Positions 1 through 64,000 of a stretch of DNA of 64,000 nucleotides are shown here, piece by piece. The first letter of the stretch is position 1, and the number at the start of each line of letters is the position of its first letter. Under the pieces are notes generated by a model that was not told the DNA's origin, made no database searches, and was given only the letters and a program-made list of their open reading frames with translations. The translations under genes and the position numbers were made by a program. The stretch is from Hemileia vastatrix (lineage: Eukaryota > Basidiomycota > Pucciniomycetes > Pucciniales > Zaghouaniaceae): NCBI GenBank assembly GCA_030280995.1, contig JASXTE010000013.1, forward strand, positions 13,543,501 through 13,607,500, given 5' to 3'.

Positions 1-902
1 TATCTTTTATTAATATTTTTGATCTTAAACCTATAGTTTATACATCTTTATTTAATATTTTTTATTTACAATGCAATTTAAGACTAAGAAAGTAATTTAA
101 TAAATTAATTGGTAACAAAATACTATTTTGCTTTTTTACACAAGAATTGACAGTACGCTTCTGATAAGTACACATGATATAAATAAATAATATAATAGGA
201 AAACTGTAGCAAAAAGTTGAAAACTAAAACAAAACATTTAAAGAAATTTTAAACAATTGAACTTATGTATTTTATGAGTTTATTGTATTTATTTTTAAAT
301 GTAATAATAAAATATGTTGGTTAGATTAAAAATATCTTTGAGTTCAATTAAATAATTCAAGTAAAGTTTGAAGAAAAGATCTATCTACATATATAACCAT
401 TTAGCTTCATTTCTTGTTTTGTGATTACTATATATAACTGGATAATTGACTGTAATAACTGCAAATTTAAGAAAATTTAATAATTTATCTGCCTCAATAT
501 ATTTATGATAATTTATTCAGTAACAAAAAAAAATTTCTGAGTCCTTTCTTTTAATAGTTTTATTCATTGAAATGACTATATACATTTTCAAAAAAATATT
601 TATCATGTTTTTAGTGGAATTTAGATTGAACTCTCAATGCAATCCTGTTTCCAAGTGTGGTTCAAGCTAAGTTATTCCATGAAAAAATTTATACTTTTTT
701 AGTATTTTTATTAAGGATTTTTAAATATGAAAATATTTATATTTTTATTAAATACTTTGAAGTTGTGAAAGTAAATACAAGTTAAGAATCATTTTGAGAA
801 AATATGATATTGAAAATAGTTATAAGTTGATCATATATTATTATGATATGAGCTCTTTCCATATGGCAGATTAAGAAAATAACTTAAAAAACATTTTATA
901 CA
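1..902. other. AT-rich intergenic DNA
   Basis: Very AT-rich sequence with only short chance open frames. I see no gene, RNA or bounded repeat in it. Confidence 0.6.
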
Positions 903-907
903 ACTAT

Positions 908-2408
908 TTTCAGCCTGTATATCCCCAGGACTGAGTAAAAAGTGCTTATAAGTTATGTTAAACACATGAACTATACATGGGAACAATAAATGAGAGTACA
1001 CAAACAGTATACATAAGTAAAATTATGATAATACACAAAAAAATGCCATTATAACACCTTATATACACGCAAATATCCACCTTTTATATGTCTTATGTAC
1101 TTAATGTTAAGTTGGAATATGTAAGGGTATTCTTAAGAACCTTAAGTATAAGGCTACATAATTTTTAAGTACACTTAAAGCTGTTATATTCATTGTTTTA
1201 TGCAAAAAACAAGAAATGCGCTTTATCTCACTTAAAAGTTGACTATATGCGCTATAAAATTGAGAATATCAAAAATGCACTTTGACAGATCAATTGGGCT
1301 CATTTAGGACTATTGATTTGGCTATTTAAATGCATAAAAATAACACTTTTCAAAATTGGTGTTTTTTATGCCAGAAATGGCTTCTGTGTACTGGCTACAT
1401 ACTGCCTGCTTTTTTCCTGTGTGAATAGCTTCATTTTTAGAAAAGTTAGCTTTTTCACACTATAATTACCCCACATTCTAAGCCCACTGTGGGGAAACAC
1501 ACTAAAATAGGTGACAGGTGCTTATTTAGTGTCCTAGCTTAATTAATAGTGCATTGACCTTGTTTATATGCACTAATTTCATTAATAACCTCATTCTTTG
1601 CATCTTATTTCATCACCACACTTAAATTCCCCTAATTTTAGTCAAGGATTTACCCGTGCAAGCGCCTGCCAAGGACTGCATGTAGTTACCCCACATCTCA
1701 CGCTCTGTTTTAAGTTTTTTGGTGGTTTCTCAGTCAATTTTGGTTATTTTTGGATGGGAATTTCACGTAGTATAATGTCAGGATTATCCCCTCCATTTCT
1801 ACAGTAAATCCCCCTTATTCTTGAGCTATTTTTAACCTTAAAAAAACTCCTTTAGTCTTTTATATTATTGTTTTATAAGCATATACTCTCTTTTTGTCTT
1901 TTTCTTTAATTTTGATGGATTTCCCTTATTATTACAGGATTTTGGCGGTTGTTACTTGTCTAATTATGTCATGGATTACTAGTGATGTTGATGGGCAGTT
2001 CTATTAGTGGATTTGAGGCGTCATTAACTGTGTATTGGATGGTATATCAAGGGATTTATTGGGGAACTCAGTGTGTATAAAAGGAGGAGGTTTTTGGGTC
2101 TTGTTTCTACATTCCTTATCATTACAATTTACACCATATAACCAAATCAATTACGATAAACTTCAATTAGTACTTTTATAAGACTTTTGAGTAGTATCTG
2201 AATTATTATACTCTATTTTTCTACCAACTTAAAAGATTGTAAGCCACATATAAAAATAGTGAGAATTATATTACTGAGACCTTTATTCTGAATTATATTT
2301 TAATATTTGTTGGATTTATACTTCAGTATTCATATAGGACCATTTATATCTTCTAGAAAAAGACTTTTCAAGCTATTTCTTGTCCTTGTACTTGATCTTA
2401 GCCTGACA
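908..2408 (+). mobile_element. Solo LTR (sLTR-1), gypsy chromovirus-like
   Basis: A 1501-bp solo LTR. The five bases before it (ACTAT, 903-907) are repeated directly after it (2409-2413), the hallmark of LTR retrotransposon insertion. It ends in CCTGACA. Its start reads TTTCAGCC where the relative at 45438 has TGTCAGCC, so one terminal base has mutated. The opening (CAGCC, then CCAGGACTGAGTAAAA) resembles the LTR start of Gyp-E and the solo LTR at 45438. No internal coding region remains, so it probably arose by LTR-LTR recombination. The plus orientation is inferred from the TATA box at 2076. Confidence 0.8.
2076..2084 (+). promoter_or_regulatory. TATA box of sLTR-1
   Basis: TATAAAAGG lies about 330 bp before the LTR end, and the sister LTR has TATAAGTAAGG at 46288. 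It is the only strong TATA-like box in the LTR and supports a plus-strand U3-R arrangement. Confidence 0.5.
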
Positions 2409-2413
2409 ACTAT

Positions 2414-3063
2414 AATATATAAAAAAGCTATAAGCTCTTTTGCTTAGATTTGAAGTACTTCAAAAATATTTTTTCTGCTTTAGGTACACAACATATAGTC
2501 TTCAGAGCATCATATTATTTTTTTAGACTCATATTCCTAAGTCAAAGGGAATCCTCAAAGGATAAAATTGATGGTTTTGTAATAAAAAATAAGTAAATAT
2601 TATTTAAATCAATATACATTTCTATAAAAAGTTAAATTTTAATATTTATTTTCTGTTTTAAATATGTAATAAAATTTGAAATAATTTTATTTAAATTAGA
2701 TTTTTTAAGAATATACTCACTCTAGTATTGCTTTATGATAATGCAAATTTCAAGAAGATCTATAAATTCTTCTGTTTAAATAAATTATCAAAGGGATTGT
2801 TTTTCATACACTTAGAAATTGAATAAAAACATCATATAAGATCTACCAATAAGCATGGATATCATTATTCCAATAAATAATTGATAGATCCTGAACCCAT
2901 ATATTTACTTTTAGAATTGTGTGTAAGTGTTCAGTTGTGAATTACTCCTATCAAAACATTTATTCTAAAGACTAAAAAAGTGTACCTGAAAAATTTCACT
3001 TAATTTATTTTTCAGAACCATAGAATTGAAATATTTTTCTATTCATTTTAAATATGGAATGAT
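2414..3063. other. AT-rich intergenic DNA
   Basis: No coding sequence or bounded repeat seen between sLTR-1 and PIF-A1. Confidence 0.55.
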
Positions 3064-3421
3064 AGGGGGTATCAAAGTTGACCAATCCACAATTAGGGAT
3101 CAGACATTATTAATTGCGTATAATTCTTATCCACTAGCACCAGGGCTAGTGGATAAGGAATCCACAATAATGCACTATCCCACCTCTTATACCCCAATTT
3201 CCATTCCTAATTCCTGATCCCAAACACATCACATCCATGATGGATTTTCAAGAAAGTCACATGACTTATTATTGCTGATGCCATCCTTAAGCCTTTCCTC
3301 ACTCTATGCTACCTAATTTTGGTGGTGAACACTTAAAGTTTTTTTCATTCTACACACCCCAACTGCACATTTGGAGGGGAACTCCCACTTCCCTCATCAC
3401 ATAAGTCTTCCACCAATAGCT

Positions 3422-4111
3422 ATGAAACACCTCTCTACTAGGCAGCTACTTCACTCAGCTATGAATGCTATCACTTTCAATTTAGCTTCAGACTCTGGTT
3501 TGGAAGACACTTTAGCTTATATGTCTTTTCTTTCCAAAAAGCATTACATAAACGCAAGGGGGCCAAATCATCATCATGATCCCAGATATGATCTCCGCTC
3601 CATTCTCAACATTCCTCAACTAAACTTCACTCAACTATTTTGAGCTTCTCCCAATTCTTTCTTCAAACTTTATCAACTCATCTCCAAGCATCCTATATTT
3701 CATAACAATTATCAAGATAAACAGTGTGATCCTGCTATTCAACTTGCTGTTGCACTATGTTGCTTTGGCTCAAATCAAAATGGGGCTGCTGTAAGACGTT
3801 TGGAAAATCTCTTTACCATAGGATATGGGATGGTGATATTATACACCAAGTTCTGTATGATTTCTATCCTTTCTCTCAAGTCTCAAACACTTGCTTGACC
3901 ACATCCGCAACAGCAACTTGAATCCTCTCAAGTAATGTAATCTGAAGGTTTCCCTGGATGTGTAGGATTTGTTGATGGAACAACTATACCTTTGAGTAAA
4001 AAGACTGCTTACGATGGCAACCATTATTTTGATCACAAAAAAGTTTTCTTCAAAATGTTCTCCAATTTCACATCTTTCTATTTTATGGCAGTGAACTCTG
4101 TTCTTTTCCCA
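3422..4111 (+). pseudogene. PIF/Harbinger transposase, truncated (PIF-A1)
   Basis: From ATG 3422 the product is collinear with the PIF-A2 transposase (motifs MKHLSTRQLLHS, DPRYDLRSILNIP, HPIFHNN, GFVDGTTIPLS). In-frame stops interrupt it at about 3641, 3896 and 3940. Homology ends just after the GNHYFDHKK motif, at the point where the intact copy has an intron. From there a repeated block carrying the GAACTCTGTTCTTT hairpin replaces the rest. The first catalytic Asp (VDGT) is present; the second Asp and the Glu are gone. This is a dead gene. Confidence 0.85.
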
Positions 4112-4456
4112 AAGAACAGAGTCTATCCTCCTATTATCACACTCAATTTGCACCAATCCCCATCCCTTTCAATTCTATCAACACATGTTTTTCTTCCCTC
4201 CCCACCCTTTTCTCTACCCTCCCAGCACCATTATGATGGCAACCATTATTTTGATCACAAAAAAAGGTTTCTTCAAAATTTTCTCCAATTTCACATCTTT
4301 CTAATTTATGGCAGTGAACTCTGTTCTTCACCTGAGGAACATAGTCCATCCTCCTATTTTCAAACTCAGTTTTCACCATACCCCAACCTTTTAATTCTAT
4401 CAACACATTCTTGTCTTCCTTCCCCACCCCTTTTGCTACCCTCCCAGCCCCATTGT
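4013..4456 (+). repeat. 222-bp tandem duplication
   Basis: Two adjacent copies start with GATGGCAACCATTATTTTGA at 4013 and 4235. Each holds the last transposase codons, the 5' part of the transposase intron, an inverted repeat built on GAACTCTGTTCTT, and a pyrimidine-rich tail. The same hairpin block is amplified in PIF-B1 at 23091-23650. Confidence 0.8.
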
Positions 4457-4688
4457 ATGCCATCCTCTTTTGATCCCCGTTTCACCCCTCCCAACCTCTC
4501 CCCAACCCTTTTCTTCATTCAAAATGCCTTACAAACCCTTAATATTCCCTTCCAACTCTTTCCCAACCTTTTCGCTACCTCATATATCCTTCCTCACCCC
4601 TCTCTCCAGCCTCCCCAACCTTTTTAGCCCCATTCCTCCCCTTTACCTCACCTCCACAATCCTTGAACCCCAGTTTCTGTTACATAAA
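4457..4688 (+). repeat. Pyrimidine-rich tract
   Basis: C/T-rich sequence with many CCC runs, shared with PIF-B1 at 23640-23770. Long open frames here are composition effects (Pro/Ser/Leu-rich) and I do not call them genes. Confidence 0.5.
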
Positions 4689-5053
4689 GATAGATTACTG
4701 TTTTTATATAATGGTATATCTGGCCTTAGGTTGTTCTATTGGCTATTATATAAAATAGGAAACCTTGATTGGTATTGGTGAAAAAAATTGGTTATGGAAA
4801 TTTTCATTTTTAATTTTTTTCATTTACTTTTGGATTTGTATCTTCCAATTATTTTTTAAAGTTATTTCAAGATAGATTACTGTTTTTATATAATGGTGCA
4901 TCTGGCATTTGGTTGTTATACTGGCTATTATATATAACAGGAAAACTTGATTGGGACTGGTTAAAATAATTGGTTATAGAAATTTTCATTTTTAAATTTT
5001 TTTTCCATTTGATTTCTTTGATTTGCTAAATTTCCAGGGGGGGGATTTCCAAA
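4689..5053 (+). repeat. 182-bp tandem duplication
   Basis: GATAGATTACTGTTTTTATA occurs at 4689 and 4871. About 180 bp after each start is similar with scattered substitutions. Non-coding. Confidence 0.75.
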
Positions 5054-5175
5054 TTATCATATCAGACTTTAAAAAAAAATTTTGACTTGCAAATTACTTT
5101 ACTTGAAAGAATTTTGGTGATACCCACCCCTTAGTTCAATCAAATGCAGGGGTGGGATTAGGAAATTTTCAAATG
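5030..5175 (+). repeat. CCCC/GGGG degenerate repeat of PIF elements
   Basis: Contains the motif family ACCCACCCCTTAGTTCAATC followed by AAATGCAGGGGTGGG. Related units lie at 29020-29440 in PIF-A2 and 22595-22760 in PIF-B1, always just downstream of the accessory gene. Confidence 0.65.
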
Positions 5176-5382
5176 TGACTTGAAAATTTAAATTAAAAAA
5201 GAATTTTTAAAATTAAAAATTGATGAAAATTTTATTTAAAAAAGAATTTATAACATTAAAATATGAAAATTTAACTAATGATGGATAGAGTAAAGAAATA
5301 CAGGAAATTAAGATAAAATTTTATGTAAAATTAATTATGAACATTTGAAGTGTGAGAGAAATAAAACAAACTATCCATCAAA

Positions 5383-6440
5383 AGATTTCTTTAAATGTTC
5401 AATTTCATCAACAGATTTATTGGCTTTAACACATTCTATCAAGAAATCTTTCTTTTTGGAATTTTCTTCACTATCAAGCTTGTATTTAATTTGTTCCATG
5501 AGGTTTTGATGCTTGAGTATTTTCTCCTCTTTCTTTGATTTTTAATACTTAGAGATAACTCAAATTTCTTCTCCTCCAAGTTTTGTGCCCTATCATCCTT
5601 CTGTAAATAGAGTTTTTACTTCCTCTCCTCCAAGACTTGTATCCTATCATCCTTCCGTAAAGAAAGTTGAAACTTCTTCACTTCCAAATCATGTACCCTT
5701 TCATCGCTCCTTAAAAAGAGCTCTTATTTTTGCTTTTCAAACTTTAGAGTCTCTTTAGTAACTTCCACCTGTTCTAGAGTGATAATAAATATTAACAAAA
5801 AGTAGAATAAAAGCAGAGTAAAGTATTAAGAGGTTTGGTATAACTTACCAGCATCACATTTCTCCAAAAAATCTTTGATAGAAGAAAAATGGGTTTGAGA
5901 TTAAGTATCACTTTTACTTCTTCTTTGAGAGTGGAAATTTAGACTACTTGAAGCCCTTCACTTTTTGTTCAAGGTCACATTTTCCTCCTCATCATTGTCG
6001 CTGGCTTCTGACTCAGTTGATTGTGGCTCCTGCATTTTTTCTTCAGCATTTTTAGAAATAAGAAAATGTAAATAAAAAAATTGGTAAGATAAAAGAAAAA
6101 AACATACTTGAGTTAGATCAGGTTGGTTTATATTGCCATAAGAATCTATTGAAAAGATATCTTGATTTGTGGAAGTTAAATAAGGATAGGCTTGAGTAGA
6201 AGAAGAAGGGAAAATATTTATTTCAAAATCATTTTTGGAGATGGAATCTTTACCATCCAAAATCATACTTGAGTTAGATCAGGTTGGTTTATATTTCCAT
6301 AAGGATCTATTGAAAAGATATCTTGATTTGTGGAAGTTAAATAAGGATAGGCTTGAGTAGAAGAAGAAGGGAAAATATTTATTTCAAAATCATTTTTGGA
6401 GATGGAATCTTTACCATCCAAAATGTTTGCTGAATTAACG
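5383..6440 (-). pseudogene. Harbinger accessory protein remnant (PIF-A1)
   Basis: Minus-strand remnant of the accessory gene seen whole in PIF-B1. Recognisable parts are the linker (MILDGKDSISKNDFEINIFP, STQAYPYLTSTNQD), the acidic tail exon (QSTESEASDNDEEEN) and a coiled-coil end between about 5770 and 5383 that resembles the Lys/Glu-rich repeats of PIF-A2 but is full of stops. The MADF/Myb-like N-terminal exon is missing: sequence jumps from the VNPVN-equivalent codons at about 6440 to element-end sequence. A 161-bp duplication splits the linker. Confidence 0.75.
6106..6427 (-). repeat. 161-bp tandem duplication in accessory gene
   Basis: ACTTGAGTTAGATCAGGTTG starts at 6106 and again at 6267. 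The two copies are nearly identical, so the duplication is recent relative to other decay in PIF-A1. Confidence 0.85.
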
Positions 6441-6645
6441 TCAAAGATGTGGTTATGAATGAAAGTAGTCCAACATGTGGTTATGAAAAATTAAGTTAAA
6501 AAATGTCCAATAAGAGGTCAACTTTGACATGTAAAATGTTCAATAACCCAATTATTAGCAAAAATAATTGTAGAAGATAATTGGGATATAAGGATTTTTA
6601 TCTACAATTAATTTAATTGCGGATCAGTCAAATTTTATACCCCCT

Positions 6646-7870
6646 AATATTATCTTAATCAAAATATGATTGCCTTTACAACTGCTTTGCTACATGGCCA
6701 TAATCTAAAGTATCTATTGTGTCTTTTTTACAAAATAAATACAATATAATAGCTTTTCAATTTGAAACTTATAGAATTATGAAGAAGTACCACTTCTACC
6801 TATTTAATACAATTCTTGAAAAATAATACAATCAAAATTTTTATCTGAAGCACATTTTTTAACATGATAACACTTTGCCAAATATATGGTGCTTATTCCC
6901 AATTTTACACTGAAATTATCCTACAATACAGCATTGAAGTGAAATTAAGCACTAAAATAAAACTTTAAATAAATTTATACTACTTTGTTTTTATTATCTT
7001 TAAAGTTTTACATCTAGCTTGAATTTCAGTTTTTCATATGAAAAATTTACTGAGTAGTCATTTATTATTTCAACCCATGAGATAACTCTACCAAATAAGC
7101 ATATTTACATGCAATTTTGATGAAAGAAATCATGAAAAGTTCTAGAATATCATATATATAAATTAAATTGAATAAATGTATATAGCAAAACCTATTAGTA
7201 GTTGAATACTCAATAGAAAAAAAAAGAGCAAAAATATATTTTCTTTTAATTTTAATCATCTTCTCACATATAAAAATGTAAAAAAATTGATTAAAATCCA
7301 CTGGTATAGGAATTATACTTCTTTCTAAACTTCTAATAAAAAAATTATTAATTATTAGTGCTTAGGGTAAAGAAGCTATGAGAGGACTTCATTGAAACAT
7401 AAATTAGGAAAACACATTGATATCTTTTATTTTTTTAATTATGATTCTATTCACAGTATTATAGAATAAAATACTTGAGAATTTTGATGGTTCATTATGT
7501 TTGTTAAATTAATCCATTGAACTGAAAATATTTATTTTGCATAATAAAAAATAATAAAAATAACAAAAAAATCAGGTAATATGGTCTAAATTGAATAATT
7601 ACACCTTTGAATTCTTTGTTAAAAGGAGTTATCAATAAAAAGAACCACTGATCTTATTATATATTTTTTCAAAAAATAAACTAATAAAGTCATTAGAGAG
7701 GTTAAAAGTGATACTTTTTAAATAAATAGTATAATTTTCAGTCTTTTTAATGATCAAGTGAAATTTAAAATGACAATCAAATTGTGTTTTATGAAAAAAA
7801 TTCTGTGGATTAATCAGATTCTTAATCTTCCCTTGACAATATTTCTATAAATTATTAATTAAACTTTCAC
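6646..7870. other. AT-rich intergenic DNA
   Basis: No gene, terminal repeat or RNA recognised. Open frames on the minus strand near 7065-7301 are AT-rich, low in charged residues and unlikely to be real. Confidence 0.55.
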
Positions 7871-8034
7871 TATTATTCCAGCACATAATCATCCATTATT
7901 GGTTAAGAGCTCAAGATGAGTTCAAAGTAAAATTCAGTATCAGCTCATTATAAGTTCAGTCTGAGTTCCATCTGTGTTCCATCTAAGTTCAAGTTGAGGA
8001 CTTGCTAGCAAGTCCCCCCAAATATTGTGTGGTG
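7871..8034 (-). repeat. Palindromic transposon end with 11-bp phased repeats
   Basis: A perfect 18-bp palindrome centred on TTGCTAGCAA occupies 7998-8015. On its outer side is CCCCCAAATATTGTGTGGTG, ending about 8034 where the Gyp-C remnant begins. On its inner side, read on minus, variants of TGGAACTCAGA repeat about every 11 bp back to about 7890. The same module bounds the 10.5-kb element at 43269-53758 and occurs at 23774 and 57186. It is probably one end of a non-autonomous DNA transposon whose other end I cannot find upstream. The exact outer boundary is uncertain by a few bases. Confidence 0.6.
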
Positions 8035-9367
8035 ATTGTAGCAGGAGGGGGAACAGGTCAAATGATTTTCTGGCTCTGAACAGTGATGTGTCAGAGGGTA
8101 TGGTTGAGTTTGATGGAAGGGTGTTCAAGTTCCCTGATGGTTCATTTGTAAAGCCCAGTAAGGGGAAGGCTCCTGTTGATTTGGTCACAAGAAGGGGTGG
8201 TCTCAGTCAGAGGAGGCCAAGGTTTGAGGAGATTCCTGATAATGGGAAGTCTTCCGCTTAGGAAAGTGTGGATTTCAAGGGGAAGTATAAGGAAGTAAAA
8301 AAAGGTCTCTTTTTCTACTTTTTATGGTGGGTTGGATCTGTTTTCTTGTGAGGCACAGTCAAGGAGGGAATATTTGGCTGGTGTTTATTATGTTAATTTT
8401 GGGAAAGTGGGTAGGCTTAAGAGAACTACATAGGCTCAGCTTAAGACCAAGGCTTCCAAGGTGGCACCATAAATGGATCCCAAAAGAAAGGTTAATAAGG
8501 AGGAGCTGCACAAGATTCAGAAGGGAATTGCAGATATGGGCCCTCCAAGTTTTGGCGCTTATGATATGAATGGGGATCCAATACCTATGTATATAGACTC
8601 TGACTCTGAGGAAGATGTTCCTTTGGCTTCCCTTCCAAATTTCAGTGGGGCCACGGTCACAAGTGATGGTTCTGGTTTGATTCCTGTAGTCAGAAAACCT
8701 GTGGATAGAGGTGCTGGACCTCAAGAGGCATCAAGGCCTAAAGTGGTGAAACCAAAAGCCCATTTTGTGAGGCCATTGGTTGCATGAGGAGTTTATGTAA
8801 CAGACTCTGTGTTAGGGAAAAAGAATCAAGGAACTGTATCCTTAACTTATAGGGATTTATTTAATATCAATCCTGGTCTGGCTGAGAAGCAAAAGAAGAT
8901 ATTTACCAGGAGAAGGGTCTCTTCTGGGGAGGTTGAGTTTGTTTTTGATTCTTCTTAGAAGTTTGGAAAGAATTTGAAGACTTATTTCTCTGCTCCCTTA
9001 TGGTCTGTAAATGTCACTCTGAATGGAAAGGACATCAGATAATTTGTTGGTTCAGTTTTTCAGAATAATCTCATTTCTTTTTATGAGGCAACTCAATTGG
9101 GCCTCCTCATCAAAACTGGTATTGGTAGGAACTTGAGAGGAATTGGTGGACATGTTACTGAGTTGGTTGGGACAGCAGAGTTTGTGAAGCTGGATGTTGG
9201 TGGAGCTTTTGGGAAGGTGAACTTTTATATTGTAAAATGCATTGTTACGGCAGTTTTGGGTGGCCCATTTTTGATGGATTTTGCAGCCAAGATTGGTTAT
9301 CAACCTGGAGTTGGAATTAGCTTGGAGTTTACAGGGGAGGATGTAAGGACCTTTCATATGAGGTTGT
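8035..9367 (+). pseudogene. Gyp-C gag/protease remnant
   Basis: Plus-strand remnant related to Gyp-B. Around 8025-8260 lies a zinc-knuckle-like start (CGDCSRRGN) and FKFPDGSFVKP, matching the Gyp-B stretch after its CCHC knuckle. From 8473 a linker rich in Pro and acidic residues follows. At 9097-9357 is the second half of a retroviral-type protease (LGGPFLMDFAAKIGYQPGVG), parallel to LGTPFLMDYSATIDY in Gyp-B. Stops separate the pieces. Gyp-A interrupts it at 9363-9367; reading resumes at 17836 in the same frame. The catalytic Asp motif of the protease is not recognisable. Confidence 0.8.
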
Positions 9368-10151
9368 TGTCAAGGGGTCCTTTTGGTCTAGAAGATTTAT
9401 TCGAGGTTATACAAGGATTTTTTGGGTTTTACTGGACTCTCAAAAAGTAAAGTACGTATTTTTTTTTAATCAAACTGATATTATTACTCAAATAATAAGA
9501 GGTAGTGTTAAATATTAATATATTTTATAGATTAGATATACGTTGATGTAAATACTAATATTATAAAAGTATAGAAATAGTAATTGTGTTGTGTAATTGT
9601 AATAAGTAAGTAAGTAAGGAATGAAACAAGAAGACAAAAAAGGAAGGGCCTTTTATAGGCAATATGTGAGAGAAAAGAACACGGAATTTACATCTCCTAA
9701 TACAAGAGTGTGAGAGGAAAAAACTTAATTAAAGAGAGTATGTGAAATAATAAGAGTAAGACTAAATAGTGCGTAAATAAAAGTATTTATTTTATTTAAA
9801 ATAAAACTATTAACCCTTTAGTCCGTCACCTTTTATTGTAAGAACATTTGATTTGAAATATGGAATCAATAAAATCTAATTAAAGGAATTTGAAAAAGTA
9901 TTTTTTTTCTTTTTATAATTTTATATATTTTTTTAATACTAATTTTTATTCCAATCTCATCTGTATTATTGAGCACGGTGTTTGGGAGTAAAAATATATG
10001 TGGGACAATTTCTTAGTGTACTTAGTTAATTTTAATTAATACATAAGTATTAAATAAATAATTAATTATTAATAAGGATCTAAAAGGCGTGGCTTCACCT
10101 CAGTAAGATAACTAATTATTTTACTGGGTAAGTCTAGTAGCCTGGCTGACA
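9368..10151 (-). repeat. Gyp-A 3' LTR
   Basis: 784 bp, TGTCAAGG at the left edge and GGCTGACA at the right. Read on minus it holds CCTATAAAAGGCCCTT (complement near 9645-9660), a good TATA box. It matches the 17022-17830 LTR along its length. Confidence 0.95.
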
Positions 10152-10163
10152 CTCCCTCACTCT
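10152..10163 (-). other. Polypurine tract of Gyp-A
   Basis: Read on minus, AGAGTGAGGGAG directly abuts the 3' LTR start TGTCAGCC. The same tract occurs in Gyp-E at 58728. Confidence 0.8.
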
Positions 10164-10179
10164 AAAAAAACAATAAAAA

Positions 10180-10644
10180 AGAATGCAATGATTTTTTCAT
10201 CTCATAATTTTTTAATAGAGTAGGAAGATTTGATATCTCCTTCCCAGATATCCAAGAATCATACTCAGATTATTTATTCTTGAATCTCAATAAGTATTCT
10301 GTACCTTTTTCAGCAGTGACTAATCTGTCATTCAGAATTTTTTTGATTTCTGCTGTTTCAGTGATTTCATTTGGGGTTTTCTTTGGTCTTTCCCTCCTTT
10401 TTGGAAATAAATCACTATTGGATGTGTAAGGTTTCAGAAGAGATATTGGAAAAACAGGATGTTTTCTGTCATATGGAGAATACAAAATAACCTCAACTGC
10501 ATTATCACCAACCATTCTTCTGACAACAAATGGACCAATAAATGGGTCTTTCAATTTTTTATTGCCTTGTAAATTGAAGTGGACTGTAGAAATCAACACT
10601 TCATCACCCTTTTTAAAAGTGTATTCTTTATGGGATTTATCCCA
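10180..10644 (-). pseudogene. Gyp-A integrase C-terminus and chromodomain-like tail
   Basis: Continues the integrase frame after a stop at 10645. KKGDEVLISTVHFNLQG and FIGPFVVRRMVGDNAVEV are the GPY/F-type end of gypsy integrases. RKHPVFPISLLKPY follows, then KILNDRLVTAEKGTEYLLRF, a chromodomain-like start. A TAA at 10270 cuts this domain; its remainder (YDSWISGKEISNL) is still readable to about 10180. Chromodomains of chromoviruses bind modified histones and steer integration into heterochromatin. Here the tail is split by the stop. Confidence 0.8.
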
Positions 10645-12950
10645 TTACTTCTTCTCATATTCAAAGGATTTTTCAATACATTTTTGAGCATGATTCCTGC
10701 AAAGTTGTTGCATTTGAAGAAAAGATTTTACACCAGGATGTAGATCCAATTTAGGTATTTTGTTATTGAGAATTTGGGCAGGAGTATTAGGAACATATCC
10801 AAGCCAGAGCTCAAAAGGCTTTCTTTGAGTAACAGAATGAACAGTGCTATTATAAGCAAATTCCAACCCAAGAAGTAAGGTAACCCAATCATGAGTGAAT
10901 CTGTCATTATCTTTATACTCAAGGCCAAAGGCACAATACCTTCTAATCATGTCCTCTAAAGTCTGAATCATTCTTTCAGCTAAGCCATCAGTCTGTGGAT
11001 GATGGGCAGTAGAAAGTTTCAGATCACAACCACAAACATCCATCAGAGACATCCAAAATTCAGAAGTAAATTTAGGGTCTCTGTCAGAGATTATGGCTTT
11101 AGGAAAACCAGCAGTATTAAACATATGAGACCACCATAAGAAATCTAATTCTTTAGTGGAAACATCCTTGTGGGTAGGGATAAATTTACACATTTTTGTG
11201 AATCTATCCACAATAACCCAACAAGAGTTATAACTGTCTTTACCAGCAATAGGTAATCCTGTTACAAAATCCATGTTTATTATTTGCCATGGTGCATCAG
11301 GAAGTTCAATATGTTGCATTAATCCAGCTCTCCTACCAGTTAATCTTTTTGATTTTTGGCAAGAATCACAAGATTCAACATATAATTTGGTGTCCTCAGA
11401 CATATTAACCCACCAAGCAGTGTTTTTAATTCTGATCATTGTTTTTTCAAGATCAAAATGTCCAGCTAATATGTCATCATGACAAATTTTCAAGATGATT
11501 TCTTTCATAGAAGGAGGAATAACAATGACATTACTCAACTTTCTTCTATAATATAGATATCCTTCATCAATTGAAAATTTACCTTTTTCCAAAGCTTTTT
11601 GGTACTTTGGTGGAAGAGTTTTAATTAATGCTTGTATTGAGGCATTCTTTGGATCATTTAATATGGTGCATAACTTTTTTAAGTCAGTGTCCTTATTATA
11701 TGAATCCAGAATAAGCTGCAATAGCTCTTCCTCCATATCAACCACATATATCCCATGAATATGAATAATTTCATCCTCAGGATCATAAGCAGGATTAGAG
11801 TCATCATTTGGAAAAGGTAACCTTGATAACATGTCCACATTTGAGTGAACAATACCAGCACTATAAATAATTGTCATTCTCCCTCTGTACTCTTGAACAA
11901 CTAACTGCCATCTGAACATATGTCTGTTAGGTGTTTTCAAATTTAAGAGGGATTTAACTGCACTGCAGTCAGTGACAAGTTCAAATTTCTGGTCATCTAG
12001 GTAATAATGTAGCTTTTTTAGAGCCCACACTACAGCTAAACATTCCAATTGAGTAGCACCATATTTCAATTCACTATTTCTCAAGGTTCTTGAAATATAA
12101 CAAATTACTACTTCTGATACTTTATCATTAATCACTTGTTTTTGATGGAGGGCAGCACCCAGACCAATAAAACTGGCATCAGTATATAAAACAAATGGCT
12201 GATTAAATTCAGGTAAAGCAAGAATAGGTGCTGACATCAAACAGTGTTTCATAGTGTCAAAAGCTCTTTGTCTTTCAGTATTCTGGACAAAAGCAACATC
12301 CTTTCTAGTTAATTGGGTAAGGGGTAAAGCTATGACTTGGTAATTTTTAATATACTTTCTATAGTATCCACACATCCCCAAAAAACTCTGTAGCTCTCTA
12401 ACTGTATTAGGAGCCTTCACCTGTTGTATGGCTGCCACTTTGTTTTGGTCAACACATATCTGTAAGCCTGAAACAACCTGACCAAGAACTTTTAAAGAAT
12501 GGAACCCAAATTTACATTTCTTCAAAGCAAGTGTCATACTTATTTCATCCATTTTTTGGAACAATTTACACAGGTGGTTGAGATGGTCATCAAATGTTTT
12601 TGAGAATATAATGATATCATCAATATAAAACATCAGCCATCCTTCAATTATCTCTTGATGGAATGTGTTATCCATGACTTTTTGAAAAACTGAAGGGTCA
12701 TTTTTAGGGCCAAATGGCATCCTAATATACTTAATAATACCCATATGAGTAGCAATCATCAGAAAATTCTGAGAATTTTTCTCAACAGGTACCTGGTGAT
12801 ATCCCTTATTACCATCCAAACAGATGATATATTTAGCACCCTGTAAGGTAGCATGTATAGAGCTAATTCTAAACAAAGGATATATATCATTAACCGTATA
12901 AGTATTTAGTGCTCTATAATCACCACATAACCTGGCTTTATCTTTCTAAT
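10645..12950 (-). pseudogene. Gyp-A reverse transcriptase, RNase H and integrase
   Basis: A 743-residue open block. Order: reverse transcriptase palm with MPFGPKNDPSVFQ and the catalytic FYIDD; RNase H with VLYTDASF and the conserved TPNRHMFRWQ; integrase with an HHCC zinc finger (CHDDILAGH...CDSCQK), then the catalytic triad INMDFVTG, ISDRDPKFTSEFW and HHPQTDGLAERM. These convert element RNA to DNA and insert it. All key catalytic residues seem present. The block is cut from the N-terminal part of RT by a TAG at about 12948 and ends at a TAA at 10645 before the integrase tail, so it is not translated as one product with gag. Confidence 0.93.
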
Positions 12951-13420
12951 AAGAAATTAGGACAGGTGAGATAACACAATATTTAGGTTTTTCAACTACC
13001 TTTTCAATAATATTCATTTTTAAAAGGGTAGAGATATTGTCTTAAATATCTTTTCTCTTTGTGGGAGAAGCAGGATAAGGCTTCTTCTTTAAACTAGGTG
13101 GTATATCAGTTAATGGAAAAGACAATGAAAGTTTCATTTCTTCCTTAAATAATCCTAGTTCATGTGACCCATGAGAAAAATCCATAGGAAAAGACTTTAT
13201 CAAATTAATGATGGAATATTTATCCTCACTAGAAAGTTGTTCTCCAAAAGAAGCATTGTCAATTTCAGACATAAGGGAATGCATTCCTTTTTTAGATCTT
13301 CCTTTATATTGAACTACAGAATTACATGTGTTCAATTCTGGTTTTAATAGTTTTTTGGAGGAAGAAATCTTAAATTTCCACTTCCCATTCTTCCCCATTG
13401 TGAAACATTGGTTTTAGGGA
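12951..13420 (-). pseudogene. Gyp-A protease-RT linker and RT N-terminus
   Basis: In the same frame as the rest of pol. Residues from MGKNGKWKFKISSSKKL to PSLKKKPYPASPTKRKDI, then after a TAA at about 13041 NIIEKVVEKPKYCVISPVLIS, the usual region between protease and the RT fingers. Homologous to 61602-61985 of Gyp-E. No catalytic motif lies here. Confidence 0.75.
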
Positions 13421-13866
13421 TCCAATTTTATGCCATATTTGGTTAAAAAATCATTCCCTACAATAAACCAATTGCTTAAGTTATCATTTTTCATGACAAC
13501 AAAATCACAAATAGCTCTTACAAACCCATGGTTATATTTAAAAAACACTGTGGCTTTTTACTTACCAATGGGGGATAAAGTAGAGCCATAACCTCTCCAA
13601 TTTTCAGAAGTGATAGGCATCAGTTTTGATTTATAGTCTTGATTCACTGAAGCAAGTGCTCTTTCAGAAACTACACTTCCTCCAGCTCCAGAATCCAGAA
13701 CAACTTCAATGCTGGTTCCATTGATAAAGACTGGTGCCTTGAGAGGGGCAATAACAATTGAGTTATCCCCGATGTTCTTTATGATCTCAGCATCATCCAC
13801 TGTAGATAAAGCATTATTATCAATATCAATAGTATTTAAATAATGAATATCCTCTTCCAGAATCAA
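13421..13866 (-). pseudogene. Gyp-A aspartic protease
   Basis: Retropepsin-like domain: VVLDSGAGGSVVSERALASV holds the catalytic DSG. After a stop at 13558, NWFIVGNDFLTKYGIKLD corresponds to the second conserved protease segment. It would cleave the Gag-Pol polyprotein. Stops at 13558 and 13421 break it; the Gyp-E homologue has a Tyr codon at the first position. Confidence 0.85.
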
Positions 13867-16200
13867 GATTTCTTTTTGAGATTCATATGAAATATTGCTG
13901 GCACAATCACTTGACGTATCATCCAGTGCTACTGTGTCATCAGCATGCTCCTATTTTTGTTCTACAAGATTTATCTTCTTGTCATAAAAATGGCCTTTCT
14001 GCCAAGGCTTGTTGCATTTGAAGCAAGTGTTTGTTGCATACATTTTTGGTGCAACAGGGGCAGAAGATTTACCAACCTTTTCCAGAGGTTTCTGTTGGTA
14101 AGTGGGGGGTTTCTCCAAAGGGGTCCTAGGAATGAATCTTCTGGCATCATACTTGTTGTTTAGAAGGATCTCATTGCAAGTATTAATGAAAGAAGAGGGT
14201 TATCTGGAGAACTCAGTCCTAGCCACTATCAAGTCTCTCAGAGACATTGGTAATTTATGAAGGATCCTGTCCTTCCATAACTCAAACTCCATATTTGGGT
14301 CCATTGCCCTTAAGATTTTTACAAGTTTCATTAAAAACTCAATAGGTTTATCAGTAGAAGAGCTATATCTAGTTTTCTCAAACTGCCTTTGTTGAGCCAT
14401 TCTGAACTTGGAACCACCAAATTGTGCTTTAATTAATTTCTTTCAATCATCCCATGAGTAGTCATTCCCATCCAGGAGAACAGATTCATACCACATTAGG
14501 GCAACATTAGTAAACAAAGAAATTAACTTAAACACAATTTCCTCATCTGGGAGTCTGTAAGAATTTTTTAAGTTATCAATTCTGCAAATAAATTGTTTCC
14601 AAACAGAGGAAGAATCACCATCAAATGTTGGGTACTGGTCAAGTTTTGGCCGATTATTTTGATTTGAAGGAGTCTCCTTAGTAAAAGCTTGTTTCTGAGT
14701 AAGGAGCATCTGTAACTTCTCTAGTTTTGCAGTAATCTCATTGTTTAATCCCTCTGTTAAAGGTCCTGGTGCATCATTAATTTTTAATGGAAACTCAGGA
14801 GTATCAACATGTATTTCTGGAACTAATTTACTTTTAGATGAACTAGCCACATGTAACTCTGAAGTATCCTGTGCTATTTGTTCTTTCAAAGAAATCTTAG
14901 AATACTTTTGATCAATAAACAATGAGTTCAATTTCTCTTCAATGGTTGTTAGTCTAGTTTTCAATCTTGGAAGACTAGATAAACTCCCATTGATTGTTGC
15001 AAAAGATAACTGATTCTTATTTTGAAAAGATGAAAAATGGTCATTCAATCTTTTCAGATTCATCTTATCTATCTCCACCTCCTGGCAACAGGCAGATACA
15101 GTATCTTTCAGTTTAGACAAATCATTTTTGATATTTTGCCATAAAGCAACTTTCTTTTCATGGGTTGCTTTGTAATGAGACAATTCATCAGAAACTCTCT
15201 GTGGTTCACTTCTTAATGCTTGATAACCCTGATCAGTTAACAAACTATTATATTTCTGAGTCAATTGCATGTTGTTCATTATATGGTTTTGTTTGGCAAT
15301 AATATTTCTCAAATATTCATAATTGATGTTAGCTACATCTGGAGTGTTTCTCAGTAAGGAAACAGAGTAACTTTCCAGCATCTCATAAAACTCAGGCTCA
15401 AGTGTCTCATCAATAATAGCCATATCAGGATTTATCATTGAAGTAGCAATCAGAACTAAAGGATTAGATACATTTGAAATTTGAGTAATTTTTCTACTGT
15501 TCTCTAGAGGTCTCACAGTCTCATCTCCTCTTCCATAATTACCTGAGGGAACTGAATTAGTTACAAGAAATGGTACTTGAGAATCAATAGAGGGGCTTAC
15601 CAAGGTTTTCTGGGCAAGATCATATTCTTTTTTCCTCTTCTTCCTCCTTGATAGGGGTGAGAAGGTGTTGGGTTGACTTGGTTGTGTCTGGATGGACCTG
15701 CTTGGGGCTTCTGTTGGTTTTGAGCCAGGTAATCCCAATGAGTGTTCAGCCAATCCCACTGCCACTTGGATACTTCCACTTTCTCTGGCTGCTGGGGATC
15801 CAATTGATGAAGATCCCTGTGGGGAGGAGGTTTCCTCTTCTCTTGAAGAAAAGCATCTATTTTTCTTACCTCTTCTTCTAGAGCATCTACCTTTGACCTC
15901 AATTTCAAGTTTTCTGTCCTTAGTTCCTTTATATGTGTTGACAGGCTCTTTACTTGTTGAGGCAATGGCATCTTTTTTATCTTGAAGACTTTTGGAAGTC
16001 CTTCTGGGGGGTTTATAATAGGTTTCTGTTCCTGAGTTTCCACCAGAACTTCCACTTCTATTTCTACATCCTGATTGGGGCAATGATTGATCAATTTGAG
16101 CTAATTTTCTAGTTAAATGGGAACTTACAGAAGTAGCCTCATCATAATCAATCAAATCCAATTCTTCTTCATGTGCAGCAGAGAGACCTTGATCAGTCAT
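13867..16200 (-). pseudogene. Gyp-A Gag
   Basis: Capsid polyprotein starting at ATG 16200 (MTDQGLSAAHEEELDL). A coiled-coil middle is followed by the gag core (PKLDQYPTFDGDSSSVWKQF, LFTNVALMWYESVLLDGNDY) and a zinc-knuckle-like CFKCNKPWQKGHFY near 14030, where the last Cys of the Gyp-E version (GHVC) has become Tyr. In-frame stops fall at about 14440 (TGA at a Trp site), 14200 and 13952. Between about 16094 and 15597 the most protein-like reading, with a heptad stretch (STHIKELRTENLKL, KVDALEEEVRKI), lies in a different frame from the parts on either side, which suggests two compensating frameshifts. Confidence 0.85.
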
Positions 16201-17021
16201 TTCTAGTTTTTACTGCAATGAGAGAGGAGAAAATAAGATGAATTAATTTATATTTTTACTTTATATTAAAAAGAAAAATAATAAAATAAAATTTTTCAGG
16301 ATAAAATCAACTAAAATAATAATCAATTTATTAATTCAAAATAATTTAAAACCAGCATTATAATATAATCAACTGAAGAAATAAATTTAAATTTTTTATT
16401 AACAATTTTATGAGAATTATTATCAGGATTTTTAAATCAACTGAATACTTAACTACCAGGACTTAATGTCAACTAAAATAATTAAATATGACTTTTATAA
16501 AATTTTATTGTCAGGACAATTTGTCAACTGAAACAAATAAAATTAAATTTATCAGGATTTTTAAATCAACTGAATATTATAATAATTAATTTTTAAAATA
16601 TAATTTTTATTACTTCTAGGACTAAGAACACAATTGCTCTATTATTGTCAACTAGGAAAAATAAAAAAAAATAAAAAAATATTTCCAATTTACTTGACAC
16701 CTCCCCCTGTAAAATGAGCAAATTAATGCCACTTACAGAGTGCTGAGTAAAAGGAAATACGTAGAGTATGAAGAGTGCAAAGTGACCCACAAATAGTAAT
16801 CAATAATTACCACGAGATATATAACTATCAGATAGTATATAAGCTTAAGTTTTGTAGCGCGGTTCAATTCCCGTTTGCAGCAAAAAATAAGTCACGTGAT
16901 GTATGACGTTCGTTGTTTTTGTCGTCCAATTGTCCTTATAGGTACCTTGATGGCGATGGTCCCACGGCCTCCAATCCTCAAGATATTGATGCACCATCCA
17001 CAATTTGAAATGGCTCCCAAT
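16201..17021 (-). other. Gyp-A 5' leader with degenerate repeats
   Basis: Non-coding, between primer-binding site and gag. Plus-strand motifs like TCAGGATTTTTAAATCAACT recur at irregular 35-70-bp spacing between about 16296 and 16640 (at least six variants of CAGGAN...TCAACTRAA). Such leaders may hold packaging or translation signals, but I see no defined structure. Confidence 0.55.
17005..17019 (-). other. Primer-binding site of Gyp-A
   Basis: Two bases (AT) after the 5' LTR, the minus strand reads TGGGAGCCATTTCAA, starting with the TGG expected opposite a tRNA CCA end. The primer tRNA is not identified. Gyp-B has the same two-base gap. Confidence 0.7.
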
Positions 17022-17830
17022 TGTCAAGGGGTCCTTTTGGTCTAGAATATTTATTCGAGGTTATAGGAGGATTTTTTGGGTTTTAATGGACTCTCAAAAA
17101 GTAAAGTATGTATTTTTTTTAATCAAACTGATATTATTACTCAAATAATAAGAGGTAGTGTTAAATATTAATATATTTTATAGATTAGATATACGTTGAT
17201 GTAAATACTAATATTATAAAAGTATAGAAATAGTAATTGTGTTGTGTAATTGTAATAAGTAAGTAAGTAAGGAATGAAACAAGAAGACAAAAAAGGAAGG
17301 GCCTTTTATAGGCAGTATGTGAGAGAAAAGAACACGGAATTTACATCTCCTAATACAAGAGTGTGAGGGGAAAAAACTTAATTAAAGAGAGTATGTGAAA
17401 TAATAAGAGTAAGACTAAATAGTGCGTAAATAAAAGTATTTATTTTATTTAAAATAAAACTATGAGCCCTTTAGTCCGTCACCTTTTAGTGTAAGAACAT
17501 TTTATTTGAAATATGGAATCAATAAAATCTAATTAAAGGAATTTGAGAAAGTATTTTTTTTCTTTTTATAATTTTATATATTTTTTCTAATACTAATTTT
17601 TATTCCCATCTCATCTGTATTATTGAGCACGGTGTTTGGGAGTAAAAATATATGTGGGACAATTACTTATTTTTATTAATTAATTACTTAGTGTACTAAG
17701 TTAGTTAATTTTAATTAATACATAAGTATTTAATAAATAATTAATTATTAATAAGGATCTAAAAGGCGTGGCTTCACCTCAGTAAGATAATTAATTATTT
17801 TACTGGGTAAGTCTAGTAGCCTGGCTGACA
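17022..17830 (-). repeat. Gyp-A 5' LTR
   Basis: 809 bp, TGTCAAGG...GGCTGACA. It carries an extra stretch of about 25 bp near 17665-17690 relative to the other LTR. TATA box on minus (complement near 17300-17315). Confidence 0.95.
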
Positions 17831-17835
17831 GTTGT

Positions 17836-19600
17836 CTTCACCTGGTGAAGAGAGTTGGGAGACTAGGCCTGGGCTTAGCTCTTTGTGTCATTTTCCTGAT
17901 TGTTGTATAAGGAGAAGGTAATATAGGGATGCTTCTGGTTTTTTGGAAGGTGACTCAGGCTCTGATGGAGAGCCTTATTTTTGTGAGTAGGTGGGGCTGA
18001 TCACCCAGGTGTTGCAACCTCTCCCCTTTTAGTGGAAATCCCAGGTTGTAGTAGGACAGCTCATTTTGAGATATTCCAAGTGTATTTTCAGCTTTCTTTG
18101 TATAATTCTTCTCTTCTCTGCAAGTATTCTCCAAGTTTTTTATCAAGTGTCCATTCATTTGATGGTTTAAAAATTAATTTTGCTTCAAGTTAAAGAAAAA
18201 AGATGGGGTTTACGTCTGTGGAATGGAAAAGCTTTGGGAGTTTAGATTGGGGTCTAAAAGTAAGTCCTTCCAATTGTGCATGTCTATGATTATTTCTGCA
18301 TCTTTCAGAAAAAAATTACTTTGCCACACATGTGAGCAATTGTGCAACCCTGGTTTCTGTTTTAGGAAAGATGCCCAAACAAATAAAGAAGAGAAAAATT
18401 CAAGATAATTGAAGATAATCAAGAAAAAAAATCTAAAGATAAAGAATAAAGAAGATAAAAAAAATTTATTTCAAGATTATTTGGCTGAAGAGGTGAAGAG
18501 TGGTGTAATTGAGGTTGGTAGTGAGGAGTAGAATGAGAATGTGGAATGAAAAAGCTTTGGGGTGGTGAGATTGGGGTCTAAACGTAAGTCCTCTCAATCA
18601 TGCACTGCTAGGGTCTCTTCTACACCTTTCAAAAACATTACCTTGGCCACAACTGTGAGCATTGGGGAATGACTGTTTTTTTTTTGTAGGAAGACTGAAG
18701 AAGCTTTTTTTGTAAATGAATATCTGGAAGTGGATGCTGCTAAATACAAGAAGGTATCAGTGAAGGTTAGGCCTATCAATGAGCCTATGCCAGTTGGGCT
18801 GAACCTACCTTTGAAGAGGCCTCCATTATCAAGAGATCCTTATGTGAAGCCTTTAGTGATGAATACACCTAATTTTGTGGAACTTTTAGGATTACTGAGG
18901 AAAGGTTAAAGATGGTGAATTTTGGTCCTAATGGGTGGTTATATGAAGAGGAGAGCAAGTTGTTGTTGAATGTGATGGTGTTGAGTGAAAAGGAAATCAC
19001 TTTTTCAGAGGAGGAAAGAGGTGTGGTGATTCATTCATATGGTTCACCTTATCTGATTCAAGTGGCTTGTCATGAGCCTTGAAAATCAAACTAATAACAA
19101 TTTCTGCTGCTATAAGGGATGAGTTTATGGAGATTTTCAGGAAAAGGGTCAGGACAGAGTTATATGAACAGTCAACCTCAAGTTATTCTAGTCTTGTTTT
19201 CTGTGTCAAGAAGAAAAATGGCAAGCTTAGGGTGGTTCATGATCTCAGGGCCTTGAATAGAGTGACTATCAAGGATTCTTGAATGCCACCAAGTGCAGAG
19301 GATTCTGTGGAGGCTCTTTCTGGAAGGTTTTGTTATGGTTTGGGGGATATTATGGGTGGTTATGATTAGAGGGACCTCCATGTGAACTCTAGGCCTCTCA
19401 CTACTTTTAATACTCGTTTGTGAAGGTTTCAATTGAACAGGTTACCTCATGGAGCTACTACTTCTGTTTCTTTTTACCAGGAGAAGATGTCTTGGATATT
19501 TTTGGATAAAGTGCCAACTTATGCTGGTATTTTTATTAATGATGGTGATATTAAAGGGCCAACATCTGATTATGGTAATGAGGTATTAAAGGAAAACCCA
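17836..19600 (+). pseudogene. Gyp-C protease end and reverse transcriptase remnant
   Basis: Continuation of the Gyp-C gene after the Gyp-A insertion. The first codons (SSPGEESWETRPG) match the DGGWETKYSGAARL segment of Gyp-B. From 18690 EYLEVDAAKYKKVSVKVRPI aligns with SKYKPVAVKVKPV of Gyp-B. From 19081 the RT is clear: AAIRDEFMEIF, NGKLRVVHDLRALNRVTIKD, LGDIMGGYD, RLPHGATTSVSFYQ, and GIFINDGDIKGP, where the catalytic FIDD has become FIND. Many stops interrupt it. Homology fades near 19600, well before RNase H, so the element is truncated. Confidence 0.88.
18213..18700 (+). repeat. Imperfect direct duplication in Gyp-C
   Basis: About 170 bp starting GTGGAATGGAAAAGCTTTGG (18217) is repeated from 18540 with GTGGAATGAAAAAGCTTTGG. 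Both copies run through TTGGGGTCTAAA and a Cys/His-coding stretch. The space between is A-rich. Confidence 0.7.
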
Positions 19601-20412
19601 GATATGTCAAAGATAAATTACTTTCTTTGAGGTAAGTTTGAGATGAAAAATAAAGTGTGGTATAGTAACACTGAAATTCAAGGAATCTCACAAAGGGTTG
19701 GAACTTAATAATCAAAAGGGATTTAGGGGTTTTAATAGTCTGAAGAGAAATTGATTCTTAAGAAAGTGTTATTCTTATTTTTCTGTTTCCATTTCTGAAT
19801 ATATAATATTTTTATCTTAATTCTTAAGCTTTTCACTTAATTTTCATATCTTAGTCTCTAATACCTCTTGTTAATCTAAATGTAACACTTAGATTTTCTA
19901 TAAAAAAGTCTGTATCTTATTACTATGTGCAGATTGGTGTTCTCCACTTTTGTCTGCACACTTGTGCCTATATAAAGCGCACCAAGTTAATGAAATGAAA
20001 ATTAAGTTAGCCTCTCCTCAGAATTCAAAATGTACCTAGAAAGTCTTATGAATCACAAATAGTTATTTGTGTAAATGTTTTATTGGTTAATAGATCATTT
20101 GTTTCTTAAACTAATTTTTTTCTTTTCTTACCTTATTTAGAATTTTAATCAAATATAGTCTCAAATTCTTTAGATCTCAAACAACCACATTAATCCTTTC
20201 AACCAAATTCTTGAAGATACAAAGTAGTCTTTTGATCAGGTAAAGGATCCAGTCTCTCTCAAAAAATACCATTTAATAAAAAAGAAATGCTTGTAATAGG
20301 AATTTTTTTATTTTAAATAAAATTCATCCATATTTGGAAGATGGAAGAGGTTTCTTATAGTTTCATTTTGGAATTTTTTTTTGCCTATATATATGAAAAT
20401 TAGATAGGATGG
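19601..20412. other. AT-rich DNA, no gene
   Basis: Between the Gyp-C truncation and Gyp-B. A TATA-like CCTATATAAAGCGC at about 19970 is the only notable motif. It may be a leftover LTR promoter, but no LTR ends are visible. Confidence 0.5.
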
Positions 20413-20734
20413 TGTAGACTGTTCTAAAGTACTAAGCAGTAGACAAAATACGAGATGGGTTGGTTCTCCTTTTTAATTTATAAAAAGAAGTGCCTGCCAC
20501 TCTTATTTTTAAAGACAGTGTAATAATGTGTAACACTAATATTTGACTAGAAAGTTTATAAGTTGAGATGAGTTAAAGATAAGGAAAGAAAAAAATATTA
20601 CTATCTGGATATTTCTATTCTTAACAAGCGCTATTATCCACAGCTACTCCCTCTTGAAGCGCTCTCTTTGAATATGCCTTATTATACTAATAAAATATCT
20701 CTAATAATAGTTAATCCCACTGAATCTATATATT

Positions 20735-20825
20735 AGGGGGTGTCAGTTCTGGCAAATCCACACTTAAATTAAGTGCGGATTTCAAACCAAATCAGCACTT
20801 ACAAATCAGCACTTAAATTTTGCAA
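20735..20825 (+). repeat. PIF-B1 left end with subterminal repeats
   Basis: Terminal inverted repeat followed by variants of AAATCNGCACTTA in both orientations (AAATCCACACTT, AAGTGCGGATTT, AAATCAGCACTT twice). The same 12-mer recurs at the right end (24870-24949). Such subterminal copies are usual transposase-binding sites in this superfamily; that role is inference. Confidence 0.7.
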
Positions 20826-21105
20826 AAAAGTCACTTATTTCAAAAAAGGGTGTCAGTTATGACCTCAAATCAGCACTTTTTTCCCGTTTTTTTTCACAAC
20901 CACATTTTGGCCACAAAACATCCCTTCCTTTCTTACCCCATCCCTGTCACATGTGACACACTGACCTTCCTCGCTACCTACCCATCAATCCTTGGCACAC
21001 ACCCCTTCCTGACATTTTCAATATTTTGACCAGGCATGTTTACATTCTTTTTTACTTATTTCTTCTACTTTTTAATCTTTTTTCTTGTTATGTGCCAGTT
21101 TCATA

Positions 21106-22420
21106 ATGCCTCCCAGACATTCCAAATCTCAAAAGGTAACTCAAAAATCTGCTTCGTCACAAAAGTCTCCTCGTAAAGCAAGCCCTACACCTGAAAAATC
21201 AAAGGCAGGTTCAGGTCAGCTTAAAAAGGATGATTATCTCATCATAATCAACTTCCTTAAAATAAAATCAAATTTTGAAGCATGTTTTGGATGTGAAAAG
21301 TCCACTCGTATTGGACGTCCACCTTCTTCAAAGGTTAATGGCTACTTGTTGATGGCCAATGAAGTAAGGAAGAAAACAAGGGGGAGAATCGATATCAATC
21401 CTAAACAAATGAAGGAGAGATTTAAGAGTTACCATTCAAAATATAAAAAGACTCATCATGCTGTAAATGAAACTGGCTTTGGTATTGACGATGATGATTT
21501 GGAGATTGGAATTACTACTGTTTCCGAAAAGCTCAATGTCATGTGTCCTTTCTATGAGGAAATGGATAATCTTTTTGGCACCCGAGTTGATGTAAACCCT
21601 TGGTTTCTACACAATACTACTAAGCATATACCCTCTGGATCCAAACCTTCCTATAATCCTCCCAACACACCTTTACTTGAAGAAGATCAATCCCCTCCAC
21701 CTTCTAACCATAGTTCAGCTGAAGATGATCCCAACTATCAAGCAGAACAATTATATCGCAGAAGATCTGAATCCTCAGAGACCCAAAATTTAAATGTATG
21801 TTTACTTTTTGTTATTTCTTCAATTCTTCTCTGAATTTCTCTTTCTTTCTAGTCTCCTCCTACTCAAACTCAATCTCCATTAAATAATCTCAATTCTGGA
21901 AATGTGAATACCTCTTTAGAAGCTGCTTTAGAAGAACTTCCTGAAGCCTCTTGTTCAAACTCCAAACTAAAGCGTCGAGCCTCAACTTCAATGAACTTGA
22001 ACCATCTATTAAAACGTGGTAATACTTCAACAAGCTCATTTGGCTCCCTTGAGGATTATTTTGAAAAAAAAGATATAAGTAAGTTTTGTTTACTATATAT
22101 CTTAATCATTAACTCAATTTATTTATTTATTTCAATTTAATTTTCTCAGCGAAATCAACTATTGCAAATAATGCCCTTGACTTTGAGAAGATGAAGTTTG
22201 ATCATATGCTAAGGAAAGATCAGCAAGCCTTAGATTTGGAAGAAAAAAAATTTGAGGTAGAGCAGATGGAAAGAGTAAATGACTGTCAATTTCAAAGAGA
22301 AATGGCTACTTGTGAATTGGAAAAACAAGAGAGTTTTAAAAAAAAGATTTCATTATGGAATGTGTTAAAAATGGCCAATCTTATGAGGACATTAAAAAAT
22401 TACTTGACCTTTTCAATTGA
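21106..22420 (+). CDS. Harbinger MADF/Myb-like accessory protein with coiled coil (PIF-B1)
   Basis: Second protein of PIF/Harbinger elements, usually needed with the transposase for nuclear import and DNA binding. Three exons: 21106-21795, 21853-22078, 22150-22420. Introns are GTATGT...CTAG (57 nt) and GTAAGT...CAG (71 nt). The basic Ser/Pro N-terminus leads to a MADF/Myb-like domain (DDYLIIINFLKIKSNFEACF, RFKSYHSKYKKTHHAV, FYEEMDNLFGTRVDVNPW). A Ser/Pro-rich acidic linker and a Lys/Glu coiled coil (QQALDLEEKKFEVEQMERV) follow. The ATG at 21106 starts MPPRHSK, matching MPCHPRYS in PIF-A2. One indel in the A-run at about 22339-22346 shifts the last 25 residues; the other frame ends at TGA 22418. 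Otherwise open. Confidence 0.8.
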
Positions 22421-22594
22421 TAAATTGTTTTTCTAGTTAATTTAATTTTGGTAATATTTTCTTATATGCTGACTTATAAAAGGAAAAGAATATAGTACGT
22501 TATTTTTGACAAAAATTTGAATGTATAATAAAAATTTTCTATCTTTACTTTCTAGTCAATAAGTTTGCTTATCTAAATTTTTCTAAGTCATCTA

Positions 22595-22760
22595 TTTCAC
22601 ATGTCAGATTTAAAAAATTGGCAATGCCCTCCCCTGCATTTTATTGAAACAAGGGGTGGGTACCACCAAATTTTTCTAAGTCATCAATTTCACATGTCAG
22701 ATTTAAAAAATTGGCAATACCCTCCCCTGCATTTTATTGAAGTAAAGGGTGAAAGTCATC
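22595..22760 (+). repeat. CCCC/GGGG degenerate repeat, PIF-B1 copy
   Basis: Two adjacent units of about 87 bp (CCCTCCCCTGCATTTTATTG at about 22627 and 22721) separated by AAATTTTTCTAAGTCATC. Inverse orientation of the units at 29020-29440, and likewise downstream of the accessory gene. Confidence 0.75.
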
Positions 22761-23090
22761 AAAATACAATATAATTACATAAATTAATTAATATATAAAT
22801 AAGATATGTCAAGTATACTACTTTTAAAGTAATGACAATTCCTTAAGCCAAAATGCAGATCAAGTCTAGAAACTAGGTTCAATGCAAAGTATTTTTTGAA
22901 GCAACTTATTTAAATAATACTTTATTAAATTAAGTTGATCAATAAAGATTGATTGACAATATTGCAATTCTTAAATACAATAATTTTATTAAAAAATTTC
23001 AGATTACATATAAAAAAAATCAGTGACTTTTTCTATTACTTACAACTGTTTTTACAGAATTGAAAACTATGTTTCAGCTAATATTTTATG
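22761..23090. other. AT-rich spacer in PIF-B1
   Basis: No coding or bounded repeat recognised between the CCCC/GGGG units and the 123-bp array. Confidence 0.5.
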
Positions 23091-23650
23091 GAAGTGAACT
23101 CTGTTCTTCGCCCGAAGAACAGAGTTCATCCTCCTATTTTCACACTCTGTTTAAAAAGAATAAAATGACTTACCTGGAGAGATGAGTTTAGAAAAAAGAA
23201 ATATAAGTGAATGGAAGTGAACTCTGTTCTTCGCCCGAAGAACAGAGTTCATCCTCCTATTTTCAAACTCTGTTTAAAAAGAATAAAATGACTTACCTGG
23301 AGAGATGAGTTGAGAAAAAAGAAATATAAGTGAATGGAAGTGAACTCTGTTCTTCGCCCAAAGAACAGAGTTCATCCTCCTATTTTCACACTCTGTTCAA
23401 AAAGAATAAAATGACTTACCTGGAGAGATGAGTTGAGAAAAAAGAAATATAAGTGAATGGAAGTGAACTCTGTTCTTCGCCCGAAGAACAGAGTTCATCC
23501 TCCTATTTTCACACTCTGTTTAAAAAGAATAAAATGACTTACCTGGAGAGATGAGTTGAGAAAAAAGAAATATAAGTGAATGGAAGTGAACTCTGTTCTT
23601 TTCCCGAAGAACAGAGTTCATCCTCCTATTTTCACACTCTGTTTGCACCA
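23091..23650 (+). repeat. 123-bp tandem array with hairpins
   Basis: Units start (GAAGTGAACTCTG) at 23091, 23214, 23337, 23460 and 23583, exactly 123 bp apart; the fifth is partial. Each contains 14-bp inverted arms GAACTCTGTTCTTC / GAAGAACAGAGTTC around a 4-base loop and ACTTACCTGGAGAGATGAG. The complement of the last motif is CTCATCTCTCCAG-GTAAGT, a strong splice donor that also appears at 27117-27134. Near-identity of units implies recent amplification. Confidence 0.92.
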
Positions 23651-23773
23651 ATCTCCATCCCTTTCAATTCTATCAACACATGCTTGTCTTCCCTCCCCAT
23701 GCCTTTCGCTATCCTCCCAGCCCCATTGTATGCCATCCTCTTTTGATCCCCATTTCACCCCTCTCAACCTCTC

Positions 23774-23814
23774 GGCGGACTTGCTAGCAAGTCCGCCCCC
23801 CATATTGCATGGTG
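23774..23814 (-). repeat. 24-bp perfect palindrome, transposon-end module
   Basis: 23774-23797 is a perfect palindrome centred on TTGCTAGCAA with GGCGGAC arms. CCATATTGCATGGTG follows to 23814. It is the same module as at 7998, 43269, 53758 and 57186, and the only copy with the extended GC-rich arms. Upstream sequence is unrelated to the 11-bp repeats of the other copies. Confidence 0.75.
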
Positions 23815-23845
23815 TTAATGAACAATTAGCTGCAATCGTTCAATA

Positions 23846-23875
23846 ACTTAACGATTCGTTAACGAATCGTTAAGT
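23846..23875. repeat. 30-bp perfect palindrome
   Basis: 15-bp arms ACTTAACGATTCGTT / AACGAATCGTTAAGT meet with no loop. It lies 48 bp from the 24-bp palindrome and contains four CpG sites in an AT-rich setting. Role unknown: a hairpin end of a lost element or a dimeric protein site are possible. Confidence 0.85.
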
Positions 23876-23880
23876 GAAGG

Positions 23881-24165
23881 TTAAGGGGGGGTAGGAGTGA
23901 TATGAGGGAGGATTTGGGGGAGTTTTGAGGGGGATAGGAGGGGGGTTTTGAGGGGGGGTTTGGAGGGGGGGTTAGAGGCGGGTTTGGTGGGGATTTGGAG
24001 GGAGGATTTGGGGGATTTGGTGGGGGGTGGAGTGGAATGAGGGGAAGATATGAGGAGACCAAGAAGGGGGAGAAAGGGAGAGATGAGACCAAAGAGGGAG
24101 AAAAGGGAGGTTAGAGTGAGCCAAGGAGGGGTGAATGAGGCAGCCAAAGGGGGGAAAAGGGGGAT
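23881..24165 (+). repeat. G-rich purine block
   Basis: About 280 bp almost without C on plus, with more than ten runs of four or more G separated by 2-10 bases (GAGGGGGGTTTGG types) and loosely repeated. It lies exactly where the transposase catalytic region should be. Strong potential for G-quadruplex on plus. Pro-rich minus frames here (PPNPPNPP) are composition artefacts. Confidence 0.75.
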
Positions 24166-24641
24166 GATTCCAAGGAGTTGATGGCAGTGATACATCGTTT
24201 GGTATAAGTGTTAACTGAACCATACCCTAAATCAAAGACATTTTCTAAACGTTTCAAAGCGGCTCCATTACCATTTGAACCCAAACTGCATAGTGTGATG
24301 GCCAATTGAATTGAAGGATGTCGTTGTTCTTTTTGAGAATTATTGTGAAATATGGGATGATCCTGAATAAGCTCAAGCAATTTAAGGAAAAATTCCTGAG
24401 AAGTCCTGAACAGCTGTCTAAAACTGGGCGTAGATAGGTTAAGAAGTGTTTGGATGGTGTACTTGGGGGTATGAAGTACTTGAGGCTTTCTGGGAAGAAG
24501 GTAACGTTTCCTGGCCATTTTTGATAAAACGACAAAATCTTCTTCTAGATCAGAATCGGAATCAGAGTCCAAGAGCAGTTCAAGCGCCATGAAAGTCATT
24601 GCTTTATGTAATTTATCACGATTTGAAAGTGAGGAAGGCAT
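24166..24641 (-). pseudogene. PIF/Harbinger transposase N-terminal half (PIF-B1)
   Basis: Starts at ATG 24641 (MPSSLSNRDKLHKAMTF) and reads cleanly for about 155 residues: acidic DSDSDSDLEEDF, YLLPRKPQVLHTPKYTIQ, FRQLFRTSQEFFLKLLELIQ, RHPSIQLAITLCSLGSNGNG, GYGSVNTYTKRCITAINSLE. It then runs into the G-rich block. This is the helix-turn-helix part of the DDE transposase; the whole DDE catalytic core is absent. The equivalent domain of PIF-A2 spans residues 1 to about 165. Confidence 0.85.
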
Positions 24642-24869
24642 GACTCTTATATGATATGATATGAAGATGTAAGTGATGTACAATGTTTTGAGTTATGAAG
24701 TGTAATTCTGCGGAGTGCTGCGTATGAATGGGATGATGCTGACAAATCAGTGAAATGGGACTTGATGGTGAAATCAGCACTTTTGGTTGAGAAAGTGCGG
24801 ATTTGAGTGAAATAAGTGACTTATTTCATTTTGAAATCCACCAGTATTGGGGCTAGTGTGTTTTGGAAA

Positions 24870-24949
24870 TCCGCACTTATTTAAGTGCGGATTTGGTCAA
24901 ATTTAAGTGCGGATTTGTAAGTGCGGATTTGCCAGAACTGACACCCCCT
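24870..24949 (-). repeat. PIF-B1 right end with subterminal repeats
   Basis: AAATCCGCACTT and its inverse AAGTGCGGATTTG occur four times before the terminal repeat ending TGACACCCCCT. Confidence 0.8.
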
Positions 24950-25275
24950 ATTCTCTCTATGTTGCGCTTTTTCACTATACTATATGAAATACACACACAG
25001 ATGCACAAACTCTAAAAGACTCAGAAAATACCTTTTAATACTCTCTCAAACAATTAATCACAAAAAGATCTAATATCTTATACTGAGTACTATGATTATA
25101 GCTACACATATATCACTATATTGATTTTTCTATGATCTGTTTTTTTTTTAAATGACAACTAATGCGATTTTTCTTATTTTATTAACTAAATAGGGGGTAT
25201 CAATGTTCAGGGATCCGCAATTAGGGATCAGGAATTTTTTTTCCCGGGATCAGACATTATTAATTGCGGAAGATT

Positions 25276-25307
25276 CTTATCCACTAGCCCCAGGGCTAGT
25301 GGATAAG
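25276..25307. repeat. Subterminal hairpin of PIF-A
   Basis: 15-bp arms CTTATCCACTAGCCC / GGGCTAGTGGATAAG with a 2-base centre. PIF-A1 keeps it at 3130-3161 with one mismatch, so it belongs to the family rather than to the site. Confidence 0.8.
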
Positions 25308-25571
25308 GAATGCAGGATAATACATTATCCCGCCTCTTATACCCCAATTTCCATTCCTAATTCCTGATCCCAAACTCATCTCATCCATGATGAATTTGCA
25401 AGAAAGTCACATGACTTATAATTGCTGATGCCATCCTTAAGTATTTCCTCACTCTATGCTACTTAATTTTGGTGGCGAACACTTAAGTTTTTTTTCTATC
25501 TACACATCCCAACTGCACATTTGGTGGTGAATTCCCACTTCCCTCATCACATAACCCTTCCACCGGCAACA

Positions 25572-26831
25572 ATGAAACACCTCTCTACTAGGAAGCTGCT
25601 TCACTCAACAATGAATGCTATTACTTTTATTTTAGTTCTTTACTATAAATCTGACTCTGATTTGGAAGATGCTTTAGCTTATATGTGTTTTCTTTCCAAA
25701 AAGCGTTACATCATCACCAGGGGGCCAAATCTTTATCATGATCCCCGATATGATCTGGCCTCCATTCTCAACATTCCTCATTTAAACTTCACACAACTTT
25801 TTAGAACTTCTCCCGATTCTTTCTTCAAACTTTATCAACTCATCTCCGATCATCCTATCTTCCATAACAATTCTCATAACAAACAGCGTAATCCTGCCAT
25901 CCAACTTGCTGTTGCTCTATGTCGCTTTGGCTCAAATGGAAATGGTGCTGCCATAAGACGTTTGGATAATCTCTTTAACATAGGATATGGTACCATGATA
26001 TTATACACCAAGCGCTGTATGATTGCTATCCTTTCCCTCAAGTCTCAAACTCTTGCTTGGCCAACTCCAGAACAGCGACTTGAATCCTCTCAAGTAATGC
26101 AAGCTGAAGGTTTCCCTGGCTGTATAGGTTTTGTTGATGGCACAACCATCCCTTTGAGTCAAAAGCCTGCTCATGATGGCAACCATTATTTTGATCGCAA
26201 AAAAAGGTTTCTTCAAAATCTTCTCCAAGTTCTCATCTTTCACAATCTAACTTTTTATCTTCTTTCTAGATACTCTATTGCCATTCAACTTGTATGCGAT
26301 GTCAATAAAAAATTTATTGCTTTTCACAGTGGCTGCCCTGGATCATGTCATGACTCTTCCGTCTTCCAAAGAATGAGGATTTCTCAATCCCTTGAATCAT
26401 ACTTTGACGAATCTCAGTACCTCCTTGCAGACTCAGCATATGCAAGTGGAAAGTACATTATACCTGCTTTCCGTGGTGCAACTTCAGAAAATGACCCCAA
26501 AACTGCCTTTAATTATCACCTTGCACAATCAAGAGTACAAATTGAACATGCTATAGGTATTTTAAAGGGACGATTTTCTACTCTTCGGGAGCTCAGAATC
26601 CAATTTCAAAAAAAATTGGAGATCAAAACTGCAAATCATTGGATCTTGACTTGCGTAATACTCCACAATATTCTAGCTGATTTAAAGGATGAGTGGAATG
26701 ATCTATATGAAGAAGAGGATCCTGAACCACCACTGGCACTCCCCTCCCTTGATTCACAAATCATTCAATCAACCGGCATACGCCCCATTATAATGCCAAT
26801 TACTCTCCAACATTTCTCTTCACCCTTTTAA
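25572..26831 (+). CDS. PIF/Harbinger DDE transposase (PIF-A2)
   Basis: Cuts and inserts the element. Starts at ATG 25572 (MKHLSTRKLLHSTMNAI). The N-terminal half is a helix-rich DNA-binding part; the C-terminal half is a DDE_Tnp_4-type core. Catalytic residues: Asp in GFVDGTTIP (about residue 189), Asp in LLADSAYASGKYIIPAF, Glu in VQIEHAIGILKGRF. A 63-nt intron (26207-26269: GTTTCT, branch CTAAC at 26247, TTTCTAG) keeps the frame open if unspliced. Removing it joins DRKK to RYSIAIQLV, the continuous motif expected in the family, and leaves about 398 residues. No stops or frameshifts, so it is probably functional. Confidence 0.92.
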   Translation: MKHLSTRKLLHSTMNAITFILVLYYKSDSDLEDALAYMCFLSKKRYIITRGPNLYHDPRYDLASILNIPHLNFTQLFRTSPDSFFKLYQLISDHPIFHNNSHNKQRNPAIQLAVALCRFGSNGNGAAIRRLDNLFNIGYGTMILYTKRCMIAILSLKSQTLAWPTPEQRLESSQVMQAEGFPGCIGFVDGTTIPLSQKPAHDGNHYFDRKKRFLQNLLQVLIFHNLTFYLLSRYSIAIQLVCDVNKKFIAFHSGCPGSCHDSSVFQRMRISQSLESYFDESQYLLADSAYASGKYIIPAFRGATSENDPKTAFNYHLAQSRVQIEHAIGILKGRFSTLRELRIQFQKKLEIKTANHWILTCVILHNILADLKDEWNDLYEEEDPEPPLALPSLDSQIIQSTGIRPIIMPITLQHFSSPF

Positions 26832-28064
26832 TTTTTAATTTTTATGTTTTCATACTTTCCAAATGTCCTCTTTGTGTACTTTAATTACTTGGTTTTGTAT
26901 TTTGGTTTGTTGCATATTCATTTTTTTTTGAATTTACGGTGAATATCTTTTTTTTGGATGGCTCATTGGTTTTCTTTCACCAGCTCAACATGAAATCGCA
27001 TATTTTCTGAAATCGCATATTTTGTCAGTGATTTTTTTTTTCATTCATCCCTCATATCCTTTTCCTATTCTCCTCCAACATCCCTCAAAAAATTTGGTTT
27101 CATTCATTTTGTCATCTCATCTCTCCAGGTAAGTCATTTTATTCTTTTTTTTTGATTTTTTGATTACTAATTATAATTTTTTTTGTTTTTTTCTGTTTAT
27201 TTTATTTTTTTTATCTAAATTTTTTTTGTAAGTGGTTATTTTGGATTTCAATGGTATAATTAACCTTTTTTTTCTCTCCCTCTTAACTTTATTTTTTAGC
27301 TCCATCACCCTACTCTTCATCCCTCCTTGGCATTGTCAATATCCCCCCTTTCCCTTATTTCACTTTTTTTTGGCTCCATTTCATTGAAACACATACATTG
27401 CACATTCTTTATGCATTTCACTTACTCCATATTCAATTTCCCCACAATTCCAACATCAATCTTTCTCACTCTATTTTTCCTACTTTTCAATCAAGGTAAG
27501 TTTCATCTCCTTTTTTTCATGCCTATATGATATCTCATTCCTTTTATGAAAACTTCATACTTAAATATATGTATGACTCTTATCTGGATAACAATGAACT
27601 TATAAAACTCCTTTTGATCTCATCTTCATTACCACTTTTCAAGATTTTGTAAAATTTTGAAAATCAGACTCGGAATTAGGGTTAGGTTTATTCAAATCTA
27701 ATGTTCTTTTTTATTAAGATTCTCCTGAAGGCTACCTTTCATTTGCTGCAAACAGATTTGAATTTGATTCAGTGGTTGCTGAGATATTGACCATTAAAGT
27801 TGAGCCTTTTTTTTCCCAATTTAAATTTTTATTTCATTTTTTTATGTAACACATTAGGGTTAGGTTTATTTAAATCACATGTCCTTTAACTGAAGATTCT
27901 ACTATATCATATCTTTCATTTTCCACAAACAGGTTTGAATTAGGTTCAGTGGTTGCTGAGATTTTGACCTTTGAAGTTGAGCCTTTTTTCCAAATTTCAC
28001 TTGTCTTATTTCACATTTTTATATTGCATAATTAGAGGATAAGGATTCTGAAACTCTTATATGA
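26832..28064 (+). other. Leader/spacer between transposase and dioxygenase gene
   Basis: T-rich sequence with strong splice donors CCAG-GTAAGT (GT at 27129) and CAAG-GTAAGT (GT at 27496) and acceptor-like sites at 27300 and 28075. It may hold 5' exons of the dioxygenase gene. An open frame at 27327-27495 does not join the next exon in phase, so I do not call it coding. A 178-bp tandem duplication sits at 27675-28020. Confidence 0.5.
27675..28020 (+). repeat. 178-bp tandem duplication
   Basis: ATTAGGGTTAGGTTTATT starts at 27675 and 27853. Both copies continue through TTCAGTGGTTGCTGAGAT and GAAGTTGAGCC or close variants. Non-coding. Confidence 0.8.
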
Positions 28065-28721
28065 TTATTATCTAGGCATTTCAATTATATAGGCATATAT
28101 TTGTTGGTCAAGAATATCACTAAAGCTCAAAAAGATGAAGATTTTCGCTTATGGGACACTCTACCTTCCTTTGACTCTTTTCTTGCTTTTCGACTCAACA
28201 AGCTCTGTAATAAAGCATTTGAAGAAAATCATGAACTTACAACCAAAGTTGGAATACGGAATTGGTGTGACTCCGAATGGGAAGATATCAGCCACAAATA
28301 TCTTTTATTTTCTAATGTTATTATCACTCATTCTGGATTCCACAATAGGATTCATATCGATAGGAATGATGCCAATTTTCTTACTTTTGGAATATTCTCA
28401 TATATCAATCTGATAACTGGCCACCCAATACCATCTCCAGCTAAAATAAAAGGACATGGTTTATATTTTCCAGACCACCGGTGCATCATTGATTTTGGTT
28501 TGGGAAATGGTATTATTGAAACTATTTGGAATTCTTCTAAGGATAATCATCAAACGACCAAAGCTCCTCCTGGTTTGGAATCCTGTCAAGATTTCACTCA
28601 TTTTGGTTGCTCATTTCAAATCAGTCATAAGTTGATACAAAGAATCAATAAGGTAAAGAAAGAAGGTAAAGTTATTCGATTTAAAAAAACTTTATCTAGA
28701 TCCAAAAAGTATGGGGATTAG
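28065..28721 (+). CDS. TET/JBP-like 2OG-Fe(II) dioxygenase, 3' exon
   Basis: Open from 28065; an acceptor TTATCTAG ends at 28075. About 215 residues. The pattern fits the TET/JBP-like oxygenases annotated in rust and other basidiomycete genomes: Fe ligands HxD in NRIHIDRND and a distal His in SKDNHQTT, joined by IDFGLGNGIIETIW and followed by DFTHFGCSFQIS. These enzymes oxidise 5-methylcytosine or thymine. The 2OG-binding Arg I would expect in the FTxFG motif is His (CAT, one CpG transition from CGT), which may impair activity. The reading frame has no ATG, so an upstream exon must supply the start. The family call rests on motif memory, not a search; another double-stranded beta-helix oxygenase is possible. 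Confidence 0.68.
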   Translation, partial: LLSRHFNYIGIYLLVKNITKAQKDEDFRLWDTLPSFDSFLAFRLNKLCNKAFEENHELTTKVGIRNWCDSEWEDISHKYLLFSNVIITHSGFHNRIHIDRNDANFLTFGIFSYINLITGHPIPSPAKIKGHGLYFPDHRCIIDFGLGNGIIETIWNSSKDNHQTTKAPPGLESCQDFTHFGCSFQISHKLIQRINKVKKEGKVIRFKKTLSRSKKYGD

Positions 28722-29019
28722 AGTTGTCATCAAAAATTTTATATTTTTTCATAAATTTTTAATAAATATTTTTTATATATCAATTTTCTCAAGTAATGTG
28801 ATGAGCCATCGACCTTGTGTTGTATAACAGGTAATCATGATAACATTTATTTGTTTCATGGGGTTCCTCTTGCCTATACCTGTGGAAAGTCCCAAACTTT
28901 TGTTTCTCGACTTGGTCTGCATTTTGGCTTGAGGGATTGTCATTACTTTAAACTAGGGAAATTGATATATATTAGATATTTATTTAATAATTTATGTAAT
29001 TATATTAAATTTAGATGAC
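28722..29019. other. Spacer
   Basis: AT-rich. A short Cys/His-containing open frame at 28815-29018 lacks support. Confidence 0.4.
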
Positions 29020-29440
29020 TTTCACCCCTTACTTCAATAAAATGCAGGGGGGGGGTATTGCCAAATTTTCAAATCTGACATGTGAAATTGATGACTTAGA
29101 AAAATTTTGGTGATACCCACCCCTTGCTTCAATAAAATGCAGGGGAGAGTATTGCCAATTTTTTTAAACAGATATAGAATTTTTTTGACTTGTAAATATT
29201 TTTGTGATACCCGTCCCTTACTTCAATAAAATCCATGGGGGGTTGTGCCAAAATTTCTTATAAGACTTGTGAAATTCTTGACATGTAAGAATTTTTGGGA
29301 TACCGGTAAAATGCAGGGGGTAGTAAAGCCAAATTTTCATATAAAACTTTCAAGATTCATGACATGAAAGAATTTTTGTGATACCCACCCCTTACTTCAA
29401 AAAAATCCAGGGGTGGGGGATTGTCAAATTTTCAAAGGAG
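29020..29440 (+). repeat. Degenerate 85-95-bp tandem repeat with CCCC/GGGG motif
   Basis: Five units keyed by CTTCAATAAAATGCAGGGG at about 29032, 29127, 29221, 29306 and 29395. Each reads GATACCCACCCCTT...AATGCAGGGG...GCCAAATTTTCA. C-runs and G-runs in one unit are self-complementary, giving a short stem. It lies in the convergent 3' region. Confidence 0.85.
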
Positions 29441-29570
29441 ACTTGAAAATTTTATTTAAAAAAAGAATATTTAACATTAAAATACGATATTTCAAGAAAT
29501 ACAGAAAATAATTGTAAAATTTATGTACAAATAAATATGAACACATGAAGTGTGAAAGAAATAAAAGAAA

Positions 29571-30965
29571 CTAGTCAACAAAAAATTTCATTAAACGTTC
29601 TATTTCTTCAACAGATTTTTTTGCTTTAATGCATTCGATCAAGAAATCTTTCTTTTTAGAACTTTCTTGGAGATCATGCTTATACTTCATCTGTTCCATT
29701 AAGTTTTGATGCTTGAGTGTTTTTTCCTTATTTTTGGATTTTTCAATACTAAGAGTTAACTCAAACTTCTTCTCCTCCAAATCTTGGGCCCTACCATCCT
29801 TCTGTAAAGAGAGCTCAAACTTCTTCTCCTCCAAATCTTGGATCTGATCATCCTTCTGTAAGGAGAGCTCATACTTCCTCTCTTCCAAATCTTGTACTCT
29901 GTCATCCCTCCTTAAAGAGAGCTCATATTTCTTCTTTTCAAAGCTCAGAGTCTCTTTAGCAATTTCCACTTGTTCTAGAGTGAGAATAAAAATTAACATA
30001 AAGTAGAAGAAAAGCAGAGTAAAGTAATAAGAGGTATGATATCACTTACCAGCATCACGTTTCTCTAAAACTGTTCCATCAAAGAAAAAGGTGTTTGTGA
30101 TGAAGTATCACTTTTTCGTCTTCTTTGGGAGAGGAAATTTAGACTAGTTGAGCCCTTCTCTTTTTGTTCAACGTAGCATTTTCCTCCTCATCATTGTCAC
30201 TAGCTTCAGACTCAGTTGATTGAGGATCCTGGGTTTGTTCATCAGCCTTTTAAGAAATAAGAAAAAGATAAGTAAATAAAATAATAGAATTGATAAGATA
30301 AAAGAAACAGACCTGAGTTAGATTGGGTTGGGTTAAATCGCCAATAGGATCAATAGCAAAGCTATCTAGATTCGTAGAATTTAGAAGAGGGGAGGCTTGA
30401 GTGGAGGAAGAGGATGGGAAAAGATTTGCTTCAACATCGTGTTCGGAGATAGGATCTTCTCCATCCAACATGTTTACAGGATTAACATCGGCTTGCTCTC
30501 CAAAAATTGCATCCATCTCTTTAAAGTAAGGACATAAAGAATCAAGTTTATTGTCTATGGATTTTATGCCCTTAGTTATATCATTGTTGGTAATCCCAAA
30601 ATCAGTGGAAGATGAAAGAGCCTTTGCCTTCTTGTATTTTGCTCGGTAATGCTTGAAGCTTTCAGACATCTGTTTAGGAAAAAGATCAATCCTTCCCTTG
30701 GTCTTATTGCGTAATTCATTTGCCATTAGAAGATAGCCATTAACTTTTGATGCTGGGGGCCGTCCTACTTTAGTGGAATACTCAGTACCAAAACAAGAAT
30801 CATAGTTAGATTTGGTTTCAGCCAGTTGATAAGAATGAGATGTTCATCTTTTTTTAATTGAACAGTCTTTGATTTCTTGGCTGAGCGGGGGAAATAGGAA
30901 GTAGTGGGAATTGAAGAACAACTGGGTGATGGCTGCCTTTGAGAATATCTAGGATGACAAGGCAT
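29571..30965 (-). pseudogene. Harbinger MADF/coiled-coil accessory gene (PIF-A2), broken
   Basis: Starts at ATG 30965 (MPCHPRYSQRQPS). Exon 1 30965-30313 has VQLKKDEHLILINWL, then one missing base near 30823 shifts to KSNYDSCFGTEYSTKVGRPP; MADF/Myb-like motifs (ELRNKTKGRIDLFPKQMSES, YFKEMDAIFGEQADVNP) follow. Introns: 30312-30247 and 30049-29975 (GTAAGT...CTCTAG). Exon 2 is acidic (QSTESEASDNDEEEN) and is broken by a frameshift and a stop. Exon 3 is a coiled coil built from a 20-residue unit (ELSLQKDDQIQDLEEKKF) repeated about three times at 29771-29960, ending KKDFLIECIKAKKSVEEIER. Same architecture as the PIF-B1 gene. Confidence 0.85.
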
Positions 30966-31316
30966 GTTATTATAAATGAAGATGAAAAGGAGCAGAAACA
31001 AGCAGATGAGATAGCGAGATGAAAAGGAGCAGAATCAAATAGATGAAATGGGGAGAAATTCTGAGCGGATAGAATGAACAGGATGGGATGAGAATGGAAG
31101 TGCGCAGCAAGGTAGAAGGCTGGGATATCCAGAAAGTTGTCCAAGATGTGGTTATGAAATATTGAGGATAAAAATGTCAGATAAGAGGTGAACATTGACA
31201 CGTAAAGTGTCTAATAACCCAATTATTAGCAAAAATAATTGCGGAAGATAATTGGGGTATGCAGATTATTTTCCGCAATTAATTTAATTGCGGATCGGTC
31301 AACATTGATACCCCCT
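30966..31316 (-). other. PIF-A2 right end and accessory-gene upstream region
   Basis: AG-rich leader (30966-31080), then the terminal region with AATTGCGGAAGATAATTGGG and the terminal inverted repeat. It presumably contains the accessory promoter; no clear TATA seen. Confidence 0.5.
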
Positions 31317-32101
31317 AATAGATAGATCGACCAGTCCTCTCCTTTTGTCCCTACCTAATAGTCCTCCTTTTATATTCTTCCAGCGCTCAAGACACAGTTC
31401 CCTAATGGATCTCCAGCGCTGACTCTAGCGCCACATTTGTAAAACAATAACTAATTATTTAGTATGCTACTTACACTGCTTGCAACAACTACAGCGCCTA
31501 AATCAGACCCTATAATTACTAACACTAGTATTAACTTGTTTCACTGATTCTCCACATATGCGCTTTTAACTATACCTTGTTTTGTTTCAGCGCTAGTTCC
31601 AGGTTTGACTTATCCTAACGCTGCGTCTAGTTGCCTTAACTCTAGGGTAGTTTTACGATTGAGTCCCCACTCTCTTTGCTTTTATACTAGGTTTGTAGTT
31701 CTGACAGCTCGCTTAACTAGTTAGCCTTCTTCATTACTTGTCTCAGTAGGTTTCCCAACTGGCCGTGGTACAGCATACCATGCACTTGAGTCGTCCTTAA
31801 TTCATGACTTTCTTCTTAATGCGTAACACATACTTTTTGGAAAGCCCAAATTCATATTGTTTAGCGCGTAATAGTCCTAAGTTAATAATACACAATTCCC
31901 TATTGTGCGGCACATCTTGCTGCAAAATCCAAGCGCACAGACCCTTAATCTTTTTCCGTGATTCAATTTCCTTTGTTCCTTGAAACACACAAATACATAT
32001 TATATTTTAACATTTCCTGCTGCGCTAAATCCCCTTTGTTCTTCCTGGACTATGTGCACTGATTGGTCTAAAATCACACTTCCTGCAAGGCGCGTACTAC
32101 A

Positions 32102-32111
32102 TCCTCCCTCT
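32102..32111 (-). other. Polypurine tract of Gyp-B
   Basis: Minus strand AGAGGGAGGA immediately precedes the 3' LTR start TGTAGTACGCGCC. This shows that the antisense genes to its right are inside the retrotransposon. Confidence 0.8.
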
Positions 32112-32130
32112 ACTCGCAACTGTCCCCAGG

Positions 32131-32139
32131 AGCCCATAA
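32131..32139 (+). promoter_or_regulatory. TATA-like box of antisense gene X
   Basis: CCATAAATACC lies about 85 bp before the ATG at 32224, just inside the polypurine tract. The second antisense gene has CCTATAAATAGCCC at a similar distance. Confidence 0.5.
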
Positions 32140-32223
32140 ATACCCTGCGTCTCGCAGCGTTTTCTTCCTCCATCATCTTCTTCTTCTCTTTTCTTTTTTA
32201 CTTTATTATTTTTATCTTTCACT

Positions 32224-33281
32224 ATGAATACTAGAAGAACCCCTCCTAATGCTGAAAATACCGCCAACATCGTGCACGCTATTCGACAGTTTGTGCGCAC
32301 TCAGCTCCCTACTGCTTCCCCAACAACGCCCATAACCACACTGATGGGTGGGACGAGATGCACTTGTTGCATCGAAAATGGCATAACTCCACGTCATTTT
32401 TCAAAAGCCCGCCATGGAAATACTTTCTTCACTGTAAGTTTTCTTCATTCTCCTTCCCATTTGTTACTAACCTTTTCATTTTTCTTTTATTCCTAGTCAT
32501 GCAATTACTGCAAGAAACGCAAGAAGAAATGCAGTTACGATGGGCCGCCCACTGTCGCGCACCTGGACCCAAATGCTTCTACAACAAATATGATGAGTCA
32601 AATGACCATCAAGCGCCCGGCGCCTGGTCCTGCTACTCCTCCTGGCAACAAAGGAGCCAAGATTGGTTACCGGGAGCCTACTCCCAGTAGCGTCGCTTCT
32701 GTCCCTACATCTCTTTTCTTGGAGGAAAGTACAGTAAGTTTCTTTTTCTTACTTCTTCCCTTACCAACGCTAACATTCTCTCTTTCCCCTTTTAAATTTT
32801 AAATTTTTTTTTTATGTAGAATGCGCCAGGTACTCCTTACGCTGAAACGCCTCCGCCTCCTATCACTCCACTATTCCTTCCTAACTTGGAAGAAGATCCC
32901 GCCTAGGATACGATGCCTACTCCCAATCCTACTCCTCGTTCTCCCACTCCTGACTGGACTGATATGCAGCCGGTCTTCAATACCGTCACTCTGGTCGAAT
33001 TGCCAACAGAGAACTTTCTGGTGGTAGATGACAATGAGCCCGCCATGGCTCAAAACTGGGAATTCGCAGAGCAAATCTCCTGCGCTCCTTACGATGCGAC
33101 CATGCGTCGTATGAATAACATGATTGGAGCCGTCGAAACATTCCTCGAGGAGGTTCCGGTTTATACTTGCGCCAAGTATAATAAACAAAAACAACTAATA
33201 GCTGCCTTGCAACGAAACATGCAAGAAGCTGTTAACGATTGGGCTTTCTGCCTCTCAATCTTTAATGAAGCAGAATACTAA
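32224..33281 (+). pseudogene. Gyp-B antisense gene X: Zn2Cys6-like protein
   Basis: Runs against gag-pol. Three exons: 32224-32433, 32497-32733, 32820-33281. Introns are 63 nt (GTAAGT, TACTAAC, CTAG) and 86 nt (GTAAGT, GCTAAC, GTAG). All junctions are phase 0. About 302 codons, with one in-frame TAG at 32904. Cysteines: C46-x2-C49 (CTCC), then C72-x2-C75-x6-C82 (CNYCKKRKKKC). This is the spacing of a fungal Zn2Cys6 cluster with one Cys of the first half missing. The rest is Pro-rich and acidic, ending in a helical stretch (MRRMNNMIGAVETFLEE). Function unknown; a DNA-binding regulator is a reasonable guess. Broken only by the single stop. Confidence 0.72.
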
Positions 33282-33777
33282 AAAAAATATTTTCTTTTGT
33301 ATTTATTCCTTGTAATGTATATAGCCTTGTAAAAAAAATGTAATATATATTTATTTATTTTTATTATTATTTTCACTTAACTTTCCTGTGAGAACTCTAC
33401 AACCGCAAGATGAGTTGCCCCAAAAAAAATATCATCCTTTCTTTAAGCAGCGCACCCTTCTACTAAGTGCCTATGAAAGATGAAACCACAAATAAAAAAT
33501 AAAAACTTGAGATTGTTGCTACAGCAATTACTTCTCCTTCATCATTTATGTATGCGCTTTCTTTCAACCTTTAAACCTTCGCAATACATGCCTTTCCCTT
33601 AATTGTAACAATTTGTCTTTCCTTGGGTTCTTCATTATGAGAAACGCTTCTTACTAGCTTCTTAGAAACCATCCAGCGCTCAAGTCAGATGTGGCGCAAC
33701 TGATGACTTCTTTATAATGCTATTTTTAACCTATAAATAGCCCTTCTAATAACCTGAATTTCTTCTATCCTAACATC
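33282..33777 (+). other. Spacer between antisense genes X and Y
   Basis: T/A-rich 3' flank of X, then the Y promoter region with GGCGCAACTG (X upstream has CGCAACTG) and TATAAATAG at 33732. Confidence 0.5.
33732..33740 (+). promoter_or_regulatory. TATA box of antisense gene Y
   Basis: TATAAATAG lies 46 bp before ATG 33778, in CCTATAAATAGCCC. Confidence 0.6.
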
Positions 33778-34577
33778 ATGACTCAATATCGCACAGTTCC
33801 CAGAGATCAAGCTTGCTCATTTTGCAAACGCCGTAACTTTAACTGTACATTTTCTAGACCTTGGGGGTATGCCTCTTTTAGAACTGCCTGTGATAATTGC
33901 TTTAGATACCACAAAACTTGAAATACCTCCCTTAACCAGAATACTCTTCAGCCTACTGGTTATATTTGCTTTCCACCTAGCTCTACTAGTAGCCCTCCCA
34001 TAACTACCACCACTAGTCCCACTATCTCCACTAATAATAATAATGTTCCTTATGAGTTGCCATCACTTCCTAGTTTTCCCAGGCGCAAAATATCCATACA
34101 GCCTAGCGCTACACTTTCTCCCCCTCCGAGTTCCAGTGCTTCCATGCGCTCTGGCTCCCCTGCAGCTGCTCCTGACACGGTTACCGTTACTTCACCGTCA
34201 GCGCGCCCACAAAAATTATAAGCAAGTAAGTATCCTTTACTATACTTATTCTCTTCTTGCTTACTAACTTCCTGTCAGGCTTCAATGAATCCATCTCTTT
34301 GGGATGGGTTCCCATTCCTTTACCCTTTGTCCATTCCATGTGAATGTTTTCCAGACTTTGTCTTATATATGAAGCTATGTCCCTATCTTACAATAATGCA
34401 CCAGCTTTTTCTGATGCTGAACTTGAAGCTCGCTATACTCATATAGAAATGATAGGTCAACTAATGAACAAAATCAGCTCAACAACTATTCTTGGATTCC
34501 CCGCCGATCCCCGTCACTTTGTCATGCCTGAAGACTGGAAAGGATATCCTATTAGCTTTCATCCTGATACTGAATAG
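33778..34577 (+). pseudogene. Gyp-B antisense gene Y: Zn2Cys6-like protein
   Basis: Two exons, 33778-34225 and 34279-34577, with a 53-nt intron (GTAAGT, TACTAAC, GTCAG). One frame of about 248 codons crosses the junction, interrupted by TGA 33919, TAA 34219 and TGA 34341. Cysteines: C13-x2-C16-x6-C23-x14-C38-x2-C41-x6-stop48. The stop codon TGA falls exactly where a sixth Cys (TGY) is expected, so the ancestral protein had a full Zn2Cys6-type pattern with basic loop CKRRNFNC. The tail is Ser/Thr/Pro-rich, then YTHIEMIGQLMNKISSTT. X and Y are probably ancient paralogues. Confidence 0.7.
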
Positions 34578-35188
34578 ACCACTAGCGCTTTTCCTTATGA
34601 GTCTCCTCTGTCCATCCTCCCTGTACATAGTCTTCATATATTTTTCATGCTATGCCTTCAAATAATCTTTTTAGACATGGTGCTATTTTATTACACCTGT
34701 CTTCCATACTTTTAGAGCGCCTAACTTTGCTCTCTCTACTTTCTTTAAAAAACTGTAAACCCTAAAAAAAAAAATTCATAAATAAACCTTTATATCATAA
34801 AACTTTACCGCCTTTACTGCTATACAGCAATATACCATGTAAAATAAGAATTGAACTGTAGAGAGCCCCATCTATAAATCGCTATTCCACTCCTGGTTAG
34901 TTAACCCATTGGCTAAATTCCCAGCGTCTTTTGCGTTTACATGGTACACATCTCCTTTAATCCAATTACCTATTTGGTCATGTCCCCTCTAACGATGAAA
35001 ATATATAAGATTTCATTTTCCTCTACGCCCTCATCTAAGTGCTTATGCCAGTTGCCTGCTCAGCCATAGTCTGCCTAACTTCCAGTTAGCGCCCTCTATC
35101 CGTCACAACTGTGTCGAAGCCTCCTGTGAGTCGTCTTAGAAAAACAAAACTTAACATAACTTGTTAGTTTAACCTCTTCCCGGAGGTA
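34578..35188. other. Spacer between gene Y and pol
   Basis: Both genes end here, convergent. No coding or bounded repeat seen. Confidence 0.5.
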
Positions 35189-37108
35189 TTATTCTGGTAG
35201 TTTTTCCTCATTCCGGAGGTTATCTTGTATCACTGGAACACCCCATGTGTAGGATCTTTTGATCTGATCTGCGGCCACACACCGCTTCCACTCAGTACCA
35301 TCTAATTCCTCCAGTAAGTAAGACCCTCCAGTTATCTGCTTTCTTATCCTATAAGGACCATTCCATCTGTCAGAAAATATCTTCCCCCATTGGCTTTCTA
35401 AACTTCTATTATAAACCAAAACCAAATCTCCTGGGTTCAATGGCTTTCTTAACCTATGCGCTAAGCGCTCATCCCAATATTTAACTGACTTGTCCCGGAT
35501 CTGCATCATTCTTTCATACACTTTCTCCACAAACTCGTCTTTTCTTTCAAGTTGCGCTACCCTTGCTAGAATTAAATCTTTGGTTGAGTGCACTTGATCC
35601 CAATCACATCCTAGAAAAGATCCAGCCTCCAGATCAATAGGTAATACCACCCTTTGAAAACCTAATGGCAAGTAGTTCTTCCACTTCGCCCCATTATTTC
35701 CACATAACTTAACTAGCACATCTTTTATAACTTGATGCCCTCTTTCTACCATTCCCTCTGCTTCAGGATAATATGGTGTTGCAACTCGTAACTTTGCGCC
35801 AATACCTTTTACTACTTCTTGGAATTCTCCTGCAAATTCAGCGCCACCATCTACGGTTACCATCTCCATTACCCCATACCTATAAATCCATTCTTTCTTC
35901 AAAAACTCGGCCACATTACTTGCCTTGAGATTTATCAACGGCGCTGCTTCAACCCATCCTGATAGATCATCCCTGGCTACTACCAAGTATTTAAAGCATC
36001 CTTCTTTTATATGGACTGCATCTAAACTGACCCTACCAAAAACAGTATCCTCGCCCGTTGCTCTCCCTTTTTCTTTTGGCTTTCTGTAACTTCTGCGCTG
36101 GCATTCAGGACAAGATTTAACCCAATCTCTTACTTTATTTCTCATGTTGGGCCACCAGAATCTTTCCCTAACTCTGCGATGAGTCTCATCTTGACCTCTA
36201 TGTCCTAAATTCTCATGTAACTCCCTGAGTATCTTCTCCTTCCCTTCCCTAGGTTGAATAACTAACTGAGGAGACAAAGCTTGATTCTTCCATAACTTCC
36301 CATTTTTAATAAAATAGCCTTTAGCGTGCTTTGTAATATTGCGCCAAACCTTTTTATCGCAAAAATCCGGTCGACTATTACCTTCCAAATATAACTTTAA
36401 CAACTCTACTCCCTCATCTGTAGATGTGTTGTCTTCTAAATACTCCCCCTCTTCGAGTTGAGTACTACTATCCTGAATTCCCTTTGAAGAATCTTCATCA
36501 TCTGACTCCTCCACTTCCTCGCCTTGCACACTCCTTGTTGCTACATTAGCTTCAGTGTTCCCTAAATCCAGTTGCAGTTCATCCTTGCTACAAACATCCT
36601 TTACATTTTCAGCATTTAATTTTATGTCTTTTTGGACATTCCACATTACTAGTTTATTGTCATCACGGACAATACTACCTACTAGTTTATGGTCTTCGCG
36701 GACATTCTTGCCTGATAGTTTATTGTCGTTGCGGACATTCTTGCCAAATTTTGTATAGCAATAATCTATCCCGTTTACCCATCTCTTATCTTCTTCAAAT
36801 TCTTCCGCTTCCGAGTCTTCTTCACACAATGGTCTTCTCGACAGCGCATTTGGAATAGTGAAAGATTTCCCTGGCTTATGGACTAAATCAAAAGAAAAAA
36901 AATTAATCTGCGCTACCCACCTTGTCATGGGTGCATCTGGTAAACTCGGGATACTAATCATTTGCACCAACGATAGCCCATCAACCTGCAGCTCGAAATG
37001 CTGCCCCCAAAGCATCCATTGTAGCTTTTTAAGAATCTTTGCTACTCCTCATAACTCCAGCTTAGACTGGGAGTACCTAGACTCCACTTTGGTAAAAGTC
37101 TTGAACTC
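35189..37108 (-). pseudogene. Gyp-B RNase H end and integrase
   Basis: From 37108 the frame continues RNase H (KTFTKVESRYSQSKLEL, stop TGA near 37053, then MLWGQHFELQVDGLSLVQM). SFDLVHKPGKSFTIPNALSR ends RNase H. A charged linker contains tandem 12-13-residue repeats (GKNVREDHKLV, GSIVRDDNKLV). The integrase has an HHCC finger (HENLGHRGQDE...CPECQR), then catalytic Asp in VSLDAVHIKEG, Asp in VTVDGGAEFAGEF and Glu in YYPEAEGMVERGHQ. The GPY/F-like WNGPYRIRKQI and a basic end follow. 608 residues open. No chromodomain seen. Two upstream stops separate it from RT. Confidence 0.9.
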
Positions 37109-38605
37109 TTAAAGGACAGGTCTATCATTACCTTCTTCGTCCTCCTGCATAAAAACTGCTCCCACTGCGGACACACTAGAATCCACCGCTAGAGTAATTT
37201 TTCCAGTGCCTGGTCCATACTCCAATTTCTTCAAAAGAATATCTTTTCCTACAATCCTCTTTAATAACTTGAATGACTCCTCACATTCCTCCATCCAATC
37301 CCATACAACATCCTTTCTTGTTAAGCGCCGTAAAGGTGAAGAAAACAAATCAAAATCTTGAATAAACATTCTTACATATGTACAAATGCCTAAAAACCCT
37401 CTAACTTCCTTAGTATTTCTTGGTCTTGGCCATGTAAGTACCTTATTCCTCTGTTTTTCAGCAACGATTCTCCCTTCCTTGCATACCACATGCCCCACTA
37501 TATCTAGCGCTGGAACACAACAGGCAAATTTAGACCCAGAAATCGTCAATCCTGCCTCCTCTATCCTAAATAGCACTCTTTCCAGGGTAATCGCATATTC
37601 CCAAATAAACTTTCTAATATACAGATCTTCTTTTAGCACTTCCCCTTCATAATTACTGGCTGGTCCTTTTATACCGCCATCATCAATGAAAATTCCCACA
37701 TGTTCTGGAATTTCATCCTGTAATATCCACATCATCTGTGCTTGATATACCGCCACAGAATTTGTTGCGCCTTGCAGTAACCTTGTCAACCTAAAGCGCC
37801 CCAGTGGTGTTTCAAACGTCGTCATGGGTCTGGACAATCCGTCCAACTCGCGCTCATCGTATCCTCCCATAATATCACCTAATCTGTAACATGCACGCCC
37901 TGCAAAAGATTCCACAAATTCTTCTGGCGTTGGTGGCATCCCTGCATCCTTTACTGTAACCTTGTTCATCTCCCTAAGATCATGAACAACCCTTAATTTA
38001 CCATTATGTTTGACCACACAAAACACTGGACTTGAATAAAGAGACATAGACTGTTCATACAAGCCGGACTTTAACCTTCCCCTAATTAATTCCGTACACT
38101 CTTCTCTTATAGCCGCCGGTATTGGAAAAGCCTTCTTTTGCCACAGCGCATGAGGTATAACTGGAACAATATAAGGTTTACCATAAGAGTGTTTTAACAA
38201 ACCTCTTTACTCTTCTGAAAACGCAATAGCCTTTTCCCTAAGAACCATAACATGTAATAATGACTTCTTTTCTTCCTGCGATAACCAGCCCTCTGGTCCA
38301 AAATCTACCATCTGAAGCCTTTCCATCGTAATCTTACTGGTGAACGCAAAACCAGGTGGAAACTTTGTTAAAGGTGTATCATAAGGATTTCTAAATAGCG
38401 CCGACCTCTGCAAAGGAGGATTCAAATCAGGCATCGCTATATTCACTGGTTTAACCTTAACAGCTACTGGTTTATACTTAGATGCAAAACAGTCCTTACT
38501 TCTTCCTTCATTAATTAAAATAAAACCCTTTCTAATATAACTACGGATTACACCTAAATCCTGTTTTTGTCTTTTCTTTTTTAATATAAGTATAAAAATA
38601 TCCAA
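37109..38605 (-). pseudogene. Gyp-B reverse transcriptase and RNase H start
   Basis: N-terminal block 38605-38207 (SKYKPVAVKVKPVNIAMPDL, FGPEGWLSQEEKKSLLHVM), stop TAA at 38204 (Gyp-C has Glu there), then 363 residues of RT: YSSPVFCVVKHNGKLRVVHD, LGDIMGGYDERELDGLSRPM, LLQGATNSVAVYQAQM and catalytic GIFIDDGGIKGP. The RT thumb (TRKDVVWDWMEECEESFKLL) and the RNase H opening ITLAVDSSVSAVGAVFMQED end at TAA 37109. Catalytic residues are intact, so only nonsense codons disable it. Confidence 0.92.
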
Positions 38606-38764
38606 AATTAAAGAAATTAAAAAGCTTAGGTATAATACATTCTACAGTAGTATTCCCAAGACACCTATGAAGTACCGCTTTACGTATCCCTCCCTGTTGG
38701 ACTGACTGGTCACTATCTGGGTTCCTCTCATCCTGGGAGATAGTAACACCTAAAATGCCAGTCC
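38606..38764 (-). other. Gyp-B protease-RT junction, frame-disturbed
   Basis: The most protein-like reading (SLGTGILGVTISQDERNPDS, GGIRKAVLHRCLGNTTVE) is in a different frame from the flanking protease and RT. Either two frameshifts or a small intron would explain it. Gyp-C has a GTAG-ended T-run at the matching place, which hints at an intron acceptor. Confidence 0.4.
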
Positions 38765-40378
38765 CTAATGAAAATGTTGGCAACTTCCTGGCAGTCGCCC
38801 TATCTCCTCATCTGAGACTTCCTCATAAAACTCTCTTTCTTTCTCTAACCGCGCAGCTCCAGAGTACTTAGTTTCCCAGCCACCATCCTTGGGCGCTACT
38901 AAGACTGCTGTTACTGGAACACCGTCATCACCCATAATACTTATTCCTATAGTCTTATTTAAACAATAATCTATAGTTGCCGAATAATCCATTAAAAATG
39001 GCGTGCCTAAAACTGGTTTAACTACACCCATTGGAACATAAAAATGTATATCTCTTGTTGCTCCCGCAACTCTAGTGCGTACATACTCTTCTACACCTAT
39101 AACAGGTAACCTACCTCCCCCAATTCCTGCGACAGTGCCTTTGCCTTCTTTTAAAGGAAGACCTAATTCCACTGCGTCATCCACTGATACCACGTTGATT
39201 TGTGAACCCTTATCCACTAACGCTTTAATTAGCTTACCATTTACCGTAATAGTTAAATACCCTAAGGGTCCTGCGTAATGTGGAGCCCTAGGTAATCCAA
39301 CAACTGGCTGAAATGACTGTTCCGCCATATCAAACTCAGCGCAATTAGCAATCCTTTGCTTTCTGCACTTTTCCACGATTCCATTTGCTACATCTGGCGC
39401 TACTCCAGTCAGTATCCCCAATGGAACAGAAACTGTAGTCTTCAAACATTCCGCAACTAAATTCTTGGCAGCTTTAGGAAAATCAGAATGAACCAGGCGC
39501 TGAATTCTCCATTTAAGCTGAGTTGCCTTGGCACCAGCTTTTGCTCTTCCAGTTGGGTTCTTTGGAGTATTATGCTTTTCTCCTGGCATTCCTTCAGCAG
39601 GTACCGCTCTTTGCTGTACTACTACTGGCTCCTCCAACATTGCCGTCTGTTCTACTTCCTGGTGATCCACGCCATAACCTCCAGAGTCCATACCATCCAT
39701 TTCAACATCCTTGATAGGTGCAGGTGAATTTTCTCTAGTAGTATACCCTACTTCCTCCATATCCTCTGGATTCGCATACCTAGCGCCAACCCTTCTTGGC
39801 CTAGTAATTGTAGGTGGGGCCATTTTCTTATGCTTTGCCGCAAACATCTCCAATTGTGCTGCGGTAAGTGGCGCTGCAACCGCTTCTTCTTTTACTTTAA
39901 AATCTAACACCGCACAAGTAACTGCAAAATTAACCAACTTCGCATCCTTGCCTTTTTCCTTATTTTCCGGCTCTTTTCCCTTGCTTGACCTGCTTTCCAT
40001 AGACTTTTTATTAATATGATCAATTACCATGGCTCGCATCCCTCGATCTTTGTCTTTAATCAACTTGGTACCATCTTCCAACATAAGCGTAGTCCCATAC
40101 TCGTAAACTACCTTTTCCTCTTTATCTTTTTGAAGGGCATTACACCTCATCCTTGTATGCCCCTCTTTATTACAATAATAGCACACCATAGCGGAAAAAC
40201 GCAAAGTTTGAGGAGAACTCTTGGGCCTAAACAATTTTTTTGCTTTTGCCGCTTCAACTATCTTCTTCTCCAACTCATCGATTCTTGCCATGACTGAATC
40301 TGGATCTTTAGAGAGAATTTTAACTTTAGGAGAGGAAATCTGAGAAGGCAATCGTACGCCTGGCGCATCTTCCTCCAT
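38765..40378 (-). pseudogene. Gyp-B zinc knuckle and aspartic protease
   Basis: 537 open residues. A CCHC knuckle at about residue 71 (CYYCNKEGHTRMRC) binds RNA. A long Pro/acidic linker follows. The protease core is LIKALVDKGSQINVVSVDDA, where the catalytic triplet reads DKG instead of DTG or DSG, which probably kills activity. The second protease motif is VLGTPFLMDYSATIDY. The block follows gag in the same frame after a TAG at 40379-40381. Homologous to the Gyp-C remnant at 8035-9367. Confidence 0.88.
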
Positions 40379-41074
40379 ATCCTAATTATCCAGAGCCACC
40401 CTCTCTGCACTTCGCTCAACTCGACGCAACTTCATTTCAGCTTCCACTGCCATTTCAACTTCTTTTAATCCGGGATACTTGTAATTTCCGTCCCTCTTTT
40501 TAACCAGCTTTCCTTTGTTATCCAAGGGCCTTTCTGCCCAGTATTCAACTTCTGGCACTAACGCTTTACAAAACCAGGGTAACAACGCATTAACATCACT
40601 AAAATCTTCGTTACTAACTAAATATTCTACTATCCAATCGAAGTCTTCCCTAAAACTTTTAAATTCCTTGGGGTCTCGAACACCTCCTCTAGCCTTGACC
40701 CTATTTACCAAAATATCCAGGTCCTTCATCGTATACCTAGTTTCCTTGGTAACTTTTGGCCATCTCTTGAGCATTTGTTCTTTTAGCACTGACCAATTTT
40801 GCTCCTCATGCCCTTTTAGATCCTCTAAATCGTCTTTGAATTCATCAGATACAAAGAATAGTACTTGTCGTACCATATCATATTCGGTTGCTCCATGAAC
40901 TTCCGCTGCTTGTTCAAACCTGCATAAAAACTTTTTGGTATTAATTCCCGCAAAGAGCAAGCTTTCATCTTTACACCTAATAATTGTGAATACCGTTTTT
41001 GGAAACGATGTCGAAGAATTGGGCAATTTAACCCTCTCCTGACATCCCCTAGATGTAGTTGCAGTAGGATCCAT
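40379..41074 (-). pseudogene. Gyp-B Gag capsid region
   Basis: Starts at ATG 41074 (MDPTATTSRGCQERVKLPNS). 230 residues resembling Retrotrans_gag: FLCRFEQAAEVHGATEYDMV, DLKGHEEQNWSVLKEQMLKR, PKEFKSFREDFDWIVEYLV, then a basic helix (AEMKLRRVERSAERVA). It ends at a single TAG with the reading frame open on both sides. This could be simple decay or a readthrough site; decay is more likely given the other stops. Confidence 0.85.
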
Positions 41075-41334
41075 TCCCGAAATATTAAATCAAAGCAAAG
41101 ATCACAAAGAAAAAACACACGCTTGGTAATTAAACCTGACTGCTTTCACGATACAGCCCTATGCTATCCTCTGATAACGGCTATTAATCCACTTGTTGTA
41201 GACCCTACGACTCTTCTGCTGAAGCGCCGGCTTGATTACGTCCTCTTTGACAAAACCCTAAAAAAAAAAAAAAAAAAACCAAACAATCTAATCAAAAACA
41301 CTAGTTACAATTATGCCACTGTTGGGACACCAAT
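41075..41334 (-). other. Gyp-B 5' leader and primer-binding site
   Basis: Minus strand after the 5' LTR: AT, then TGGTGTCCCAACAGT (41318-41332), a primer-binding site starting with TGG. An 18-base A-run on plus lies near 41262-41278. Gag starts 260 bp from the LTR. Confidence 0.75.
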
Positions 41335-42677
41335 TGTAGACTGTTCTAAAGTACTAAGCAGTAGACACAATGCGAGATGGGTTGGTTCTCCTTTTTAATT
41401 TATAAAAAGAAGCGCCTGCCACTCTTATTTTTAAAGACAGTGTAATAATGTGTAACACTAATATTTGACTAGAAAGTTTATAAGTTGAGATGAGTTAAAG
41501 ATAAGGAAAGAAAAAAATATTACTATCTGGATATTTCTATTCTTAACAAGCGCTATTATCCACAGCTACTCCCTCTTGAAGCGCTCTCTTTGAATATGCC
41601 TTATTATACTAATAAAATATCTCTAATAATAGTTAATCCCACTGAATCTATATATTCTCTCTATGTTGTGCTTTTTCACTATACTATACGAAATACACAC
41701 ACAGATGCACAAACTCTAAAAGACTCAGAAAATACCTTTTAATACTCTCTCAAACAATTAATCACAAAAAGATCTAATATCTTATACTGGGTACTATGAT
41801 TATAGCTACACATATATCACTATATTGATTTTTCTATGATCTGTTTTTTTTTAAAATGACAACTAATGCGATTTTTCTTATTTTATTAACTAAATAGATA
41901 GATCGACCAGTCCTCTCCTTTTGTCCCTACTTAATAGTCCTCTTTTTATATTCTTCCAGCGCTCAAGACAAAGCTCCCTAATGGATCTCCAGCACTGACT
42001 CTAGCGCCACATTTGTAAAACAATAACTAATTTATTAGTATGCTACTTACACTGCTTGCAACAACTACAGCGCCTAAATCAGACCCTTTAATTACTAACA
42101 CTAGTATTAACTTGTTTCACTGATTCTCCACATATGCGCTTTTAACTATACCTTGTTTTGTTTCAGCGCTAGTTCCAGGTTTGACTTATCCTAACGCTGC
42201 GTCTAGTTGCCTTAACTCTTGGGTAGTTTTACGATTGAGTCCCCACTCTCTTTGCTTCAATACTAGATTTGTAGTTCTGACCGCTCGCTTAACTAGTTAT
42301 CCTTCTTCATTACTTGTCTCAGTAAATTTCCCAACTGGCCGTGGTACAGCATACCATGCACTTGAGTCGTCCTTAATCCATGACTTTCTTCTTAATGCGT
42401 AACACATACTTTTTGGAAAGCCCAAATCCATATTGTTTAGCACGTAATAGTCCTAAGTTAATAATACACAATTCCCTATTGTGCGGCACATCTTGCTGAA
42501 AAATCCAAGCGCACAGACCCATAATCTTTTTCGGCGCTTCCATTTCCTTTTTTCCTTGAAACACACAAATACATATTATATTTTAACATTTCCTGCTGTG
42601 CTAACTCCCCTTTGTTCTTCCTGGACTACACGCGCTGATTGGTCTAAAATCACGCTTCCTGTGAGGCGCGTACCACA
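41335..42677 (-). repeat. Gyp-B 5' LTR, intact
   Basis: 1343 bp, TGTAGACTG to GTACCACA. It lacks both Harbinger insertions and so shows the empty target sites (41654-41656 ATT; 41893-41895 AAT). Confidence 0.95.
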
Positions 42678-42689
42678 ACGGAAGAACTT

Positions 42690-43268
42690 ATGTGAAAATG
42701 AGACAAAGAAATACTTTATATTCAAAGTCAAACCCATCATGTACCTGATCATGGGCACTCTCTCAAAATCAAACCTCAAATGTTCAAAGGGTACAGGGAT
42801 AAAATCAATCATTTGATCAGGGAATTCAAAAAAATTCTCAACTCAAAAAGTATCCCCACGGAGCGTTGGTCAGCTATCATGGGCAGTTACCTTACTGGTG
42901 AAGCAAAATCTTTTTATTTCAATTTACAAGATGATAATGTTAATAATCTCCCAGAATGGATCAGCCTTAAAAACTCATTTCTTGACAAGTACAACCCTGA
43001 ATATAAATAAAAATTACAAGATCAATTGGAAAATTCGGCTTACCATAATGGAAAAATCAACAAATACATTAGCAGGTTCAGAGATATAATCTCACAACTA
43101 CCTCATAATTGATTCTCAATAAAGGCCAAAATTTATCTTTTCAAGAGGAAACTTCCTATCTCACTCAGGCTCCACTTAAGCTGCACAAAATTCCCAAATG
43201 ACATTGGAATGGAAAATGTCTTTAAAATTCCTAGGTATTTTCAAATGAATTATCAACAAAATACTAAA
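42690..43268 (+). pseudogene. Gyp-D Gag remnant
   Basis: Plus-strand capsid-like sequence: MFKGYRDKINHLIREFKKIL, WSAIMGSYLTGEAKSFYFNL, WISLKNSFLDKYNPEY, then after a stop NGKINKYISRFRDIISQLPH and KLPISLRLHL. This is the Retrotrans_gag core. It is cut on the left by Gyp-B and on the right by the 10.5-kb TIR element. The zinc knuckle and protease of probably the same element lie at 55095. Confidence 0.8.
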
Positions 43269-43302
43269 CACCACGGGAAATCTGGGGGTGAACTGCTAGC
43301 AG

Positions 43303-43380
43303 GTCCTTCTATTTGAAACTATCAGGAATTTGTCAGGAAACTGATGGGAAACCATCCTGAAACTGTCAGAAAGATGTTTT
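43303..43380 (+). repeat. 11-bp phased repeats at left TIR
   Basis: TTGAAACTATCA, GGAATTTGTCA, GGAAACTGATG, GGAAACCATCC, TGAAACTGTCA follow one another at 11-12 bp. Similar GAACT-type phasing is seen inside the module at 7890-7997. Confidence 0.6.
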
Positions 43381-43569
43381 TAAATCTGATGAAAAAACAT
43401 TGAAAAAATAAACTGTCACAGATTGAATCCAGAACAATCCCTCCTTGAGCAGAGCTTAAGAACCACATTGAACATCAGTTAATCTCAGGTTTGGCAAAAG
43501 GTTGAACAACATCACTTAGCATACCTTAATATTCAAATATTAAACTTGAATATATGTTGTGTGTATGAT

Positions 43570-43990
43570 ATAGATGCATATGCATTTGAATTTGCATGTT
43601 GGATACTTATTGCATGCTAAAAATTGATGTGAAATGCCTATCCAAAGTGTATGCATAATGACTATGAAGAATAAAAATGTATAAAAAATATACATAAAAA
43701 TATGCATAAAAAATATGCATAGTGATTATGCATAAAACATATGCATAAAAATATGCATATTGAATATGCATTAAAAATATGCATATTGAATATGCAAGAA
43801 AAAGGTGCATATATGTATATGAATAAAATATATTAATATGCATATAAATCTGTATAATGAATATGCATATGAATATGCATAAATATGCATAATGATTGAA
43901 AAATGCAAAAAAATGATGCTTAACGAGTATATTTTATGCATAAATAGAAATATGCAATATGAATATATATTGAATATAGATAACACTGGC
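43570..43990 (+). repeat. ATGCAT-rich degenerate repeat
   Basis: About twenty ATGCAT or TATGCATA words separated by A/T-rich spacers of variable length. Open frames here (His/Tyr/Ile-rich) are repeat artefacts. Confidence 0.75.
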
Positions 43991-44549
43991 AAACCATTTT
44001 GACCAAAACTCATACTAAATTTTCATTCTGGACTAAAGGTGTGAGGGAAGGAAGAAAAACAGTCCAATGTTAGAAAAATGCTACATGCACTCATTTTGTA
44101 GCAGAGCAAATGAGAAGTGCTGAATTATGGTTGGTGCCCATAATTTAGTATGATATCATAATTTTATTTAATTGTTTTCAATATTGAAAAGACTTTAGGT
44201 CGGTTGGTATGGATCTAGCTGTGCCAGGGTCTAATCTAATTATTTTAACAATTTCTTAATAATTAATGGGCTTTAATACAAAAACAGGTTGTATTTTTTG
44301 TGGGATATTGGATATGATAAGGTCTTTTGTAAAAAAAACTTATATTGTTTAAAAATATTCCTGAATCAGATGTGGGATAATCACTACAAAAAATTGTAGT
44401 ACTTTGGGCAATAAAATATATGCACAAGCAGTAAAGAAAGGACCAAGTGAACCCTTTTTGTGCAGTGGGAATCATTAGAGTGGAATTGTGGATGAAAAAT
44501 ATAATTCATTATTACCATTTTATTTAATAAAAAAATTTATAATATTAAA
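43991..44549. other. Unique AT-rich DNA inside TIR element
   Basis: No gene recognised. It precedes the first satellite unit. Confidence 0.5.
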
Positions 44550-45437
44550 AAGAACTATTGATTAATTGGTATTTGACCTATGTGCCTCACTCATATTTAT
44601 CATTTGATTGATTTTTGTCACCATTATGTTATTAATATTATAAGTATTGCAAAAACTCGTGTGCCCAATGCATACCGGGTGATGTTACACCTTTTATAAT
44701 ATTATTAAATAAAGGTAAAAAAATATGAAAATGATTTGTTTTACAAAAAATAAATTGATATACAAAAGCAATATGAGGGAAAAAAGGTAAAATTAATCTC
44801 AAAGAGATCAATTATGAAAAACAAAATACTAGTAAAATTCTTGCTCTCAAGAGCCAGTAGAAGTGTTGAAAAAAATGGGAGCCATCAGGTCTAAATTGTA
44901 ATAAGTGACCTTTTTTTTAAAGATAAAAAATTATACACCTGAGGTTGGGAAGAACAACAGGTGGATGATTCAGCTAAACAAAACTACTTGTAGTGAAGTT
45001 TAATAAAAAATGTTTTTTGTTGCCATATAGAGAATTGATCCCATCTGACTGCACATGACTAGAAGTGTCCAGCACAAGTTCGGCCAAACTTGTGCTGGAC
45101 ACTTTTATGATGGAGAGTAGCTTGGGTGGAAATTTTCTTCAGTTCCTTCATCTTGTATTTCTCATAAACATGTCTACTGGTATTTGATCAGTCTGTATCT
45201 TTCATATTTATCATCCGGTTAATATTTTATCACCATTATATTATTAATGTTATTAGTATAGCAAAAACTTGTGTGCCAAATGCATACCATGTGAAGTTAT
45301 ACCTTCAATAATTTTTTATAATAGAGGTAAATAAATATGGAAAGGATTAGTTTTACAAAAATTAAATAGAAACTTAAAAGTAAAAATAGGAATAAAAGAG
45401 TAAAATAAAAGTCAAAAATTTCAAATATAAAAAAAAT

Positions 45438-46615
45438 TGTCAGCCTAAATATCCTTAGGACTGAGTATTTCTTATGCTTAAAATAAGATAACCTTAACGA
45501 GATTAAGCTTATATCTTAAAAATAAGGTTAAAATAATAATATATATTATTTTATTATATATATATATAATTATTATTCTATTATATAACTTATAATAGTT
45601 TAAATAGGTTATCCATGGCCTAATAATATTTATTAAGCTGTTAATGGAGTCATAATATACTTATCTTAAGTGATATGAAGTACATATTGACATACATAAG
45701 CTTATATGTATACATAAATCTCATATTCAGTGAAATATGGAGTATATTATGTATATTTAGGTATATAAGTGAGTTTTAGCCCCTTAATAGCGTATAACCT
45801 TTGTTTTTCTGCTTATTTTAGGTCATATGGACAAAATCAGTGGACTCACAACGCCTACAGAAGCATAGACACCTATATCAGGTGCATACACCCAGTTTGG
45901 ACAACTAAAATTACTTCCTTGGATGGTTATTCACAGATTTATGGGTTGGAAGGATGTTTCTGGGTTAATGTGGATGCTTGAAGATGTTATTGGGGGCTTG
46001 GACATTTTATTTGTTTCATTTATATGCTTTTAGTTTCATTAAATCTCTTTTTGATTATTTATTTTACCTGTTTCTTTATGGTATCCGCTTTTATCTGGAT
46101 TTTCTATTTATGGTATGGATCAGTGTTATTATTAATATTGATGGAGGGTCCTTACTGGAGGTCTGGGTGTTGAAACTGCTTAAAGTGGATGCCATGCGGA
46201 GGTGATGGGCCCTCACAGTGCTGTAATTGCCAGGGATAGCAGTGACATCATCTGGATTGAAGGTCTGTGCACTCCAGTGGATATGGGTATAAGTAAGGAG
46301 GAATTTTGACGGTTATTTATCATCATTCAATTACTACACCTCCAACAAACACTACTATACAATTATTAACCTTTAAAAATATATTATAAAGCCACTATAA
46401 ATTGATATTATCTTTATATAAAGCTATAATTTTATTTTATTCATCTATTTTCCACCACTAGCACGCACTTAAATCCAAGTATTGTGAGTTTGACTTGAGT
46501 ATAACTATTTTATTAGTCTTCCCCTGAGGTTTAATCACTAAATCATTTATCAATAAGTAGTAGGACCATAAATAAACACTGTTATATCATACTTATATAC
46601 TAGACTATACTGACA
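45438..46615 (+). mobile_element. Solo LTR (sLTR-2) inside the satellite
   Basis: 1178 bp, TGTCAGCC...ATACTGACA, with AAAAT on both sides (45433-45437, 46616-46620). It interrupts one satellite unit. Same family as sLTR-1 (shared opening and TATA region). An AT dinucleotide stretch lies near 45540-45600. Confidence 0.9.
46288..46298 (+). promoter_or_regulatory. TATA-like box of sLTR-2
   Basis: TATAAGTAAGG, aligned with TATAAAAGG of sLTR-1. Confidence 0.45.
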
Positions 46616-49600
46616 AAAATACTAGTAAAATTCCTGCTTTCAAGAGCCAGTAGAGGTGTTAAAGCAAATGAGAGCCATCAGGGCTTAATTGTAATAAGTG
46701 ACCTTTTCTTTAAAGATAAAAAATTATACACCTGATATTGGGCAGAACAGCAGGTGGATGATTCAGCTAAACCAAACTAATTCTAGTGAATTTTGATAAA
46801 AAAAATTTTTTGTTGCCATACAGAGAATTGATCCCATCTGACTGCACATGACCAAAAGTGTCCAGCACAAGTTCGGCCGAACTTGTGCTGGACACTTCTA
46901 TGATGGAGAGCAGCTGGGGTAGAATTTTTCTTCAGTTCATCTGGTATTTCTTACAAACATGTCTACTTCTATTTTATCTTTGTGCCTCACTCATATATAT
47001 TGTTTGATTAATTTTTTGTCTTAATTATATTATTAATTATATAAGTATAGCAAAAAATTGTGTGCCAAATGCATACTGAGTGATGTTACACCTTTTATAA
47101 TATTATTAAAAAAATGTATAAAAATATTAAAATAATTTATTTTAAAAATTATTAATTGATATCCAAAAGCAATATGGGGAATAAAAAACTAAGTTAAAGG
47201 GATCAAATATGAAAAATGAACTCCAAGCATTATTGCTAATATCAAAGGCCAGTAGAGATGTTGAAGCAAATGAGAGCCATCAGGGATGAATTGTACTAAA
47301 TTGATTGTTTTTTAAAGATAAAAAATTGTGTACCTGTGGTTTGGATGAACTCTAGGATGATAATTCAGCTATATCAAACTACATCTAGTGAAGTTTCTTA
47401 TCAAATAATTTTTTTCATTGCCATAGAGAGAATTGATCCCATATGACTGCACCTGACCAAAAGTGTCCAGCACAAGTTTGGCCGAACTTGTTCTGGACAC
47501 TTTTATGATGGAGAGTAGCTAGGGTGCAGGTCTTCTTCAGTGCAACTGTTATTTTTTTAAAACATGTCAAATGGTATTTGATCTTTCTGTTTTATTGATA
47601 TTTTATTATCTGATTAATTTTTTGTCATTAGAATATTATTAATTTTATTAGTATAGAAAAAACTTGTGTGCCAAATGCATGCCATGTTATATTACACCTT
47701 TTATAATATTAAAAAATGTTAAAAAAATATGAAAATGATTTCTTTTCCAAAATAATAAATTAATATCCAAATGTAACATGAGTGATAAAAAAGTAAAGTA
47801 AAAGAGATCAAATATGAAAAAGAAAAATTCAAGGAAAATTCCTGCCTTCAAGAGCCAGTAGAGGTGTTGAAACAAATGGGTGCCATCAGGGCTAAATTTA
47901 ATAAAATTTAATTTTTTTTAAAGATAAAAAATTTTTCACCTGAGGTTTGGAAAAATTCAAGGTGGATAATTCAGCCATACCAAACTACTTCTAATGTAAT
48001 TATTTAGCATTTTTTTTAATTTAATTTCCACAGAGAGAATTGATCCCATCTGACTGCACCTGAACAAAAGTGTCCAGCACAAGTTCGGCCAAACTTGTGC
48101 TGGACACTTTTATGATGGAGAGTAGCTAGGGTGGAAGTGTTTCTCAGTACATCAGTTTTTTGTTTTTCACATTTCTATTGGGGTTTTAACTTTTTTTTAT
48201 CATTCATATTTATCTTATAATTAATTTTTTGTGACCATATATATTATTAATGTTTCTAGTATAGCGAAAACCTGCATGCTAAATGCAAAATTGGTGATGT
48301 TACAACTTTAATAATATTATTATATAAAGTTAAAAAAATATGAATATGTTTAGTTTTTAAAAAAATATATTGATATTTAAAATTAAAAAGAGTAATAGAA
48401 AATTAAAATGAAAATAAATGGGATCAAATACGAAATAAAAGATACAAGTAAAATTTTTACTATCAAGAGCCAGAAGTGGTGTTGGGACAGTTGGGGACCC
48501 TTAGGTCAAGACTTGGTCTAAACTTACTTTTATGTATAGCTAACAAATTTTGACCTGAAATTTGGACAGACTTCCAGGGGACAATTTTACAATATTAAAC
48601 ATTCTTTACTTCAATAATTGAGTGAAATATCATTTTTATTGCCATAGAGAGAATTTATCTCATATGACTTCATGCAACCAAAAGTGTCCAGCACAAGTTC
48701 GGCCGAGCTTGTGCTGGACACTTTTATAATTGAGAGTAGGCATACAGCAAATCTTCTTAAACTCAAAAGGGATTTCTTATAAACATTTCCACTGGAATTT
48801 GATCTTTCTGTGTCATTTAAATTTACCATTTGATTAATTTTTTGTCATCATTATATTATTAACGTTATCACTTTAGTAATAACTTGTGTGAAAAATGCAT
48901 ACCAGGTGGTGTTCCACCTTTAATCATATATTATTAAATAAAGGTATAAGAGTATGAAAATTATTTATTTTAAAAATTAAAAATTGATATCCAAAGCAAT
49001 ATGAGCAATAAAAAAGTAAAATAAAAGGGATAAAATAAGGAAAAAAATCTAAGGAAAATTCCCACTAACAATAACAAGTAGAGGTGTTAGATCAAATGTG
49101 CACCACCAGGGCTAAACTTGCACTATATTTTCTTTTTTGTTAAACCAAAGAAAGTGTCCTGATGAGGTTTGAAAAATAATCAGGAGGACATTTTGGAAAT
49201 ATCAAACTACTTATTGTGCAATGATTGAGCAAAATGTCATTTTCATTTCCATAGAGTAAATTTATCCCATCTGACTGCATGCAACCAAAAGTGTCCAGCA
49301 CAAGTTCGGCTGAACTTATGCTGGACACTTTTATGATGGTGAGTATCTGGGGTGCAGGTCTTCTTCAGTTCATCAGGTATTCCTTATAAACAAATCCACT
49401 TTTATATGATCTTTCTGTGTCATTCATATTTATCATTTGATTCATTGTTTTTCACCATTATACTATTAATGTTATTAGTATTGAAAAAACTTTTAAGCCA
49501 AATGCATACTGGGAGATGCTACATCTTTCATAATCTTATTAAATAAAAGTAAAAAAATATGAAAAGTATTAGTTTTACAATAAATAAATTGATATTTGAA

Positions 49601-52600
49601 AGCAAAAACAGGAATAAAAAAGTAAAATAAAAGTGATTAAATATGAAATTAAACATTCAAATAAAATTTCTGCCATCAAAGATAATTTGAGTTTTCAGAT
49701 CAAATTTGCACCACCAGTTCTAGATTTGGAATATGTTTTCTTTTTTTTAAAATTAATAAAAGTGTCCACCTGAGGTTTTCCAAAAAATCAGGAGGATAGT
49801 ATAGCAGTATAAAGCTACTTCTTGTGCAATGATTGAGCAAAAATTCATTTTAACTTCCATTGAGTAAATTTATCCCATCTGACTGCATGCAACCAAAAGT
49901 GTCCAGCACAAGCTCAGCTGAAATTGTGCTGGACACTTTTATGATGGAGAGTAGCTAGGGTGCAAGCCTTCTTCAGTTAATCTTATATTCATTTTAAAAA
50001 TGTCTATGGGTATTTGATCTTTCTGTGTCATCCATATTTATTATTTGATTATTTTTTAGTCACCATTATATTATTAATGTTTTTAGTATAGCAAAAAAAT
50101 GTGTAATGAATGTACACTGGATGATTTTACAACTTTAATAATATAATATAATATAATAAGTGTAAAAAAATGTGAAAGTTATCAGTTTTACCAAAATAAA
50201 ATTGATATTTAAAAGCTAAAGGATAAATTAAAGGGTAAGATTAAAATTAAAGAGATCAAACATGAAATAAAGATATTAAGTATAATTTCTGCTATCATGA
50301 GCCAGTAGAGGCTTCAGAAAAAATGGGCACCATCATAGATTAACATGGATCAAATTTACTTTTTACCAAAGGAAAAAATTGTCTACCTTAGGTTTGGACA
50401 AACTTCCAGGGGACAATTTGTCTATATAAAACTACTTTCAGTGCAATGATGGAGTGATAATTCAGTCTCATTTCCATAAAAAGAATTGATTGCGTCTGAT
50501 GGCATGCAACCAAAAGTGTCCAGCACAAGTTTGGCCAAACTTGTGCTGGACACTTTTATCATGAAGAGTAGCCAGGGTGCAAGTCATTTTTAATCATCTG
50601 AAATTTCTTATAAACATTTCCACTGTTATTAAATCTTTGTGCCTCACTCATATTTATCAATTGGTTAATTTTTTGTCACCATTATATTATTATTATTATC
50701 AGTATAGCAAAAACTTGTGTGCAAAATGAATACTGGGTGATGTTACACCTTTTATAATATTATTAAATAAAGGTAAAAAAATATGAAAATGATTTATTTT
50801 ACAAAAAATAAACTTCTATCCAAAAGCAATATGAAAGGAATAAAGTAAAATAAAAGAAATAAAAGATGAAAATTAAATGACAAGTTAAATTCCTGCCATA
50901 AACAGAAAAAAGAGATGTTGAATCAAATTAGCACAATCAGGGCTAAACTTGCACTAAATTTTCTTTTTTGTAAAAATAAAAAAAAATTTACTTGAGCTTT
51001 ACCAAAACTTCAGCATGAAAATTTTGCCATATCAAACTACTTCTAGTGTAATTTTATATCAAAAATTTATCTTCATTTCCATAGAGAGAATTACTCCCAT
51101 CTGACTGCACCTGACCATAAGTGTCCAGCACCAGTTTGGCCAAACTTGTGCTGGACACTTTTATGATGGAGAGTAGCTAGGGTAGAATTTTTCTTCAGTT
51201 CATCTAGTATTTCTTACAAACATGTCTACTGGTATTTTATATTTGTTCCTCACTCATTAATATCATTTGATTAATTTTTGATTGCCATTATATTATTAAT
51301 TTTATAAGTATAGAAAAAACTCATGTGCCAAATGCATACCAGGTGATGTTATGCCATTTATAATATTATTAAATAAATGTATAAAATTATGAAAATAGTT
51401 TATTTTAAAAATTATTAATTTATATCCAAAAGCAATATTAGGAATAAAAAATTAAGTTAAAGGGATCAAATATGAAAAAAGAAATCCAAGTAATATTCCT
51501 ACTATCAAAGGCCAGTAGAGGTGTTGAAGCAAATGTGAGCCATCAGGGATAAATTGTACTAAATTGACTTTTTTTCAAAGATAAAAAATTGTGCACCTGT
51601 GGTTTGGATGAAATCTAGGTAGAAAATTTGGCTATGTAAAACTACTTCTAGTGAAGTTTTTTATCCAAAAAATTTTTTTCATTGCCATAGCGAGAATTGA
51701 TCTCATATGACTGCAACTGACCAAAAGTGTCCAGCACAAGCTCGGCCGAACTTGTGCTGGACACTTTTTTGATGGTGAGTATCTAGGGTGCAGCACTTCT
51801 TCAGTGCAACTGGAATTTTTTTAAACATATCCACTGGTATTTGATCTTTCTGTTTTATTAATATTTTATCATTTGATCAATTTTTTGTTACCAGTATATT
51901 ATTATTTTTATTAGTATAGCAAAAAAACATGTGCCAAATGCTTACAGGGTGATGTTAAACCTTTTATAATTTTATTAAATACAGGTAAAAAATTATGAAA
52001 ATGATTTGTTTTACATAAAATTAATTGATATCTAAAATAAAAAAAAGGGATAAAAAGAAATAGGTTGAATAATAGGGATTTTATATGAAATTCAAAATTC
52101 AAGCTAAATGCCTACTTTCAAGGCTCAGAAGAGGTGTTGGATAAAATGGGCATCATCAGGAATAAAATTTTACTTAATTTGATTTTTTGAAAAACTAAAT
52201 GAAGTTTTCAACTAATTTTTTTCCAATATTTAGTTGGACACTTTATCTATATCAAATTACTTCTAGTACCATGATTGACCAAATTAAATTCTTCATTTCC
52301 ATATGCAGAATTGATCCCATATGGCTGGACCAGGCCAAAGGTGTCAACAACAAGTTTGAGAATTCTTCTGGTGGACACTTTTATGATGGACAGAAGTAGG
52401 CTGCAAGTCTTCTTTAGTTAATCTAGTATTCCTCATAAACATTTCCAACTTATTTTTGGCCAAAAATCAGGTGGAAAGTTTTTACATATAAAATTACTTC
52501 TAATGCCATGATTGACTAAAAATTGATTCTCAATGCCATATAGAGAGTTGATCCCACATGACTAGATCTGGCAAAAGTGTCACCACAATTTTTGATAAAC

Positions 52601-53758
52601 TTAAGTTTGAAAATTTTATGATGGAAAGTAATTGCAAGTCTTCTTCATTTCATCAAGTAATCCTCATAAAAATTTCCACCTGTATTTTGGCCAAACTTCA
52701 GGTGGACACTTTGACCATATTAAATTTATTCTAGTTCCATGTTGATAAAAAACTGATACTTATTGCCATATATAGATATTAAACTCATCAGGCTGTGCCT
52801 TTTTAAAAGTGTCTACCTGAATTATGGCTAAACCTCAGTTGGACACTTTTATGATGCAGAGTAGCTAGGTAAAAAGTATTCTTCAGTTAATTTGGTATTC
52901 ATAATAAATTTATCCTCCTGAATTTTAGCCTAACTTGAGGTGGAAAATTTCGGAAAGCACCAGTTAGTCACTATCCATCAAAAAAGTGTTCACCAAAATT
53001 TTGGCTAAACTTGTGGTGGACCCCTTTGATCAGCCACAGTCAGATGAGATCAACACTTTAGATGGGAATGAGGATGATGTTTTGGTCAATCATGGAAATA
53101 GAAGTAGTGTGATGTGGCCAAATTACCCCCTGAAGGTCAGACAAACCTCAGAAGGACACTTTTTAGCAGGGAGTAACTGAGAAAAATCCATTTATCAGAA
53201 GGAAAATCTTTTATTGGATAGATTCCAAGGTTTCATACTTGTGTATTATGGTCAGTATTAATTTTGAAAGTGTCTCTCCAAGCAATTTCATTGCCCATCA
53301 TGACACATTTTGTTTTAAATGTTTCAAACTGTGTGATACAGTATTAAGGTGTCACATAGTATAATTAAGTTCTATTAAGTGCCCTCCTATGATGCCTAAA
53401 TTTAAAATTTAATATCTTACATAAAAATTTTTTTTATATAAATTCATCAATATTTTATTTTATTATCAAATTTAATAGAGCAAGTATCCTGAATTATTAT
53501 ATATGCATAAGCTTAGGTTAGAACCATTTTTGCTCAATTTGTGCTCATCAGAGGACCAAAATCAAGTTCTGGAGGATCAACTTGTGCATAATTTGGAATA
53601 AGTTGATATTCTGTCTATAATCAATCTGAGAATAAATGTAAATCTAACTCTAATTTACTTATGTTTATAAAGTATTCATAAACCTGGCATATTTAAGGGA
53701 CACTCTAAATTTCAAGAGAGGGGATTGCTAGCAATTCACCCCTAGATTTCCTGTGGTG

Positions 53759-53982
53759 AAAGGAGGAAAAATATTGAAAACTTCACAAAAATTACAACCT
53801 CCATGGCTGCCATTGTAGAGTAGACTCCTACAGTTGCCTTGCTGCAGGCAGAATCCAAGGGAGTTGGAAAAACAAAAAGAAATCCCTGTCCCTCTAAGTA
53901 AACGTAAGATTCAATTAACTAAGCTTGAAGATCTGCTTGGAGAGTTGGATAAGTTGAAAATCTGAGAGAAAGACTTTGAAAG
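53759..53982 (+). other. Probable Gyp-D internal sequence
   Basis: Purine-rich start (AAAGGAGGAAAAATATTG), then decayed coding-like sequence with many stops. Its assignment to Gyp-D is by position only. Confidence 0.35.
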
Positions 53983-54454
53983 TGTTGGAAACCTATAATA
54001 TAGAAAAAAATAAGTGCAATAAATGATTACACCTCCAAAACAAATACCTAATACCAGATTACACTGATAAAAGTCACAGCAAATACTTAGAACAATCCGC
54101 AACACTTGCCCCAGAGACTGAAAAGTACAGTAAAGTACCCCAGAAACTACCCTTGGGATGATCTGTTCAAAGGTGCCTTATTTAAGGTCTGCCCCAGATT
54201 TACCCAGTTTCCCACCAAAATTAAAGAGTGTTCTTTATTATAATTTTATTTTATAAATTTTATAAGAAAATAAATAAATTTGATTCACCAAGGATGAGAG
54301 CTATCCAATGGTACCCTATATGTTGATATTTTTTATTATAATTGTTGTTATATGTTAAAAATTGTTAATTAACAAAAAAGACCCTTATTATCGAAACAAA
54401 AGACAAAAAAACATGTAGAAGACTAAGATTCTCCTCCTCCAGAACTTTCCAACA
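53983..54454. mobile_element. Possible LTR with TGTTGGAA/TTCCAACA ends
   Basis: 472 bp bounded by TGTTGGAAA and TTTCCAACA, a typical long inverted LTR terminus, with ATTTAAGGTCTGCCCC as a possible TATA region. Flanks GAAAG and ATATC do not match, so there is no target duplication. It may be one LTR of an element or a chance inverted pair. Confidence 0.45.
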
Positions 54455-54518
54455 ATATCCTACATGCATAGGATCTACAATAAACTATTGATCTAACAAG
54501 CATGATAAATTCTAACCA

Positions 54519-54740
54519 AATTTTGCCACAATAGCCAAACTTTTCTGCAGTGACCAAACTTTGCACTGGTGATCAGACTTTTCTATAGTGACCAAACTTT
54601 ACCACACTGCCCAGACTTTTCTGCAGTGACCAAACTTTGCCACAAAGAGCTCATTTTGCCATAATGAGCTAATTTGGCCAGAGTGAGTTAATCTTTTCAC
54701 CATAACCAAACTTTTCCACAATGACAGAATTTTTCCAGTA
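54519..54740 (+). repeat. 19-bp minisatellite
   Basis: About eleven copies of a 19-mer with consensus ACTTTTCCACAGTGACCAA. A sub-register of 38 bp is visible (CTTTTCTGCAG at 54540 and 54616, CTTTTCTATAG at 54578). Copies become more divergent to the right. Confidence 0.85.
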
Positions 54741-55094
54741 CACTTCGCTTTTGCACCGGAAAATCACTGGAGCAAACCGGAGCGCACCGGAAAAAAATGG
54801 CTACTCCATGAGCACACTGCATCCACCAAAAATACCAAGAAAGCCCTAGAAAATCCAGTAAAACCAATACCCAATCCATGAAACCATCAAATAACAATTG
54901 GAATACCAACATATATCCATTCCAAAACACCATAAATCCTCTAAAAAATCACCATAAATCCTCCAAAAATCACCATAATTCCACCCAAAAAAAACTCCAG
55001 TCAACTCCCTTCAACCAAATTAACACCCGCTAACACCATGATTTTCTTCCAACCAAGGTCCAATCAAATTTTCACCTAAGTAGCCTACCCAGAT
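54741..55094. other. AC-rich unique sequence
   Basis: Contains short echoes of CACCGGAAAA and CCATAAATCCTCCAAAAAT. No gene recognised. Confidence 0.4.
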
Positions 55095-56262
55095 TTGGAA
55101 TGCCACACCATATTGAAAACAATCAACAATCATCCTACAGAAACCTTTAAAAATTTCAAACTTCAAAGTCCTGAAAAGAGTCGTTTCAACCATGATAAAT
55201 CTACGCCAATTTATTTAGACTCCATAATCCCGTCTATGGTGGAAATTTTTAGGTGTCATAAGAAGGGACATTTTTCTTGTGACTTCAAAGAGAGTAATGA
55301 ATGCAAGGATCCAATTAAGACAAAAACCAGGGATTTTGAGTTACTAGAATCAGAAGACCAGGACACTAAAAACAAGATAGAAAAAATTAACAACTTTTGG
55401 GACCAAGGCTCACAGAAGAATCATCACAATTCTAATTATGTAAAAAAAAAGAAAGAAATAATGACAATTTCCAATAGTCTGGTCATTGATCCAAAATATT
55501 ACTCAGAATCCATTTAACATGATCATTATCATGACCCCAAAACTTTCAATAAGAAATTAAAAGAAGATTTGTCTTACTTTAAATCTTCATCTCTTTTTCT
55601 GAATTATGTCCAAGTGCTTTGGTAAGCCAAATATCAAGGAATAAGAATTCAGACCTACTCAACAGAATACCCAAAGAAGGAATACAAGTACCAACATATG
55701 AAGCTCAAGTATACAGAAAACCTCTTCCACCAATCATTGATTCAGGGGAAGGTTCCAATTATATTCATCACAAAGTAGCAAAAAACCTACATCATGAAGT
55801 TATGGACAGAATAAACCAGAAAGCTTTATTAGCTGATGGAACTTTAAAAAAAATGGAACAAAACATTCAACTTACTCTTTCCCATAATATATTTCAAACA
55901 GATGGTACATTCCTAATCCTACCTAGTTTAAACTTAGATCTTGTCTTAGGTTTACCATGGATAGATAAATATCATGTGTGCATACACCCATAACAAGTCT
56001 TTGCTCACATAGAAGATATGTGAAGACAGAAGAGAAATATCTTCCTGGTAAGGCAACTCAACTTTATCTCACCAGAAATGCAAGATAGAACTGATATACT
56101 CTCCAAAAAGGTTCTTAAATTTTCTGAAAAGTTCCTACAAAAATGTTTCATAACTGAATTAAAAATAAATCATCATACAAAATATAAAAACTTCATTGAA
56201 TCTGGATCTTCAACTCCAATTAAAATAAGAGGACAACCCCATAATTCCTTAGAAAAAAAAAT
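55095..56262 (+). pseudogene. Gyp-D zinc knuckle, protease and RT start
   Basis: Block 55095-55517 contains a CCHC-like IFRCHKKGHFSCDFKESN (last position Cys retained). Block 55619-55993 is a retropepsin: LPPIIDSGEGSNYIHHKVA with catalytic DSG, and LNLDLVLGLPWIDKYHV as the second protease motif. After stops, 56150-56250 gives ELKINHHTKYKNFI and STPIKIRGQPHNSLEKK, the start of gypsy RT. It stops at the PIF-B2 insertion. Several stops and frame changes. Confidence 0.8.
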
Positions 56263-56265
56263 AAT

Positions 56266-57185
56266 AGGGGTTTCAGTTCTGTGAAATGGGCACTTACAAA
56301 TTTGCACTTAAATTTGACCATATCTGCACTTATTTAAGTGCAGATTTCCAAAACACACTAGCCCCAACACTGGTGAATTTCAAAATGAAATAAGTCACTT
56401 ATTTCACTCAAATCCGTACTTTCTCAAGCAAAAGTGTTGATTTCACCATAACATTCACTGATTTTTCAGCATCATCCCACTCATACACAGCACTTTGCAG
56501 CATAACACTTCATAACTCAAAACATCACACATCATTTACATTTTTATACTGCATAAGAGTCATGCCTTCCTCACTCTCAAATGGTGATAAGCCACATCAA
56601 GCAATGACTTTCATAGCTCTCAATCTCATTTTGGACTCTGACTGTGTTTTTGATTCTGATCTTGAAGAAGATTTTCTTTTTTTATCAAAAATGGCCAGGA
56701 AACATTACCTTCTTCCAAGAAAGCCTCAAGTACTTCATCCCCCCAAGTACACCATACAAACACTTCTTAACATATCTGTACCCAGTTTTAGACAGTTTTT
56801 CAAGACTTCTCAGGAATTTTTCCTTAAATTTCTTGAGCTTATTCAGGACCACCCTGTCTTTCAAAGAATTCTCAAGAACCACAACATGATCCTTTAACTC
56901 AATCAGCCATCACAATATGTAGTTTGGGTTCCAATGGTAACGGAACTTCCTTGAAATTTTATGAAAATGGCATTAATTTAGGGTATGCATCTGTTAACAC
57001 TTATACAAAACAATGCACCACTGCTATCAACTACTTGGAATCTAAACTTCTCTTCTGGAAAATTAAATAATAATGACTTGAATCATCTCAGGCTATGCAA
57101 GCAGAGGGTTTACCAGGATTTATTAGTTTTGTTGATGGTTCTACTATTTCTTTTAGTCAGAAACCTGCTAAAGGTGGAAGTAATA
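56266..57185 (+). mobile_element. PIF/Harbinger fragment PIF-B2
   Basis: Left end AGGGGTTTCAGTTCTG with subterminal TTTGCACTTAAATTTGACC and AAGTGCAGATTT, as in PIF-B1 but with CpG sites lost. AAT precedes it. The right part is missing: the transposase stops where the palindromic module at 57186 begins. It interrupts Gyp-D RT. Confidence 0.8.
56562..57185 (+). pseudogene. PIF/Harbinger transposase remnant (PIF-B2)
   Basis: MPSSLSNGDKPHQAMTFIAL aligns with PIF-B1. 111 residues are open to HPVFQRILKNHNMIL, then a frameshift and stops. Later pieces keep VYQDLLVLLMVLLF in one frame, whose other frame reads GFISFVDGSTISFSQKPAKG and so contains the first catalytic Asp that PIF-B1 lacks. The second Asp and the Glu are gone. 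Confidence 0.82.
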
Positions 57186-57330
57186 ACCACACAATATGGG
57201 GTGAAGACTTGCTAGAAAGTCAACAACTTTGAACCCAAATTCATATTAAATTGAGCACATAATGAGGCAGTGATTAAACAACCAACAATCAAGCTTGGAA
57301 CCTCTCTGAAATAAACTCAAAGACAAGTTG
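57186..57330 (+). repeat. Palindromic transposon-end module, decayed copy
   Basis: ACCACACAATATGGGGTGAA leads into GACTTGCTAGAAAGTC (57206-57221, one mismatch from a palindrome). TTTGAACCCAAA-type segments at 11-12 bp steps follow. It faces right; its partner end is not visible. Confidence 0.6.
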
Positions 57331-57628
57331 AATACTTATTGAAGAACAGTTGATTATTATTGCAAAAAGTCTTGTAATCTGACTTACTCTAATTATAAAA
57401 GGAATATTGATATGGGTGAAGTCCATAACATTAACAGACTGGAAAATGCATAAGATTTTAAAAATAATGCGCTTCTGCTTTATGAATTCATATGTAGTAG
57501 TAAATTTCTCATGTAAATCAAATCAAATGATTTTTTACATATTCACATACGTTTGTGGAGCTATCAATACATAGAGAAATCACTTAATATCATTAGAGGT
57601 TTTTGAAGAGAAAATATATCGGCACGGT
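57331..57628. other. AT-rich spacer
   Basis: No gene recognised between the module and the Gyp-E LTR. Confidence 0.45.
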
Positions 57629-58727
57629 TGTCTAGAAGGTTGAAGAAGAAAGAATAAAAAGGAGAAAAGGACACAAGAAGACAAAAAATGGAAAGAGGAA
57701 AAGAGGGAAGGGCGCAAATAAGGGAAAAGGATCTAATATATAAGGTGAGTAGTCTTAATATTATTGTAATGTAAGTATTTTAAATTCAATGCGCAACAGT
57801 CAATTATTATAGTTTAATGTTCTTACCGCAACCTTAAGATTTTGTATATAGTATTTATTTATTTTATTTCAACTAAAATGTATTACTAGTTAAAAGAAAA
57901 AGAATTAATACGTGTATAAAAAATATATAAGTGTAAGTAAATTGTAAATATGTAAGTGATGCAGCTGAAGGGGGTTCCCAAGGCCCTTATATAGCCAAGG
58001 GGCCCTCTGAAGCGCCACAAAAGTAAATACAATAAATTATGAGTAAATGTAAGGGGTGAGAAATCAAAAATGTACTAATTTGTTAAAATGCAGTAGTCAA
58101 TATTTCACCAGTATTAATCCCCCCTGGATATTACACATAAATAAGTACAAGACATATAAAAAATAACTAATGTAATTTAAAATAAGTATTATGCAGTACT
58201 ATCTCAAAGTGGAATGTAATTTATTACTATTTTAATTCATACAATTAATATAAGTAATTATTTTAGATTAAAATACGAGAATGTAATTAGTTTAAATGTT
58301 TCAATAAATTTAATTACATAATTTTGAGCCACAAAAGCGCCCAAAAATCAGGGATAATAATGTATAAATTATTATAAGGGTCTAATAATTAATTAATATT
58401 ATTATAAGTCAACATTTTGCCTTATAAGTATAATATAATATTTTAATTAATTAATTATTATTTTATAATTATTTAAATACATAAAAATGCGCCCAATTTT
58501 TATAGAATATAATATAATTTATGTTTATTTTAATAGTATATAATTAATAACATAATAAAATAAATATAACCCTTATTTTAATTTTATTTAATAAGGTAAT
58601 TTGCACTAAATTTTATTATGCAATAAAATATAAATTTATATACATAAAAAGAATAAATTTTTTCCCTCTTTCAGTTCCAATGACTTATCATAAGTTTTAC
58701 TGGGCTCCTGGTACAGCCTGGCTGACA
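57629..58727 (-). repeat. Gyp-E 3' LTR
   Basis: The right edge CAGCCTGGCTGACA at 58727 is certain from the adjoining polypurine tract. The left edge is tentatively TGTCTAGAAGG at 57629. Minus-strand TATA box CTATATAAGGGCC (complement near 57980-57995). The start resembles those of Gyp-A and the solo LTRs. Confidence 0.7.
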
Positions 58728-58739
58728 CTCCCTCACTCT
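58728..58739 (-). other. Polypurine tract of Gyp-E
   Basis: Minus strand AGAGTGAGGGAG, identical to Gyp-A. Confidence 0.8.
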
Positions 58740-58760
58740 AAAAAAACAATAAAAAAAATG

Positions 58761-59215
58761 CTAAGATTTTTTCTTTTTATACTTTTTTAATAGAGTGGAA
58801 AGGTTAGAAATATCTTTTCCAGGTATCCATTTATCATGCTCAGATGATTTATTTTTATATCTTAATAAATATTCAATACCTTTTTCAGAGGTGATAACTC
58901 TGTCATTAAGAATTTTATCAATTTCTGCAATTTCTGTGACTTCCTGAGGATTTTTCTTGGGTCTTCCCCTTCTCTTAGGAAATGAGTCACTGTTGGAAGT
59001 ATAAGATTTAAGCAAGGAAATGGGGAAAAAAGGATGTTTTCTATCATATGGAGAATACAATACAACTTCTACTGCATTATCACCAACCATTCCTTTAACA
59101 AAAAATGGTCCTACAAAAGGATCTTTTAATTTGTTGTTGCCTTTTAAATTGAAATGGAAAGTAGATATTAGTACTTCATCACCCTTTTTAAAAGTGTATT
59201 CTTTATGGGATTAAC
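58761..59215 (-). pseudogene. Gyp-E integrase tail and chromodomain
   Basis: MVGDNAVEVVLYSPYDRKHP and FPISLLKSYTSNSDSFPKRR, then a complete chromodomain-like module: KILNDRVITSEKGIEYLLRY, KNKSSEHDKWIPGKDIS, NLSTLLKKYKKKK. One base is missing near 59211 compared with Gyp-A, putting it out of frame with integrase. Confidence 0.82.
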
Positions 59216-60148
59216 CCATCTCTTTTTCTCATATTCAAATGCTTTATCAATACAACTTTGGGCATGTTTTCTGCATAGTTGCTGCATTTGAAGAAAAGAC
59301 TTCACACCAGGATGTAATTCCAACTTTGGTAATTTGTTATTAAGTATTTGAGCAGGAGTACTTTAAACATAACCTAGCCATAGCTCAAAAGGCTTTTTCT
59401 CAGTGACAGAATGAACAGTGCTATTATAAGAAAATTCAAGACCTGGAAGTAAGGTTACCCAGTCATGTGTAAATCTGTCATTGTCTTTATATTCTAATCC
59501 AAAGGCACAATACCTTCTAATCATATCTTCCAAGGTTTGAATCATCCTTTCATCCAGTCCATCAGTTTGAGGATGGTGGGCAGTGGATAATCTCAACTCA
59601 CAACCACATATATCCATCAAAGACATCCAAAATTCAGAAGTAAACTTTGGGTCTCTATCAGATATGATGGCTTTTGGAAATCCAATAATATTAAACATAT
59701 GTGACCACCACAAAAAGGCTAAATCTTTGGTGGAAACATCTTTGTGGGTAGGAATGAATTTACACATTTTAGAGAATCTGTCCACTATAACCCAGCAAGA
59801 ATTATAACTGTCTTTCCCTGCTACAGGAAGACCAGTGACAAAATCCATATTAATGATTTGCCAAGGAGCATCAGGTGCTTCAATATGTTGCATTAATACT
59901 GCTCTTTTACCAGTCAATCTTTTAGATTTTTGGCAAGAATCACAAGATTCAACATATAATTTTGTGTTTTCAGACATATTAGCCCGCCATGCAGTGTTTT
60001 TAATCCTGAGCATAGTTTTTTCTAGATCAAAATGACCAGCTAACATGTCATCATGACATAATTTTAAAATGATTTCTTTCATTGAAGCAGAAATAACAAT
60101 TAAATTAGTAAGTTTTCTCCGTCCTGTAATAAATATAACCATCATCAA
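59216..60148 (-). pseudogene. Gyp-E integrase
   Basis: HHCC finger (CHDDMLAGHFDLEK...CDSCQKSK), catalytic INMDFVTGLP, ISDRDPKFTSEFW and HHPQTDGLDERMIQT, all present. A stop at about 59363 follows FELWLGYV. The N-terminal join to RNase H is shifted by one base near 60120. Confidence 0.9.
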
Positions 60149-61595
60149 TAGAAAACTTTCCTTTAGTCAAAGCAGTTTGGTACTTTGGAGGGAGAGTTTT
60201 TATTAATGCTTGAATTGAAGCATTCTTTGGATCATTTAAGATAGTAACTAATTTATTCAAATCAGAATCTTTTTCATATGAATCCAGAATTAATTGCAAC
60301 AATTCTTCCTCCATGTCCACAATATATATACCATAAATGTGAATGTTATCATCCTCAGGGACATAGGCAGGATTGGAGTCATTATTAGGTAGGGGTAGTC
60401 TTGACAGCATATCAACATTGGAGTGAACATTTCCAGCTCTATGGATAATTGTCATTCTTCCCCTGTACTCTTGAACAGCCAGTTGCCACCTAAACATATG
60501 TCTATTTGGTGTCTTCAGGTTTAAGAGGGACTTCACAGCACTACATTCAGTTACCAGTTCAAACTTCTGGTCATCTAGGTAGTAATGAAGTTTTTCAAGA
60601 GCCCAAACAACTGCTAAGAACTCTAATTGAGTGGCACCATATTTCAATTCACTATTTCTTAAGGTTCTTGAAATATAACAAATTACAACCTCTGAGGATT
60701 TATCATTAATAATTTGTTTTTGGTGAAGGGTAGTACCCAGACCAACAAAGCTAGCATCTGTGTATAGGACAAAAGGTTTGTTGAAATCTGGAAGAGCCAA
60801 TATAGGGGCTGTCATTAAGCAACTTTTTAATGTATCAAAAGCTTTTTGACAGTCATTATTCCAGAGAAAGGCAACATCTTTTCTGGTCAGTTTTGTAAGA
60901 GGCAAGGCTATAACCTGATAATTTTTAATATATTGTCTATAATAGCCACACATACCCAAAAAACTTTGGATTTCTTGTACAGAAGTTGGTGCGTTCACAT
61001 TTTGAATGGCCGCAACTTTGTTTTGGTCTAAACAAATTTGTAAGCCTGACACAACATGGCCAAGGACTTTCAAGGATTGAAAACCAAATTTACACTTTTT
61101 TAAGGACAGGGTCATATTGATTTCATCCATTTTTTGGAAAACTCTATTTAAGTGAATCATATGTTCATCAAAAGTTTTAGAAAAAATTATAATGTCATCA
61201 ATATAAACCATGAGCCATCCTTCAATTATTTATTGATGGAAAGTGTTATCCATGACTTTTTGAAAAACTGAAGGAGCATTTTTAGGGCCAAACGGCATCC
61301 TAACATACTTATATATTCCCATATGAAGAGCAATTAGTAAAAAATTTTGTGAATTTTTCTCAACAGGAATTTGATGATGACCTTTATTTCCATCCAGACA
61401 ACTAATAAATTTTGCACCCTGTAAGGTAGCATGAATTGAATTAATTCTGGGAAAAGGATAAATATCATCCACAGTATAAGTGTTTAATGCTCTGTAATCT
61501 CCACATAATCTAGCCTTATCTTTTTCATAAGAAATCAAGACTGGGGATATGACACAATATTTTGGGGTGACATCCAATTTCTCAATTATATTCAT
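60105..61595 (-). pseudogene. Gyp-E reverse transcriptase and RNase H
   Basis: RT N-terminus 61595-61230 (CVISPVLISYEKDKARLCGD, MPFGPKNAPSVFQKVMDNTF), stop TAA, then 61211-60105 with catalytic VYIDDIIIFSKTF. RNase H has VLYTDASFVGLG, YISRTLRNSELKYGATQLEF and TPNRHMFRWQLAVQEYRG. Nearly every motif matches Gyp-A. Confidence 0.92.
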
Positions 61596-61601
61596 TTTTA
61601 A

Positions 61602-61985
61602 TTAGGTAGAAATATTATCTTCAATATCCTTTCTTTTTGTTGGAGAAGAAGGATATGGTTTTTTCTTATAACTAGGAGGAATATCACTCAAGTTACAGGA
61701 TAAAGTAATTTTCATTTCATCCTTAACAACTCCTAGGACATGAGAACCATGAGCAAAAGCCATAGGAAAAGAGGTAATTGAGGAAATTATAGAATCCTTC
61801 TGCTCACTAGTTAATTGATCACCAAAAGAAGCAATATTTGTTTCAGTTAATAAACTATCCATTTCATTTGATGGTCTACCTGTACATTGAATTAATGAGT
61901 TACAAGACTTTAACAAATATGCAGAAGATCTTCTAAGGGAAGAAATTTTGAATTTCCTTTTGCCATTCAATCCCAATGTGAACAA
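61602..61985 (-). pseudogene. Gyp-E protease-RT linker
   Basis: 127 open residues (MFTLGLNGKRKFKISSLRRS to PYPSSPTKRKDIEDNIST), homologous to 13042-13398. It is one base out of frame with the protease. Confidence 0.75.
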
Positions 61986-63085
61986 TTATTGGCAGGGTCC
62001 AATTTTACACCAAATATGGTCAGAATGTCATTACCCATAATAAACCAATTGCTCAAATTATCATTTCTCATGACAACAAATTCACAAATAGCTCTGACAA
62101 AACCACCATTATATTTGAAGAATACAGTGGCTTTGTATTTGCCAATGGGACACAAAATAGAGCCATAACCTCTCCATTTTTCACATGTCACAGTTAATAA
62201 TTTATCCATATAATCTTTATCCACGGAAGCCAGTGCCTTTTCAGACACCACACTTCCTCCAGCACCAGAGTCAAGAACAACCTCAAAATTTTTACCATTA
62301 ATGATAACTGGTGCCTTCAAAGGGGATATGGATATAGAGCTGTCAGTAATATCTTTAATGATTTCAGCATTTTCTACTGAAGATAAATCTAAATTACACT
62401 CCTCAGAAATATTGTCTAAATATTGCACATCTTGTTCCAACATTAAGAAATCCTTAAGGGAGTCATTTTCATAGGAGATATTACTGTCACAGTCACTGGA
62501 AGAATCATTGAGATCAACATCAGCATCCTCAGTGTCTGCATTTTGTTCAACAAGATGAATTTTCTTGTTACACACATGGCCCTTCTGCCAAGGTTTGTTA
62601 CATTTAAAACAAGTATTAGTTGCATATTTTTTGGGTGCAACTGGGGCAGAGGGTTTACCAGGTTTTTCTGGAGGTCTGGTAGAGGGCTTACTCTGATCAT
62701 GATAAGATTTCATAGGATAATTCTTTGGTTCATATCTATGGTTAAGTAATACTTTATTACAGATATTAATAAATAAAGAATGTTCCTTTACATGCTCAGT
62801 TCTAGCCACAATTAAATCTCTTAGAGAATTTGGTAATTTATAAAGAATTTTATCTCTCCAAATATCATAATCCATTTTTGGATCAATAGCTCTCAGGATT
62901 TTTGTTACTTTCATAAGAAAAACAATTGGTTTATCACCAGAGAAAGAGATATATTTAGAGTTCTCATACAATCTCTGTTGAGCCAATTTAAATTTTGAAC
63001 CACCAAACTGATTCTCAATCAAGGTTTTCCATTCATTCCATGTATAATGGATATCATCCAATAAAACAGATTCATACCACATCAA
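61967..63085 (-). pseudogene. Gyp-E Gag core, zinc knuckle and protease
   Basis: 372 open residues. Gag core WYESVLLDDIHYTWNEWKTL, knuckle CFKCNKPWQKGHVC (unusual C-x2-C-x7-H-x-C spacing), an acidic linker rich in Asp and Ser, then retropepsin VVLDSGAGGSVVSEKALASV and NWFIMGNDILTIFGVKLDP. Confidence 0.88.
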
Positions 63086-63129
63086 GGCTACATTGGAGAA
63101 TAAAGAAATTAACTTAGAAACAATTTACT

Positions 63130-64000
63130 CATCTGGTAATTTATATGACTTCTTCAAATTATCAATTCTTTGGATAAAGTGTTGCCAATCAGATGAAGAA
63201 TCACAATCAAAGGTAGGTTATTGGTCCAGTTTAGGCCAGTTTTTATTACTGCTAGGGTGGTCAGCCTTCTTGTTTGAATTATTCAAGGTAATCAATTCTT
63301 GAAGTCTTGAAAGGTGTTCAGATATTTCATTACTGACAGAGGCAGATGGCTCATTGTGAGTATCAAAATACTTTTTGTTTGAAGCACCAGACTTCACAGA
63401 CAAGTTATCAACTTGTTTAATTGGGGCATTACAAGTGAGAGAAGAAGCACCCTGTTCAGGCTGTTTATTTTTATAATTAACAGAAAGTTTAGTATTATTT
63501 CTTAACTCGTCACAATTGTCATCATGAATAGCTTGTAATGTAGAAACCTTTTTCTCAAGATCAGATAATTTATTCCTTAATTCAGGGATATAAGATAGTT
63601 GATCATTAATTTTATCAATAGATAGAACATTTCTGTCCTCTTCTACTGAGCATTTATTACTCAAATTCTGGAAATAAATTTTCAATTTTCTTAATTCACT
63701 GTGCAGAAGCTTATTGTCATTTTTCAAGGAAGTATTTTCATCCATGAGTGGCTTCATATCATTGATAAGTTTATTAAGATGATTATTTTTATCAGAGAGT
63801 GATCTGTGATCATTTCTAATAGACTTTTGCTCTGAAAGGACGGTATTTAAAGTATCTTTCAATTTGAAATAAGCTGTGTCCTGGACAGAAGAACTCACTT
63901 TGCAGTGTAAATGAAAATTATTTAATCTATCATTCTCATGTTTTAATAAATCTCTTAAAATTTTATCTTTGATAACATTAAAATCAGGAGAGCGTTTCAA
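63130..64000 (-). pseudogene. Gyp-E Gag N-terminal coiled coil, partial
   Basis: At least 260 residues, open to the window edge. Long heptad-rich coiled coil (SLSDKNNHLNKLINDMKPL, ENTSLKNDNKLLHSELRKL). It ends at a TAA where Gyp-A has Tyr in LDQYPTFDGD; a further stop lies near 63127. Coding continues beyond 64000. Confidence 0.8.

What the first reader, a model, noticed from the sequence alone, without database searches (positions are those of the whole stretch)
25192..31316. A Harbinger transposon that carries a TET/JBP-like DNA dioxygenase
Between an intact DDE transposase and its MADF partner, PIF-A2 holds an exon with the HxD...H layout and the GLGNGIIETIW / FTxFG motifs of TET/JBP-like 2OG-Fe(II) oxygenases. 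Such genes are known in basidiomycetes mainly beside KDZ-type transposons (established knowledge). I do not know of one inside a PIF/Harbinger element. An enzyme that oxidises 5-methylcytosine could help an element escape methylation or create favourable target chromatin. The terminal repeats and 3-bp duplication show that the gene is internal cargo.
Basis: partly seen in the sequence, partly recalled or inferred. Interest (0 to 1): 0.88.

Follow-up and report, generated by a model that had tools for sequence, protein, structure and literature searches.

The report
Transposon family carrying TET-like DNA-oxidising enzyme
A family of jumping genes in a large, probably rust-fungus genome carries its own copy of a TET-like enzyme that may strip the methyl marks used to silence it; such elements were described in 2025, and this looks like a distinct variant in which the enzyme gene is swapped between element families and often lost.

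Summary
Window 25192-31316 is a PIF/Harbinger element with 33-nt terminal repeats and a 3-bp AWT target duplication, proved by an empty site at 41854 and by 12 of 12 matched ends. Between its transposase and its Myb/SANT-like partner lies an exon of Pfam PF20515, Tet-like 2OG-Fe(II) oxygenases (E 7e-29). The gene is true internal cargo: all 11 of 29 other close copies that keep the region carry it in the same place. Two corrections. The window's copy is damaged (first exon missing, partner gene frameshifted), and no fully intact element was seen. And TET genes inside Harbinger elements of rust fungi are already published (Kojima 2025, 'PHISTA'). What differs here: a 3-bp instead of TA duplication, a weakly Myb/SANT-like partner, strong purifying selection on the TET gene (dN/dS about 0.06 between subfamilies), exchange of the gene between element families, and its loss from the younger copies (18 of 29 share one of two deletions; 3 of 3 read lack it). 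The family's DNA shows a roughly tenfold excess of CpG transitions, the footprint of the methylation that such an enzyme would oppose. The anti-silencing function is inferred, not shown.

The parts
25189..25191 (.). left 3-bp target site duplication AAT
   Evidence: sequence; empty site at 41854-41936
25192..25223 (+). left terminal inverted repeat, 5'-AGGGGGTATCAATGTT...
   Evidence: inverted repeat, 91% with 31285-31317
25467..26831 (+). PIF/Harbinger DDE transposase ORF, open; contains a probable short in-frame intron (judged by eye)
   Evidence: DDE_Tnp_4 5.9e-27; 40 genomic copies scored at 99-100% of 3795 first-look candidates
27298..28077 (+). segment peculiar to the window copy (two 177-bp direct repeats at 27675-28022), standing in place of C103-element bases 2017-4116, where other copies hold TET exon 1
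   Evidence: no significant match to exon 1 in the window
28078..28092 (+). 3' end of the TET intron (acceptor AG 28091-28092); homology to other TET genes starts here
   Evidence: alignment with L019, L020, L030 and others
28093..28721 (+). TET-like gene, exon 2 with catalytic HxD...H; gene 5'-truncated in this copy
   Evidence: PF20515 7e-29; conserved residues
29023..29433 (.). 94-bp tandem repeats (4.5 units, 68% matches) between TET and the coiled-coil-like ORF
   Evidence: TRF; first unit matches in 24 of 30 TET loci
29571..30041 (-). coiled-coil-like ORF (label by eye; no Pfam family above cut-off)
   Evidence: present in the C103, C260, C348 and C631 copies, in part in C747
30250..31034 (-).
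   Evidence: weak Pfam PF13837, below cut-off
31285..31316 (-). right terminal inverted repeat
31317..31319 (.). right target site duplication AAT
41854..41936 (+). paralogous empty target site
   Evidence: 97.7-100% to both flanks over 44 bases each, single AAT

Best explanation
A young, high-copy PIF/Harbinger family carries four genes: DDE transposase, TET-like dioxygenase, a coiled-coil-like protein and a Myb/SANT-like partner. Shown: the TET gene is internal cargo at a fixed place; between subfamilies it is under purifying selection with its Fe(II) ligands conserved; it has been exchanged between PIF families; and the younger copies have lost the region. Inferred: the protein oxidises 5-methylcytosine on the element's DNA and so delays host methylation, silencing and CpG decay. 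It probably works in trans, since copies without the gene spread well. The window's copy is a degraded member.
For: PF20515 7e-29 for the exon and 9e-34 for a near full-length paralogue. Copies C103 (7357 bp) and C348 (7380 bp) hold transposase, two-exon TET gene, coiled-coil-like and Myb/SANT-like ORFs between TIRs. The other 9 of 9 copies predicted to keep the gene have exon 2 at the predicted offset. Target duplication matched in 12 of 12 copies, 5 ATT and 7 AAT. dN about 0.13 with saturated dS between two subfamilies, ratio about 0.06. H, D and distal H kept in 34/34, 31/34 and 31/34 of the sequences covering them and in the Puccinia graminis and Austropuccinia psidii relatives. Tree conflict: AU p about 1e-72 (transposase data) and 0.011 (TET data). 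CpG transitions about tenfold over other C/G transitions among 30 copies.
Against: No enzyme assay, expression or methylation data. No fully intact element was seen: C103 has a stop in the transposase and one in TET exon 2; C348 has a stop in the transposase and a broken TET exon 1; 5 of the 9 exon-2 stretches hold a stop. 18 of 29 close copies lost the region yet are the younger ones, so the gene is not needed in cis. CpG decay did not separate copies with and without the region: all differences from consensus 34 of 140 against 39 of 86, private ones 10 of 44 against 5 of 46, opposite directions. The structure model was useless (pLDDT 38), so the fold rests on profile matches. Tet_JBP (PF12851) itself does not match.
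Confidence: 0.6

Rival explanations
1. The TET gene is an inert passenger carried along by the transposase, with no benefit to the element.
For: 18 of 29 close copies lost the region and are younger; many copies have stops.
Against: dN/dS about 0.06 between two subfamilies, with differences falling on third codon positions; catalytic residues kept; three other TET lineages, one locus each, also sit directly behind PIF transposases.
Confidence: 0.12
2. The enzyme acts on another substrate (N6-methyladenine, thymine, RNA or a protein) or helps target choice or excision instead of lifting cytosine methylation.
For: PF20515 is distant from Tet_JBP. The usual 2OG-binding Arg after the distal His is not obvious; a conserved THFGCSFQ stretch stands there (the place of the Arg is recalled). 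Kojima 2025 says that other activities cannot be excluded and cites 6mA oxidation by CcTET.
Against: CpG transition excess suggests that cytosine methylation is a real burden on this family.
Confidence: 0.2
3. The TET exon came in by a separate, nested or chance insertion into this one copy.
For: The window copy has odd sequence at 27298-28077 directly before the exon.
Against: 11 of 11 other copies that keep the region have the gene in place, with TIR and duplication outside it in the 9 read at both ends.
Confidence: 0.01

Closest known systems
PHISTA, TET+ Harbinger elements of rust fungi (Kojima 2025, PMC12730594)
   Same: Harbinger-type DDE transposase, a TET-like gene as cargo, at least one further protein
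   Different: PHISTA is defined by TA (2-bp) duplications and its third proteins have no Myb/SANT domain; here the duplication is 3 bp AWT and the partner is weakly Myb/SANT-like. PHISTA transposase sequences were not at hand, so kinship was not tested.
PU-type TET/JBP dioxygenases of Pucciniomycetes (Kojima 2025)
   Same: the nearest named relatives are proteins of Austropuccinia psidii (43%) and Puccinia graminis (37%); HxD kept
   Different: that paper found seven TE lineages as carriers; here only PIF flanks were seen, but flanks were probed with PIF sequences only (30 of the 150 scored loci)
KDZ (Kyakuja-Dileera-Zisupton) elements with TET/JBP genes (Iyer et al. 2014, not held; known through Kojima 2025)
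   Same: TET-like gene next to a fungal transposase
   Different: another transposase group; 8-bp duplications where given
VANDAL/VANC anti-silencing system of Arabidopsis (PMC5735166, abstract read)
   Same: TE-encoded anti-silencing factor (proposed here); tandem repeats next to the genes
   Different: VANC acts by sequence-specific binding (recalled: not a dioxygenase); repeat targeting is untested here and partly contradicted

Membership tests
PF20515 Tet-like 2OG-Fe(II) oxygenase superfamily | profile match above the curated cut-off | tested here: met
   101.8 bits against 27
PF20515 Tet-like 2OG-Fe(II) oxygenase superfamily | HxD and distal H (2-His-1-carboxylate) | tested here: met
   present in the window copy; H 34/34, D 31/34, H 31/34 over 35 sequences, 34 of which cover them
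PF20515 Tet-like 2OG-Fe(II) oxygenase superfamily | complete domain in the window copy | tested here: not met
   profile positions 46-211 only; exon 1 missing
canonical TET/JBP (PF12851) | Tet_JBP profile match | tested here: not met
   no PF12851 match up to E 1 in the Pfam scan of the exon; none in the genome, where the 14 controls did not ring either
canonical TET/JBP (PF12851) | oxidation of 5-methylpyrimidines in DNA | not testable with these tools
   needs an enzyme assay
PIF/Harbinger | DDE_Tnp_4-type transposase | tested here: met
   5.9e-27
PIF/Harbinger | terminal inverted repeats and 3-bp target duplication | tested here: met
   12 of 12 copies. The duplication is AWT; the textbook TWA is recalled, so the motif differs
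PIF/Harbinger | second protein with Myb/SANT-like domain | tested here: inconclusive
   PF13837 in 2 of 3 proteins scanned, best E 0.0021, below cut-off; structure model failed; no relatives in the protein search
PHISTA | TA dinucleotide duplication | tested here: not met
   empty site shows 3 bp; the variable base agrees on both sides in 12 of 12. Flanks also read TA on both sides, so a flank-only reading could say TA
PHISTA | transposase groups with PHISTA in a tree | not tested
   reference sequences not available here

The most novel reading that the evidence does not exclude
A TET+ lineage of 3-bp-duplicating Harbinger elements outside PHISTA, in which the TET gene is a shared, trans-acting anti-silencing cassette: it passes between co-resident PIF families independently of the transposase, and TET-less deletion derivatives live off it and now outnumber and outpace the complete elements.
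Probability: 0.35. Interest if true: 0.62.

Novelty: new variant of a known kind. Interest (0 to 1): 0.47.

Why it matters
It gives a natural experiment on whether transposon-borne TET enzymes really protect transposons. One genome holds many near-identical elements with and without the gene, in DNA that bears a strong CpG-decay signature. Methylation maps of the two classes would test the anti-silencing idea directly. The tree conflict also indicates that such genes move between element families as cassettes within one superfamily and one genome.

Tried and rejected
Separate insertion of the TET exon: rejected (11 of 11 copies). PF12851 search: no candidates, controls silent, so uninformative alone. 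Structure prediction of exon 2 with 4 sequences and of the neighbouring element's Myb/SANT-like protein alone: pLDDT 38 and 39; no fold search was made on them. PDB sequence searches: nothing credible. Protein search with the neighbour's Myb/SANT-like protein: none at E 0.001. NCBIfam: no curated cut-off reached. Rfam on 20700-31400: 7 matches, none at its gathering score. CpG spectrum of copies with and without the TET region: contradictory, inconclusive. Repeat-targeting idea after VANC: kept only as a lead, because 2 of the 3 TET-less copies read (C631, C747) have also lost the 94-bp repeats. Copy count of the TET exon by DNA search and DNA methyltransferase search (PF00145): not completed. 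Host species: not named by any tool; rust fungus is inferred from the nearest relatives, genome size and composition.
Full report
What is there. The window lies in a 747.6 Mb genome of 791 contigs, GC 33.6% in the window. The element at 25192-31316 has 33-nt arms (91%) and AAT on both sides. The transposase ORF (25467-26831) matches DDE_Tnp_4 at 5.9e-27. The exon 28065-28721 matches PF20515, Tet-like 2OG-Fe(II) oxygenases, at 7e-29.

Is the TET gene cargo? A DNA search with the transposase scored 40 copies at 99-100%, out of 3795 first-look candidates; the best 30 were fetched as loci, the window itself among them. Of the 29 others, 11 continue into the region that leads to TET, and 18 carry one of two junctions, shared by 6 and 12 copies. 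Two of the 11 were read through: C103 (7357 bp) and C348 (7380 bp), each TIR to TIR, with TET exon 1, a short intron, exon 2, a coiled-coil-like ORF and the Myb/SANT-like ORF. The other nine were tested by fetching 901 bases at the predicted offset: 9 of 9 hold exon 2 (one stretch ended inside the exon, and 5 of the 9 have at least one stop). Three of the 18 were read downstream (C260, C631, C747) and none has its own TET gene; the right end of C747 was not found, and C631 is nested in an older PIF element that has a TET gene. Both ends of 12 copies could be compared, the window among them: the duplication matched in 12 of 12, ATT in 5 and AAT in 7. The variable base agrees on both sides, so it is 3 bp and not TA. 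Nine of the 11 TET+ copies are in this set; for L042 and L053 the right end was not fetched, and L053 lacks its left terminal bases.

State of the window copy and of others. Homology to other TET genes begins at 28078, inside the intron; the first exon, about 190 codons in C103, is absent from the window. Bases 27298-28077, with two 177-bp repeats, stand in its place and match nothing else in hand except a weak 97-base hit in L012. The partner gene has a frameshift near 30843, while C348 and C260 are open there. With 1.4% difference from the consensus this is the most diverged of the 30 copies. Others are damaged too: C103 has a stop in the transposase and one in TET exon 2; C348 a stop in the transposase and its TET exon 1 in two frames. 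No element with every gene open was seen in this subfamily. C260 has an open transposase but no TET; exon 2 is open in C348 and in 3 of the 8 stretches that cover it whole; in another subfamily L026 has a TET frame open over 389 codons.

Selection and active site. Between the window's subfamily and the L026 subfamily exon 2 has dN 0.13 and dS about 2.2, ratio 0.06; other pairs of different subfamilies give 0.05-0.24 where dS could be estimated, pairs within a subfamily 0.16-0.64. dS is near saturation, so the ratio is rough, but the differences fall mostly on third codon positions. HxD and distal H are kept in 34/34, 31/34 and 31/34 sequences and in the relatives from a metagenome (P0001), Austropuccinia psidii (P0002) and Puccinia graminis (P0003). 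Those three were the only hits at E 0.001 of two searches of 5.8 billion proteins.

TET genes are many here, and often PIF-borne. The PF20515 search had 10849 candidates and scored 150, all over the cut-off; this is a lower bound. Of the 30 best loci, 24 have the 94-bp PIF repeats near the gene, and 15 have the transposase or coiled-coil-like protein within the 1.5 kb fetched. Six (L005, L007, L010, L023, L025, L027) show only low-complexity PIF-like flanks. Flanks were not probed for other transposases. For three other TET lineages, one locus each, 3 kb more was fetched upstream: 3 of 3 have a PIF transposase in the same order and orientation. One of these transposases (L026) is 96.6% identical over 176 residues to that of the window's own neighbour element (about 20724-24692), which has no TET match and so is a TET-less relative of a TET+ family.

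Exchange of the gene. The window's transposase is nearer to L001 (81% protein identity, pS 0.20) than to L026 (60%, pS 0.75), and the coiled-coil-like ORF agrees (71% against 39%). But its TET exon is nearer to L026 (78%) than to L001 (55%); synonymous sites of TET are saturated in both pairs (pS 0.72 and 0.73). Transposase data reject the TET grouping (AU p about 1e-72) and TET data reject the transposase grouping (p 0.011). The groups were named after seeing the identities, seven sequences were used, and one locus, L001, carries the conflict. The reading is that TET genes have been swapped between PIF families. Kojima 2025 reports such transfers between superfamilies.

Age and mutation. Over the first 1.76 kb, copies that keep the TET region differ by 0.0110 on average, the two deletion classes by 0.0037 and 0.0055. 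The losers seem to have spread last. Fetching only the copies nearest to the window's transposase may bias which were seen. In 30 copies CpG transitions seen once occur at 0.25 per site, against 0.026 at other C/G sites; transversions 0.094 against 0.058. Three Gypsy-like stretches in the window (label by eye) have CpG observed/expected 0.01-0.06, a fourth 0.62, the PIF element 0.35. Cytosine methylation followed by deamination is the natural reading. Whether TET+ copies decay less could not be shown: the two counts point in opposite directions.

How it works, best account. Shown: cargo, conservation, exchange, loss. Inferred: the enzyme oxidises 5mC on element DNA, delaying silencing and decay; because TET-less copies prosper, it probably acts in trans or was needed only in some phases. 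The coiled-coil-like and Myb/SANT-like proteins may bring transposase or TET to the ends; this is a guess.

What is known. Kojima 2025 (PMC12730594; abstract and sections 2, 3.1, 3.4 and the first part of 4 read) reports TET genes in 15 Harbinger families of six rusts, with TA duplications, no Myb/SANT third protein, and the same functional proposal. In the listings (9, 4 and 15 of 73 papers listed; searches returned none) I saw no other title on TET genes in Harbinger elements; those papers were not opened. So the finding is a new variant, not a new kind.

Noticed in passing
window 28796-28970 and 29023-29433: A non-coding block 3' of the TET gene and the 94-bp repeats after it stay similar between subfamilies whose TET synonymous sites are saturated: 86-93% for the block against the L026-type loci. 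It may be a terminator, a binding array or the result of gene conversion; the repeat holds AATAAA on the TET strand.
   Followed up: partly
window 23088-23644: 123-bp tandem repeat (4.5 copies) with a hairpin-like core in the TET-less neighbour element; the same core stands at the deletion junction of the TET-less copy L033 (by eye).
   Followed up: no
window 3063-6649: Related PIF element, rearranged between transposase and partner genes and without a TET match; CpG o/e 0.13.
   Followed up: partly
window 10645-12945, 14443-16209, 59363-63124: Gypsy-like stretches almost free of CpG (o/e 0.01-0.06), while the one at 35189-41089 has 0.62: strong CpG loss, perhaps age-dependent.
   Followed up: partly
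L044/L065 (C631): A TET-less copy inserted inside an older PIF element that itself carries a transposase and a decayed TET gene.
   Followed up: partly
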